A stretch of 39,859 bases of DNA. Origin: a virus. This document shows positions 1 through 39,859 of the stretch, piece after piece. Made by a program: the position numbers and the translations under genes. The number at the start of each line of letters is the position of its first letter. Positions within the stretch are counted from its first letter, which is position 1. The notes beneath the pieces are model-generated. The model was not told where the DNA came from, did not search any database, and saw only the letters and a program-made list of their open reading frames with translations. Location of the stretch: IMG/VR virus record IMGVR_UViG_3300042453_005387, positions 1-39,859 of that record. One strand, given 5' to 3'.

Positions 1-18
1 CCAGCTCACTTGAGCTGG
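1..18. terminator. Hairpin at left edge, possible terminator
   Basis: An 8-bp perfect inverted repeat (CCAGCTCA/TGAGCTGG, 2-nt loop) lies downstream of the 74-residue minus-strand gene. If it terminates that gene, the U-tract would fall outside the window, so only the stem can be seen. Confidence 0.4.
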
Positions 19-111
19 GGGGCAAAAAATCCAATATGAGAATAAAACTGCAACAGTAATCTAAAACATTTTATACAGTAAACATTAACCAATTAAAATA
101 TAATGCCTGAA

Positions 112-336
112 TTAAGCAGCTTTTTCGTGTGCGCGATGCTGCACAGAGATAATATCCCCAGCGCTCAAAACAGTCTGATCGCCAGCGGCACTTCCGTTCA
201 CGATAAAGGCAACAGCATTGGGGTCAAAACCCATAGCAGCAGCAAACCCCTTATTTGACTTAATGCAGCTAAGTGTGCTCCCAGCGGGAAGTTCAGGGCT
301 AATTTGATCGCCAGCGAATCGAATGGTAACTTTCAT
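112..336 (-). CDS. Small ubiquitin-like beta-grasp (ThiS/MoaD-like) protein
   Basis: This 74-residue protein has the layout of a beta-grasp fold. It has an N-terminal strand (MKVTIRFAG), a 'PAGSTL' turn, a helix, a strand ending in VNG at about 46-48, and a closing 'L-x-x-GD-x-I-x-V' strand at about 57-65. ThiS, MoaD and prokaryotic ubiquitin-like proteins share this VNG/GD pattern. The C-terminus is HRAHEKAA and lacks the di-glycine needed for adenylation or conjugation, so it may be a binding or scaffold module rather than a sulfur carrier or modifier. No E1-, E2- or JAB-like partner is evident nearby. Its base composition looks richer in G+C than most neighbours. The fold call is from pattern only. 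Confidence 0.6.
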   Translation of the reverse strand: MKVTIRFAGDQISPELPAGSTLSCIKSNKGFAAAMGFDPNAVAFIVNGSAAGDQTVLSAGDIISVQHRAHEKAA

Positions 337-602
337 ATAGTTATTTGTTATTTAGTGTTTACTTTCTCTTTTCGAAAGAGAATATCGAGGCTCTACTTTA
401 CCTTGGGGAGAGTCTTGATCCCAATTATTTTGTCCTGGGGAAATAGGAAAAATTGGCCACCGGCATTTCAGTGCCCAAACGCACATTGCAAGCCGGTGAT
501 TCGGTTAGTTCATAAACACCCATCAAAGTGTGCTTAGTATAAATTATACTAGAGGCATGACAGGTCTGCTTATATAATAGTAAGCAATTTAGATATCGTT
601 GG
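337..602. other. Gene-poor gap with several hairpins
   Basis: No convincing gene lies here. It holds an 8-bp hairpin with 3-nt loop at 364-382 just upstream of the beta-grasp gene, an interrupted hairpin at 458-498 (CACCGGC/GCCGGTG plus an inner GTGC/GCAC), and a perfect 7-bp hairpin with 3-nt loop at 535-551 (TAGTATA/TATACTA). A 32-codon minus-strand ORF (425-523) crosses the second hairpin but has no supporting start signal. The segment could be the 5' leader and promoter region of the beta-grasp gene or a small structured RNA. Confidence 0.4.
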
Positions 603-1145
603 TCAAACTTTCTTTTTCCAAAACATCTGAATGCTTATTCTAGGATGCTCTGCGGCAAATGTGCACATGGTTGTTGCATGCCATAGAGGTGGCTTAAACC
701 AGCATAAAGTTCTATACTCTGGGAATATCCATTTTCCTGAATTTTGAGATCCTTCTTCTAGTTCAAGAAAAAGCCCACCCCAATTCAAATGCCAGTTTTT
801 AGTCAAATATATTGTAGCAGTAAGCTCGCTCCAGCTTTTATCGTGAACGTCATCGTGCCAGTTTATTTGGCTCCCTGGTTGCCAAATATGTAAAAAGCAA
901 CTAATTATTTCGTGATCTATAAATTCTGGAATTCGCTGCGGGAGTACTTCGTTAAAGTATGGGATATACTTATCTAAACCATAAACCAAAACAGGCCCGA
1001 TAGAACCTTTATCTAAATCAGTTCCCCAAAGCCCCTTGTTATTTATACCAAATACTTTTTTACCCTTATCTCTTTCGTATTCAGTTAATATCTGTTCAGC
1101 TAAAGGTTCGTCTAGAAAATTTTTTACTACGTTTACTTTACTCAT
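603..1145 (-). CDS. 2-oxoglutarate/Fe(II)-dependent dioxygenase (prolyl-4-hydroxylase-like)
   Basis: This 180-residue protein has the double-stranded beta-helix signature of 2OG-Fe(II) oxygenases. The HxD pair is His97/Asp99 in 'NWHDDVHD', the distal metal ligand is His156 in 'PPLWHATTM', and Arg169 in 'HPRISIQ' is placed to bind the 2OG carboxylate. A 'WGGLFLELEEGS' stretch between them matches the usual core spacing. The family hydroxylates or otherwise oxidizes protein, nucleic-acid or small-molecule substrates. Phage members are common but their substrates are mostly unknown. Its start overlaps the end of the upstream 82-residue gene by 8 nt, indicating co-translation in a minus-strand operon. 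Confidence 0.85.
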   Translation of the reverse strand: MSKVNVVKNFLDEPLAEQILTEYERDKGKKVFGINNKGLWGTDLDKGSIGPVLVYGLDKYIPYFNEVLPQRIPEFIDHEIISCFLHIWQPGSQINWHDDVHDKSWSELTATIYLTKNWHLNWGGLFLELEEGSQNSGKWIFPEYRTLCWFKPPLWHATTMCTFAAEHPRISIQMFWKKKV

Positions 1146-1386
1146 TTTTATAAAATTTTATTTTTTGTTTGTATTTTTTAAAGAAGCGATTTTTAGTTAT
1201 TATCTTGTCTTCTTCGTCTAAAGTTTTTTTGCTTGTTGGAGTTGTGTAGAAAAATTTTCTCTGTTTTGGCGGTATGGTTTTTAACAAAGCATTTACGGAT
1301 GACTTCCCCTTTAATATTGATATAAGGTTATATTTATTTTTTTTTGCTAAATCTAACCTATATAATACATAGTGTTGTTCATCCAT
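1138..1386 (-). CDS. Hypothetical small basic protein
   Basis: An unrecognised 82-residue, lysine-rich protein. I chose the ATG at 1386 because it overlaps the stop of the upstream gene in an ATGGATGA junction typical of coupled translation; an in-frame TTG at 1398 would add four residues. The C-terminal third is very basic (KNRFFKKYKQKIKFYKNE), which suggests nucleic-acid contact but proves nothing. It sits between a 159-residue unknown and the 2OG oxygenase and overlaps both. Confidence 0.6.
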   Translation of the reverse strand: MDEQHYVLYRLDLAKKNKYNLISILKGKSSVNALLKTIPPKQRKFFYTTPTSKKTLDEEDKIITKNRFFKKYKQKIKFYKNE

Positions 1387-1858
1387 TTTGCTCTGCAATG
1401 CTCAAGTTAGTTGTCTTGATGATAAGCGCTGGTTCTTTTTTTGTTACTATTCTTTTAGGGAACCCATTTAAGTCGAATTTTGGTTTTAGTTTTTCAAAAA
1501 CCGATACAAGTTTTTTGACCCTACTAGATTTTCTTTTCTTCTTTGAATTGAATTCTACAGCTTTTTGCATCATGTGCGGAACCAACCTCGAAAGTTTTTC
1601 TGGCTGATCTATATCTTCAAGGTCACATGTAACCATGTATGCATAAAGCTGACTTTCGTCAATTTTATCTAACTCTTCCTGCGCCCCAACTAAAATTGCG
1701 ATATTTTGCGTGGGAGTTTTGGGGACAGGATCATTTTGTACTGTGGTTTCTGTAGTTATCTGCCTTATCTGTGTTATTACTGTTTGCACCACATTTGTAT
1801 CTGGTACAAACTCCCTCATTACTCTCTCTACATCCTGTAGTGATACTTTATTGTTCAT
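1379..1858 (-). CDS. Hypothetical protein
   Basis: An unrecognised 159-residue protein. The N-terminal 60 residues are rich in Val, Gln and Thr, and the middle (residues about 60-100) looks helical and acidic. A lysine-rich patch (SKKKRKSSRVKK, about 104-115) precedes a short basic tail. There are no transmembrane segments or cysteine motifs. It overlaps the genes on both sides by a few bases, so it belongs to the same minus-strand operon as the 2OG oxygenase. Confidence 0.65.
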   Translation of the reverse strand: MNNKVSLQDVERVMREFVPDTNVVQTVITQIRQITTETTVQNDPVPKTPTQNIAILVGAQEELDKIDESQLYAYMVTCDLEDIDQPEKLSRLVPHMMQKAVEFNSKKKRKSSRVKKLVSVFEKLKPKFDLNGFPKRIVTKKEPALIIKTTNLSIAEQNG

Positions 1859-2051
1859 TTTTTATTATGTCTTCTTGTAGGATTTCTTTTATTTCTTTAA
1901 GTGCTTTTTCGGCAAGATATTTGCACCCTAATCTATCATAATTATAGCTTCCATCTGATCTGGCTCCATTTGAAATCAGAGTCAATGCGCTACTTGCAAC
2001 ATGTAAACATTGTCCTAATAAAAATTCTCTATCTTTATTTTTTGTATGCAT
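1848..2051 (-). CDS. Hypothetical small helical protein
   Basis: An unrecognised 67-residue protein starting at the ATG at 2051. A TTG at 2066 in the same frame would overlap the upstream stop and add five residues. The sequence has two likely amphipathic helices (around 'LLGQCLHVASSALTLI' and 'YLAEKALKEIKEIL') separated by a Gly/Asn-rich turn. The 3' end overlaps the next gene by 11 nt. Confidence 0.6.
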   Translation of the reverse strand: MHTKNKDREFLLGQCLHVASSALTLISNGARSDGSYNYDRLGCKYLAEKALKEIKEILQEDIIKNEQ

Positions 2052-2062
2052 CTTGATTTTTC

Positions 2063-2851
2063 TCAAATCACGTCTTCACTTTCGAATTCTTCTACGTAAG
2101 TTGATAGCTTTGAGTTTTCAAAAAACTCAGTGAACCTCCATAGACACCCCCTGTAGGATAGGGTCCATTTTTTGTCAAAGGCTCTTGGGCCAATAAAAGT
2201 TTTTATAAAATTTTCACCTAATTCAAAGTATTGATCTGAATTAGATTTGTAGACCTTTCTTTCTGAAAAAGCCAACTCATTTCTTCCAATCCATACTCTT
2301 GGTGAATTTTTTATTTTAGCTCTACCTAGCCTCAATAATCCAAGCCTTATGCATAGTTCTATGCCAACCTTTCTGCACGTGGATTCCCATTCATTTGACT
2401 TTATCTCAGATAAATCGTGTTTCGCAATTTCTGTAGAAAGATCTATTTTTTGAAGATCCGTTAAATTTTTAATGTACTGTATTGTTGAAGGATAATCTAA
2501 CTGCAATAATTCGTTTACCTTGTCTTGCTCTATTAATGGACAAATCACTTTGTTCATCAACCAATATTTTAGTACATTCAATTCTATTAAATTCTCTTCT
2601 ATAATAGAGTCAATATTGATATTGTCTAATGACCAATTACATATCTGGTCGAATATTTTTTTGCCATAAAAAACAATATCTCCGTCCATTAGTATGGGGG
2701 AATTAACTGATTGAATTGCGTCATTATCTGAATCGTCTATAGATTCAACATTTTTTGATTCCACTTCTTTTCCACAAGTTGAATCATATATATTACTTAA
2801 TTCTAGAAAAATTAATTCTAGTTGTGTTGTGTTTTTAAATTTAATTTTCAT
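2063..2851 (-). CDS. Hypothetical protein
   Basis: An unrecognised 262-residue soluble protein. It has a leucine-rich N-terminal helix, an acidic low-complexity stretch (about 30-50) and a mostly helical remainder with a Trp/Arg-rich C-terminal part (WTLSYRGCLWRFTEFF, about 229-244). There are no catalytic motifs I can name. It is the first gene of the small operon running down to the 2OG oxygenase. Its start lies just downstream (in minus-strand terms) of two short hairpins and the structured element at 2930-3039. Confidence 0.65.
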   Translation of the reverse strand: MKIKFKNTTQLELIFLELSNIYDSTCGKEVESKNVESIDDSDNDAIQSVNSPILMDGDIVFYGKKIFDQICNWSLDNINIDSIIEENLIELNVLKYWLMNKVICPLIEQDKVNELLQLDYPSTIQYIKNLTDLQKIDLSTEIAKHDLSEIKSNEWESTCRKVGIELCIRLGLLRLGRAKIKNSPRVWIGRNELAFSERKVYKSNSDQYFELGENFIKTFIGPRAFDKKWTLSYRGCLWRFTEFFENSKLSTYVEEFESEDVI

Positions 2852-2861
2852 TTAACATAAA

Positions 2862-2897
2862 AGGATTTAAAATCCTAACTTTACAACAAGTAAAGTT
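2862..2897. promoter_or_regulatory. Two adjacent inverted repeats upstream of the 262-residue gene
   Basis: Positions 2862-2876 form a near-complete palindrome (AGGATTT-A-AAATCCT). Positions 2877-2897 form an 8-bp hairpin (AACTTTAC/GTAAAGTT, 5-nt loop) followed on the plus strand by a T-rich stretch. They sit 11-46 nt upstream of a minus-strand ATG, so they could be an operator, a leader hairpin, or on the plus strand a terminator. Strand and role are not resolved. Confidence 0.4.
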
Positions 2898-2929
2898 TTC
2901 ATTTTTTTATTTATAACCAGTTTTATAAG

Positions 2930-3039
2930 CGAAACGGCTGTTACGCACTCAGCTTAACAGCACTTCGTGCTTTGGTCCGTTGATATCCGCTTCGCGGATC
3001 TAAACGAACCATAAGCTTAGAGCGCTATACGCCGTTTCG
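2930..3039 (-). ncRNA. Structured RNA-like element with three-way junction
   Basis: A perfect 9-bp outer stem (CGAAACGGC at 2930-2938 with GCCGTTTCG at 3031-3039) encloses a 13-position stem with 11 pairs (2944-2956 with 3012-3024). Inside are two arms. One is ggtccgtt/aacgaacc capped by a perfect ATCCGC/GCGGAT hairpin; the other is an AGCAC/GTGCT hairpin. Both caps have a 3-nt loop, TTC on plus and GAA on minus. The only strand-informative position pairs as U-G on the minus strand but is a C-A mismatch on plus, so minus is weakly favoured. No ORF covers it, and its G+C is visibly above its AT-rich flanks. It could be a small RNA, a 5' leader, or a DNA-level structure. Confidence 0.6.
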
Positions 3040-3131
3040 AAAGACTCGGCGCAGCCTCGTAATTTTAATCAAAATTTTGAACACCAGTCAATGCTTTTTT
3101 TATTTTTTTTTTAGGAGACCTAATAAAACTT

Positions 3132-3761
3132 TCAACAGCATACACCTATGGGCAAATATTTTGAAAAAGATTCTGTAATTTTATTACAGATAGTGGTCTG
3201 CTTTACGGCAGGGGTTGCTCCTATTGGAACAACCTTCTGACTGTATCTTATTGTTACTTCAGCGCCTCTATCAAATGGGTCAAATATTACAAAACTTATT
3301 TTCTCTCCCTTCATCAAATATATTGGAGGTATTTCGACAAATACGTTTTTAGATATTTCTGTACTCTCCAGGTAATTATTCAATAATTCCTGGAGACTTC
3401 TCATTGATTCTAATATTTTTTCATTTTCATTTTTTTCTTTTCTTTTTGTGTAAGCATCAATCCATTCATCAAATTCTTTTATTTGTTTAGATGCAGGTTT
3501 TTTGTTTATAAAAAGTTTTGCATCAAATTGATCTGCCGGTACTTTTGCGTTTACAATGGTAAACGTTTTTTTATTTTTTATGTTTTCATTTTTGGCTTTA
3601 TCTTTTTTGCTGGGTTGCACTACATCGATACAATTATTTTTGGGGGGCCTGCCCCTCTTTCTCTTTACAGTTGGGGTAGTCTGAACTATTGCCTGTTTCC
3701 CCGCCACATCAATCTTTCTAGGCCTTCCCCTTTTTCTTTTTTGCTGGATTTCGGGTACCAT
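3132..3761 (-). CDS. AT-hook DNA-binding protein
   Basis: This 209-residue protein carries two classic AT-hook motifs near its N-terminus, KRGRPRK (about 10-16) and KRGRPPK (about 35-41). Each is a GRP core in a basic context, which binds the minor groove of AT-rich DNA. A lysine-rich linker follows. The C-terminal two thirds contain a charged helical segment (about 85-115) and a probable beta-rich domain (about 135-200) that I do not recognise. In an AT-rich genome such a protein could act in DNA architecture, replication or transcription. The next upstream gene ends 7 nt before its start. Confidence 0.7.
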   Translation of the reverse strand: MVPEIQQKRKRGRPRKIDVAGKQAIVQTTPTVKRKRGRPPKNNCIDVVQPSKKDKAKNENIKNKKTFTIVNAKVPADQFDAKLFINKKPASKQIKEFDEWIDAYTKRKEKNENEKILESMRSLQELLNNYLESTEISKNVFVEIPPIYLMKGEKISFVIFDPFDRGAEVTIRYSQKVVPIGATPAVKQTTICNKITESFSKYLPIGVCC

Positions 3762-3768
3762 ATATATG

Positions 3769-4443
3769 TTAATTTTCTTTATCTTTTTTATAAAATTTAT
3801 CTAGATGCCTATCTAGATGCCCATTTGAAACCATAAATAATTCAACCTGAGCTTTTAACAATTCTTTAGATTTATCAATGTAAATTTTATATCCTTCATT
3901 GTCTTTGTCCTGATTGAATGCATCATAAGCTGTATCATACACTAATGAAACTGTTTGTATGTCTGTATTTACTATTTGTGTATTTAAATCTATGTGAATT
4001 AAATCTTTTTTGTTTTTGCGTGTAATCAAATCATACTCTTTAATTAAGTCTGAGGCAACTTGCGGGACAAAGAAACAGCAAAAAACTATTCCAATATCGT
4101 CTTGAAGTATTTCGTCAATCTGTTTACACTCTTCTGGATATTTTTCCATTATGGCCTTAGACGACTCTTTTAATTTTTTGTCGGAAGTATTCCCAATACC
4201 AGTTTTTTTAATATTTTTTACAATCTGTCTTATTTGAGATAAAACATTCTCAACCGCAAATGGACGGTTAACATCTTTCTCAATTAATTCTTCAAAATTT
4301 TCAATAATTTGACACACCATATAGCTGTGCAATAGGTCATATTTATCTAATGACTTAAAGATAGTTTCTGATGTCTCAAAAGAGAATACTGCGCTAAAAA
4401 AACTGCTCTTGTAGTCAGTAGCTAAAATATAGTTTTTTTTCAT
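3769..4443 (-). CDS. Hypothetical helical protein
   Basis: An unrecognised 224-residue protein, predicted mostly alpha-helical with alternating charged and hydrophobic residues. It has no membrane segment and no metal or nucleotide motif. A segment around 120-132 (VFCCFFVPQVASD) is unusually hydrophobic. It probably shares a transcript with the AT-hook gene, 7 nt downstream. The ATG at 4443 has no Shine-Dalgarno sequence. Confidence 0.6.
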   Translation of the reverse strand: MKKNYILATDYKSSFFSAVFSFETSETIFKSLDKYDLLHSYMVCQIIENFEELIEKDVNRPFAVENVLSQIRQIVKNIKKTGIGNTSDKKLKESSKAIMEKYPEECKQIDEILQDDIGIVFCCFFVPQVASDLIKEYDLITRKNKKDLIHIDLNTQIVNTDIQTVSLVYDTAYDAFNQDKDNEGYKIYIDKSKELLKAQVELFMVSNGHLDRHLDKFYKKDKEN

Positions 4444-4840
4444 GCCTTGATTTTGGTTTTCCTATTGCTTTTGTCAATTTTATATTTCACAAAAACAATA
4501 GGAGTTAATTTACACATTTTTTTTATTTTTAAATTTTTTTGTTTTTTTTAGGTTATACCTACCTAAGCCATAAAATAAATAGATTACTTTACTGCGATGC
4601 GAAACAAAACTTATTAGCCCCTGGGCATAACTCCTGCGGCTTGCGTCAATACCTCTCTCATCTGGTGATCAATCCAGTCACGGTATCGAACTAATAAAAT
4701 GTTTGTATTTTTTTGCTGTATGTTTATTTTGCTAGGCAAAAAGCCCCTTATTCTTTTACCCCTTTATTTCGGGACCAACCTGCTTATCATTAATACGAGT
4801 TTTTCAGGGGTACAGGTTTTCACTGATTGTTACAGTGATT
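4444..4840. other. Intergenic gap with possible gene remnant
   Basis: This gap of about 400 nt has no complete gene. The left half is T-rich. Around 4614-4700 composition becomes richer in G+C, and the minus strand reads as a protein-like C-terminal tail ending MREVLTQAAGVMPRG and a stop at 4614. In that frame the next in-frame stop upstream is near 4765, so at most a short ORF or a relic of a lost gene exists. A 6-bp hairpin (TCACTG/CAGTGA, about 4820-4838) lies just beyond the stop of the 338-residue gene and may mark its transcript end, but no clear U-tract follows it. Confidence 0.4.
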
Positions 4841-5857
4841 TTATCCCTCAGCAAGAATGTCTTCTTCAACTACTTCAGAACTGCTTTTTGTCTGGCAATT
4901 CTCAAATGGACTTGTAGTCCAATAATGAGGGAAAGTCGAAAAATTAATATTATCGACTTCGCTCACAGTAAGTGGAGTTCCACTAATCGCAATGAGCAAC
5001 GGAACTATCCCCCGCTTCATTGTAGTCATCTTTAGCTCAACCCTATCTTCATCGCTTTTTCCACTCAAATTATATAAAAAGGAAACAAGCTTCAGCAGCT
5101 TGTCTTTTTGCCTTTGATACTGATTTGTCCGGATAAAGATTTTTTGCGATGCATCAGTTGTTTTATCTTTATTGCTGGAGTCAAGTGCTTCAACATGAGC
5201 AAGCACTCCGTCATGTAATTTAACCATAAATTCCTTGATTATCGCTGGCTCATTTATTGCGCCAACTGTATTCACGGCGCTAATAAATTGCTGTGCCAGG
5301 TCTGGAGCTGGTGCATTCAGGCCTGTCAAGAAACGAGTTATTAAAGCTCTTTTAATAACATATATTGGAAATTTGTGTGACGTCGTGTTTTCATGCTGAA
5401 GTTCAACCCAGTCAGAATCTAGTGCCGATATGGTGAATGGCACAGTTTCGTCCAATTTTTGAATGTGCTGTGAATTTGCTAGCACGTTCATCGACTCTAA
5501 CGGATTCTTTGCTATGTGGAAAAAGTTATTGTTCTTTTTCTGTTTTGGTAGAAATCCACCAAAGGCATTTTGCTTAAGTGTACCATATGGACTATAGTAT
5601 CCACCTGGCTTAAGAGATAGACCGCTAGTTGCCCAATTTATAGCAGCCTGCTCAAATGCAGCAGTTTTAATTGGTGGTGCCCCACGATAAATAGTTATAA
5701 GTTTCGCGAGGCCATTTTTTACCCGATATGCTGCACTTTGATAGTTATCTCCATCTTTTATCGAGTATCCGATAATTACATTTTCTTCTGGTACTAATGT
5801 AGAGCCCTTGATAAGGGATCCAATTTTATTATGCACTATTGAACGACTAATTTTCAT
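4841..5857 (-). CDS. Hypothetical protein
   Basis: An unrecognised 338-residue protein. It is bounded on its 5' side by a clear terminator (5895-5932) and followed by a gap, so it is a single-gene unit, unlike most of the window. It has an N-terminal beta-rich part, a central glycine/tyrosine turn-rich stretch (about 80-100) and a helical C-terminal half with an acidic tail (EVVEEDILAEG). No catalytic signature is recognised. Its isolation and slightly different base composition suggest an independently acquired accessory gene. Confidence 0.65.
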   Translation of the reverse strand: MKISRSIVHNKIGSLIKGSTLVPEENVIIGYSIKDGDNYQSAAYRVKNGLAKLITIYRGAPPIKTAAFEQAAINWATSGLSLKPGGYYSPYGTLKQNAFGGFLPKQKKNNNFFHIAKNPLESMNVLANSQHIQKLDETVPFTISALDSDWVELQHENTTSHKFPIYVIKRALITRFLTGLNAPAPDLAQQFISAVNTVGAINEPAIIKEFMVKLHDGVLAHVEALDSSNKDKTTDASQKIFIRTNQYQRQKDKLLKLVSFLYNLSGKSDEDRVELKMTTMKRGIVPLLIAISGTPLTVSEVDNINFSTFPHYWTTSPFENCQTKSSSEVVEEDILAEG

Positions 5858-5894
5858 TATTAATTAATGTTGTTGTTATATGTTGGTTTGTTTA

Positions 5895-5932
5895 ATAAAA
5901 AAGGCCACTCAACATTTGTCGAGTGACCTTTA
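5895..5932 (-). terminator. Rho-independent terminator
   Basis: On the minus strand an 11-bp stem (AAAGGTCACTC/GAGTGGCCTTT, one G-U pair, about 10-nt loop) runs into a T-tract (TTTTTTATT). It follows the stop of the 187-residue gene and precedes the start of the 338-residue gene, so it ends the long recombination operon. The G-U pair fits transcription from the minus strand. Confidence 0.8.
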
Positions 5933-6027
5933 AGACTTATTAAAAAAATAAGCCATAAATAATAATAATTATTTACATTATATTATGGCATATGCATGTG
6001 TTTTTTTTAGTACCCTATTTGGCTAAA

Positions 6028-6591
6028 TTAAAGCACTCCAGAAGGATTAAAAAACAGTCTTTTTGAGTTTGGAATATTTAATGAAATCAATAAGTTATTG
6101 ATTTTCGCAAATGTATGTGGAGGAACATTTGCTAAATATTCAGCTTCCCATGAGTTTTGCTGCCTCGATTGTTTGACTAATCTACAAAAAGAATTTATAT
6201 TTCCTTTTTGTTTGATCAAAATAACGGAATTATTTTTACTGATCTGCACAACGGTTGCATTAAATTCAGGGTCAGCCTCTGACACCTTATTGGACAGTAT
6301 TTGCGCATTTGACTCAACGTCCTCAACTTGCAGCTCTGGAGTTGGCTCTGGAGTTGGCTCTGGAGTTGGCTCTGGAGTTGGCTCTGGAGTTGGCTCTGGA
6401 GTTGGCTCTGTGGTAAAAATTATTGCTGGGTCATTTGTCGGATCGTATTCAGAATCTGAAGTTACCGGAACATCAACATTATTTAAGTTTGATTCTGCTT
6501 CTGTATCTTGAAGTTCAGAATCTTGCGAAACATTTTTTTCGTCAAATTCTGTGTCTTGGTCAGTTTCCGATTTTTTTCTTTTTTTACTCAT
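6028..6591 (-). CDS. Hypothetical protein with Thr-Pro-Glu-Pro repeats
   Basis: This 187-residue protein has an acidic, disordered N-terminal half. It begins with a basic SKKRKK stretch and contains a TPEP tandem tract at about residues 60-85. A compact C-terminal domain (about 95-187) shows alternating strands and a helix (for example 'VVQISKNNSVILIKQKG' and 'YLANVPPHTFAKINNLLISL'). PT/PE-rich repeats like this usually act as flexible linkers. I do not recognise the folded part. It is the last gene before the terminator at 5895-5932. Confidence 0.65.
   Translation of the reverse strand: MSKKRKKSETDQDTEFDEKNVSQDSELQDTEAESNLNNVDVPVTSDSEYDPTNDPAIIFTTEPTPEPTPEPTPEPTPEPTPEPTPELQVEDVESNAQILSNKVSEADPEFNATVVQISKNNSVILIKQKGNINSFCRLVKQSRQQNSWEAEYLANVPPHTFAKINNLLISLNIPNSKRLFFNPSGVL
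6333..6410. repeat. 12-bp tandem repeat, about 6.5 copies
   Basis: The 12-bp unit GCTCTGGAGTTG is repeated head to tail about six and a half times with no base changes. It encodes the TPEP tract of the 187-residue protein. Being in phase with codons, copy number could vary without a frameshift; the exact identity of the copies suggests recent expansion by slippage. Confidence 0.9.
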
Positions 6592-6608
6592 ATTTTTAAA
6601 TTTTATTA

Positions 6609-6989
6609 CTATTCCTTGTTTTGTTCAATATAATAATCTATTGCGTCCTTTATAATTCGCTGTACAGATTTAAGTGATTTTTCTCTACCAATTGGTTTAA
6701 CCCCTTTTTCAGTGAGTTTAAAAATCTCTATATCAAATGTAAAATTTTTTTCATTTTCTTCTGTTTCATTATCTAATAATGCTACTAGACCTTCTATATC
6801 TTCTTCGTCATCCTCATCATCTTCATCTTCTTCATCATCTTCACTATCTATGACCGCATTGACTTTAATAATACATGGGTATGAAGACAAGTTTAATATA
6901 TATTCTATATCTTTATCGTCAACGCACAATAAAAACCTTGGAATGCTGTCAGATTCCGAGAAATTGTTTAGAAGGTCTATGCTTTTCAT
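6609..6989 (-). CDS. Hypothetical acidic protein
   Basis: An unrecognised 126-residue protein with a very acidic central run (about 48-70, mostly Asp and Glu). The N-terminal part may form a short alpha/beta unit, and the C-terminal helix is KSVQRIIKDAIDYYIEQNKE. Its ATG overlaps the TAA of the resolvase gene upstream (TAATG), so it is translationally coupled to it. Acidic phage proteins of this size can be DNA mimics or chaperones, but nothing here decides this. Confidence 0.6.
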   Translation of the reverse strand: MKSIDLLNNFSESDSIPRFLLCVDDKDIEYILNLSSYPCIIKVNAVIDSEDDEEDEDDEDDEEDIEGLVALLDNETEENEKNFTFDIEIFKLTEKGVKPIGREKSLKSVQRIIKDAIDYYIEQNKE

Positions 6990-7486
6990 TAGAAATTTTT
7001 TCTTCTCATATATTCTGCCATCAATAAAGAATCGGCATCATTTTTAAATTTTTCGTATAAATATGGAAATAATCTTTGCCCAACAAGCAAAGATGCAGTT
7101 TTTGTGTCTGGACCCTTCACTCCATGCGGCAACATTTCTTTTTGCCACTCTTTCGAATCTATAAACCTATATGGTAAGTTAAGGTCTTCCATTAAGCATT
7201 CTTGAGCTTCTAGGATTCTTAATCCAGACGCAGTAGCTTTGAATCTTCCTGGGTTAACCATTGGCCTCTCTATGCAAATAACCGGTAAATATCCATTTAT
7301 CCAGTTTTCTAAAATATCTTTAGTTTTTTGCCTATCTAACCTATTTATGTATGATATTGTTTTAGTATAATTTATACATTTTTTTACAGGAGTTATTTTA
7401 TATTCGGCCTGTTTATTGAGCCAAACAGCACTAATATTCCCAATTCCATTATCCCAGCCAATCCAAACCTTTTTAATTTCATCCAT
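6989..7486 (-). CDS. RuvC-like Holliday junction resolvase (RNase H fold)
   Basis: A 165-residue protein with the RuvC acidic tetrad in order: Asp12 in 'WIGWDNG', Glu73 in 'VICIERPM', and Asp150/Asp152 in 'NDADSLLMAEY'. Length and spacing match RuvC and phage RuvC-like nucleases. The family cuts four-way junctions and branched DNA. In a phage this would resolve recombination and replication intermediates before packaging, and it lies in the same operon as the RecA-like recombinase. It overlaps the genes on either side by 8 nt and 1 nt. Confidence 0.85.
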   Translation of the reverse strand: MDEIKKVWIGWDNGIGNISAVWLNKQAEYKITPVKKCINYTKTISYINRLDRQKTKDILENWINGYLPVICIERPMVNPGRFKATASGLRILEAQECLMEDLNLPYRFIDSKEWQKEMLPHGVKGPDTKTASLLVGQRLFPYLYEKFKNDADSLLMAEYMRRKNF

Positions 7487-8051
7487 ATAATTTATTTTCT
7501 ACAAAATATTTAATTGGTATTACTACAGACCCGTGACCAGTCATTGAGGGAATGCATATATATGGAACATATATTTGTTCGATAATTGAATCAGTTGCTG
7601 AAACATATATAGTGTCATTAGTTTGGTTAATATGAATTAACGCTACATTGTAGTCAAACTTTACATAGTTTTTATATTTTTGCAACATTTCATTAACTCT
7701 ATTTGAGGTAATCTCTGAGAACGAAGGGTTATTTTCTCTGCTGATATATTTATTAAATACATCAGATAACTTACTTATTACAAAGACTCGTTCATCGGAT
7801 GAATCAAAAACTACTTTACGTTTGCCATATAAATTTTCATATCTTTCTGAAATTGTTTCATTCTCAAAAATTAGTTTATTTAACTCTTGGAATGGATCAT
7901 CTTGGTTATTAATAAACCTGTTCGGTATCCCCAGCTTCAGTTTTGACGACAGTATCTGGGCCGCTTTCAGTTTTGTTTTCTGTGTTTTCTTGTCCTGATA
8001 TGCCTGGTCCGACTCGTGCAGGTATGTCGCTATCTGATCCAAATGACTCAT
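7479..8051 (-). CDS. Hypothetical protein overlapping the recombinase gene
   Basis: An unrecognised 190-residue protein. Its first 47 or so codons (ATG at 8051) overlap the last 143 nt of the RecA-like gene in another frame. The next Met is deep in the protein (about 109), so unless an unusual start is used the overlap is real. The N-terminal helix-rich segment is hydrophilic and the C-terminal half looks beta-rich. Its position between recombinase and resolvase suggests a recombination accessory role, which is inference from context only. Confidence 0.6.
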   Translation of the reverse strand: MSHLDQIATYLHESDQAYQDKKTQKTKLKAAQILSSKLKLGIPNRFINNQDDPFQELNKLIFENETISERYENLYGKRKVVFDSSDERVFVISKLSDVFNKYISRENNPSFSEITSNRVNEMLQKYKNYVKFDYNVALIHINQTNDTIYVSATDSIIEQIYVPYICIPSMTGHGSVVIPIKYFVENKLYG

Positions 8052-9168
8052 TTTTTACTTTTCTTTCATAAGTTAATATAACATCTGTATTTATTATATC
8101 TAATTCTTGCTGAAATTTAGATATATTTTCTGGGGAGTGTGCAAATTGGTAAAACTCTTCAGCAGTGAGTGGACCAACATTCATTTCTTTGCTGTAAAAT
8201 TTATTTCCTTTTTGCTCCTCAAAACCGCATATACTGGATAATGCCAGTAATTTTGTGGTTTGCTCAACAAAGTCAAATGAGTTTCCCCATTTTACGTTAT
8301 AGGTAAATTCTCGCCATGGATGACGTAATTTATTTTTCTTCCAAACACCTTTTGACTTAAAGCCAGACTTTTCGCCATCATCTTTAGTTGCTGCATTCCT
8401 TTTTAATACAACCCAGTATGTAGCGGCAAATGGAATAGCTCTGCCACCAGATCCAATCACTTTTTCTATTTCTGGGATCATACCACCAAAGCTGGTATCT
8501 ATTTTGTCCCTGCCCTGGTTTAATACCACCCAGAGTGTATTTGTTTCTTTTAGTTTTCCTTTGATTAAATTAGTTGCGTCTTTAATAACTTTCGCTGAAC
8601 CACCAACCCTACCTTGAACAAAGTTTTCTTCATCTTTTTGTGCTCGCTGATCTGTGGCCCCAGCTATACTATCTAAAATTAATACTTTAGGAATCTTTCC
8701 CTCTGGGTCAATCTTTAGGAATAAGTTTAGCTGATCTATCGTGATAGACATTGCGTCTTCAATGCTATCTGGATGAAAAATTCTAAATTGTTTCCAGTTG
8801 TCATTAGTTAAATAGTTTTTCATATGAGCTGTGGACCCTGCTTGCTCTGTCTCTACCATAGCAGCAATCCCACCAGACTCCATGCAAAGATTAGCTAACC
8901 AAAGCGCAAGACTTGTCTTTCCTGCCCCCTCGAAACCCATTATCTGCATAATCCTGCCAAGGGCCAGGCCATGGCGACCAAGGCTCCACTGCATACCTAA
9001 ATCTGGAACATATAAATATTTTAAGCTTTCGTCTTCCTCACATACAGAACTTACATAATCTTTGCCGTATTTGTCAGCAACAGATATAGCACTTTCGTGA
9101 AAGTACTGATCAATGGGATTAGTAAATGACTCACTCTCTTCGGTTTTTATTTTTTTGGGTCTAGGCAT
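7909..9168 (-). CDS. RecA/UvsX-like strand-exchange recombinase
   Basis: This 419-residue RecA-family ATPase has a Walker A motif 'GFEGAGKT' (78-85), an 'ETEQA' segment at about 106-110 where RecA proteins have their catalytic Glu, and Walker B 'VLILDS' (162-167). An L1/L2-like region follows with 'LWVVLNQGRDK' and a GSGGRAIPFAA stretch that fits the DNA-binding loop. The C-terminal 60 residues are acidic and disordered and overlap the next gene. The protein would form filaments on ssDNA and drive strand exchange for recombination-dependent replication and repair. The ssDNA-binding protein gene lies upstream and the resolvase gene two genes downstream. Confidence 0.9.
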   Translation of the reverse strand: MPRPKKIKTEESESFTNPIDQYFHESAISVADKYGKDYVSSVCEEDESLKYLYVPDLGMQWSLGRHGLALGRIMQIMGFEGAGKTSLALWLANLCMESGGIAAMVETEQAGSTAHMKNYLTNDNWKQFRIFHPDSIEDAMSITIDQLNLFLKIDPEGKIPKVLILDSIAGATDQRAQKDEENFVQGRVGGSAKVIKDATNLIKGKLKETNTLWVVLNQGRDKIDTSFGGMIPEIEKVIGSGGRAIPFAATYWVVLKRNAATKDDGEKSGFKSKGVWKKNKLRHPWREFTYNVKWGNSFDFVEQTTKLLALSSICGFEEQKGNKFYSKEMNVGPLTAEEFYQFAHSPENISKFQQELDIINTDVILTYERKVKNESFGSDSDIPARVGPGISGQENTENKTESGPDTVVKTEAGDTEQVY

Positions 9169-9191
9169 ATAATATTATTTGTGTTACTTAT

Positions 9192-9226
9192 TATCGCTGC
9201 CCCGTGTCGTGTTCAGGGCAGCGATA
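9192..9226. terminator. Strong hairpin between SSB-like and recA-like genes
   Basis: An 11-bp perfect stem (TATCGCTGCCC/GGGCAGCGATA) with a 13-nt loop. A T-run (ATTTTTTAT) follows it on the plus strand, not the minus strand. As a terminator it would stop plus-strand transcripts, yet both flanking genes are on minus. It may stop antisense transcription or act as a stabilizing or processing hairpin in the recA leader. Confidence 0.6.
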
Positions 9227-9258
9227 TTTTTTATAAGTTTATGGATTAATTATATAAA

Positions 9259-10479
9259 TTAGTCCATTAAATCTCTGATGCTTGCTTTCTTTGCATCAGA
9301 AGCTGTGCTTGCTTGCTTAGATATTTTTCTAGTGGGGACAGTTATAACTTTTTCCTCTGAAAAAATATCTTCATCTGCTTCGTCGTCTTCATCTGTTGAC
9401 CCGCTTTTAGTTATTTTACTTGGTCGAGGAAGATCGTCTTCATCTGGAGCGAAGTCTCTTGCCTCCTCTTCAGACTCTTTTTTTACAGAATGAGCAGTGC
9501 TAGGTTTTGCGGAAAATCCTAGATCCAACTCTTCTTCTGTGTCTTCTTCTGTAATTGTAACTCTTGTAGCCGTAGCATTTGCTATCATTTTGTCGATATT
9601 CGGGACCCTTGAAGAATATGCCCTCTTCAAAAGTTTGGGTACGTCGGAAAAATAATAAATCATTCTATCTATCATCTCCCCCTCTGTAATTTCATAGAAA
9701 ACTTCATCAAGGTTGTACCTACTTTCAAGAGCGGCTTTGCTTGTTTTTACTGGTTCTTCATCGTCCATTGGGAGCATATTGTAAATAGCTATGCCGCCAG
9801 CTGGATTAGGTGTAAGCCTTAAGCTACATGGAATTAATGCCCTTGGATCTGTAATGTCTCCCCAATAATAGCTATCTGCTCCCTTAGAGTCTGACTTTCT
9901 GTTTTTTCTATTGAGTTCAGATAACAAACCCCATTGCTGAGATTTATCTGATGAATTGTTGCCACCCTTCCTAAATGCCGTGTTTGGGATCTGGAGCAAA
10001 ATAGCCCTGTCTGGATCTTGGTCGCGGTCATACAAAATTATAGAATTCACAACATATCCAGACCACTTGCTGGAAAGCCTGACATCTGGGTTTTTGTATG
10101 CATCTTGCCTTCTTTTGCCGTCTGGTCCATACCCAGCGAGCAAGCAATACTCTTCGTCCATTTTGACTACCTTAATAAAATCATCAATTGGATCATAAGC
10201 ATTTGGGTCAAAAGTTGTTGGGCTAATTATATTTTGGTCTCTATTAACAAATGGATGAAATTTAAGACCAACAGCCCACTTTGTAAACATCTCTGGATTG
10301 TCTTCCTGTCTGTAGGGCAAATAACTTAACTTTTCTTGTGGATCTGCCAAGGCAGGCAAAATACAAGCTATTATATTTTTGTCCTTTTTTGTATACTGCA
10401 CCCTTACATTTTCTCTGTAAACAAGGTGCTTAGACGTTTTTACTTCACTGTTTATTGTTTCGTTGATTCCTAGTGCCAT
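9259..10479 (-). CDS. Probable single-stranded DNA-binding protein
   Basis: A 406-residue protein with a mixed N-terminal domain (about 1-280) rich in aromatic and basic residues (YRENVRVQYTKKDK, WAVGLKF, SYYWGD). A long acidic, Ser/Asp-rich disordered tail (about 310-400) follows, ending in a basic patch and RDLMD. A conserved core plus acidic tail is the pattern of phage T4 gp32-type and other ssDNA-binding proteins, whose tails recruit partners. Its place directly between DNA polymerase and RecA supports that role. No Zn-binding cysteine set is visible, so this is not a straightforward gp32 homologue and the call rests partly on context. Confidence 0.55.
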   Translation of the reverse strand: MALGINETINSEVKTSKHLVYRENVRVQYTKKDKNIIACILPALADPQEKLSYLPYRQEDNPEMFTKWAVGLKFHPFVNRDQNIISPTTFDPNAYDPIDDFIKVVKMDEEYCLLAGYGPDGKRRQDAYKNPDVRLSSKWSGYVVNSIILYDRDQDPDRAILLQIPNTAFRKGGNNSSDKSQQWGLLSELNRKNRKSDSKGADSYYWGDITDPRALIPCSLRLTPNPAGGIAIYNMLPMDDEEPVKTSKAALESRYNLDEVFYEITEGEMIDRMIYYFSDVPKLLKRAYSSRVPNIDKMIANATATRVTITEEDTEEELDLGFSAKPSTAHSVKKESEEEARDFAPDEDDLPRPSKITKSGSTDEDDEADEDIFSEEKVITVPTRKISKQASTASDAKKASIRDLMD

Positions 10480-10484
10480 ATTAT

Positions 10485-13247
10485 TTATTGTGTTATATCT
10501 GCTAGATCGTATATTTTTATATTATCTGCTAGAATGGATTTTCTTTGGTTATATATGTTTATTCTGCCAATTACTAAAGCAATTTTATCTGTCTCTAGTT
10601 TATCTTTTATATCTTGGTATTTCTTGGGGAAACATGTAATACTTATTTGATGTTCTTTGTTTCCTATGTCAATGAAGCACATATCTTCTTGGTTTTTTGT
10701 CTTTATCTTTTTTACCGCCAAGATTAGCCCAGCAGTTGTGACCGATTGACCTTCACCAAGCAGCATTATAGTTGGAATATCATCGCATGGGATCCTAACC
10801 GTACTATTAAAATAGTCAACAATATCTGGACTGCCAATACACAAACTTTTGCTCTGCATAAGTTCTATCTCGGCTAATGTATACTTCTTAATTTCTTTTT
10901 CTTTTCTTACTGTTAAATAAAAAGAGTTCAGCCTGTTTCGTTTATCAGCTTTTGTGCCGTCGCCAGCTTCAGGCATTTTATCTAGCGCACCAGAAAATAT
11001 TAAAGCTGACACAACTCTTTTATTTATAATTTTTTTATCTATTCTTTCATAAAAATCTACAAAACTTTTGTAAGGAGATTTTTCAAATATTTCTTGCGAT
11101 GCATTTTTTACCCCCTTAATCATTGTAAGTGGATAAACTATTTTTTGATCTTCATCATCAATTATATAAAAATCTACATGGCTAAGATTTACATCAGGAG
11201 ATTTAATAACATCACAAAAATATTTAGCATTAGCCTCTAGGTCTTCATGCGTAGAGTTTTGCAATATAGACGTCCACCATTCAAGTGGGTAATGTGATTT
11301 TAACCACATACAAATATATGCTGTATATGAATATGCTACGCTATGACTTAGGTTAAATGCATAGTTACTACTAGATCTACATAAACTGACGAACGCCGAA
11401 ATTTGCTCCTGCGTCCAACCCCTTTTTTCTAGCCTGTTCCTTATGTCTGGCAAAATCTCGTTCATTTTAGAAAGTTTTTTCTTTCCAATTATTTCACGAA
11501 TTTCATCGGCTTGCTCCGGAGTATAATTACAAGATTTCTGAAACATAGCCGATATTTGCTCTTGAAACAAAACAATACCATGTGTCGTAGACAATATATC
11601 TTTCAGATCTTCGTGCAAATAAAACACTGGTTTACTCCCCTTACGTCTTTGAATCCAAAGGTCTATAAGAGTAGTGTCCATTTTTGTTTCAGGGTCTGCC
11701 ATTAGGGCGTACATTGTCCCAGGCCTACATGCTGCAGTTATTGCAGCGAGATCTAATATAGTTTTGGGTTTTATTTGTTTGCATACTTTAGTTGGGATTG
11801 GTCCATTAAACTGGAATACAGTTTCTGTGTTTCCCTTTGCAAACTCCTTAAAAACGCTAATCTCTTCTGGAATATTGTATGTATCTATTTCTTTGTTGTG
11901 TCTTTCTTTTATTAATTTAACACAATTTCTAATATCTTTTAGCGTATTTAACCCAAGTAGGTCAAACTTCACTAATCCCATAGATTCTACAGCTTCCATT
12001 GTAAACTGTGTGCATTCTTCACCGCTGATTTCACATACTGGTACTATTTCATTTATGGGGGAGTCAGAAAGACAGTATGCACTTGCATGTCTGCCTAAAG
12101 ATTTTGGAATCCCTATTACTTGCTCAACCAGAGATTGAACAGCTGGATTTTCGTCAAAAAATTTATCTAATGTAGAATTATTTTCAATTTCGCCTAAGTG
12201 ATGACCCTCGTCATCATCCCAACCATAAAGCCATTTTAATAAATCACTAAAACCTTGTGGGACATTACTAATTGTTTTACAAACATTATCTACAAGAAGT
12301 TTATTTACTTCATTATTTTTAGTATCTAGCACAACTCTAGATACATCTCGTATAGCGCTTTTTACCTTGGTTGTACCAGTTGTGCATATTCTTACGAATC
12401 TGTCACCGTGCTTTGCTTTTAGAGCTTCTGCAACTTTTTCTGGCTCACTAAAGTCTATATCTATATCTGGAAGTTTGCCTCTATTAATCCTCCCAGTAGA
12501 CAAAAATCTCTCAAAAGATAGATTATATTTTACTGGATCGATATGGGTAATTTTAAGTAGATACGCAAGTAAGCACCCCCCAGCACTACCCCTACCGGCT
12601 CCAATCTCAATATTTAAATGCCTAGCCATTTCACAAATTTCATACAACGCCAGAAAATATGGAAGTAAATTTATTTTTCCGTTATCGGCTATTGTATCTA
12701 TCTCTTTGCTTAATCTATCCTGATACTCCTTGGTGTGGACCATCCTTTGATTTTTATCTATGAGTAGGTATATATATATCTTAAGTTTTTGTTCTTCAGA
12801 GTCCGCTAGTTCTATTACCTCTCTTGGTAAATTTACTCCAGGCAAATGATATTTTTTATTGAAAGAAATCTTTTCACACATTGAGGCAAGAACATGATTA
12901 TTCTCTACCCCTTCCTGGAAGTGGCTCGAAAAATCTGTACCATGCAGGTCTACCCATTTTGTCCAGGCTACATTTGAGTTCATTTGATGATAGTTGGTAC
13001 TGAACCTTAAGCCACTATCTTCATCTCTTCCATTTTGAAGCAGCAAATCTTGTACTATTTTCTGCTCTTTGCTTACAAAATGTGCATCTAAAGTCAACAA
13101 AAGAGGTATATTATACTTTCTAGCAATTTTCATTATCAGCTCATTGCCTGATTTTTGTAGATCGCCAATAGGAGCAGATGGAGTGCACTCTTTTCTAACA
13201 AAAACTGGAGAAGAAGTTTTCCTCCATGTTATATTTTTTAATCTCAT
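10485..13247 (-). CDS. dnaE: DNA polymerase III alpha subunit, C-terminal part (polymerase)
   Basis: A 920-residue protein covering the end of the PHP domain and the whole catalytic region of bacterial replicative C-family polymerases. Residues about 20-75 resemble late PHP ('ECTP...GDLQK', 'LLLTLDAHF'). The palm has 'GAGRGSAGG' (about 217-225), catalytic aspartates in 'LPDIDIDF' (Asp263/Asp265 among them) and the third in 'VKFDLLGL' (about 432). Fingers, a helix-hairpin-helix-like region and an OB-like C-terminus follow. Its ATG lies one base after the stop of the gene holding the N-terminal PHP segment, so the two should be translated together. An intact alpha subunit joins these in one chain; here the break falls inside PHP. 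Confidence 0.92.
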   Translation of the reverse strand: MRLKNITWRKTSSPVFVRKECTPSAPIGDLQKSGNELIMKIARKYNIPLLLTLDAHFVSKEQKIVQDLLLQNGRDEDSGLRFSTNYHQMNSNVAWTKWVDLHGTDFSSHFQEGVENNHVLASMCEKISFNKKYHLPGVNLPREVIELADSEEQKLKIYIYLLIDKNQRMVHTKEYQDRLSKEIDTIADNGKINLLPYFLALYEICEMARHLNIEIGAGRGSAGGCLLAYLLKITHIDPVKYNLSFERFLSTGRINRGKLPDIDIDFSEPEKVAEALKAKHGDRFVRICTTGTTKVKSAIRDVSRVVLDTKNNEVNKLLVDNVCKTISNVPQGFSDLLKWLYGWDDDEGHHLGEIENNSTLDKFFDENPAVQSLVEQVIGIPKSLGRHASAYCLSDSPINEIVPVCEISGEECTQFTMEAVESMGLVKFDLLGLNTLKDIRNCVKLIKERHNKEIDTYNIPEEISVFKEFAKGNTETVFQFNGPIPTKVCKQIKPKTILDLAAITAACRPGTMYALMADPETKMDTTLIDLWIQRRKGSKPVFYLHEDLKDILSTTHGIVLFQEQISAMFQKSCNYTPEQADEIREIIGKKKLSKMNEILPDIRNRLEKRGWTQEQISAFVSLCRSSSNYAFNLSHSVAYSYTAYICMWLKSHYPLEWWTSILQNSTHEDLEANAKYFCDVIKSPDVNLSHVDFYIIDDEDQKIVYPLTMIKGVKNASQEIFEKSPYKSFVDFYERIDKKIINKRVVSALIFSGALDKMPEAGDGTKADKRNRLNSFYLTVRKEKEIKKYTLAEIELMQSKSLCIGSPDIVDYFNSTVRIPCDDIPTIMLLGEGQSVTTAGLILAVKKIKTKNQEDMCFIDIGNKEHQISITCFPKKYQDIKDKLETDKIALVIGRINIYNQRKSILADNIKIYDLADITQ

Positions 13248-13248
13248 T

Positions 13249-14103
13249 TTATGTAATTATAATTTTTCTTGTCGAAGTATTTTCAGGCTGATTATCTTCG
13301 TCACTGTCATCAATACTGTCAATCGACATTTTTATTATTCTATCAGAAATTGGGTGATCTTGCGGTCTTTTTGTTACAGAGCAATATATTTCTGAAACTT
13401 TTTTTTCAAAGGCCTCTTTTACTGTTATTTTTCCTATCTCTGTTTCAATAATATCGGTGCCCTTGAATGTATAAGTAAAACCACTTTCGCTATCTACCTG
13501 AAATACATCCTTAACCTCCCAGTCTCTGTCAACTTTGTGTGGCATCACTTCAGCGAACAGTTTGTCTTGGAAAATTTCCATTAGTCTATAGGCATTGTAT
13601 GCAGCCATATCTTTTTCTTCTCTAAGATAAGACTTTACTATAGGGCCTTCTATACAGCCACTTCCACATATTATATCTTCTCTGTATTGTTCTAAATCTT
13701 CCCACCTTACTCTTGGCTTTGGCTGTCCAAACTTTCTAACCACTCTTCCTGGGCCCCAAGATGCATTTGATATAGAAATTAAATTATTATATCCATTTTC
13801 ATTTTGTGCCCATAAAGTTAAATGAAAGTAGTCAAATTTTCTTAAGCTCGGATTAAATATATATTCTTCGTGTGGAGAAAGATATATTTCAATACCTGGT
13901 ATTCCTTTTATATTTGACTCTGAAGATTTATTTATTAAATCATATAAACCAAGAACATATCCATGATCTGTGCAACTACACGCCTCAAGACCATTTTCTA
14001 GACAGTATTTAATGTATTGTTGTATATCAGATACGCCATCCATCAAACTATAAGTTGTATGAGTGTGTAATGGTAAAATATTTAAGTTTGTAGGATTTTT
14101 CAT
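13249..14103 (-). CDS. dnaE: DNA polymerase III alpha subunit, N-terminal PHP segment
   Basis: A 284-residue protein whose first 195 residues are the start of a DnaE PHP domain: 'LHTHTTYSLMDG' (12-23), 'CTDHGYV' (44-50), 'GIEIYLS', and 'LFAEVMPHKVDRDW' at about 182-195. The next expected PHP block is in the following gene. Residues 196-284 are an extra tail not expected in DnaE; it contains a 'GTDIIETEIGKITVKEAF' stretch vaguely like the start of a Hint/intein fold but without the N-terminal Cys/Ser needed for splicing. The stop (TAA) is followed by a single A and the ATG of the polymerase part. The 5' side abuts the structured array at 14116-14984. Confidence 0.85.
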   Translation of the reverse strand: MKNPTNLNILPLHTHTTYSLMDGVSDIQQYIKYCLENGLEACSCTDHGYVLGLYDLINKSSESNIKGIPGIEIYLSPHEEYIFNPSLRKFDYFHLTLWAQNENGYNNLISISNASWGPGRVVRKFGQPKPRVRWEDLEQYREDIICGSGCIEGPIVKSYLREEKDMAAYNAYRLMEIFQDKLFAEVMPHKVDRDWEVKDVFQVDSESGFTYTFKGTDIIETEIGKITVKEAFEKKVSEIYCSVTKRPQDHPISDRIIKMSIDSIDDSDEDNQPENTSTRKIIIT

Positions 14104-14115
14104 CTTTTGTGTTTT

Positions 14116-14340
14116 AAATTTCTGCGTAGCGAAGCGGTTCGTGGCCCACCAACTGCGGCACCGGATGTGCCGAAGGACTTGAGCGACTTGCGACTTGGAT
14201 CACTGGGCTCCAGTGATGCCAAGTCTAGCAAGCAGCGAAAGTCCGGAGGATGATCTATAGTGTGCCGAATGGTGGGGCACTTCCGTTCTTGTTTTAATAT
14301 ATGTTTACGTTGCAGTTCCTGCAACAAAAGCCAGAAATTT
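14116..14340. ncRNA. Structured element, copy A of three
   Basis: A 225-nt element closed by a perfect 9-bp stem (AAATTTCTG 14116-14124 with CAGAAATTT 14332-14340). Just inside are CG on the 5' side and AAAAGC on the 3' side. A 7-bp hairpin with TTC loop (14309-14325) precedes the 3' box. The core is a stem of 10 pairs in 11 (14141-14151/14270-14280) enclosing a 6-bp hairpin (14156-14172) and a long hairpin (14175-14244), in which GGACTT/AAGTCC closes a nearly continuous 20-bp helix (14187-14232). Its 5' edge lies 12 nt from the dnaE N-terminal start codon. The stop-poor minus frame through it is explained by G+C-rich structure, not by coding. Confidence 0.75.
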
Positions 14341-14357
14341 ATTTTTATTTTTTTAAA

Positions 14358-14746
14358 AGCTCTGCGAAATCGCTGAAGGCGATTGTTCCGGCCCCGCAGT
14401 GCAGATCCTGAAGACAGATGGGTCCAGGCCTGCTGCGGACAGCTCGTGAGCTGCACACGAGCTGTGCAGCAGGGCCTGGACCAGAGGTCTTCAGGATAAG
14501 CCCCGCAACTAGCCGGTTGCAGCTGCTGCAAGCAGTAGCAACCGGATAGTAAGGGGACGGGGCCAGGACTTGGACGTACCTGCGGAAGGGGGCCCGAGAC
14601 ATACTGAGGGTACGTCCCGTCGTCGAAAGCCTTCGACGACGGTACGTCCCGAGGTAAGTCGCGGGCCAACTGAAGCAGAGATACGCCAGTCATGGATACA
14701 TGTACATTGTAAAACGATAAGGATCCCTTATCTTTAAGCCAGAGCT
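14358..14746. ncRNA. Structured element, copy B of three
   Basis: A 389-nt element closed by a 7-bp stem (AGCTCTG 14358-14364 with CAGAGCT 14740-14746). It has the same inner CG and AAGC boxes as copies A and C. A 6-bp hairpin follows the 5' box (14368-14384) and a 7-bp, 3-nt-loop hairpin precedes the 3' box (14716-14732). Inside is a giant hairpin (14405-14497) with 11-bp, 16-bp (one bulge) and 9-bp segments. There is also an 8+5 bp hairpin (14513-14545), a GGCCCCG/CGGGGCC closing stem (14390-14396/14558-14564), and an 11-bp hairpin (14617-14642) flanked by two copies of GGTACGTCC, either of which can pair with GGACGTACC (14572-14580). Confidence 0.75.
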
Positions 14747-14758
14747 ATTTTTTTATTT

Positions 14759-14984
14759 TCTCTTGCGATTACAACTGTAGAATACAGTTGTCTGTCTGCC
14801 GCCCACCGCTCACACGCGAGGATATTTTCCAGGTACCCTCTGGGGAACCAGGCTCGCTCGCGGGCCAGGTTCCTCCAGAGGGGGTACCTGGAGAATAACG
14901 CGAGCTGTGAGAGCCCCAGTGGGCGCTCCTGTACGACTTGATGTCTATGTATGACGAGATTCTCTCGTCTTTTAAGCCAAGAGA
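14759..14984. ncRNA. Structured element, copy C of three
   Basis: A 226-nt element closed by a 7-bp stem (TCTCTTG 14759-14765 with CAAGAGA 14978-14984), with the inner CG and AAGC boxes. An 8-bp hairpin follows the 5' box (14771-14791) and a 7-bp TTC-loop hairpin precedes the 3' box (14953-14969). The core is a CGCCCAC/GTGGGCG stem (14800-14806/14919-14925), then CTCACA/TGTGAG, then a long helix centred near 14858 whose outer 15 bp (14823-14837/14883-14897) include one U-G pair on plus that would be C-A on minus. This weakly favours a plus-strand RNA, antisense to the replication operon. It ends 9 nt before the stop of the 82-residue gene. Confidence 0.75.
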
Positions 14985-14992
14985 TTTATTTG

Positions 14993-15241
14993 TTAAATAT
15001 TATAGTACGGGTCAAATTTTACCCCCCTATAATAATTTTCGTCAATTTTTTCTGCCATTCCCTCATTACACATTCTTTGTACAAACATGTAAATTTTTTC
15101 AGGCTCTATTTTTATCTGTTTTTGCAGTATTACTTGACTTACATCTGATATACTAATTCCGTTTGGTGAATCTGATGCACTCAAAAGAATTTCGTATATA
15201 GTGTTTTCTATATCGTCTGGGAATTTTTCTGTTGTAACCAT
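14993..15241 (-). CDS. Hypothetical small winged-helix-like protein
   Basis: An 82-residue protein with a helix-turn-helix feel: an N-terminal helix (IENTIYEILLSAS), 'GISISDVSQVILQK', and a 'YMFVQRMCNEGMAEKIDENYYRG' segment that looks like a recognition helix plus wing. The fold call is a guess from this pattern. It sits 1 nt downstream of the primase gene and just upstream (minus sense) of the structured array and dnaE. That would suit a replication accessory or regulator, by context only. Confidence 0.55.
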   Translation of the reverse strand: MVTTEKFPDDIENTIYEILLSASDSPNGISISDVSQVILQKQIKIEPEKIYMFVQRMCNEGMAEKIDENYYRGVKFDPYYNI

Positions 15242-15242
15242 T

Positions 15243-16277
15243 TTAATTTTTATTTCTTATATTTTCTTTTATCTGTTTCCAGATTTCTTTTGTGGTAGCT
15301 TCACCTGGGTCATTATACCCAGATAACTTCATGTATCTAAAATACACTCCGTCAAATGATTTTTCAAGCTCATTAAACCAATTTTCTTGTGTATTTACCT
15401 CTGTATCAAGTAATAATATTATTTTTGACCAATTACTTTTTAGTATCCTTATTTGATCTTTTGTTATCTTTTTCCCAAAAGTTGCTACGCAGTTTTTTCC
15501 TACTTTAATGCAATCTATTGGGCCCTCTACAACAATAGTGTAGTCGGTATTAGAAACAGCCTGATCAAAATTAAATAATGCTCTAGATCTTTGCATTCCA
15601 GGGCATGTATAATATTTGGGCACTTCATAATCGGCATAAGTTTTTGTCCCATCAGATAAAATAATTTTATGGGGTTTCCACCATCCTATTTCTTCGCCCT
15701 TCCATACATATCTGTAAGATTTACTGTCTGTTTTATCTATTTGTCTAGCTTGCCACCCAACTAATTTACCAAAAACGTAAACCGGAAAAATTATTCTACC
15801 AGATGTTGTACCAAGTCTAGACGAGAAATTGTACAACCCATTTTGGCAGTATTTTACTTGAAAAAGGGATGCTAAATTTTTGTCCACACCCCTATCGGCT
15901 AGATATATTATAGCTGGATGATCATTATTTAGTCCACTTATGTCAATAAGTGTACCAGGCTTAGGTATTCCATCTATCCATTCCTCTGTATTAAAATTAT
16001 GAAATGTATTATTAAATTTAAAATCATTCGTAGGCCTATATACTTGTAGACCAGCAAAAAACTGATTCCCTTCGTCAAAGAATTCATTAAATGCGTTGCC
16101 GCACCAACCACAATCATTGCACATAAATACACCCGTGTCGGCATTTATCGACAATTTGTACTTACCGCCCTTTTTGTGAAATTTACGACAGTGTACTACA
16201 TACTCAATGTGTCCACTTGCATTGGAAATCTTTGCTTCAGGAAATATTTTTGATACCGTCTCTATATCTAAAGACAT
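15243..16277 (-). CDS. DnaG-type DNA primase (zinc finger plus TOPRIM)
   Basis: A 344-residue primase of the compact phage type. The N-terminal zinc-binding motif uses Cys30, His34, Cys53 and Cys56 ('HCRKFH' and 'CNDCGWCG'). A central catalytic core leads to a TOPRIM domain with 'IVVEGPIDCIK' (Glu251) and 'IILLLDTE' (Asp291, Glu293). The family lays down RNA primers on ssDNA templates. It has no fused helicase; the DnaB-type helicase is the adjacent upstream gene, with overlapping stop and start. It is shorter than E. coli DnaG (581 residues) because it lacks the helicase-binding C-terminal domain, so coupling to DnaB must occur some other way. Confidence 0.9.
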   Translation of the reverse strand: MSLDIETVSKIFPEAKISNASGHIEYVVHCRKFHKKGGKYKLSINADTGVFMCNDCGWCGNAFNEFFDEGNQFFAGLQVYRPTNDFKFNNTFHNFNTEEWIDGIPKPGTLIDISGLNNDHPAIIYLADRGVDKNLASLFQVKYCQNGLYNFSSRLGTTSGRIIFPVYVFGKLVGWQARQIDKTDSKSYRYVWKGEEIGWWKPHKIILSDGTKTYADYEVPKYYTCPGMQRSRALFNFDQAVSNTDYTIVVEGPIDCIKVGKNCVATFGKKITKDQIRILKSNWSKIILLLDTEVNTQENWFNELEKSFDGVYFRYMKLSGYNDPGEATTKEIWKQIKENIRNKN

Positions 16278-17668
16278 TATTCTTCCTGCCTTTCATTTAT
16301 TGGAGTAAAGTTTGTGGGCTGAGGAACGGCAAATTCAAGATCTGGAGGTATATCTTCAAACGTTTGTGTATCAAGCCTAGCTTGTATTTCCGTTTCAAAA
16401 ATTCTTCCATCTCGCATTTTCCCAGCCTTAACCGTTAGCCTCCCAGATTGTCTATCTTCATCTGTTGCCCCTATGCCAAGAAAAACCGAACACCTATGAG
16501 ATTTACCAAAACCCTCTGATGCATTGGTCATTCTGATTTCTTTTTTTCCGTCTCCAGCTGCGTTTGATTGAGTTGTGGCCCAAAAAGCGACATTATATTT
16601 CTTTGCTAAATCCGAGCACTGCTTTGAGTATTCTCTAAGCTCGTGACGTAATTCTCTATTTACGTATCCACTCCTTCTATCGGTCGGATCAGTTTCAAGA
16701 GCATCTAGCCAGTCCAAGAAGACCATATCTGGAGGAAAGCCAGAGTTCTGAAGTTTAGTTAGTCTTCTGTCTATTTCCTTGATTGAACAAGATTGCTTCG
16801 AGAAATCTAATATTTTGAAGTTCTTTTGAGTTCTTTCTGGAATATTGCTTAATGCTCGAACTACCTCTTTATTTACTGTTTCCATACTTCCATTATCTCC
16901 AGACCTTATTCTTGAATAATCTATTTGAGTTATCCTAGAGTAAAGTCTTTGAGAAATCTTTGGAGATGGAATCTCCAAAGTAATTAACACTGCTCTGTGT
17001 GTAGCTGCAGCGCCCCAGCAAAAATTTATAGCTAAGGTCGTTTTTCCAAGGCCAGTCATTCCGCAAATAATTCCAAACTCCCCTTTTCCTAGCCCACCAT
17101 TCATTCTACAGTCAATTGCATTTATTCCGCAAGGAACTGTTTGTATTGGTGCAGTAAGTAGCTGTGGGGTTACAAGAGGAGAAAATTCTACTTCATCTTC
17201 TTCATTGCTTATCCTTATTGAGTCATCTATTGCTGTCTCTACGTTTTTAGCAAAACTAGAAGACTCTCCAGGCTGATATGATTTTATTAATCTTTTTATC
17301 CTTATTTCGGATAAATAATTTGGAAGCAAAGACAAAAAATATTCTGGGTGTAAATCCATAGAGTACATTTTGTCGACTTCATTTATTAGGGCAGGCTTTT
17401 CTTCCTTGAGTACAATATTATTGTTAAGCATTGATTTAAGTATCAATGCAAGTAGCTCCATGGGGATACCGCCGTTAACTTCTTGATTGTAGTGTTTTAA
17501 GACCTCGGATGCTGCCTGGATAACGGCTCTATGTACCGGAAGGTCTACGTCTAACTGGGATATTTTCCCCGCCCTTAAATGACCTAGAAGGTTCGGGCAG
17601 CGTATCACATGAGCTACTATTGACCGCTGGAAATCTTTGTGGAAATAATCTGATATATCTTGATACAT
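16277..17668 (-). CDS. dnaB: DnaB-type replicative DNA helicase
   Basis: A 463-residue SF4 helicase. An N-terminal helical domain (about 10-130) resembles the DnaB NTD. A RecA-like motor follows with Walker A 'GMTGLGKT' (203-210), 'VLITLEIPS' (motif 1a-like), Walker B 'MVFLDWLD' (315-322), and 'ATTQSNAAGDGK' with 'ASEGFGKSHR' near the C-terminus. It would unwind the fork as a hexamer and recruit primase. Its ATG overlaps the tail of the upstream 219-residue gene by 140 nt, yet the DnaB-like N-terminal helices begin right after this ATG, so the start looks right. It ends by overlapping the primase start. Confidence 0.9.
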   Translation of the reverse strand: MYQDISDYFHKDFQRSIVAHVIRCPNLLGHLRAGKISQLDVDLPVHRAVIQAASEVLKHYNQEVNGGIPMELLALILKSMLNNNIVLKEEKPALINEVDKMYSMDLHPEYFLSLLPNYLSEIRIKRLIKSYQPGESSSFAKNVETAIDDSIRISNEEDEVEFSPLVTPQLLTAPIQTVPCGINAIDCRMNGGLGKGEFGIICGMTGLGKTTLAINFCWGAAATHRAVLITLEIPSPKISQRLYSRITQIDYSRIRSGDNGSMETVNKEVVRALSNIPERTQKNFKILDFSKQSCSIKEIDRRLTKLQNSGFPPDMVFLDWLDALETDPTDRRSGYVNRELRHELREYSKQCSDLAKKYNVAFWATTQSNAAGDGKKEIRMTNASEGFGKSHRCSVFLGIGATDEDRQSGRLTVKAGKMRDGRIFETEIQARLDTQTFEDIPPDLEFAVPQPTNFTPINERQEE

Positions 17669-18188
17669 AATTGTCTTTTAAGTATTTATCTACTGATGGG
17701 TTTGACTTTATTTCTGCTACTGCAGTATTAAAGTATTTTGTTTTAAATTTTTCATACATACTATCGGAACACATTAAAAGCCTTGTATAAGACTTTATTG
17801 GTAGAAACTCCAAAGAAAGAACATAGTCTAATTTTTCCTCTTTTTCTTTGGCGTATAACTCTATTGAGTTGTTTATTGTTCTTATTTGGTTTTCAAACTC
17901 AAGCTGTCCTATTGTTATATTTTTATGTATATATTTATAACAAATTTGAAACGCCTTTTCACTGCAGAGTTGATTTGGGTATGGAATGCAACCCCAGTCT
18001 TCAAATAAACTTTCGATGAAAACAATATGACATATCTGTTTTTCGTTTAATATATTAGATAATTTTATCCAAATATCATCAAACTTTTTCCCACTTACAT
18101 AAGTGGGGCAAGATCTTCTTCTAAAAATCTCGTATGTTTTTTTAACGCTCCATGGCGTCGATTTTATTAAATCTTTAGTCTGTAGCAT
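17529..18188 (-). CDS. Hypothetical protein between UvsW-like helicase and DnaB
   Basis: An unrecognised 219-residue protein, largely helical to about residue 172. The last 47 residues (rich in Ser, Pro, Arg, ending RRRPSGT) are read from the same DNA as the DnaB N-terminus in another frame and look disordered. Its place directly before dnaB is where phages often encode helicase loaders (T4 gp59-like, lambda P-like), but I see no diagnostic motif, so loader is only a hypothesis. Its 5' end overlaps the UvsW-like gene by 14 nt. Confidence 0.65.
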   Translation of the reverse strand: MLQTKDLIKSTPWSVKKTYEIFRRRSCPTYVSGKKFDDIWIKLSNILNEKQICHIVFIESLFEDWGCIPYPNQLCSEKAFQICYKYIHKNITIGQLEFENQIRTINNSIELYAKEKEEKLDYVLSLEFLPIKSYTRLLMCSDSMYEKFKTKYFNTAVAEIKSNPSVDKYLKDNYVSRYIRLFPQRFPAVNSSSCDTLPEPSRSFKGGENIPVRRRPSGT

Positions 18189-19623
18189 AATCTTTTTCTA
18201 CGAACTTTATTTTTTCTGGCAGGGAGTTTTCAAATATTTTATATCCTTTTGTTTTGTAATGTTTTAATCTATTGCTAGACTTCCTTACCATGCGGTCATC
18301 CCAGCAATCATTAAAGTCTATCACAATGCCAAAGTCTTTTCCATCAGTTAATCTTCTATTTCTGCCAGCTTTTTGAAGCACAGAAACATCTGATTGTAAA
18401 CAATTTGCATTTATTATTACATACAAATTCTTAGGGTCAACACCTTCGGCTAAGCAATCAGTTGAAATGATTCTTTTGATCTCTCCGCTATTGAACCCTT
18501 CCATGATTCTTTTCTTTTCTTTATTGTTAATTTTACCATGAAAAATTTCAAAATCATCTGTCAGATAATTTTTTACAAGTTCTTCAAGATGAGTGTACGT
18601 TCTTACGTATATAACTAATTGTTGGCTTTTAGGACATAAATCAACACACTCTTTTATAAGCTTATTTCTTTTTCTGTTGAACCATACCCCGTTTTTTTCC
18701 ATTGTCAAATTTTGTGTTGAATTAGAAAACATAGGGCCTGAGTCAACGTCCATTACATAAACATGAAGCGGTGTAGCTCTATTCATAGCCTCTAATTGTT
18801 GGTCGGTTAACCTAAAAACTATCGGCCCAAAAATAGATTCAAGGTATTTATCTATACCCCTAAATCCACCACTAAGCGTGGCAGAAAAACCATACTTTAT
18901 TGATTTTTTGAATTTAAGTAAATTTTGAGACCTTGTTTCGCTTCCAGCTCCGTGCGCTTCATCGTATATAATGAAATCTACTTTATCTGGATTAAATTTA
19001 TCTAATGAAGCTGATGTTACAACAATAGTTCTACCAGCGCATTTTTTACTTGTTACATAAATGCCTGGGTCACATTCTGGCGCTAAGCCCTTTAAGTCTT
19101 GGTATAATTTTAGGGCAACAGATTGCCTATTTGTTACAACAATCCCTCTGTAGTCTTTATAAGCCCTACAGAGGGATGCTATAATTCTTGTCTTTCCGGT
19201 GTTTGTAGCCGCTTCAACTAAACAACCACCATCGTGGTTTAGTACAATCTCTACGGCACATTTTTGGTCTGGGTACAAATCTTCATACACACGATCAGTT
19301 ACGTCTGGCTGAACGTATAGCTCACCATTTGTTTCGATTGAGTATGTGTGCCCGTTCATGTCTAAGTAATTCTTAATCCTATGGAGAAGCCCATCATACG
19401 TTATGATTGATTTCTCATCTTTAGAAAAAGAATATAGTTTCTTCTTAATTATTTTTAGGGGGCCGTCTATCAATATTTCTCTAATTTTACCTACTCTTTT
19501 GTCGAAAAAAGTTTTCTTTATTTTGTCTTTGTATCTATAAAAAAAACAAATTTCCTCTAAGAGATCTGGATGAATGGGTTCAATCTTGATTAAGCCGCAT
19601 GATCGTATTATGTTAAAATTCAT
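18175..19623 (-). CDS. UvsW-like SF2 DNA helicase
   Basis: A 482-residue superfamily 2 helicase. After an N-terminal region of about 110 residues come the Q-motif-like 'LYPDQ' (116-120), motif I 'AATNTGKT' (138-145), motif II DEAH (221-224), motif III 'FSATL' (about 246-250), and motifs V and VI 'IISTDCLAEGVD' and 'LQKAGRNRR'. Length and order match T4 UvsW and related phage helicases, which regress forks, migrate branches and remove R-loops. It lies in the replication operon between a 118-residue unknown and the putative helicase-loader position. Confidence 0.88.
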   Translation of the reverse strand: MNFNIIRSCGLIKIEPIHPDLLEEICFFYRYKDKIKKTFFDKRVGKIREILIDGPLKIIKKKLYSFSKDEKSIITYDGLLHRIKNYLDMNGHTYSIETNGELYVQPDVTDRVYEDLYPDQKCAVEIVLNHDGGCLVEAATNTGKTRIIASLCRAYKDYRGIVVTNRQSVALKLYQDLKGLAPECDPGIYVTSKKCAGRTIVVTSASLDKFNPDKVDFIIYDEAHGAGSETRSQNLLKFKKSIKYGFSATLSGGFRGIDKYLESIFGPIVFRLTDQQLEAMNRATPLHVYVMDVDSGPMFSNSTQNLTMEKNGVWFNRKRNKLIKECVDLCPKSQQLVIYVRTYTHLEELVKNYLTDDFEIFHGKINNKEKKRIMEGFNSGEIKRIISTDCLAEGVDPKNLYVIINANCLQSDVSVLQKAGRNRRLTDGKDFGIVIDFNDCWDDRMVRKSSNRLKHYKTKGYKIFENSLPEKIKFVEKDYATD

Positions 19624-19624
19624 A

Positions 19625-19981
19625 TCAATTAATTTGTTTTATTATTTTTATCCAATCGGATATATACCAAATTCCACCCTGGCTTTTTGGTCTTTCAATT
19701 TTTTTGTAGTTTGATATTTGAACATAAAACCATTTTCTTTGGTCTATGTCTTTCTTAAGGTGGGGGGCAACCGGTTTAGACAGGGTGTGCCAACCAGCTC
19801 TAACCTTAAATTTTTTTGTTGGAATACACTCTGATTTTATCCATTCATTAATGGGCAATTTTTTTGCCCTACCTATATACAGTGAGCCGATAGATCCATC
19901 AACTCTTTTTCTCATTAATTTATATGCATAGATCGGATCACTCTTTTTTTGCTTTGATGTTTTTTTGTTTTCGAGTGACAT
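19625..19981 (-). CDS. Hypothetical protein with 'VRAGWH..KPVAPHL' motif
   Basis: A 118-residue basic protein. The central 'KVRAGWHTLSKPVAPHL' segment (about 58-74) resembles a conserved block (RPGWH followed by PVAPH) that I associate with small uncharacterized phage proteins. The N-terminal 15 residues are Lys/Ser-rich and the C-terminal half has aromatic strands (KWFYVQIS, GIWYISDWI). The function is unknown. Immediate neighbours are the SbcC-like gene upstream and the UvsW-like helicase downstream, with gaps of 1-4 nt. Confidence 0.65.
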   Translation of the reverse strand: MSLENKKTSKQKKSDPIYAYKLMRKRVDGSIGSLYIGRAKKLPINEWIKSECIPTKKFKVRAGWHTLSKPVAPHLKKDIDQRKWFYVQISNYKKIERPKSQGGIWYISDWIKIIKQIN

Positions 19982-19985
19982 ATTT

Positions 19986-21782
19986 TTAAAACTCTATTGT
20001 TTGCCTGAAATATGGGATCAAAGATCTTTCATGTGTAACCATCAATACTTGAAGGTTGTTTGCCTCAGATAATTCCGTTATATTTTCAATTATTGTCTTA
20101 AAGTTTGCTATGGTTTCCCTGTCTAGCCATGTTGTAGGCTCATCTAGTACGATCATATTTACTCCCGTAGAGAACGTCTCACAGGAGGCAAACCTGAATG
20201 CAAGAGATAAAACAACTTTCTGCCCACAAGATAAATCAGCAGCTGGTCGATGCTTGTCTTTGAAAATACAAATAAATTCATTATCTTCAGCAACTTTTAC
20301 TTTGTATTCTGCGCCAAAACTAATCAAATAATCATTTATTGCGCAACACATTTTTTGCATCTGTGCATTTACATATTTTCCACTGATATTATCATGTCTA
20401 AATATATCTCTTATTCTGGATATTCGAGACTCATGAATCTTCGTGCCAGTAAAAATGCTTTTTATTTTTTTTGCTTCAATTGAATTATCTAGAAGCGTGT
20501 TAATTTGGTCTTTTAGTTTTTCGTTAGTTGAATCAAGTATTTTAATTTCTGAATTGAGTTTATTTATGTCTGAATCTTTTTGCCTGTAATAATTTATGCC
20601 ATCAAGATATTTTTCTTTTGAGTATTTTGGAAACTTTCTTTCATCAAAATTTTTTTGAATTTTTTCTAGTTTATCTTTGTTGTATTTTATTGAGGATTTT
20701 AAATTATATTTATTAGACTCATAAGATGTTATGTTCGATTCTTTTTTTCTTATACTTAATTTTACTTCTTGTGATTCTAAAATTAAATTTGATAGATCTT
20801 CATTTACTTTACTTAATCTAAGGGAGAATTCTTCAACTTTTAATGAGTCTAGTTCAGAATTACACAATGGACAACATTCTGACTTAGCGGTATTGGTATG
20901 CTTACATACAACACTCAACAAATCTGATTCAGTTTTCTTTGATCCAATAAGTACATCAATTTTTGCTAGCCTATCCTTTAGGGAATCTATTTCATCTCTT
21001 TTTTCTGCTGGTGGCTTTAACTCTTGAAGCAAAATTTCATCTTCTTCGATTTTCTTTGTTATTAGTGATATCTCTGATGTTATTTTTTCTTTTTCACTAG
21101 ATTCTTTATAATTTTTTATTATTAACTCTATATCTATTCCACTTAACTCCTGTGTGATAGAATCTATTTCTGATTTCTTTATTTCTATTTCTTTATCGTT
21201 TTCTGATACTATTGCCTCTAGTTCTTTTATTGAGTTTCTTGTTTGATTTTCATCAATCAAGGCAGGATAACTGATGTTGGATTTCCATTGTCCAAGCAAC
21301 AACTCAAGCTTTGCAGCCTTTTCAAGTCCAAAATACTTTTGCAGCATTTTGTTCCTTTCAGTTGGCCTTCCAAATAATATACCTAGTATATCTGTTTGGC
21401 TCACGAATACCATATTGGGTAAAAAAGATTTATCGCAGCCAAGTATTTCAAGTAATCTTGAGTTTACATCGTCTGCTCCCTCAATAAATTCATCCTTGTA
21501 TTTCAAGGTGCATTTATTTGAATCTAGCGATCTATCTACTATAAATTCAGATCCACGAATGTCACCCTCCAGGTAAATATTGCCTGTAGTTTGTCCAAAG
21601 GTTATTATATCTTTTTTCTTCTTTTTTCCGAATTCGCCTGTTATACCAACAGATATTGCATTCGCAAAATTACTTTTGCCTGACCCATTTCTACCTATTA
21701 TTCCAATTATCTTTTCGTCAAAAGAAACGTCTACATTTTTATGTTGAGCGAAGTTATTTAGTTTAACCCTCTTTATTTTCAT
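19986..21782 (-). CDS. SbcC/Rad50/gp46-like recombination ATPase
   Basis: A 598-residue SMC-like ATPase. Walker A 'GRNGSGKS' (30-37) is near the N-terminus. A coiled coil (about 160-290) leads to a zinc hook 'CPLC' (304-307), with the return coiled coil (about 315-440) after it. The C-terminal head has the ABC signature 'LSCGQKVVLSLAF' and Walker B 'MIVLDEPTTWLD'. At under 600 residues it is T4 gp46-sized, not the >1000 of bacterial SbcC. With the Mre11-like partner it would process DNA ends and hairpins to load the recombinase. Its start overlaps the end of the nuclease gene by 20 nt. Confidence 0.92.
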   Translation of the reverse strand: MKIKRVKLNNFAQHKNVDVSFDEKIIGIIGRNGSGKSNFANAISVGITGEFGKKKKKDIITFGQTTGNIYLEGDIRGSEFIVDRSLDSNKCTLKYKDEFIEGADDVNSRLLEILGCDKSFLPNMVFVSQTDILGILFGRPTERNKMLQKYFGLEKAAKLELLLGQWKSNISYPALIDENQTRNSIKELEAIVSENDKEIEIKKSEIDSITQELSGIDIELIIKNYKESSEKEKITSEISLITKKIEEDEILLQELKPPAEKRDEIDSLKDRLAKIDVLIGSKKTESDLLSVVCKHTNTAKSECCPLCNSELDSLKVEEFSLRLSKVNEDLSNLILESQEVKLSIRKKESNITSYESNKYNLKSSIKYNKDKLEKIQKNFDERKFPKYSKEKYLDGINYYRQKDSDINKLNSEIKILDSTNEKLKDQINTLLDNSIEAKKIKSIFTGTKIHESRISRIRDIFRHDNISGKYVNAQMQKMCCAINDYLISFGAEYKVKVAEDNEFICIFKDKHRPAADLSCGQKVVLSLAFRFASCETFSTGVNMIVLDEPTTWLDRETIANFKTIIENITELSEANNLQVLMVTHERSLIPYFRQTIEF

Positions 21783-22872
21783 TTATTTGATTTTGTAAAT
21801 CCTGTTTTAATACATCGTTTACAAACTCCGGTTTGTAGTTTTTCCAGATATCTTCAATTATTTTAACATCTCTTTTTTCTAGTGTTTTATCCTTTTCAAC
21901 CATTTCTATAAAATCCATTTCATCATCAATTACTGGACTATCTTCTGTTGTTACGTTAACTTTCTTTTTTGTATTCTTGTGAAAATAAAAACATCTAGAG
22001 CTACAATCTGATATTATTTTTTTGTTTATTTCCTCTATATTAGATGAATTTACAGAATCATACCTAAATATGTTAAAGTCTTCGTTTTTTATTAAATCAA
22101 GGGTTTTATCAATAGACTCAAAGTCGTGAACTACTGTTTTTTGAATTGGAGTAAAATTAATAGATTCAATTGATTCTATTGTGTTAGATCTTATATCAAA
22201 AGACATTGATATATATTTAAAGTCATTTATTGGATCACATAACCTTAAGAAATCTATATTTCCTGGATAAGCTATTACACATGAATTTACTTTCATTTTT
22301 TTATGAACATGTAAATCACCAAGAGCTAAATATTTACATTTATGAGACAATATATTTATGTCATCTACATCTAATTCTGGCTTCATAATGGATGCCAAAA
22401 ACCCGATAGTAGATTGATGCATAACAACAACATCTAAGTTGTCGGGAATTTTTTGTATTACATCTTTTAAGGAACTTTTTCTGTGATGATTCAATGAAAC
22501 AATCTTAAGCGGGAGCACGTCTTCACTAATCAAAAACGCCGACCCATCTTCGGATAAAGCTGATTCTGATAAATTTATTGCACCCAGCTCAATCCATTGA
22601 GTTTGTTTCCTTACTTTATCATGATTACCAGTACACGCCACAACTTTACACCCAGAATCATTCCATATATTACACATGGTAATCCAAGTTTTTACGTCAT
22701 CTGGAGATGGAATATTAGAATCAAAGACGTCTCCAGCCACAATAATTAAATCATGGTCTATAGATGTTTCTTTAGCTAATTTTATATTTGTTTCTCTAGC
22801 ATACTGTTGTCTTTCTGATATCCCGTATTGAGAACTGCCAATATGTAAGTCCGCTAAGTGAGCTATTTTCAT
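21763..22872 (-). CDS. SbcD/Mre11/gp47-like nuclease
   Basis: A 369-residue metallophosphoesterase of the Mre11 family. The motifs appear in order: 'HLADLHIGS' (5-13), 'VAGDVFDS' (about 46-53), 'TGNHDK' (about 81-86), and 'LALGDLHVHK' further on, which supply the two-metal site. The C-terminal third (about 250-369) is variable and charged and probably contacts the SbcC/Rad50 partner encoded next. The pair acts as exonuclease and endonuclease on double-strand ends. Such activity can cut palindromic hairpins, which is notable given the long inverted repeats at 14116-14984. Confidence 0.92.
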   Translation of the reverse strand: MKIAHLADLHIGSSQYGISERQQYARETNIKLAKETSIDHDLIIVAGDVFDSNIPSPDDVKTWITMCNIWNDSGCKVVACTGNHDKVRKQTQWIELGAINLSESALSEDGSAFLISEDVLPLKIVSLNHHRKSSLKDVIQKIPDNLDVVVMHQSTIGFLASIMKPELDVDDINILSHKCKYLALGDLHVHKKMKVNSCVIAYPGNIDFLRLCDPINDFKYISMSFDIRSNTIESIESINFTPIQKTVVHDFESIDKTLDLIKNEDFNIFRYDSVNSSNIEEINKKIISDCSSRCFYFHKNTKKKVNVTTEDSPVIDDEMDFIEMVEKDKTLEKRDVKIIEDIWKNYKPEFVNDVLKQDLQNQINENKEG

Positions 22873-22875
22873 TTA

Positions 22876-23352
22876 TTAATATTCATCTATTAAAAATAGT
22901 TCTCCAGTCTCGGCTTCAATCTCTGAGTCTAGTTTCGCTAATAGCGGAGCTGATACGGCACTAACCTCAAATATTCTATCTGAGCCACAATCTTTGTCTA
23001 TAACCCTAATATTTACTGGAGATGTTTTACCGTCAGTTCTCCATATCGCAGATATTACTCCGTCACATACTTCTATAGTTACAATTGATTCAATATTATT
23101 AAGTCTAGACAAAGTAACCGAACTAATCTTATCTTTCGGGAACTCCATTATTTTTCCAGGCAAATAGTCAGAAGTTTGATGGTCTATTGAAATCATTTCA
23201 ATAATTTGACCCACAAAATTCTTTTCATTTGATGGCTTTTTATTTAAAACCCTTACAGAGCAACATAAATTTTTTCCTGGCTGACTTTTTGGAGTATTAA
23301 CTATTACTGAGTCACCTGGATTGATTTGTATTTCTTCATTTTTGTTTTGCAT
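22876..23352 (-). CDS. Hypothetical beta-rich protein
   Basis: An unrecognised 158-residue protein with an alternating strand pattern (SVIVNTP, KNLCCSVRVLN, VGQIIEMISI, SIVTIEVCDGVISAIWR) and an acidic C-terminal tail. No catalytic or metal motif. It lies 3 nt upstream of the Mre11-like gene and 3 nt downstream of the reverse transcriptase gene, in a tightly packed operon. It is thus one candidate for an RT partner protein, although position alone does not establish that. Confidence 0.6.
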   Translation of the reverse strand: MQNKNEEIQINPGDSVIVNTPKSQPGKNLCCSVRVLNKKPSNEKNFVGQIIEMISIDHQTSDYLPGKIMEFPKDKISSVTLSRLNNIESIVTIEVCDGVISAIWRTDGKTSPVNIRVIDKDCGSDRIFEVSAVSAPLLAKLDSEIEAETGELFLIDEY

Positions 23353-23355
23353 TTT

Positions 23356-24975
23356 TTAATTAGTGTCGTCGTTGTTGTTTTCTATTAGCTCTATCCTCCT
23401 AATTGATGAGGTAATTGGTGGATGTATGCTAGATAGTGTATTGGATAATTTATCCGCTTTTTTTGGGCTTGCTGTAGCAATAAAATTTATTTTTCCATTA
23501 ATTTTTGATATTATACTATTAAAATGTGCATGATTTTTAACCTTATTTAATTTTACTTTTTCCTTTAGAGCAAATATCTCTGATCTTACATTTTCAAAGT
23601 ATGCAGGAGGTATAGTTGGCTTTCCTGAGTTTATTATGTAACCAAGGATTTCCATCCGCCCGCCAGTACCAATTACTTTGCTTTTATTTTTATTTATTTC
23701 AAACCCGTTATTTTTTAGCAAACTAGATACCCTATATATGAATATATTTATAAATTTTTTGCCAAACCTTTTTGGCCAAGTAAAAGATAAATCATCTGCA
23801 TATCTTGTATAAACTGCCCCATTTTCTTTAGCTAAACTGTCTAGCTTGTAGTCCAGTAGTTTAAAACAAATATTTGTAATCGCTGGACTTGCTGGAGACC
23901 CCTGCGGGAGAAATATGTCTCCTGCATTGATCATCTCACCTATATTAAACAATTGTTTCAGTATTTCAGATAAATATTTTTTATCTACAATTTTTAACTT
24001 AAGCGCATCAGTCATTATTACCTCGATTAAAATAGACACAACATGTTTTAGGATTTTTATTTCCTCAGATATTTTATTTAACTCTCTGTTTTCTCGACTA
24101 GCTGGGCTAAATCCATAAAAAACGGAGGGAGAAAAAAATAATCTGTTATTTGCTCTAATTTGTTGACGTATATCTCTTGAATACCAACTATCGACATAAG
24201 AATTATGAGCATGAGCCGGTGAATCTTCTCTTAGTCTCTGAAGAATGGTTTGATAAAGTTTCTTAAAATCAATAAATGAGCAGACCACCATTGATACTAG
24301 CTGACATATATTGCAATTATTTAATTTTACTGTACATAACTCCAGTATTCTTTCAATGTCTTCGTCTATGATGCCATGTGCCATCAAGCTTTTTTGCATA
24401 TCTTTTTTGTTAAAACTTCCAAAAAAGTTTTTAATATCAAGATTTACAAGAAGCTCTGGTTTTTTGTTATAAAACAAGTGATAATTTGCACAATCAATAG
24501 CTGATCTATTTTTTGCAAAACCAAAACATTGAGTATGTGGCCTAAAGTTATTTAATTGATCAGATATATTAGATTGCACAGCTTTTAGCTCATTGTCTGG
24601 AGCCAATATTATCCTGTGGTTTTCTTTTGCTTTTATTATTTCGTCTCCAATAAATGAAATTAATCTATGGTAATAACTTGGAAGTAAACTTTGTCTATTC
24701 CTTCTAGTATCTCTTCCGTAAAAAATAGAGTCTCTTATGAAAGATCTTGTTTTTTTGGGTAAATCATTTTTATTATCTATGTCTTTTATAATTAAATTGT
24801 AGTCATGCACAATTAAATTACATAAACTGCCAAAGCGTGAAAAAGATGAGTTATCGTGACAAATAACCTTATCAAAAAATAAGTTTTCTATAGACTTGGA
24901 ATTATTGTTGTCAATCCTTCTATTAGTTTTTTTAATGCAAAAAACTCTATAAGGCAACTTTATTTCATTCTTCAT
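23356..24975 (-). CDS. Retron/group II-like reverse transcriptase
   Basis: A 539-residue RT with an intact palm. The 'GFAKNRSAIDCANYH' block (152-166) matches the region ahead of motif A in retron and group II-type RTs. Motif A has Asp180 in 'NLDIKNFF', the fingers/palm block is 'LPQGSPASP' (356-364), and motif C is 'RYADDLSF' (Asp394/Asp395). 'GFEINKNKSKV', 'ILGYIIN' and 'GKINFIA' follow, as in retron RTs. About 170 residues separate motif A from LPQG, clearly longer than the compact retron core, so an insertion is present. No endonuclease or maturase domain is seen. It is embedded in the replication operon, its ATG overlapping the upstream stop. It is not DGR-like (no LPxGxxTSQ). Confidence 0.88.
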   Translation of the reverse strand: MKNEIKLPYRVFCIKKTNRRIDNNNSKSIENLFFDKVICHDNSSFSRFGSLCNLIVHDYNLIIKDIDNKNDLPKKTRSFIRDSIFYGRDTRRNRQSLLPSYYHRLISFIGDEIIKAKENHRIILAPDNELKAVQSNISDQLNNFRPHTQCFGFAKNRSAIDCANYHLFYNKKPELLVNLDIKNFFGSFNKKDMQKSLMAHGIIDEDIERILELCTVKLNNCNICQLVSMVVCSFIDFKKLYQTILQRLREDSPAHAHNSYVDSWYSRDIRQQIRANNRLFFSPSVFYGFSPASRENRELNKISEEIKILKHVVSILIEVIMTDALKLKIVDKKYLSEILKQLFNIGEMINAGDIFLPQGSPASPAITNICFKLLDYKLDSLAKENGAVYTRYADDLSFTWPKRFGKKFINIFIYRVSSLLKNNGFEINKNKSKVIGTGGRMEILGYIINSGKPTIPPAYFENVRSEIFALKEKVKLNKVKNHAHFNSIISKINGKINFIATASPKKADKLSNTLSSIHPPITSSIRRIELIENNNDDTN

Positions 24976-26008
24976 TTTCTATTTCAATTGATCTTGATAG
25001 TGTTCTTACTATTTCTACGTTATTTGAGTCGTCTATTGTATCCTCTGAGCCAGAAAGCTCTATAGCTCTTTTTATTACCAGCATTTTTTCTGGATTTTTC
25101 TCTATTTCAGCAACGTCATTTTTTACGTCCTTAACTATCCTAGATAATACAGCTTCTAGGTTACATGAATCCACTTCATCCTTTTTCCAGCTTGATACAG
25201 AAGTAATCGAATTACATGCACCGTTCAGTATTTTTTCTACTTCTGGATCATTAAAAAGATTTATTTGCTTTAATTCATTTAATCTTTCAACAAATGATTT
25301 AACGGTTCTAATATTTACGCAATGCTTGCCATTTCTAATAGCATTTACTACAGATTCTGTTGCTTCAATAATATGATTTCTTATTTGAAGACCAGCTTGA
25401 AACACTAATTGAGCAGCCTTTTCAGAAAGATGATTTTTAGCATCAACAGCTATTTCAGCTATTTCTGTCTGTGCCCAAGAATACAATGTCCATGAGTAAT
25501 TAAACTTATGTATAAGATTATCTGCGGGTGGATAAAATGCATCTAAATATCCAATGTGTTCTGGATATTTTTCGTTGAATTTAGATATTTGTTCTGAAAC
25601 AATTTCTGGGTATTTTTCAAGAAAATCGTCTCGCATCTTAAACATACACTCTTTTTGATTGTTTAAGAAATTCTTTAACTGAGGGTAAGCGTTTTTAGGT
25701 ACAAACCTAGCTCCCCTCATTCCTGGAACCCTGTAAGAAATTCTTTCCATGAAATTACCGAGCCTAACTCTAAACGAAGAAAATTGTGTTGTGTATTTTC
25801 TTGGAATGAGCCATTTATATCCAGGTTGATAAAATTCACTTTCTTCCTTTACTCCAAGCACCTTTTGATCTTCTGGGGTTTGCCTGACCTGGCCGCTCCA
25901 AAATCCAATACTAACATTTATAAGGGCCCCATGCTTAAATATATCGGAGGACAGTTTTGAAGCCCATGCTATATCTTTGTCTATATTATTTTGTTGTGTC
26001 TGTTCCAT
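24965..26008 (-). CDS. DUF3150-like protein
   Basis: A 347-residue protein. Its N-terminal 130 residues resemble the DUF3150 family: a 'ALINVSIGFWSGQ...TPED' opening, a 'LIPRKYTTQFSSFRVRLGNFM' helix and 'ARFVPKNAYPQLKNFL' leading into a charged helix. The rest is helical, with an acidic C-terminus (IEIENEE). The family has no assigned biochemical role that I know of, but tends to be encoded with AAA+ ATPases in phages and mobile elements. It sits directly upstream of the RT (11-nt overlap) and downstream of the terminator at 26036-26065, so it is the first gene of the RT-SbcCD operon. Confidence 0.65.
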   Translation of the reverse strand: MEQTQQNNIDKDIAWASKLSSDIFKHGALINVSIGFWSGQVRQTPEDQKVLGVKEESEFYQPGYKWLIPRKYTTQFSSFRVRLGNFMERISYRVPGMRGARFVPKNAYPQLKNFLNNQKECMFKMRDDFLEKYPEIVSEQISKFNEKYPEHIGYLDAFYPPADNLIHKFNYSWTLYSWAQTEIAEIAVDAKNHLSEKAAQLVFQAGLQIRNHIIEATESVVNAIRNGKHCVNIRTVKSFVERLNELKQINLFNDPEVEKILNGACNSITSVSSWKKDEVDSCNLEAVLSRIVKDVKNDVAEIEKNPEKMLVIKRAIELSGSEDTIDDSNNVEIVRTLSRSIEIENEE

Positions 26009-26024
26009 TTTATTTTTTTAAGGG

Positions 26025-26065
26025 ATAAAAATAAAGGGGCGCTCAAATACTTCTTTGAGCGCCCC
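26025..26065 (-). terminator. Rho-independent terminator
   Basis: A perfect 12-bp stem (GGGGCGCTCAAA/TTTGAGCGCCCC, 6-nt loop) at 26036-26065 is followed on the minus strand by a T-rich tract (TTTATTTTTAT). It separates the AAA+ cassette upstream from the DUF3150-RT-SbcCD operon, whose promoter should lie in the roughly 30 nt before 26008 or be supplied by read-through. Confidence 0.85.
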
Positions 26066-26081
26066 AATATTTGTTTATTTT

Positions 26082-26372
26082 TTATTTAGCGAAATTTTTG
26101 TAAGTAAATAATTTCATGTAATCACTCGAAAAAAAATCATTAATTAAGTCGCTTTGTTGCGCTTTCTTTGCTTTCAACAGTTTATTATTAAAACATGTAT
26201 TACTTCTTTTAATTCCTCTTAGCTTGTCATGGTTAGTTAATGCATGACCTATTTCAGCTATTTCTGAATTATCTACAATACCGTTTTGTGCCAAAAAATG
26301 AACTATATCACATAGTATAAATTTATTTTTGTCTTGCACCAATTTATTTACTTTTGTTTTTTTTATTTTCAT
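26082..26372 (-). CDS. Hypothetical small basic protein
   Basis: An unrecognised 96-residue protein, the last gene before the terminator at 26036-26065. It is helical and basic (KIKKTKVNKL at the N-terminus, NNKLLKAKKAQQ in the middle), with a hydrophobic 'FILCDIVHFLAQNGIV' helix at about 18-33. It overlaps the end of the upstream gene by 29 nt. It is part of the operon that contains the DUF1257 and AAA+ genes. Confidence 0.55.
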   Translation of the reverse strand: MKIKKTKVNKLVQDKNKFILCDIVHFLAQNGIVDNSEIAEIGHALTNHDKLRGIKRSNTCFNNKLLKAKKAQQSDLINDFFSSDYMKLFTYKNFAK

Positions 26373-26823
26373 TTATTTTTATTTTGCTTGGTTGTATTTC
26401 ACAACCATCATATATCATTTTACTAGCTATTCTGACTTCTTCGTCTAAAACTTTTGACCTTAATTTGTCTCTAGCTATAATTTTTTTAGTGGAAATTAAT
26501 CTAGCTATCCACTCTTGAGATGAGTTGTCAAACTCTACATCTGTTATTCTTTCTACGATTAAATTTTTATTTTTACCAAAAAATTCGTCGTAATATATAC
26601 TTTTGACTGTGCCATCAGGCAAAAAATTGAGAGAAAAAATTTTGCGCTTTTTAGCTCTATTTACTTTAGGCTCTAATTGATTGAGCGGAGCAAGAGGCTC
26701 CTTCAAACATTTCAGGTTTTTCTGAGTAGCTGACTTCTTTCGAGTACAGCTTTTCAAATATTTTTGTTGCGTCTTTGCAGCCACTACCTTTGAACCCTTC
26801 TGCTTCGATTGATGCTTGGCCAT
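26344..26823 (-). CDS. Hypothetical protein overlapping the DUF2997 gene
   Basis: A 159-residue reading frame. The first 53 codons (Lys/Gln-rich, low complexity) lie within the DUF2997-like gene in another frame. Residues about 60-130 look like a folded beta-rich unit (IFSLNFLPDGTVKSIYYDEF, EWIARLIS), and the C-terminus is lysine-rich. There is no internal Met before about residue 135, so either the ATG at 26823 with a 158-nt overlap is used, or a non-ATG start nearer 26660. The folded part appears real; the N-terminus is uncertain. Confidence 0.5.
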   Translation of the reverse strand: MAKHQSKQKGSKVVAAKTQQKYLKSCTRKKSATQKNLKCLKEPLAPLNQLEPKVNRAKKRKIFSLNFLPDGTVKSIYYDEFFGKNKNLIVERITDVEFDNSSQEWIARLISTKKIIARDKLRSKVLDEEVRIASKMIYDGCEIQPSKIKINENKKNKSK

Positions 26824-26860
26824 CTTTAGTTATAGTAATTTTTACTAATTTTTCGCTCAT
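26666..26860 (-). CDS. DUF2997-like protein
   Basis: A 64-residue protein matching the DUF2997 pattern: a short strand 'KLVKITITKDG', a second strand 'ASIEAEGFKGSGCKDAT' with the typical GFKG-x-x-C-x-x-A-T block, a helix 'IFEKLY' and a C-terminal 'KPEMF'. Its ATG overlaps the stop of the DUF1257-like gene (ATGA). DUF2997, DUF1257 and a Ycf46-like AAA+ ATPase are known to be encoded together in some bacteria, so its presence here supports all three assignments. Biochemical role unknown. Confidence 0.75.
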   Translation of the reverse strand: MSEKLVKITITKDGQASIEAEGFKGSGCKDATKIFEKLYSKEVSYSEKPEMFEGASCSAQSIRA

Positions 26861-27246
26861 TGCATTTTTATTTTTAGTTCAATATTTCCATTTGAAGAAT
26901 TTACTTTTTCTCCAATTATTTCATACCCCATTTTTCTGGCAGTTTTTCTGTGTTGCTCAATTTGATAGGCTTGACTCAGTTTACCGGCATTGTTGCCAAC
27001 AATTTCCCTGAGTCTTGCGTCAAATAAATCAGCCTGTATTTCGTAATTTTTGCCCTTTTTAATTACAGCAATTTCATACGTAGATTGATCACTAGATATT
27101 ACTGCATCGCACTTCATTTTTTGACCAGCGTAATATTTAGCCTGTTTTTTGTTCACATCTAGTTTAAGACCTAGCCTAGAACACGCTCTCTTTAAAACGT
27201 CTATGTCAGATATCTCTGGCATAGACATGACTACCATGTGTGACAT
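26857..27246 (-). CDS. DUF1257 (Ycf35-like) protein
   Basis: A 129-residue protein with the DUF1257/Ycf35 layout: an 'MSHMVVMSMPEISDIDVLKRACSRLGL' opening (family members begin MSH and use this helix), 'KYYAGQKMKCDAVI', 'YEIAVIKKGKNYEIQADLFD' in the middle, a 'QAYQIEQHRKTARKMGYEI' helix and a closing strand. Ycf35 is conserved in cyanobacteria and plastids without a settled function. It is next to DUF2997, and the Ycf46-like ATPase lies two genes upstream, as in bacterial clusters. Confidence 0.75.
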   Translation of the reverse strand: MSHMVVMSMPEISDIDVLKRACSRLGLKLDVNKKQAKYYAGQKMKCDAVISSDQSTYEIAVIKKGKNYEIQADLFDARLREIVGNNAGKLSQAYQIEQHRKTARKMGYEIIGEKVNSSNGNIELKIKMQ

Positions 27247-27255
27247 ATTTTATTT

Positions 27256-27441
27256 TTAGTTGATTGATTCTATTTCTTGTTTGACTTCTTTTTTTGTCTT
27301 GATTCTGTATCTATCTCCGACTTTTGTGACAAATCCTTCCATTTCTAGGTATTTTAGGTGATTAGCTATGTATTCCTCTAGCTCATCAAATGATTTTATT
27401 CCTAGTTTATTCAGTTCTTTTTTTAGTTTTGTTGCATTCAT
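27256..27441 (-). CDS. Hypothetical small winged-helix-like protein
   Basis: A 61-residue, highly charged protein. Two helices (TKLKKELNKLG; FDELEEYIANHLKYLEMEG) are followed by a 'FVTKVGDRYRIKTKKE' beta hairpin, which resembles a minimal winged helix-turn-helix. It sits between the AAA+ ATPase and the DUF1257-like protein, so it may be a partner or regulator of the cassette. No specific family is recognised. Confidence 0.55.
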   Translation of the reverse strand: MNATKLKKELNKLGIKSFDELEEYIANHLKYLEMEGFVTKVGDRYRIKTKKEVKQEIESIN

Positions 27442-27456
27442 GGCAATAACTTGTTT

Positions 27457-29220
27457 TTATAGATCATCTTCATTTAGTTCTATTCTTCTGTGTTCTTGAG
27501 TATTTTTGTTTACTCCACCAAGTACGCCAATCTTGAGAGAAGACTTACTTGTTGGCAAAAGATCTTCATCATCTTTATTGGCCATCATAACTTTGTGTGA
27601 CCTAGCCCATTCAAGTAAAGATCTTGATTCGTCTGGGTTAAGTTCTGCCATTATTTTTACATCATTAACTGCATCCACTAAATGCTTGGTCTCTATTGGA
27701 AATGACTTTCCAAAGCCCACATCCTTGCCTTTTCTTATCAACCCCTCTATCACTATTTGCTCTATTTCAGAGCCAGTTCTATTCGGAGTTATTTCTGCAA
27801 GTTTTTTGAGGTCAATTTTATATTCATCTGGATCCCAACCTCTTTTCTTTAGGTGGATTGAAAATATTTCTTTTCTCTGACTCAATCCTGGTAATCCAAC
27901 GTATATGACCTCATCAAACCTACCCTTTCTGAGCGCTGGCGCTGGTATATTGGTGATACTGTTTGTTGTCGCTACAACAAACACATCAGCTTTCTTTGAC
28001 TGAGACCATGTTAACCAGGTACCATACATACGCTGAAATGTTCCACCGTCTGTTACGTTACCTCCAGCTCCTGCAAATAATTTTTCAAACTCATCAACAA
28101 ACAATATGCACGGAGATTGAGCTTCTGCATCTGCCAGCGCTTTTATGAGCTTACTCTCTGATTCACCAAGAAGACTGCCCATACATGCTCCTATATCAAG
28201 CCTTAATACTGTTCTGTCCCATTCTTTTCCTAGTGCTTGTGCAACCCAACTTTTTCCTGTACCGCCTGGGCCAACGACACATAGTCCCTTTGGCAAATCA
28301 ATGCCATCCTCTCTAGCCTCGTGACTAAATATAAGGGTGCGGTCTTTTGCCCAGGCTTTTAGGTTTTCCATGCCACCAACCTCTTCCATGCCCCAATTAG
28401 TTTCAACTATTTTTAGGACACCAGACTTAGAGAATAATCTAGACTTTTCTTTTCTTATCACCTCACTCTTGAACGTTCTCCTGTCTGTCTTGTTTGATAT
28501 GTATTCAAGCGCATTCTCTCGATTAGATAATGCCAATACATTTTCGGCTTGCCATTGAGTTAATCCAGTCAAAGATTGAGCGGTTTTTATTAGCTCGTCT
28601 TCACTTAAAATAATATCAGGGACACCATTAATGCTAACGGAAACCTGATTACTCCTAACTATTGATTTCATTTTAGATACATTTGGTAACCTATGTTCTG
28701 CGTATGTTACATAATGATCTAATTCAATTGGCACCTCTGTGTGATGATTTACAAAAACTAAGTGCTTTTGCTGAGCATTAAGTTGTTTTACGCTGTCCTT
28801 TATGCATCTAGTAAGCCTAGCATTTGTGTGTTTGACCTTGTTTGGGTCAGTCATATAAAACGGAGCATCAAGAAGTATAAGAGTTGATCTATTTGGAAAC
28901 CCATGCTCTAAAATATTCCATGCAGATGTACCATCAACAATAGTGTCTTCGTATGTTAATGATGTTATGTTTGACGCACAAAACCTTTGTATTGCATCAA
29001 CTGGGCCGTCAAGCTCATCCATTATTTGTAATGGCTCAACGCCAGTATCCCTTTCATAATCATATATTATATTATTAGCATCATATACATAAATTCTATT
29101 AGATAACCTTTTGTGCAACAAAAATGTTGCCTCTTCTCTGATAAATCTATCCTCTTCTATACTGTATACCCAAATTATGGGTATTCCAGCAGAAACAAAC
29201 TCTTTAAGTATTGAACTCAT
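27457..29220 (-). CDS. Ycf46-like AAA+ ATPase
   Basis: A 587-residue AAA+ protein. The N-terminal domain (about 1-200) is the RecA-like module seen in Ycf46 proteins, opening 'GIPIIWVYSIEEDRFIREE' and containing 'STLILLDAP' and 'LVFVNHHTEVPIELD'. The C-terminal AAA+ domain has Walker A 'GPGGTGKS' (317-324), Walker B 'ILFVDEFEK' (Asp376/Glu377), sensor 1 'VVATTNSI' and an arginine-finger region 'LRKGRFDEV', then a lid with 'NRTGSEIEQIV'. Ycf46-type ATPases are linked to stress or CO2 responses in cyanobacteria but their substrate is unclear. As an ATP-driven remodeller it may act on phage or host proteins with the DUF1257/DUF2997 partners. Confidence 0.85.
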   Translation of the reverse strand: MSSILKEFVSAGIPIIWVYSIEEDRFIREEATFLLHKRLSNRIYVYDANNIIYDYERDTGVEPLQIMDELDGPVDAIQRFCASNITSLTYEDTIVDGTSAWNILEHGFPNRSTLILLDAPFYMTDPNKVKHTNARLTRCIKDSVKQLNAQQKHLVFVNHHTEVPIELDHYVTYAEHRLPNVSKMKSIVRSNQVSVSINGVPDIILSEDELIKTAQSLTGLTQWQAENVLALSNRENALEYISNKTDRRTFKSEVIRKEKSRLFSKSGVLKIVETNWGMEEVGGMENLKAWAKDRTLIFSHEAREDGIDLPKGLCVVGPGGTGKSWVAQALGKEWDRTVLRLDIGACMGSLLGESESKLIKALADAEAQSPCILFVDEFEKLFAGAGGNVTDGGTFQRMYGTWLTWSQSKKADVFVVATTNSITNIPAPALRKGRFDEVIYVGLPGLSQRKEIFSIHLKKRGWDPDEYKIDLKKLAEITPNRTGSEIEQIVIEGLIRKGKDVGFGKSFPIETKHLVDAVNDVKIMAELNPDESRSLLEWARSHKVMMANKDDEDLLPTSKSSLKIGVLGGVNKNTQEHRRIELNEDDL

Positions 29221-29225
29221 TTTTT

Positions 29226-29636
29226 TTATGTTGTTGTATCGAAGAAACCTTCTTCAAATATTTTTAGTGATTTATTTTTAAATACTCCAGCTGTCCTTGC
29301 AAATTCAATAGCGGCTAGCATATTTGTTTTTGCATTATTTATCTTTATTTCATATTTCTGTTCATCGGATGCCTCTTCAGAAGCAAATTGCTGAAACGGA
29401 AAGGTGCCGCTGTATTTATTGTCGACAATTACAGTCAGTGCAGCGAAAGAAATCCTGCCGCTTATAATTTCTTTTGCAATAACTGGTGATATTGCAGCCG
29501 CAAGCCTTGCGGCTACCTTTGACTGTGCATTTCCAGGTGGATCTATTTCCTGCCTGTTAAAATCTGTATTACTTGTCGATTCTGTGTTGTTTTGTTCGTT
29601 TTCTTTATTGTTGTCTTTTTGTGTGTTGTTGCTCAT
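29226..29636 (-). CDS. Hypothetical protein
   Basis: An unrecognised 136-residue protein. The N-terminal 40 residues are Asn/Thr/Glu-rich and disordered. The middle (about 41-75) is an Ala-rich helical segment with 'ARLAAAISPVIAKEIISGRISFAALTVI'; it is too polar for a clear membrane span. The C-terminal part is a helical unit. It precedes the Ycf46-like ATPase by 5 nt and overlaps the upstream gene by 32 nt. Confidence 0.6.
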   Translation of the reverse strand: MSNNTQKDNNKENEQNNTESTSNTDFNRQEIDPPGNAQSKVAARLAAAISPVIAKEIISGRISFAALTVIVDNKYSGTFPFQQFASEEASDEQKYEIKINNAKTNMLAAIEFARTAGVFKNKSLKIFEEGFFDTTT

Positions 29637-30045
29637 ATACTTTTATAAAATTTTTAGAACAAGTTGCTAAAAATTTAAATTTTATGTCTTCTGCGTCAAT
29701 TTCATTAATTTTATTTTCACTAAGGAAAATACTGGAAGCTTCTCGAAGTTTTAATTCCAACGGAGTATACGCGATTTCATTACTATCAATCTTTTCCTCT
29801 ATGCTAGAGGCTTCTTGCATAGTTATAAAAAGCTGCCCAAGAATATCTGAGTTGTCTTCGTCTTCGTTTCCAACAATTTTTGCGCACTCAGTAAGAATGA
29901 AGTCTCCAGATACTGGACACCTTATTAAAACTTCGTCCATAGACATTTTCTCAAAAGAGTATAGGAAAGTTTTAAATTCAATGCTGGAACCTAATTCTAC
30001 AACATCTTTAACATATCTACACTCAATTAGAGATTTTATATCCAT
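29605..30045 (-). CDS. Hypothetical helical protein
   Basis: An unrecognised 146-residue acidic protein with mostly helical character, no membrane segment and no metal motif. A segment 'IRCPVSGDFILTECAK' (about 41-56) has two cysteines but no partner pair. It is tightly packed with its neighbours: its start directly follows the stop of the upstream membrane-protein gene, and its end overlaps the downstream gene by 32 nt. Confidence 0.6.
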   Translation of the reverse strand: MDIKSLIECRYVKDVVELGSSIEFKTFLYSFEKMSMDEVLIRCPVSGDFILTECAKIVGNEDEDNSDILGQLFITMQEASSIEEKIDSNEIAYTPLELKLREASSIFLSENKINEIDAEDIKFKFLATCSKNFIKVYEQQHTKRQQ

Positions 30046-30378
30046 TTATTTATCTTTTAAGTCCCTTACAACAACTCCAGTACATGTAACCCAGAGCAAA
30101 ATTGATAGGACTATTGCCACTTGTATACCTATGCCTATCATTAGGCTTAGCAATAAAAACATTATGGACATTAATAAGCAAATCCAATAAGACATGCAAA
30201 AAGGACAATTAATTAAATACTCTATTTTTGTCTTACTGTACTTTATTTCTATATATGCTCTGAACATTTCAAATAATTTCGATTCTTGCACTAAATATAT
30301 AATCGAATAGCAAAATGGTTTAGAACAATAAACAAAAATAAAAAATACTATCACCAGTTCAATTAGTTTTGTGCTCAT
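30046..30378 (-). CDS. Small membrane protein with CPFC motif (DUF1360-like)
   Basis: A 110-residue protein with about three membrane segments: one at the N-terminus (LIELVIVFFIFVYC), then 'CPFCMSYWICLLMSIMFLLLSLMIGIG' and 'VAIVLSILLWVTCTGVVV'. The 'NCPFCMSYW' motif between cytosolic helix and membrane segment is like DUF1360-type proteins, which carry a conserved C-x-x-C-x-S-(F/Y)-W. It ends in a basic tail. Role unknown. Confidence 0.65.
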   Translation of the reverse strand: MSTKLIELVIVFFIFVYCSKPFCYSIIYLVQESKLFEMFRAYIEIKYSKTKIEYLINCPFCMSYWICLLMSIMFLLLSLMIGIGIQVAIVLSILLWVTCTGVVVRDLKDK

Positions 30379-30385
30379 TTTTTTA

Positions 30386-30619
30386 TTATAATAAAGTTAT
30401 GGTGCCTGCAACTCCGAAATACAAAAACAAAGTAAATGAAGTTTTTACTGTTTCAGAGCCTAATATAAAAAAGTCTGATATATATCTACTGGGTACCCAC
30501 CCAATAAATAACCATAATATAAATAAAATTGGGGTCAAGACTTGCCCCAAAATCATAGAACAAATAATCACATAAGAACAAAAAAGTGTTCCTAAAAAAC
30601 CTGAATTGCTCATAAGCAT
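30386..30619 (-). CDS. Hypothetical membrane protein
   Basis: A 77-residue, very hydrophobic protein with two or three likely membrane helices (about 6-27, 30-45 and 57-77) and only four or so charged residues. Such a sequence could be a holin-like or other phage membrane protein, but no lysis gene is recognised nearby. It overlaps the upstream 60-residue frame by 10 nt. Confidence 0.5.
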   Translation of the reverse strand: MLMSNSGFLGTLFCSYVIICSMILGQVLTPILFILWLFIGWVPSRYISDFFILGSETVKTSFTLFLYFGVAGTITLL

Positions 30620-30792
30620 GTGTTTTTTTTAATTTTATTTTCAGTCAAATATAGTTTCTGTATTTGACTTGTTGTAGAACCGCATGATTGATTGTGTTGT
30701 TTCTCTGCGGTGCTTTTTTCGTGATTTCGTTTAATTATAAAAAATACAAAAAAAATAATTGAAATAGAGATTAATACAACTGTTTCATTCAT
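30610..30792 (-). CDS. Hypothetical single-pass membrane protein
   Basis: A 60-residue protein with an N-terminal membrane anchor (about residues 4-21, VVLISISIIFFVFFII) followed by a basic/polar 39-residue tail (RNHEKSTAEKQHNQ...) that would face the cytoplasm by the positive-inside rule. It is adjacent to two other small membrane proteins, so the three may form a membrane unit. Confidence 0.5.
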   Translation of the reverse strand: MNETVVLISISIIFFVFFIIKRNHEKSTAEKQHNQSCGSTTSQIQKLYLTENKIKKNTCL

Positions 30793-30827
30793 TTGATTTT
30801 GTTGTTTTTGTTGCCGCTGGACTATAA

Positions 30828-31025
30828 CTAATATTCAGATAAATAATCTATAACATCTAGTTTTTCATCGTCGGAACCAGTTTTTTCTGTCTTTTCTTTT
30901 TCTACTTTATCTTGTACTGCATGTAGTTTTGAAAAAATTAAAGACCTAGATGGCTGAAACTTCGATAAAGATGTTTCAGCCATCTTGTTACTTTTTAAAA
31001 ATTTTTGTGGATTTTTAGATAGCAT
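30828..31025 (-). CDS. Hypothetical small protein with internal hairpin
   Basis: A 65-residue, charged protein. Its ATG directly follows the stop of the upstream gene, so translation should be coupled. Codons 14-26 or so lie in a long inverted repeat (30948-30985). The C-terminal half is acidic and helical (VQDKVEKEKTEKTGSDDEKLDVIDYLSEY). No family recognised. Confidence 0.5.
   Translation of the reverse strand: MLSKNPQKFLKSNKMAETSLSKFQPSRSLIFSKLHAVQDKVEKEKTEKTGSDDEKLDVIDYLSEY
30948..30985. repeat. 13-bp perfect inverted repeat inside a small gene
   Basis: AGATGGCTGAAAC (30948-30960) and its exact complement (30973-30985) are separated by 12 nt. On the minus strand the stem is followed after a short gap by a T-rich stretch (CTTTAATTTTTT), so it could attenuate transcription or block translation of the small gene that contains it. 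Confidence 0.7.
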
Positions 31026-31424
31026 TTATTCTTCTTCGTCTTCGTCTTCTTTAGATGATGCATTATTTTTAATTAAAATATCTACACTATCAATGGTTTG
31101 ACTTTCTTCATTTTTTTGTGATTTTTTTTCTTCTATATCATCTAAATAATTTGTATCTTCTGGCGAACCGTCTCCAAATCTTTCCTGGGCCCACGCCCTG
31201 GTATTATCGATTCTGTCGCAGAAAAAATGCGTACCTTCATCATCAACAACAATTATTTTTCTCGGCCTGTGGGTTATTTCAGCACCCTTTAGGCTGGTTA
31301 ATCTATTTTCTGGGACTCCCTCAGAAAGTAAATACTCGACTCTTTCTGGATTGATTTCTTCGTCGGTTACACAACAAAAAAATTTTTTGCTTTTACTATA
31401 TTTTTTAATATTTGTATTTTTCAT
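31026..31424 (-). CDS. Hypothetical protein with degenerate zinc-finger-like N-terminus
   Basis: A 132-residue protein. Residues 16-45 ('FFCCVTDEEINPERVEYLLSEGVPENRLTSL') resemble the start of short C4 zinc fingers (DksA/TraR-like: C-x-x-C, I-x-x-x-R, YL), but only an adjacent Cys pair remains, so metal binding is doubtful. The middle has 'RKIIVVDDEG' and the end is a long acidic tail (EEDEDEEE). It is the first gene of the small-gene cluster reading away from the divergent region next to the terminase. Confidence 0.55.
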   Translation of the reverse strand: MKNTNIKKYSKSKKFFCCVTDEEINPERVEYLLSEGVPENRLTSLKGAEITHRPRKIIVVDDEGTHFFCDRIDNTRAWAQERFGDGSPEDTNYLDDIEEKKSQKNEESQTIDSVDILIKNNASSKEDEDEEE

Positions 31425-31457
31425 TATTTTTTTTGCCGTGACCGGAATACAGAAATC

Positions 31458-31628
31458 TCAGAAGAAAATTCGTCCTACATATTTACTTGGATTATTAATA
31501 TATTCATGATAGCTTGGCGCTCGAAACTCTTTTTTAATCCTTTTTTTGGATCTTGCAAGAATTATTTTTTCACCTATTATCTCTAAGCTTCCAATAAATA
31601 TTTTAATTGCTCGATTATACATATACAT
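31458..31628 (-). CDS. Hypothetical small basic protein
   Basis: A 56-residue reading frame (ATG at 31628; a second Met at codon 3) ending at a TGA at 31458. The sequence is protein-like: an amphipathic N-terminal segment (NRAIKIFIGSLEIIGEKIIL), then a basic patch (ARSKKRIKKEFR) and an aromatic tail (SYHEYINNPSKYVGRIFF). It fills most of the gap between the divergent 132-residue gene and the terminase, leaving about 20 nt before the terminase ATG. No known family; support is from composition and fit. Confidence 0.5.
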   Translation of the reverse strand: MYMYNRAIKIFIGSLEIIGEKIILARSKKRIKKEFRAPSYHEYINNPSKYVGRIFF

Positions 31629-31649
31629 TAATATTAAATCAATAAATAA

Positions 31650-33365
31650 ATGGGACCAAACGATATACCAGTTTCAAAAGAGGAGCTTCAATCCATCTAC
31701 AGGAAATTAGCTCCTAAACTAGATCTAGTAAACCTAGTCCCATCATCAATAAGTTTTCAGGGCAAACCTTTAGATATTCTACATAGAAGACCAATGTTCT
31801 CACCAATGTTTAGAAAGGAGAGAACGGCGTTAAAAGACGTTTATATGTGCGGAAGGCAGATTGGAAAAACTGTCTCAATTAGCAGCTCAATTTTAATGAA
31901 TTGTTGGTGGAGAGAGTTTTTTAGACTGCTTTATGTTGCTCCAATGTCTATCTATACTCAGAGGTTGCATAGTATGTTTATGCAACCGATGATTCACGGA
32001 AAGTTATTGCCGTGGTCTGTGTCAGATAGTTCATGTATGTGCAACGTACACGAAAAAAGTTTTTTAACCGGTAGCCGATATGTAGGTATATCATGTTTTA
32101 ACAACGCTCAAAATGCCCTTGGTTTGAGCGTTGATTGGGTTATGTTCGACGAAACTCAGGACTTGAATTCCGATTTTATTCCTCAAATACGAGAAGTTAT
32201 CGGAACCTCTGAATATCGATACGAAAGTTATTTTGGTACTGCTAGGGGTGTAGATAATACCCTAACCACACTTTTTGAGTCATCAACTCAAAATATTTGG
32301 ACAATGAAGTGTGCACATTGCGGACACGAAAATACTCCAACTATATCTGGGAATGTTTTAGACATGATACAGATACAAGGAATAAGTTGTGTAAAATGTA
32401 AAAAATTATTAGACGTTGAGAGAGGAACATGGAGGCCACTGTTTAAGTATGATCCAATCAAAAGAGACAAGGATGGATATCATATCCCACAAATAATAAT
32501 AAAAGATCGTATCACTCCACATTCAAGATACATTGATACTATTTATAATAAACTGCATGGTTCTTCAGCGTATTCAGAGTCAAGATTTTTGCAAGAAATA
32601 CTTGGAATTCCAACCTCACAAGGAGGTGTACCAATAACTCAACAAGATATCATAGATGCAAGCGTTTTACCTATAGAAAAAGATACGGAGTGGAATGCCC
32701 AACAATATCAAAGAGTCTCTGGTGGAGTTGATTGGGGTGGTGCAGAAATAGTTAGCTTTACTGTAGGCACTGTAGTTGGGTATAGAAACGGCTATTTTGA
32801 TTGCTTTGGGGCGATAAGACCAACTGGTATCCCAGACGAACAGAGACACTATATAATCGGAGACTATTTAACTAAGTCTACTGGAAGTAGAGTAGAGGTA
32901 ATTGGAGCTGACGCTGGATTTGTTGGCAGTGTTCAGAACCCAAACCTTGCACAGTACACCGGCGTACCGGTTGCCTCAATTGCTTACGGTACAACAAAAA
33001 GGTTTTTTATACCTCAATCTAACAACTGTTTTACAGTAGATAGAACAACAATTATATACATTGTTTTTGCTTTAATTAAGATGAAAAGAATCAGGTTTCC
33101 AAGCGGATCTTGGTTTGAGCAGTACACGAGAGATTTACTCGCTATATTTACCGAAGATATAGTTAATACACATGGTATAACTGCAAGAAGATACAGCAGG
33201 TATAAAGATAGGCCAGATGATTTTGTTCACTCACTCGGATATGCTGTATTTATGGCTGCTCTTGGTATAGACGACTTACCAGCAATGGCTGGAATGCCGC
33301 CCAATATGTCAATTAATGCTCCGTACATCAAAGACATTGGAGAAGAGGTCGCATCATTCCATTAA
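31650..33365 (+). CDS. terL: Terminase large subunit
   Basis: A 571-residue packaging ATPase/nuclease. Walker A 'GRQIGKT' (68-74), Walker B 'WVMFDETQD' (Asp167/Glu168) and a coupling motif 'YFGTARG' (194-200) form the motor. A zinc-ribbon insert (Cys221, Cys224, Cys247, Cys250) follows, as in GpA-like terminases. The RNase H-type nuclease has Asp361 in 'GGVDWGG', Asp421 in 'GADAG' and Asp523/524 in 'RPDDFVHS'. It translocates genomic DNA into the prohead and cuts it. It is one of only three plus-strand genes in the window. Its 3' end overlaps a convergent minus-strand gene by 12 nt. No small terminase subunit is identifiable here. Confidence 0.92.
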   Translation: MGPNDIPVSKEELQSIYRKLAPKLDLVNLVPSSISFQGKPLDILHRRPMFSPMFRKERTALKDVYMCGRQIGKTVSISSSILMNCWWREFFRLLYVAPMSIYTQRLHSMFMQPMIHGKLLPWSVSDSSCMCNVHEKSFLTGSRYVGISCFNNAQNALGLSVDWVMFDETQDLNSDFIPQIREVIGTSEYRYESYFGTARGVDNTLTTLFESSTQNIWTMKCAHCGHENTPTISGNVLDMIQIQGISCVKCKKLLDVERGTWRPLFKYDPIKRDKDGYHIPQIIIKDRITPHSRYIDTIYNKLHGSSAYSESRFLQEILGIPTSQGGVPITQQDIIDASVLPIEKDTEWNAQQYQRVSGGVDWGGAEIVSFTVGTVVGYRNGYFDCFGAIRPTGIPDEQRHYIIGDYLTKSTGSRVEVIGADAGFVGSVQNPNLAQYTGVPVASIAYGTTKRFFIPQSNNCFTVDRTTIIYIVFALIKMKRIRFPSGSWFEQYTRDLLAIFTEDIVNTHGITARRYSRYKDRPDDFVHSLGYAVFMAALGIDDLPAMAGMPPNMSINAPYIKDIGEEVASFH

Positions 33366-33551
33366 GAACCCAGAGTGTTTTTTTAAGAACTTTCTCAATG
33401 GATGAAGCGCCCTTTTCCCAATATGTATAGTCAATATATCTACTTTTCTGTCCCTGTGGAATAATTTTACTCCCTTAGAACACTTCTTAACAATAAAACC
33501 ATTCTTTTGGGATTCTTGTATCAATTCAAGTACTTTGTGTCTGTCACTCAT
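33354..33551 (-). CDS. HicA-like small protein
   Basis: A 65-residue basic protein with the layout of a HicA/YcfA-type dsRBD fold: helix 'KVLELIQESQKNGF', strands 'IVKKCSKGVKLFH' and 'DILTIHIG', then helix 'LHPLRKFLKKHSG'. HicA toxins have a catalytic His after a Gly in the first hairpin; here that position reads 'SKGVKLFH', so the His is shifted and RNase activity is uncertain. No HicB-like antitoxin is next to it. Its tail overlaps the terminase stop, and the 113-residue gene ends 20 nt upstream. Confidence 0.5.
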   Translation of the reverse strand: MSDRHKVLELIQESQKNGFIVKKCSKGVKLFHRDRKVDILTIHIGKRALHPLRKFLKKHSGFLME

Positions 33552-33571
33552 ATATTTTATGATTTAATACG

Positions 33572-33913
33572 CTACAGCTCTTTTTCTATTTTCTGTGGCT
33601 TGCGCATCCACGTCATCGGTTTTATGTTCTGGAACCAATCTTGTATGCTTGGTATCCTTCCAAGATCTTCAACGACGTGTTGCTCTGCTACCCACCTAGT
33701 TGGAATAGTTTTACCTGTAGATAATTTAATTGTTAATCCAAACTCTCTCTCACACTGATATATCCCCTCAGAATGATGTCTAAGCGCCCTATGTCTAAAA
33801 TCGGCAAACATCTCCTTGCTGGCGTCAAACCAGTGATGTATTTTTATATAATCATCTACTACGCCGCCCCACTTCTTTACAGATGAAAGGCTGTGATGAT
33901 ATGGATGGCTCAT
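33572..33913 (-). CDS. DUF6915-like protein
   Basis: A 113-residue protein with a distinctive conserved pattern: 'HPYHHSLSSVKKWGGVVDDYIKIHHWFD' at the start, 'RHRALRHHSEGIY' in the middle and 'IPTRWVAEQHVVEDLGRIPSIQDWF' in the second half. The many His/Trp positions and 'EQHV-EDLG-IPS' block match a family I know as DUF6915, found in plasmids, phages and other mobile elements, function unknown. It is adjacent to a DUF6878-like gene, another accessory family of the same kind. Confidence 0.7.
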   Translation of the reverse strand: MSHPYHHSLSSVKKWGGVVDDYIKIHHWFDASKEMFADFRHRALRHHSEGIYQCEREFGLTIKLSTGKTIPTRWVAEQHVVEDLGRIPSIQDWFQNIKPMTWMRKPQKIEKEL

Positions 33914-33915
33914 TT

Positions 33916-34437
33916 TTAATACTCGTGTTCGTGTGTTTCAGTTGTCTCAATAATCTCATTATGAACTAATTTTATAGTTTTTTTACGAACATCTAAAGCA
34001 ATCTCTCCATTTGACCCAGAGTTAATTTCCCATCCAGGGTGGTTAAATTCTAATATATCATAACAGAAATTTTCTATAGCTTCACTAATAGTTATATTAT
34101 CCTCGATATTTTGCTGGCCTTGATCATTGTTGTATATTGAGCCATAAAATCCGCCTTCATATCTTAATAGCCCAGATATTTTTGGCCATGAATCAATTTT
34201 AGAGCTTTTAATTTCTTTTTCTTTTTCTGGGCTTGAGCCAGAGTAAAAAGATACGCTATCTATAGCTCCACTATCTCCATAACCACTATAATTTATATAT
34301 ACATTTGAGACTTTACAAAAACTAAGGAAATTAAAAATTTTTTGCTTATTTTTTTGCACTACAGACTCAAAAGTATTTCTAACTTCTTTCAAGCGATCTT
34401 CTATTTGCTGTTGGGCAATTGTAATGTTGTTGTTCAT
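33916..34437 (-). CDS. DUF6878-like protein
   Basis: A 173-residue protein. A 'INYSGYGDSGAIDSVSFY' strand (about 49-66) and a C-terminal 'IENFCYDILEFNHPGWEINSGSNGEIALDV' block (about 119-148), followed by a strand and a His/Glu-rich end, match the DUF6878 pattern as I remember it (GDSG near the start; DLLE-H-GWE-N-G-G near the end). Function unknown. It lies 2 nt upstream of the DUF6915-like gene. Confidence 0.6.
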   Translation of the reverse strand: MNNNITIAQQQIEDRLKEVRNTFESVVQKNKQKIFNFLSFCKVSNVYINYSGYGDSGAIDSVSFYSGSSPEKEKEIKSSKIDSWPKISGLLRYEGGFYGSIYNNDQGQQNIEDNITISEAIENFCYDILEFNHPGWEINSGSNGEIALDVRKKTIKLVHNEIIETTETHEHEY

Positions 34438-34441
34438 TTTT

Positions 34442-35656
34442 TTATTGGTACTGCTTTATTTGTTCTGCCATTTCGTCTAATAATTGTTCTTTTGTGTAGC
34501 CAATTAAATGCAATAATTCAAGATGTATTGCTTCTAGCCAGAAGGGGGCTAAAATAATTTCACTAAAGGTTTTGTCTAAATTATTTTCATATCCCCAATC
34601 TTTTATCCAAAAAAAATCAATTAAAGTATTTGACTCTTCGCACGAAACAATTGTTTTTTCAAAAGACGTTCTTATTCTACGAATTGCGTCTTCTGTATCT
34701 TCGGCTTTAGATTGAATAAAATTAATATTATTCGTATAAAGATCTCTTTTGTAGACACCAGCATTAAACTGTCCAGTGTCCAGGCACTCATTTACAACAT
34801 ATGTTAAATTATCTTGGCCGACCTGCATTACACCAGCAAGTCTTAGCGTATTAGAGTTAGAAAAATTAATTGCTGGCCAATAAAATGGTTGCCATATCAT
34901 CATTCTATCTGAAAAACTAATGTCAATATTTCCATCTTTAATGTATCCGCCATATTTATTAAAAGATCTTTTATATATGGCGTCGGGTCTACCATAAAAA
35001 GACCCATATATTGTAGCATTTACGATTTCATTACTCTCCCCCTTATTTACTCTTTCCATTTTTGAATCTATAATAGATTTCTTTAGAAATACTTTTTCAT
35101 TTATTTTGCTTTGATCTCCGGTATCCAAAAAGGTGTCTTCATTAACTGTTTTTTCTCCCAAATCAAAAATTATTGACCTAGGGCTACATATTCTATCCAT
35201 GTTAGACCCTACACATAAATGACAAACTCTATCTAAGCCATTCATAATATGTAGCTTCATTATTTTTATTGCTCGATCATACAAATAATCTGAAATGTTT
35301 GTTTCGTCGCCAAAGTCATCAATCTGTGGAATAAACACTCTTGCAACGTTTATAGCCTTCTCTGATTCAGCGCCAGGTAGACCTCTTTCTTTTGCAATCT
35401 CATGTGCCGTATGTTTTATGCTGTTTTTCCCCAAATTTATTAAATTAAAGAAATTTTCAGAAACATGCAAAGATTTAAGGATTGATGAAGTTTTGATTAC
35501 GGTAGATGAATCACCAACCCAGCCACAATTCTTGAGGCAAGCCGCATGGTGTTGGGTAACTGCAATTTCGGTGCTGCCGCACTTCGGACATTTTGGATAA
35601 TTTAATTCATCTATTATACTTTTAAAAAATTTTTCGTCGTTTTCGTCGTCTTGCAT
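34442..35656 (-). CDS. Hypothetical protein with N-terminal zinc ribbon
   Basis: A 404-residue protein. Residues about 20-47 form a treble-clef or ribbon-like motif ('CPKCGSTEIAVTQHHAACLKNCGW') and a second Cys pair is at 'HLCVGSN' near residue 146. The rest is mixed alpha/beta and unrecognised, with a Trp/Phe-rich stretch 'MIWQPFYWPAINF'. It overlaps the upstream 808-residue zinc-finger gene by 43 nt, so the two are probably translated together and may act together on nucleic acid. Confidence 0.6.
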   Translation of the reverse strand: MQDDENDEKFFKSIIDELNYPKCPKCGSTEIAVTQHHAACLKNCGWVGDSSTVIKTSSILKSLHVSENFFNLINLGKNSIKHTAHEIAKERGLPGAESEKAINVARVFIPQIDDFGDETNISDYLYDRAIKIMKLHIMNGLDRVCHLCVGSNMDRICSPRSIIFDLGEKTVNEDTFLDTGDQSKINEKVFLKKSIIDSKMERVNKGESNEIVNATIYGSFYGRPDAIYKRSFNKYGGYIKDGNIDISFSDRMMIWQPFYWPAINFSNSNTLRLAGVMQVGQDNLTYVVNECLDTGQFNAGVYKRDLYTNNINFIQSKAEDTEDAIRRIRTSFEKTIVSCEESNTLIDFFWIKDWGYENNLDKTFSEIILAPFWLEAIHLELLHLIGYTKEQLLDEMAEQIKQYQ

Positions 35657-38040
35657 AATTTATTTTTGTTTATTGCCTTGCTGATATCGTTTGGTTTTTT
35701 TATTGATATTGCTATTTTTCTGTCGTTCCCAACAGACACAGGATAATTTATAGGATAACCTGAATCTATCATTGCTCTTATTATCTGTTTTTTCTTAAAA
35801 TTATACCCACACAATTCAAGATCAGAAAACACCTGAATGAGTATGATTGTGTTGTCCTGCACCTCTATAACTGAATTTAAAAATCTATTGTCGCTAGAGA
35901 TACAATATATAAATGACTCTAAATCTTTTTGAGCGTTGTTTAGTTTTGCCCTCGCGGACCTAAGATTTACTATTTTTTCCCTTGTATCAAGAAGCCCCTC
36001 AACCTGCTTTAAATAATTTTTGTCTCCACATATTAGCAGAAAATTGAATATAAATAATAGCATAGGCTCTGTCGTACAAAGAATATATGGGTCAGATTTA
36101 GTCTCCATAACCTGAAAATTTTCAGTATATTTTATGTTTTCATCCATTAATGATATAGTGTATTTATGTTTCTTGAGGTCAGATGTTTTGTATATTTTAG
36201 ATGAAAACTGAGGCATACTAATCTCATATAAACAATCTAATTCGGGCAGGCCTAAGACATCTGCCATTGCTGATATAATATTTTTATTTGAAACAATATG
36301 TGATCTAGTATTATTTATTGCATTGTATATAAAACTAAGACAACATATTAATACATCTGCACCAAATTGAGTCGAGCAGAAATTGTTTAATTGTTTTTTG
36401 CAAATCTCGTTATATTTATTTAGGTTATTTATATTTATTGGGTTTCGTACATCAAATGGTATATCTCCAACTATATTCTCAGATAGAATAACCCCAGATC
36501 TATCCAGTTTCCAGTTTCTTGAAGTCAGTGAATCTTTATATATTCCATAGATATCTTTTTTTAACACCTTAGATTTACCTGGGCTAAGTGAATAAATAAT
36601 TTGTGGAGCAAAAGACATGACGCCCTTGGTGCTATTCCACATCGGACATGCAGCCTCATTAGATAAGCAAATTGACGTAAGCTTATCAAATAGTTTTATG
36701 TGGTTAAAAAAGTGTTTATGTTTTATAAAAAATTGTATGCTCTTATCTTCTATAAAAATTCTGCATTCATACTCAAGTTTTGATTCTGAATCTTTTAAAA
36801 TATTATCAATATTTATCCAAAAGTTACTAACCGGCCTTAGTGTCCAGTCCTGCAGTATTTCGCAGTATTTATTATTATGTATTTTGAAGTTTTTATTTGC
36901 AGCCGATGTTTGGCTTGCGCCAGCCCCAATAGATATCAATTTTTCTGCAACGATAGATTTATCTATACAAAATTCTGTAGAGTATAGTTCTATCAATTCA
37001 TTTCTGAAATAGTCAGAACCATTCTGTGCTTTTAGAGCGTTTTGGCAAAAATAGTTTATATCATTGTTTTTTGAATTTTTGACATCATATATAATGTCTT
37101 TTGTTATTGAGTTTGGCTTTATTCTAAGCATCTCCTCTTCTATGCCTCTAGATAATGAATACATATTGCTTTCATCACTAGACAATCTATATACATTCAC
37201 AGCAGAGTTTTTATTATACAAACATGCAAACTTATGTGACTTTTCATTCGCCCCCAGAACTACATCTATGCTTGGCGGGGTTGTTGAGAAAAAATTCGCT
37301 TCTGAGTCAGACGACAATAAAACACATATTGGATAATAAAATTCGCCAACTGAATCTACTGAAGACTTGGATAATATAGAGGCTAATGTAGTAGAGTCTG
37401 TTAATATTAATTTATTCTTCCATGTAACGAAATCAACCCATCTTTCCGAGAGGATAGAGATGTTACCAGATAATATAGGTATTTTTATTTCTCCAACGTA
37501 TGAACCAAGAAGTGTATAAATTAAACATTTGCTTGGTATCCCATTTTCATCTCTTATCATTAAAAGGCTGTAGTCTGACTTGTAGTTTAGTTTTGTAGCG
37601 TTCTTTCTGAAAAACAAAAAATTTAAAGAGTCACCACGTACCTGAGACCAGTCGCCATAGCTTTTTACTCTTCTATCATCTAACTCAACCCTTTCTTTAT
37701 ATTTATGTCTACCGGTCTCAAATAAACTTAAAAATTTTAAGTATTTGTTTGCTCTTATGTTTAACTCTTTTGAGTTTTTTGGCGTGAAACCACACGAATT
37801 AAGTATGTCTATTATTTTTTCTTCACTAAAATTTAATACTTTTTTCATGTAAGAAACTGCACAATAACTATTACCACACAAAAAACACCTAAAAATGGGC
37901 TCACTACCCGTGATTAAAATTTCTAGACTTTCTTTGCTATTTATTTTATTGTGGCAAGAACACTCTACAACTGGTAAGATATTACCCGAACGAAGAATAT
38001 TGCAACTATGCAGCAACTTAGTTAAATTAATAGACGACAT
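35614..38040 (-). CDS. Large protein with primase-like (CHC2-type) zinc finger
   Basis: An 808-residue protein. The first 80 residues contain 'CSCHNKIN...FRCFLCGNSYCAVSYMKKVL', which matches the pattern of DnaG-type CHC2 zinc fingers (C-x-x-H, then C-x-x-C-G and a helix). Some segments downstream (LLMIRDENGIP, VCVLLSSDSE, VVLGANEKS) faintly recall the primase core and TOPRIM, but I cannot identify catalytic residues and no helicase Walker motifs are visible. It could be a second, diverged primase or a DNA/RNA-binding factor. It starts back-to-back with a plus-strand gene. Confidence 0.6.
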   Translation of the reverse strand: MSSINLTKLLHSCNILRSGNILPVVECSCHNKINSKESLEILITGSEPIFRCFLCGNSYCAVSYMKKVLNFSEEKIIDILNSCGFTPKNSKELNIRANKYLKFLSLFETGRHKYKERVELDDRRVKSYGDWSQVRGDSLNFLFFRKNATKLNYKSDYSLLMIRDENGIPSKCLIYTLLGSYVGEIKIPILSGNISILSERWVDFVTWKNKLILTDSTTLASILSKSSVDSVGEFYYPICVLLSSDSEANFFSTTPPSIDVVLGANEKSHKFACLYNKNSAVNVYRLSSDESNMYSLSRGIEEEMLRIKPNSITKDIIYDVKNSKNNDINYFCQNALKAQNGSDYFRNELIELYSTEFCIDKSIVAEKLISIGAGASQTSAANKNFKIHNNKYCEILQDWTLRPVSNFWINIDNILKDSESKLEYECRIFIEDKSIQFFIKHKHFFNHIKLFDKLTSICLSNEAACPMWNSTKGVMSFAPQIIYSLSPGKSKVLKKDIYGIYKDSLTSRNWKLDRSGVILSENIVGDIPFDVRNPININNLNKYNEICKKQLNNFCSTQFGADVLICCLSFIYNAINNTRSHIVSNKNIISAMADVLGLPELDCLYEISMPQFSSKIYKTSDLKKHKYTISLMDENIKYTENFQVMETKSDPYILCTTEPMLLFIFNFLLICGDKNYLKQVEGLLDTREKIVNLRSARAKLNNAQKDLESFIYCISSDNRFLNSVIEVQDNTIILIQVFSDLELCGYNFKKKQIIRAMIDSGYPINYPVSVGNDRKIAISIKKPNDISKAINKNKLCKTTKTTKNFLKV

Positions 38041-39045
38041 ATGAAAGATTTTTATTACGATTACGGTTACAACTTTATCAAACTTTATAAAGATAAAGAA
38101 GTACCAAACTTCATTAAAGAAGCAAGCTCTTTAGAGCACGATGAATTAAATTCTTTACCTGACTCTGCTTTTGCCTCGGAGTCTACAAGAACATTGCCTA
38201 TTTCAGACCCAGCAAATGTATTTATGAGTGCAGTCTATTATTATGGGGCTAATCCGCCAAATGAAGCGGTCGAAAGCAGAATAATAAAAGCTGCTAAATT
38301 TTTTGATATACTTGAGGATGTTGAATCCATCAAAAGCGATCTATCTAGCAATAAAAAATCTGCAAACTTTGATGGTACATGGGAGATTTTTGTAAAAACA
38401 TCAAACGGGACCGTATCCAAGTTTAGCGGAACTAAAAATAGCATAGAAAAATTCGCCAATGAATTTATAGAAAAAATTGAGAGCAAGTGCGACTTTAATG
38501 GTAAAGTCTCCGCTGCAGAAAAAATTGCTAGCACATTAGAGAAATACAATATTTTAGTCCCAGAAAGAATTGCGCAGCTATCTGCTAGAAATATCTCAAA
38601 TACAGAAAAATTAGCAGAACAAATAAAAGCTAGAGCAATAAGAATATCTGATGACTCAAAAAAGGCTGAATTATGTAAATTGGCTGACGCACTTCAAGAG
38701 TCTTCAGATAAAAATATTGATGGAATGAAAAAAATAGCTGAGGTATTAGAAAAGGTAGATTCTCAGAATAATCTTAAAAAATATTACAATAAATTTTTCC
38801 TAGATCCATTTGCCAGCGTTTTTAATACTAGTGTAGATGAAGCAAAAAAAATGGCAAAAATAATTGAAATCGGAAACAGCTCTTACGATTCATATGATAT
38901 TCAAAAAATAGATATTGATATACTTAAAAAATCTTTATCTAAAGAGGCGCAAGAAATAATAGGCTTAAATACTGAATCTCCAGATTTATCTAAACTAAAT
39001 GAAATAAGCGAAGCGGATAAAGTAATTCTTGCGTCTTATCTATAA
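38041..39045 (+). CDS. Hypothetical helical protein
   Basis: A 334-residue protein, almost entirely helical and charged. The N-terminal part (about 1-60) is more polar and aromatic (YYDYGYNFIKLYKDKEVPNFIKEA). The region 150-240 has repeated charged helices with KLA/KIA motifs. The start ATG is immediately next to the divergent start of the 808-residue gene, so no intergenic promoter region exists. It overlaps the next gene by 1 nt. Its position downstream of terminase on the plus strand suggests a virion or packaging-module gene; this is context only. Confidence 0.6.
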   Translation: MKDFYYDYGYNFIKLYKDKEVPNFIKEASSLEHDELNSLPDSAFASESTRTLPISDPANVFMSAVYYYGANPPNEAVESRIIKAAKFFDILEDVESIKSDLSSNKKSANFDGTWEIFVKTSNGTVSKFSGTKNSIEKFANEFIEKIESKCDFNGKVSAAEKIASTLEKYNILVPERIAQLSARNISNTEKLAEQIKARAIRISDDSKKAELCKLADALQESSDKNIDGMKKIAEVLEKVDSQNNLKKYYNKFFLDPFASVFNTSVDEAKKMAKIIEIGNSSYDSYDIQKIDIDILKKSLSKEAQEIIGLNTESPDLSKLNEISEADKVILASYL

Positions 39046-39755
39046 TGTTAATCCATAAAACTAAAGACCAGGAAGTTTGTGGAAGAATTATGGCCACTCC
39101 TGGTACTATGGCTACCGTTTCTCATGCAATTGCGCTTCACTTTCTTGGAGAAGAAATTTATTCATGGGAGCCAGAAACACTTTCAATTGAACTAGCTGAT
39201 ACATTAGATGTTCAAATAGATGACGATAATTTAGATCGACTAAATGCAATTATATCTGCTGTTACTAGCAATAGCTTTTATAAAGATTGGGCTGCATTCA
39301 CTACAATAAGTTCCGTATTGAACGGAGAAAACGAACCAGACGAGATAGCAGAGATGACTGTTGCGGAATTTGCGTGGGCCGTTGTAGAAGTCAACATAAA
39401 TGATGGAGATGACGAGCCACAAATATTCTCTCCAGATATTTGTTCTTTGGTGGGGGTAGTGTTAGATCAAGAGGGATTTAGTTATGCCCCTGAATTATTG
39501 TCTTTCGCAAAAATGCCCGAAAAATACTTGGGCAGTACATATGGGCCTGAAATGAATCAGGAAAAAAGCAAAACAAATTATCAGGCTGGACTACTCGAAG
39601 AATACTTAAAGGATCAGGCTCTATTATTATACAAACAAATATCAATGTTGCCATGGCTATCTGAAGAAGATCTAGAAGGAATACTTGAAAATTTTTCAAG
39701 TCAAATTAGCCCAGTATCTAAGAAAAATAATAACGATGTTTTATATGGGGTGTAA
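39045..39755 (+). CDS. Hypothetical acidic protein
   Basis: An unrecognised 236-residue acidic protein. Its ATG overlaps the stop of the upstream gene (TAATG), so the pair is coupled. It has a short positively charged start (MLIHKTKDQEVCGRIMATPGTMATVSHAIALHFLG), then long helical acidic regions and a basic C-terminal tail. No membrane span. It is followed by a hairpin that probably ends the plus-strand transcript. Confidence 0.6.
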   Translation: MLIHKTKDQEVCGRIMATPGTMATVSHAIALHFLGEEIYSWEPETLSIELADTLDVQIDDDNLDRLNAIISAVTSNSFYKDWAAFTTISSVLNGENEPDEIAEMTVAEFAWAVVEVNINDGDDEPQIFSPDICSLVGVVLDQEGFSYAPELLSFAKMPEKYLGSTYGPEMNQEKSKTNYQAGLLEEYLKDQALLLYKQISMLPWLSEEDLEGILENFSSQISPVSKKNNNDVLYGV

Positions 39756-39827
39756 CCCTGTCTAATCAAGGTCGAAAATAATTAGCTAATAAAAGCTAAC
39801 TATAAGCGACCTTGATTAAACAAGGTT
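39754..39827 (+). terminator. Long hairpin, probable (possibly bidirectional) terminator
   Basis: A 21-position stem (39754-39774 with 39807-39827) has an 11-bp perfect inner part (AATCAAGGTCG/CGACCTTGATT) and an internal AGCT-containing hairpin. On plus it is followed by a T-rich tract (ATATTTTACTTTTTT), fitting termination after the 236-residue gene. Two C-A mismatches on plus become U-G pairs on minus, so it may also stop convergent minus-strand transcripts. Confidence 0.65.
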
Positions 39828-39859
39828 ATATTTTACTTTTTTAAGTAGATAGCACGAAA

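Follow-up and report, generated by a model that had tools for sequence, protein, structure and literature searches.

Three tandem elements among the replication genes of a phage are probably retron msr-msd RNAs served by the phage's own reverse transcriptase

Introduction

What are the three long, strongly folding elements that lie end to end among the replication genes of a phage known from IMG/VR record IMGVR_UViG_3300042453_005387? We analysed a stretch of 39,859 bases from this record (hereafter the window), in which the elements, units A, B and C, form a single array. A reading made from the sequence alone had described them as tandem, paralogous and structured but of unknown family, and had named GOLLD and ROOL as families to be tested, while noting that the layout was unlike either.

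Retrons are usually single-template bacterial anti-phage systems, and a retron RT usually adjoins its ncRNA. A multi-template retron among a phage's own replication genes is therefore unexpected, and our search of the open-access literature turned up no description of a tandem retron ncRNA array encoded by a phage. Nevertheless, the array is in our view very probably a set of three tandem retron msr-msd ncRNAs that are transcribed from the minus strand and used in trans by a retron-type reverse transcriptase (RT) which the phage itself encodes. The retron identity is well supported; we infer the transcription of the units, their copying into cDNA (msDNA) and the action of the RT in trans.

Results and discussion

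The array comprises three structured units between replication genes

Unit A (14116..14340), unit B (14358..14746) and unit C (14759..14984) proved to have been correctly placed, and each folds far more stably than dinucleotide shuffles of itself, with z-scores for A, B and C of -8.3, -15.1 and -9.0 on the plus strand and -7.8, -13.8 and -8.3 on the minus strand. The features by which the sequence-only reading had recognised them, namely complementary terminal stems, flanking CG and AAGC motifs and hairpins of 7 bp with a 3-nt loop, were all found as described. The core of each unit is made of long helices and is more branched than in the bacterial retron relatives described below.

The same reading had stated that the array fills the gap between an 82-residue gene and dnaE to within 12 nt. 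The gaps are indeed 12 and 8 nt, but the neighbour on the low side is a separate gene for a PHP-domain protein (13249..14103, minus strand), with DnaE (10485-13247, minus strand) lying beyond it. On the high side is the gene for the 82-aa protein (14993..15241, minus strand), which is preceded by that for the primase (15243-16277, minus strand). The window also encodes a DnaB-like helicase, a RecA/UvsX-like recombinase and a terminase. In a minus-strand reading the array runs in the direction of its neighbour genes and of the RT gene. A Shine-Dalgarno-like motif was seen at only one of 29 starts of minus-strand genes in the window, and the leaders are A-rich, like those of Bacteroidota phages; these signals suggest that the hosts are probably Bacteroidota.

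Elsewhere in the window, an open reading frame at 6028-6591 contains tandem GAGTTGGCTCTG coding repeats, the plus strand of which folds as a long hairpin, and positions 19986-22872, directly downstream of the RT cassette, encode an SMC/RecN-like AAA protein and a calcineurin-like phosphoesterase, a pair resembling SbcCD or gp46/47.

No family in Rfam matched the array at gathering or E-value thresholds, and the matches that were seen were chance-like, mostly to miRNA precursors. In particular there was no covariance-model match to GOLLD or ROOL. The units resemble these families in being large structured phage RNAs, but the unit ends and the link to an RT are absent from GOLLD and ROOL, and we conclude that the array belongs to neither.

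By BLAST within the window the array matches nothing except its own inverted arms, and it shares few 13-mers with the remainder of the genome, their number being slightly above chance in the window only. Both results argue against a role as a sequence donor or as part of a diversity-generating retroelement. Such retroelements likewise combine a phage-encoded RT with a templating RNA; however, the window contains no long template/variable repeat pair and the RT best matches retron models. Three further candidates were also rejected. There is no Y1 transposase in the array carriers, and the array is a single locus and not a set of scattered copies, as would be expected of an IS200/IS605-like element; a search for a Nop-domain protein (TIGR-Tas) found none; and no TROVE (Ro) protein, the partner of Y RNA, was found in the records searched, most of which are fragments.

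Pairing is maintained in related arrays

Relatives with the same gene order were located by protein scans (G labels denote genomes and L labels loci or records; most of the viral records surveyed are fragments). At the site of the window's array, L005 and L007/L008 each carry three elements (L006 is the same phage, truncated by the end of its contig) and L041 carries two. No array lies at that site in L010/L012 or in the outgroup L047 (genome G009). In array-less L010 the site is occupied by a 93-nt spacer (4061-4153) with two small GC-rich hairpins, which may be a remnant of an array or unrelated to it.

A descriptor of the unit ends recovered array units in four phages, two or three in each and 11 in total. 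The remaining matches were chance-like and had weaker folds, with a minimum free energy (MFE) of -0.24 to -0.34 per nt compared with -0.46 to -0.62 for the units; resampled sequence, as a null, gave 32 matches in 7.1 Mb on both strands. When 2.9 million viral contigs were searched with a degenerate pattern of the 3' end, 26 matched, and the full hairpin together with the terminal stem was present only in the five known carriers. When the arrays were compared by blastn with 50,697 phages, and bacterial genomes were scanned for the PHP protein, nothing was returned.

To the sequence-only reading, pairing maintained while the sequence changes was the mark of selected structure, and homologues with preserved stems were to be sought. 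The related arrays bear this out. Across nine distinct end sequences, 11 of the 14 pairs show changes in both partners, single-sided changes are absent, and 99.2% of the alignment cells pair. The covariation score was 0.857, well above the 0.24 of shuffled controls and the 0.15 or less of slid controls. The terminal stem is 100% paired, with changes on both sides at five of its seven pairs. A comparison of L005 with L007 gives the same picture for the whole units: their elements differ at 26-41% of alignment columns (the DNA identity of three flanking genes is 83-85%), and yet the folding energies of the homologous units are kept at -207, -242 and -159 where random mutation would have left -112, -154 and -101, differences of 6.6 to 10.9 standard deviations.

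Could such pairing be a property of the DNA and not of an RNA? One potential explanation is that the units are long DNA palindromes (replication origins, packaging or recombination sites) in which pairing is kept partly by template-switch repair. The low content of G-U pairs, of which there are none in the terminal stem or the end hairpin, would fit this, as would the position among replication genes. Local helices could be kept in part by template-switch repair of hairpins, but the terminal stems covary over 225-490 nt, a distance at which local hairpin repair would not act in this way; moreover, fixed motifs stand at the junctions, and in the related phage L010/L012 the replication genes stand in the same order with no array. 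Of all the explanations weighed here we give this one the least credence.

The unit ends match bacterial retron ncRNAs on the minus strand

On the minus strand the 11 phage units all have one frame: a1, then GCTT or GCTA, a 7-bp stem, long helices, CG and a2. The GC that immediately follows a1 is invariant (11 of 11), and the loop of the 7-bp stem is GAT, GAA or GGT, or the four-nucleotide GGTT in units L5a and L7a. Under a descriptor of the a1/GC...CG/a2 rule, the units had an MFE per nt of -0.41 or below and chance matches one of -0.30 or above.

Upstream of the RT genes of bacterial relatives we found a1/GC, a stem of 7-8 bp with a GAT or TTT triloop, a long, near-perfect and variable hairpin, and CG/a2. 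The upstream ncRNAs of L107 and L158 begin with a1/GCTTTT and end with TACG/a2, and the GAT triloop is present in L102, L160 and L173. The ncRNA rule gave a candidate in 11 of the loci scanned, some of them probably by chance, as against three shuffled upstream regions with any match. Given that the minus-strand ends match retron ncRNAs and that the same phages encode a retron-type RT, the family of the elements is no longer unknown. On this frame the AAGC and CG motifs are the opposite-strand images of the priming junction and the template-start junction, and the functional transcript is most likely that of the minus strand; the motifs noted earlier stand, but the 5' and 3' ends assigned to them are reversed.

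Unit C, the first on the minus strand, would accordingly begin with a1 at 14984-14978, followed by a candidate priming G at 14977, an msr stem-loop at 14969-14953 (loop GAA), a CG template start at 14767-14766 and a2 at 14765-14759. The corresponding positions are, for unit B, a1 14746-14740, candidate priming G 14739, msr stem-loop 14732-14716 (loop GAT), CG 14366-14365 and a2 14364-14358, and, for unit A, a1 14340-14332, candidate priming G 14331, msr stem-loop 14325-14309 (loop GAA), CG 14126-14125 and a2 14124-14116. The a1/a2 inverted repeats, an msr stem with a three-nucleotide loop, an msd hairpin next to a2 and an RT with catalytic motifs are all found, while the priming guanosine is identified purely by its context, a GC after a1 as in the bacterial relatives. 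A single ncRNA next to the RT gene is not found, there being three units 8.4 kb away; this is a matter of typical layout and not of mechanism.

The pattern of fixed and free positions is that of Retron-Eco1 (Ec86), with its a1/a2 stem, priming G, triloop msr stem and sequence-free msd hairpin. That retron has its priming G within UAGC, and its three-nucleotide loop is the motif by which the RT recognises the RNA; changes adjoining a2 are not tolerated, whereas the long msd stem takes new sequence if pairing is restored (PMC11754653). The Eco1 ncRNA is, however, single and small, and the phage RT is only distantly related. Also similar are the PADLOC type XIII-like retrons of Pedobacter (L158), Bacteroides (L107), Chitinophagaceae (L101) and Bacteroidetes (L152), which have in common with the phage system a retron-type RT, a1/GC(TTTT), a triloop msr stem, a long variable msd hairpin and (A)CG/a2. 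In these bacteria one ncRNA lies directly upstream of the RT gene in the chromosome, whereas the phages have two or three tandem units that are larger (225-490 nt against about 185-205 nt for the bacterial ncRNAs examined) and more branched.

We propose that the array is transcribed on the minus strand together with the phage replication genes, and that in each unit the terminal stem would form the a1/a2 duplex. Judged from sequence, the candidate priming guanosine, whose 2'-OH would be used, is the first base of the invariant GC that adjoins a1, and the 7-bp stem with its GAU, GAA or GGU(U) loop would be the msr stem-loop for recognition by the RT. The RT would begin to copy at the invariant CG that precedes a2 and proceed back along the long GC-rich helices, and the products would be two or three different branched msDNAs of plus-strand sequence.

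The view closest to the original one is that the plus strand encodes a trans-acting family of structured RNAs, such as a scaffold, a decoy or an RNA cage like GOLLD or ROOL, to which the RT cassette is unrelated. The plus strand folds slightly more stably in 10 of the 11 units, with RNA as with DNA parameters, G-U pairs are commoner on it, and its unpaired positions are purine-rich. Nonetheless, the plus strand would be the cDNA of a retron, so the bias also fits selection on the fold of the msDNA. No convincing plus-strand promoter of the sigma-70 or Bacteroidota type was found: a -7-like box is present in the window and G001, degenerate in G003 and not found in G008, and is confounded by coding sequence. 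As the ends match bacterial retron ncRNAs on the minus strand only, and the RT occurs in the same phages, we regard a plus-strand RNA as very improbable.

A divergent retron-type RT accompanies the array

To test the retron reading we looked for RT domains and found, at 23356..24975 in the window, a gene for a 539-aa protein; G002, G003 and G008 have homologues, whereas G005/G006 gave no match. The gene in the window lies 8.4 kb upstream of the array on the same (minus) strand, in a cassette of three genes: a DUF3150 protein (347 aa; 24965..26008, minus strand; PF11348, E = 1.8e-8), whose gene overlaps that of the RT; the RT itself; and, just downstream, a 158-aa protein (22876..23352, minus strand) with no family match and a predicted structure of low confidence. 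The catalytic motifs of the RT are intact (NLDIKNFF, LPQGSPASP and YADD). It matches PF00078 with E = 9e-18, and the PADLOC models RT_III-A and RT_XIII with 7e-59 and 6e-52; its match to NCBIfam retron_St85_RT (1e-39) is below the cut-off of that model. Its best relatives in the PDB are the RTs of retrons Ec67 and Ec86, and the first matches of its AlphaFold model, which is of modest confidence (mean pLDDT 61), are also retron RTs.

Retron RTs carry NAxxH and VTG motifs, and in the phage RT these are degenerate, reading CANYH and ILG. The protein scores 198 bits with III-A, its best PADLOC model, and 175 with XIII, where its bacterial relatives reach about 550-614 and the type XIII-like RTs named above about 610; it falls clearly in no PADLOC type, a divergence that counts against the retron reading. 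The hallmark partners of type III retrons are a PRTase and a DNA-binding protein, although retrons can acquire other effectors (PMC12548924). Neither partner was recognised in the cassette, where the RT is accompanied by DUF3150 and the 158-aa protein. The phage RTs are 48/39% identical to one another, and in a tree the three form one fully supported, long-branched group.

This divergence, together with weak matches to DRT2 models and the multi-branched shape of the units, might suggest a defence RT like those of DRT systems and not a retron, with the units templating concatemeric or repeat cDNA without 2'-5' branching. Against this, retron RT models and structures outscore the DRT ones, and the a1/a2 frame with GC and CG junctions matches the one in the bacterial retron ncRNAs that we examined. 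We consider such a system very improbable.

The distribution of the two loci points to a retron. The cassette is present in the window, in G003 (with G002/G004) and in G008, all of which bear the array, and by synteny is precisely missing from array-less G005/G006. Among the lineages with both loci readable, three have array and cassette together and one has neither. There are four array-carrying lineages; the G001 contig begins in the DnaB gene, downstream of the RT position, so that its RT region is off the contig, and G009 was left out of RT scoring as its record stops near the expected position. The array ends and the RT were sought in separate scans of 2.9 million viral contigs, and both scans led to the same phages with the exceptions of G001 and one distant RT. 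The latter (L100) is a retron-type RT of 31% identity on a 204-kb viral contig, in which the descriptor found no array within the 20 kb examined.

Possible roles of a multi-template retron

What the msDNAs would do for the phage is a guess, for which we place a decoy or counter-defence role first and inter-phage defence next. No known retron effector was recognised when the cassette and neighbouring proteins were scanned, leaving DUF3150 and the 158-aa protein as candidates, and the loci lie among core replication and repair genes. For these reasons the leading, if tentative, proposal is that the msDNA is a DNA decoy or sponge that keeps the phage safe from nucleases or DNA-sensing defences of the host. 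A fuller version, somewhat more doubtful, is that of a multiplexed retron in which one RT makes two or three large branched msDNAs, of fast-diverging sequence and stable fold, as replaceable DNA decoys in the phage replication programme, serving counter-defence and not bacterial abortive infection. It is unlikely, though still worth considering, that DUF3150 or the 158-aa protein is the effector of a system by which the infected cell is defended against competing phages. If the retron reading is true, phages have taken over retrons, possibly for use against the host, and the array would be a natural example of multiplexed msDNA production with long branched msd templates that could be useful for retron engineering.

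Other features of the related phages

Other strongly folded spots in the relatives are coding repeats, terminator-like hairpins and coding helices that lack the unit ends. A Pistol self-cleaving ribozyme (Rfam, 44.5 bits, above the cut-off) was found near a tRNA-Met gene at L025 14811-14876 on the plus strand (G003 54811-54876). In G005 (26153-29173; L019, L022) the terminase large subunit is split by about 1.3 kb inside one open frame of 1030 aa, and the DnaE of the outgroup L047 (4825-8007) carries an intein-like insert.

Follow-up and report, generated by a model that had tools for sequence, protein, structure and literature searches.

A retron-like reverse transcriptase of a large phage and a likely template array encoded at a distance

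Introduction

Why an uncultured large phage should carry a reverse transcriptase (RT) among its replication genes, and on what template such an enzyme might act, is the question raised by the DNA of IMGVR_UViG_3300042453_005387, of which the whole stretch analysed, here called the window, comprises 39,859 nt. Retrons are known chiefly as single contiguous bacterial immune units. An earlier note on this DNA had pointed to the RT as an unusual enzyme of the core replication region, but it overlooked a tandem RNA array on the same strand, and the locus likely holds an RT together with its templates instead of merely an unusual RT. We put at about 0.78 the probability that the phage RT uses this array as its template, in a retron-like system with a multi-unit template array supplied in trans.

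Results

The RT ORF (Table 1) is real and its catalytic motifs are intact. It matches Pfam RVT_1 (E=9e-18), and its translation contains motif A (LVNLDIKNFF, with the catalytic D180), LPQGSPASP at residues 356-364 (LPQG 356-359) and RYADD at residues 391-395 (YADD 392-395). Motif A, LPQG and YADD are unchanged in an alignment of the RTs of three phage lineages, which bears out the YADD and the motif A aspartate read from the window and speaks against a loss of catalytic residues among the relatives. D180 and L356 lie 176 residues apart, in keeping with the roughly 170 residues estimated earlier, and between motifs A and B sits an insert of about 110 residues, which the structure prediction renders mostly as helix and with low confidence in the middle (252-300). 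In the RT of one relative (G004) fewer residues are inserted, and the middle part shows little conservation across the three lineages. The structure model as a whole is of moderate quality (mean pLDDT 65, palm about 80). The gene is under purifying selection (dN/dS about 0.25; values for RT, DUF3150 and SbcD lie at about 0.2-0.3, with synonymous sites close to saturation) and, as had been supposed, the enzyme looks active. Region X reads CANYH, SVNLH and CANFH in the three phage RTs, retaining the histidine of NAxxH with the asparagine altered, as it also is in two validated retrons (PMC6868368), and region Y has EILGY or DIVGY, with ILG or IVG aligned to VTG.

Table 1. Positions of the RT gene, its neighbours and the array units in the window
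Feature	Position	Strand	Length	Basis or details
Retron-like reverse transcriptase ORF	23356-24975	(-)	539 aa	Pfam, PADLOC, NCBIfam, tree, fold matches
DUF3150 protein	24965-26008	(-)	347 aa	PF11348, E=1.8e-8; absent along with RT in G005
158-aa protein, no family assigned	22876-23352	(-)	158 aa	present or absent along with RT
SbcD (metallophosphoesterase)	21763-22872	(-)		next in operon; retained in RT-less lineage
SbcC (SMC/AAA)	19986-21782	(-)		next in operon; retained in RT-less lineage
Three tandem retron-like msr-msd units, leader of dnaE	14115-14987	(-)		fold z, anatomy, covariation, RT co-occurrence
Unit 1	14756-14987	(-)		a1 14978-14987; predicted priming G 14977; msr hairpin 14953-14969; a2 14756-14765
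Unit 2	14355-14749	(-)		a1 14740-14749; predicted priming G 14739; msr hairpin 14716-14732; a2 14355-14364
Unit 3	14115-14341	(-)		a1 14332-14341; predicted priming G 14331; msr hairpin 14309-14325; a2 14115-14124

Judged by profiles, phylogeny and modelled fold, the RT belongs to a divergent clade among retron RTs. For each of the three phage RTs the best 25 PADLOC models listed were all retron RTs, led by RT_III-A for the enzyme of the window (198.5 bits) and by RT_XIII for those of its relatives (161 and 186 bits). The phage RTs are divergent, since a true type XIII RT, that of Tyzzerella, scores 540 bits, whereas their top retron profile scores are 156-198 bits. In a maximum-likelihood tree, in which reference types are few and branches long, the three group together (100/100) on the retron side, with the group II enzymes set apart (94/97). 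The fold comparison was led by the retron RTs Ec83, Ec86, Ec78, Eco2 and Eco8, although the domain arrangement keeps the TM-scores of the solved retron RT matches low; DRT2 was also among the fold matches. The proximity to retron RTs that had been suggested is thus upheld by all three approaches. The proposed proximity to group II RTs is not, because the maturase profile TIGR04416 yields 67 bits against a cut-off of 300 and the tree separates the two; nor does the window contain a group II RNA known to Rfam, in agreement with the earlier view that intron domains are lacking. Assignment to DRT2 or DRT3 was likewise rejected (NCBIfam Drt2 42.6 against a cut-off of 390, Drt3a 33.4 against 200). 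The sole direct repeat found by self-BLAST of the window measures 62 nt at 76% identity, so there is no obvious TR/VR pair of a diversity-generating retroelement in it.

The RT gene is embedded in an operon. The DUF3150 gene lies upstream and shares 11 nt (24965-24975) with the start of the RT gene, while the gene for the 158-aa protein starts 3 nt after the RT and is followed by those for SbcD and SbcC; the synteny of the RT gene holds in three lineages, and both the coupling to a DUF3150-like gene and the SbcC/SbcD operon had been recognised correctly. Neither the DUF3150 protein nor the 158-aa protein matched a PADLOC model, and no known retron-type effector was found in this comparison. 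Their profiles gave nothing convincing against the PDB (colicin A, a weak match at E=0.013), and the structure model of the DUF3150 protein has a pLDDT of 47. The homologue of the 158-aa protein in relative G001 ends in a short collagen-like tail.

The array forms a GC-rich block 8.4 kb downstream of the RT on the same strand, flanked by the primase and 82-aa genes and by dnaE, whose ATG at position 14103 follows unit 3. The array folds far better on the operon strand than 20 shuffled versions (z=-17.5); the opposite strand reaches -15, as expected for palindromes. Each unit opens with a1, whose last three bases are YUG; next come GCU, a 7-bp hairpin closed by a GRN loop, at least one long msd hairpin, CG, and an a2 complementary to a1. 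The a1/a2 inverted repeats span 7-10 bp, and the msr stem has 7 bp with a loop of 3-4 nt in all units, within the limits applied for an msr (1-3 hairpins of 7-10 bp with loops of 3-10 nt). Every msd folds into a long GC-rich hairpin and some into two or three, as in unit 2. The layout described for retrons comprises msr hairpins of 7-10 bp, a1/a2 repeats of 8-30 nt and a stem end adjoining the priming guanosine (PMC6868368). Where the priming site is expected, TGGC (UGGC in the RNA) is invariant instead of the usual TAGC, of which variants are known (PMC6868368). By their sequence, the units have retron msr-msd anatomy with TGGC replacing TAGC. No Rfam family matched the array, a lax threshold yielding only hairpin look-alikes below cut-off, and an ORF at 14100-14693 was dismissed as a chance frame across the hairpins. 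The dnaE gene itself (10485-14103 in the window) consists of two ORFs that overlap or abut, the break falling within the PHP domain and bringing extra residues there; the same holds for G001, G004 and G005 and indeed for every relative examined.

The pairing in the units is preserved by covariation. Among 8 distinct units from three lineages, aligned with the msd excluded and one loop base of unit G1_u3 taken out, 98.3% of 120 cells are paired and 12 of the 15 pairs show two-sided changes. These affect 6 of the 8 pairs of a1/a2 and 6 of the 7 pairs of the msr hairpin, in which all cells (100%) are paired. The covariation score is 0.881, whereas shuffles give 0.246 and slid partners no more than 0.18. 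A motif scan of 1.04 Mb on both strands returned 13 units and nothing elsewhere, with 0 in shuffles; the scan speaks to specificity and is not an independent discovery, because the pattern was derived from the units themselves.

Relatives were retrieved with a terminase query (G001, G002 and G003, which are near-identical and therefore counted as one lineage) and with an AAA protein query (G004, G005 and G006); the RT or DUF3150 sequence used as a query against viral contigs found none. The RT occupies the equivalent place in G001-G004, as do the units (three in G001 and in G002, two in G004, and two whole units in G003, where the contig ends), and the two are 8.4-8.8 kb apart in the three lineages. 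The array is present in every relative where the RT was found. By contrast, two contigs of one sister lineage (G005 and G006) are collinear and keep dnaE, but lack the RT, the DUF3150 gene, the 158-aa gene and the array altogether. Thus, cassette and array go together despite a gap of about 8-9 kb, the joint absence resting on a single lineage. A further contig (G210), found by a DNA pattern search independent of the RT, has three units; it is neutral on the pairing of RT and array, since it starts inside dnaB and the RT locus is out of view. In the more distant AAA relatives L074-L077 no RT was found, nor were there units in the loci read. The RT therefore cannot be called core in the strict sense, being part of a three-gene cassette that is missing from the otherwise collinear operon of the sister lineage. 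The earlier placement in a core replication region, and not in a cargo island, holds insofar as the RT shares an operon with SbcCD, but it does not accommodate the three genes and the array coming and going together between lineages.

The msd bodies are unrelated between lineages. A comparison of G001 with G210 gives identities of about 82% for the genes flanking the array and of 60-74%, with indels, for whole units; a1, msr and a2 are nearly identical, whereas the msd has diverged. Between G001 and G002 there are 12 differences in 53,360 sites, 7 of which lie in the msd of unit 3 (binomial P=4.5e-13, unit 3 having been picked after the data were seen), among them a compensatory change from a G-C to an A-T pair; recombination with a variant could explain this cluster as well as mutation. 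The a1, a2 and msr elements make up a constant handle, while the msd is a payload that changes fast in sequence with its hairpin preserved. That the handle stays fixed while the payload changes points to conflict with hosts or rival phages. A use of the msd as homology donor or guide was rejected, as there is no match of at least 15 nt to the phage's own contig.

Discussion

The array at 14115-14987 is the likely template of the RT. The enzyme probably recognises the units through their shared msr, that is, the UGGC priming site and the 7-bp hairpin with a 3-nt loop, starts synthesis through a 2'-5' branch at the guanosine where the a1/a2 stem ends, and copies the long msd hairpin. The products would be as many as three distinct msDNAs, each perhaps 150-300 nt long. 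The joint presence or absence of RT and array in related phages suggests that small, branched RNA-DNA molecules, whose hairpins differ from one another and evolve rapidly, are produced by the phage. Counting against the use of the array by the RT are the separation of 8.4 kb, unlike validated retrons, the missing VTG, the altered NAxxH and the lack of a known effector type. We speak of a retron-like system rather than a retron, because RT and array do not form an adjacent, compact cassette and neither VTG nor an exact NAxxH is present.

It is possible, though we consider it rather unlikely, that the locus is ordinary anti-phage retron cargo, in which the RT, its msDNA and a toxic effector (the DUF3150 or the 158-aa protein) cause abortive infection by rival phages. 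This scenario overlaps with the one we prefer and differs from it solely in the role assigned. Retrons are indeed known on prophages and satellites (PMC9122126; PMC6868368), and gain or loss of three genes and an array as a set is what cargo should look like. However, no integrase was found in the relative contigs searched, which makes the benefit of host suicide less clear, neither neighbour resembles a PADLOC model, and two or three diverged templates in trans would be an unusual layout.

It is improbable that the array acts independently of the RT, as a cis-acting RNA in the dnaE leader (a riboregulator or a stabilising or processing element) or as a DNA structure for replication or packaging. 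In the window and in G004 it stops about 10 nt short of the dnaE start codon, regulatory leaders often contain long hairpins, and the RT is far away. Yet a1/a2, UGGC and the 7-bp hairpin reproduce the retron msr layout (PMC6868368) in two or three covarying repeats, and the array is missing exactly where the RT cassette is missing, even though dnaE is retained. Least probable is that the RT acts like a DRT/UG or Abi enzyme, with its own template or a protein primer, in which case the A-B insert would be a specialised domain and the array would accompany the RT by chance: the large insert, the lack of VTG and the DRT2 fold match would fit, but the Drt2 and Drt3a scores fall far short, the insert is variable and the array is co-inherited with the RT.

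What purpose an RT with several templates in trans would serve is a separate matter, and a role in conflict between phage and host or between phages has, in our estimation, about even odds. Together with the DUF3150 protein and/or the 158-aa protein, the msDNAs might be directed against rival phages; alternatively, they might serve as decoys for nucleases or DNA sensors of the host. Either protein could be the effector, since both share the fate of the RT. More tentatively, and with the odds against it, the RT and its replaceable array could be a weapon of counter-defence or competition that delivers several fast-evolving msDNAs in trans, constant in their handles and variable in their payloads. 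Perhaps these would keep host retron effectors quiet or titrate host DNA sensors, and one may even speculate that they counter host retrons as decoys or in the manner of antitoxins. If the RT does use the array, a single RT would be able to supply several msDNAs in trans, and msDNA would be at the service of viruses, too, in their arms race with hosts or rivals.

Type III-A and XIII retron RTs share with the phage enzymes the RT core, YADD, LPQG and a region X with its histidine; the phage RTs differ in forming a clade of their own, in the A-B insert, and in having neither VTG nor known effectors. Similar in layout is Retron-Nex1 (Ne160) of Nannocystis exedens, with several duplicated msr-msd repeats and no RT within a kilobase (PMC6868368). 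However, Nex1 resides on a bacterial chromosome, where retention with a distant RT has not been demonstrated, whereas the phage array is compact, has 2-3 units with diverged msds and is inherited with the RT. Phage-borne retrons are also known, such as phiR73/Eco3, and Eco1 and Eco2 in prophages (PMC6868368), but these are single contiguous cargo in integrating elements, whereas the system described here is split, lies in a run of replication genes and comes with no integrase that we could find. We came across no account in the open-access literature of phage genomes that retain an RT and, in trans, a small array of msr-msd units that have diverged from one another.

Several minor observations were made along the way. 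In G001, a GC-rich block at 42.4-48.5 kb was rejected as an RNA candidate, as it encodes collagen-like ORFs; three such tandem GC-rich ORFs of about 700 aa each lie at positions 2263-8685 of locus L013. A match to the Pistol ribozyme exceeds the Rfam gathering score beside a tRNA gene of G001 (L013 14811-14876, at about 54.8 kb). A terminase large subunit of 1014 aa (L034 4435-7479) contains a big insertion resembling an intein with a homing endonuclease. Another large phage (IMGVR_UViG_3300024336_000005, 204 kb) encodes a small retron-like RT of 284 aa (L053 9986-10840), located directly behind genes that resemble those for a JAB-type protease and ThiF/E1 proteins.
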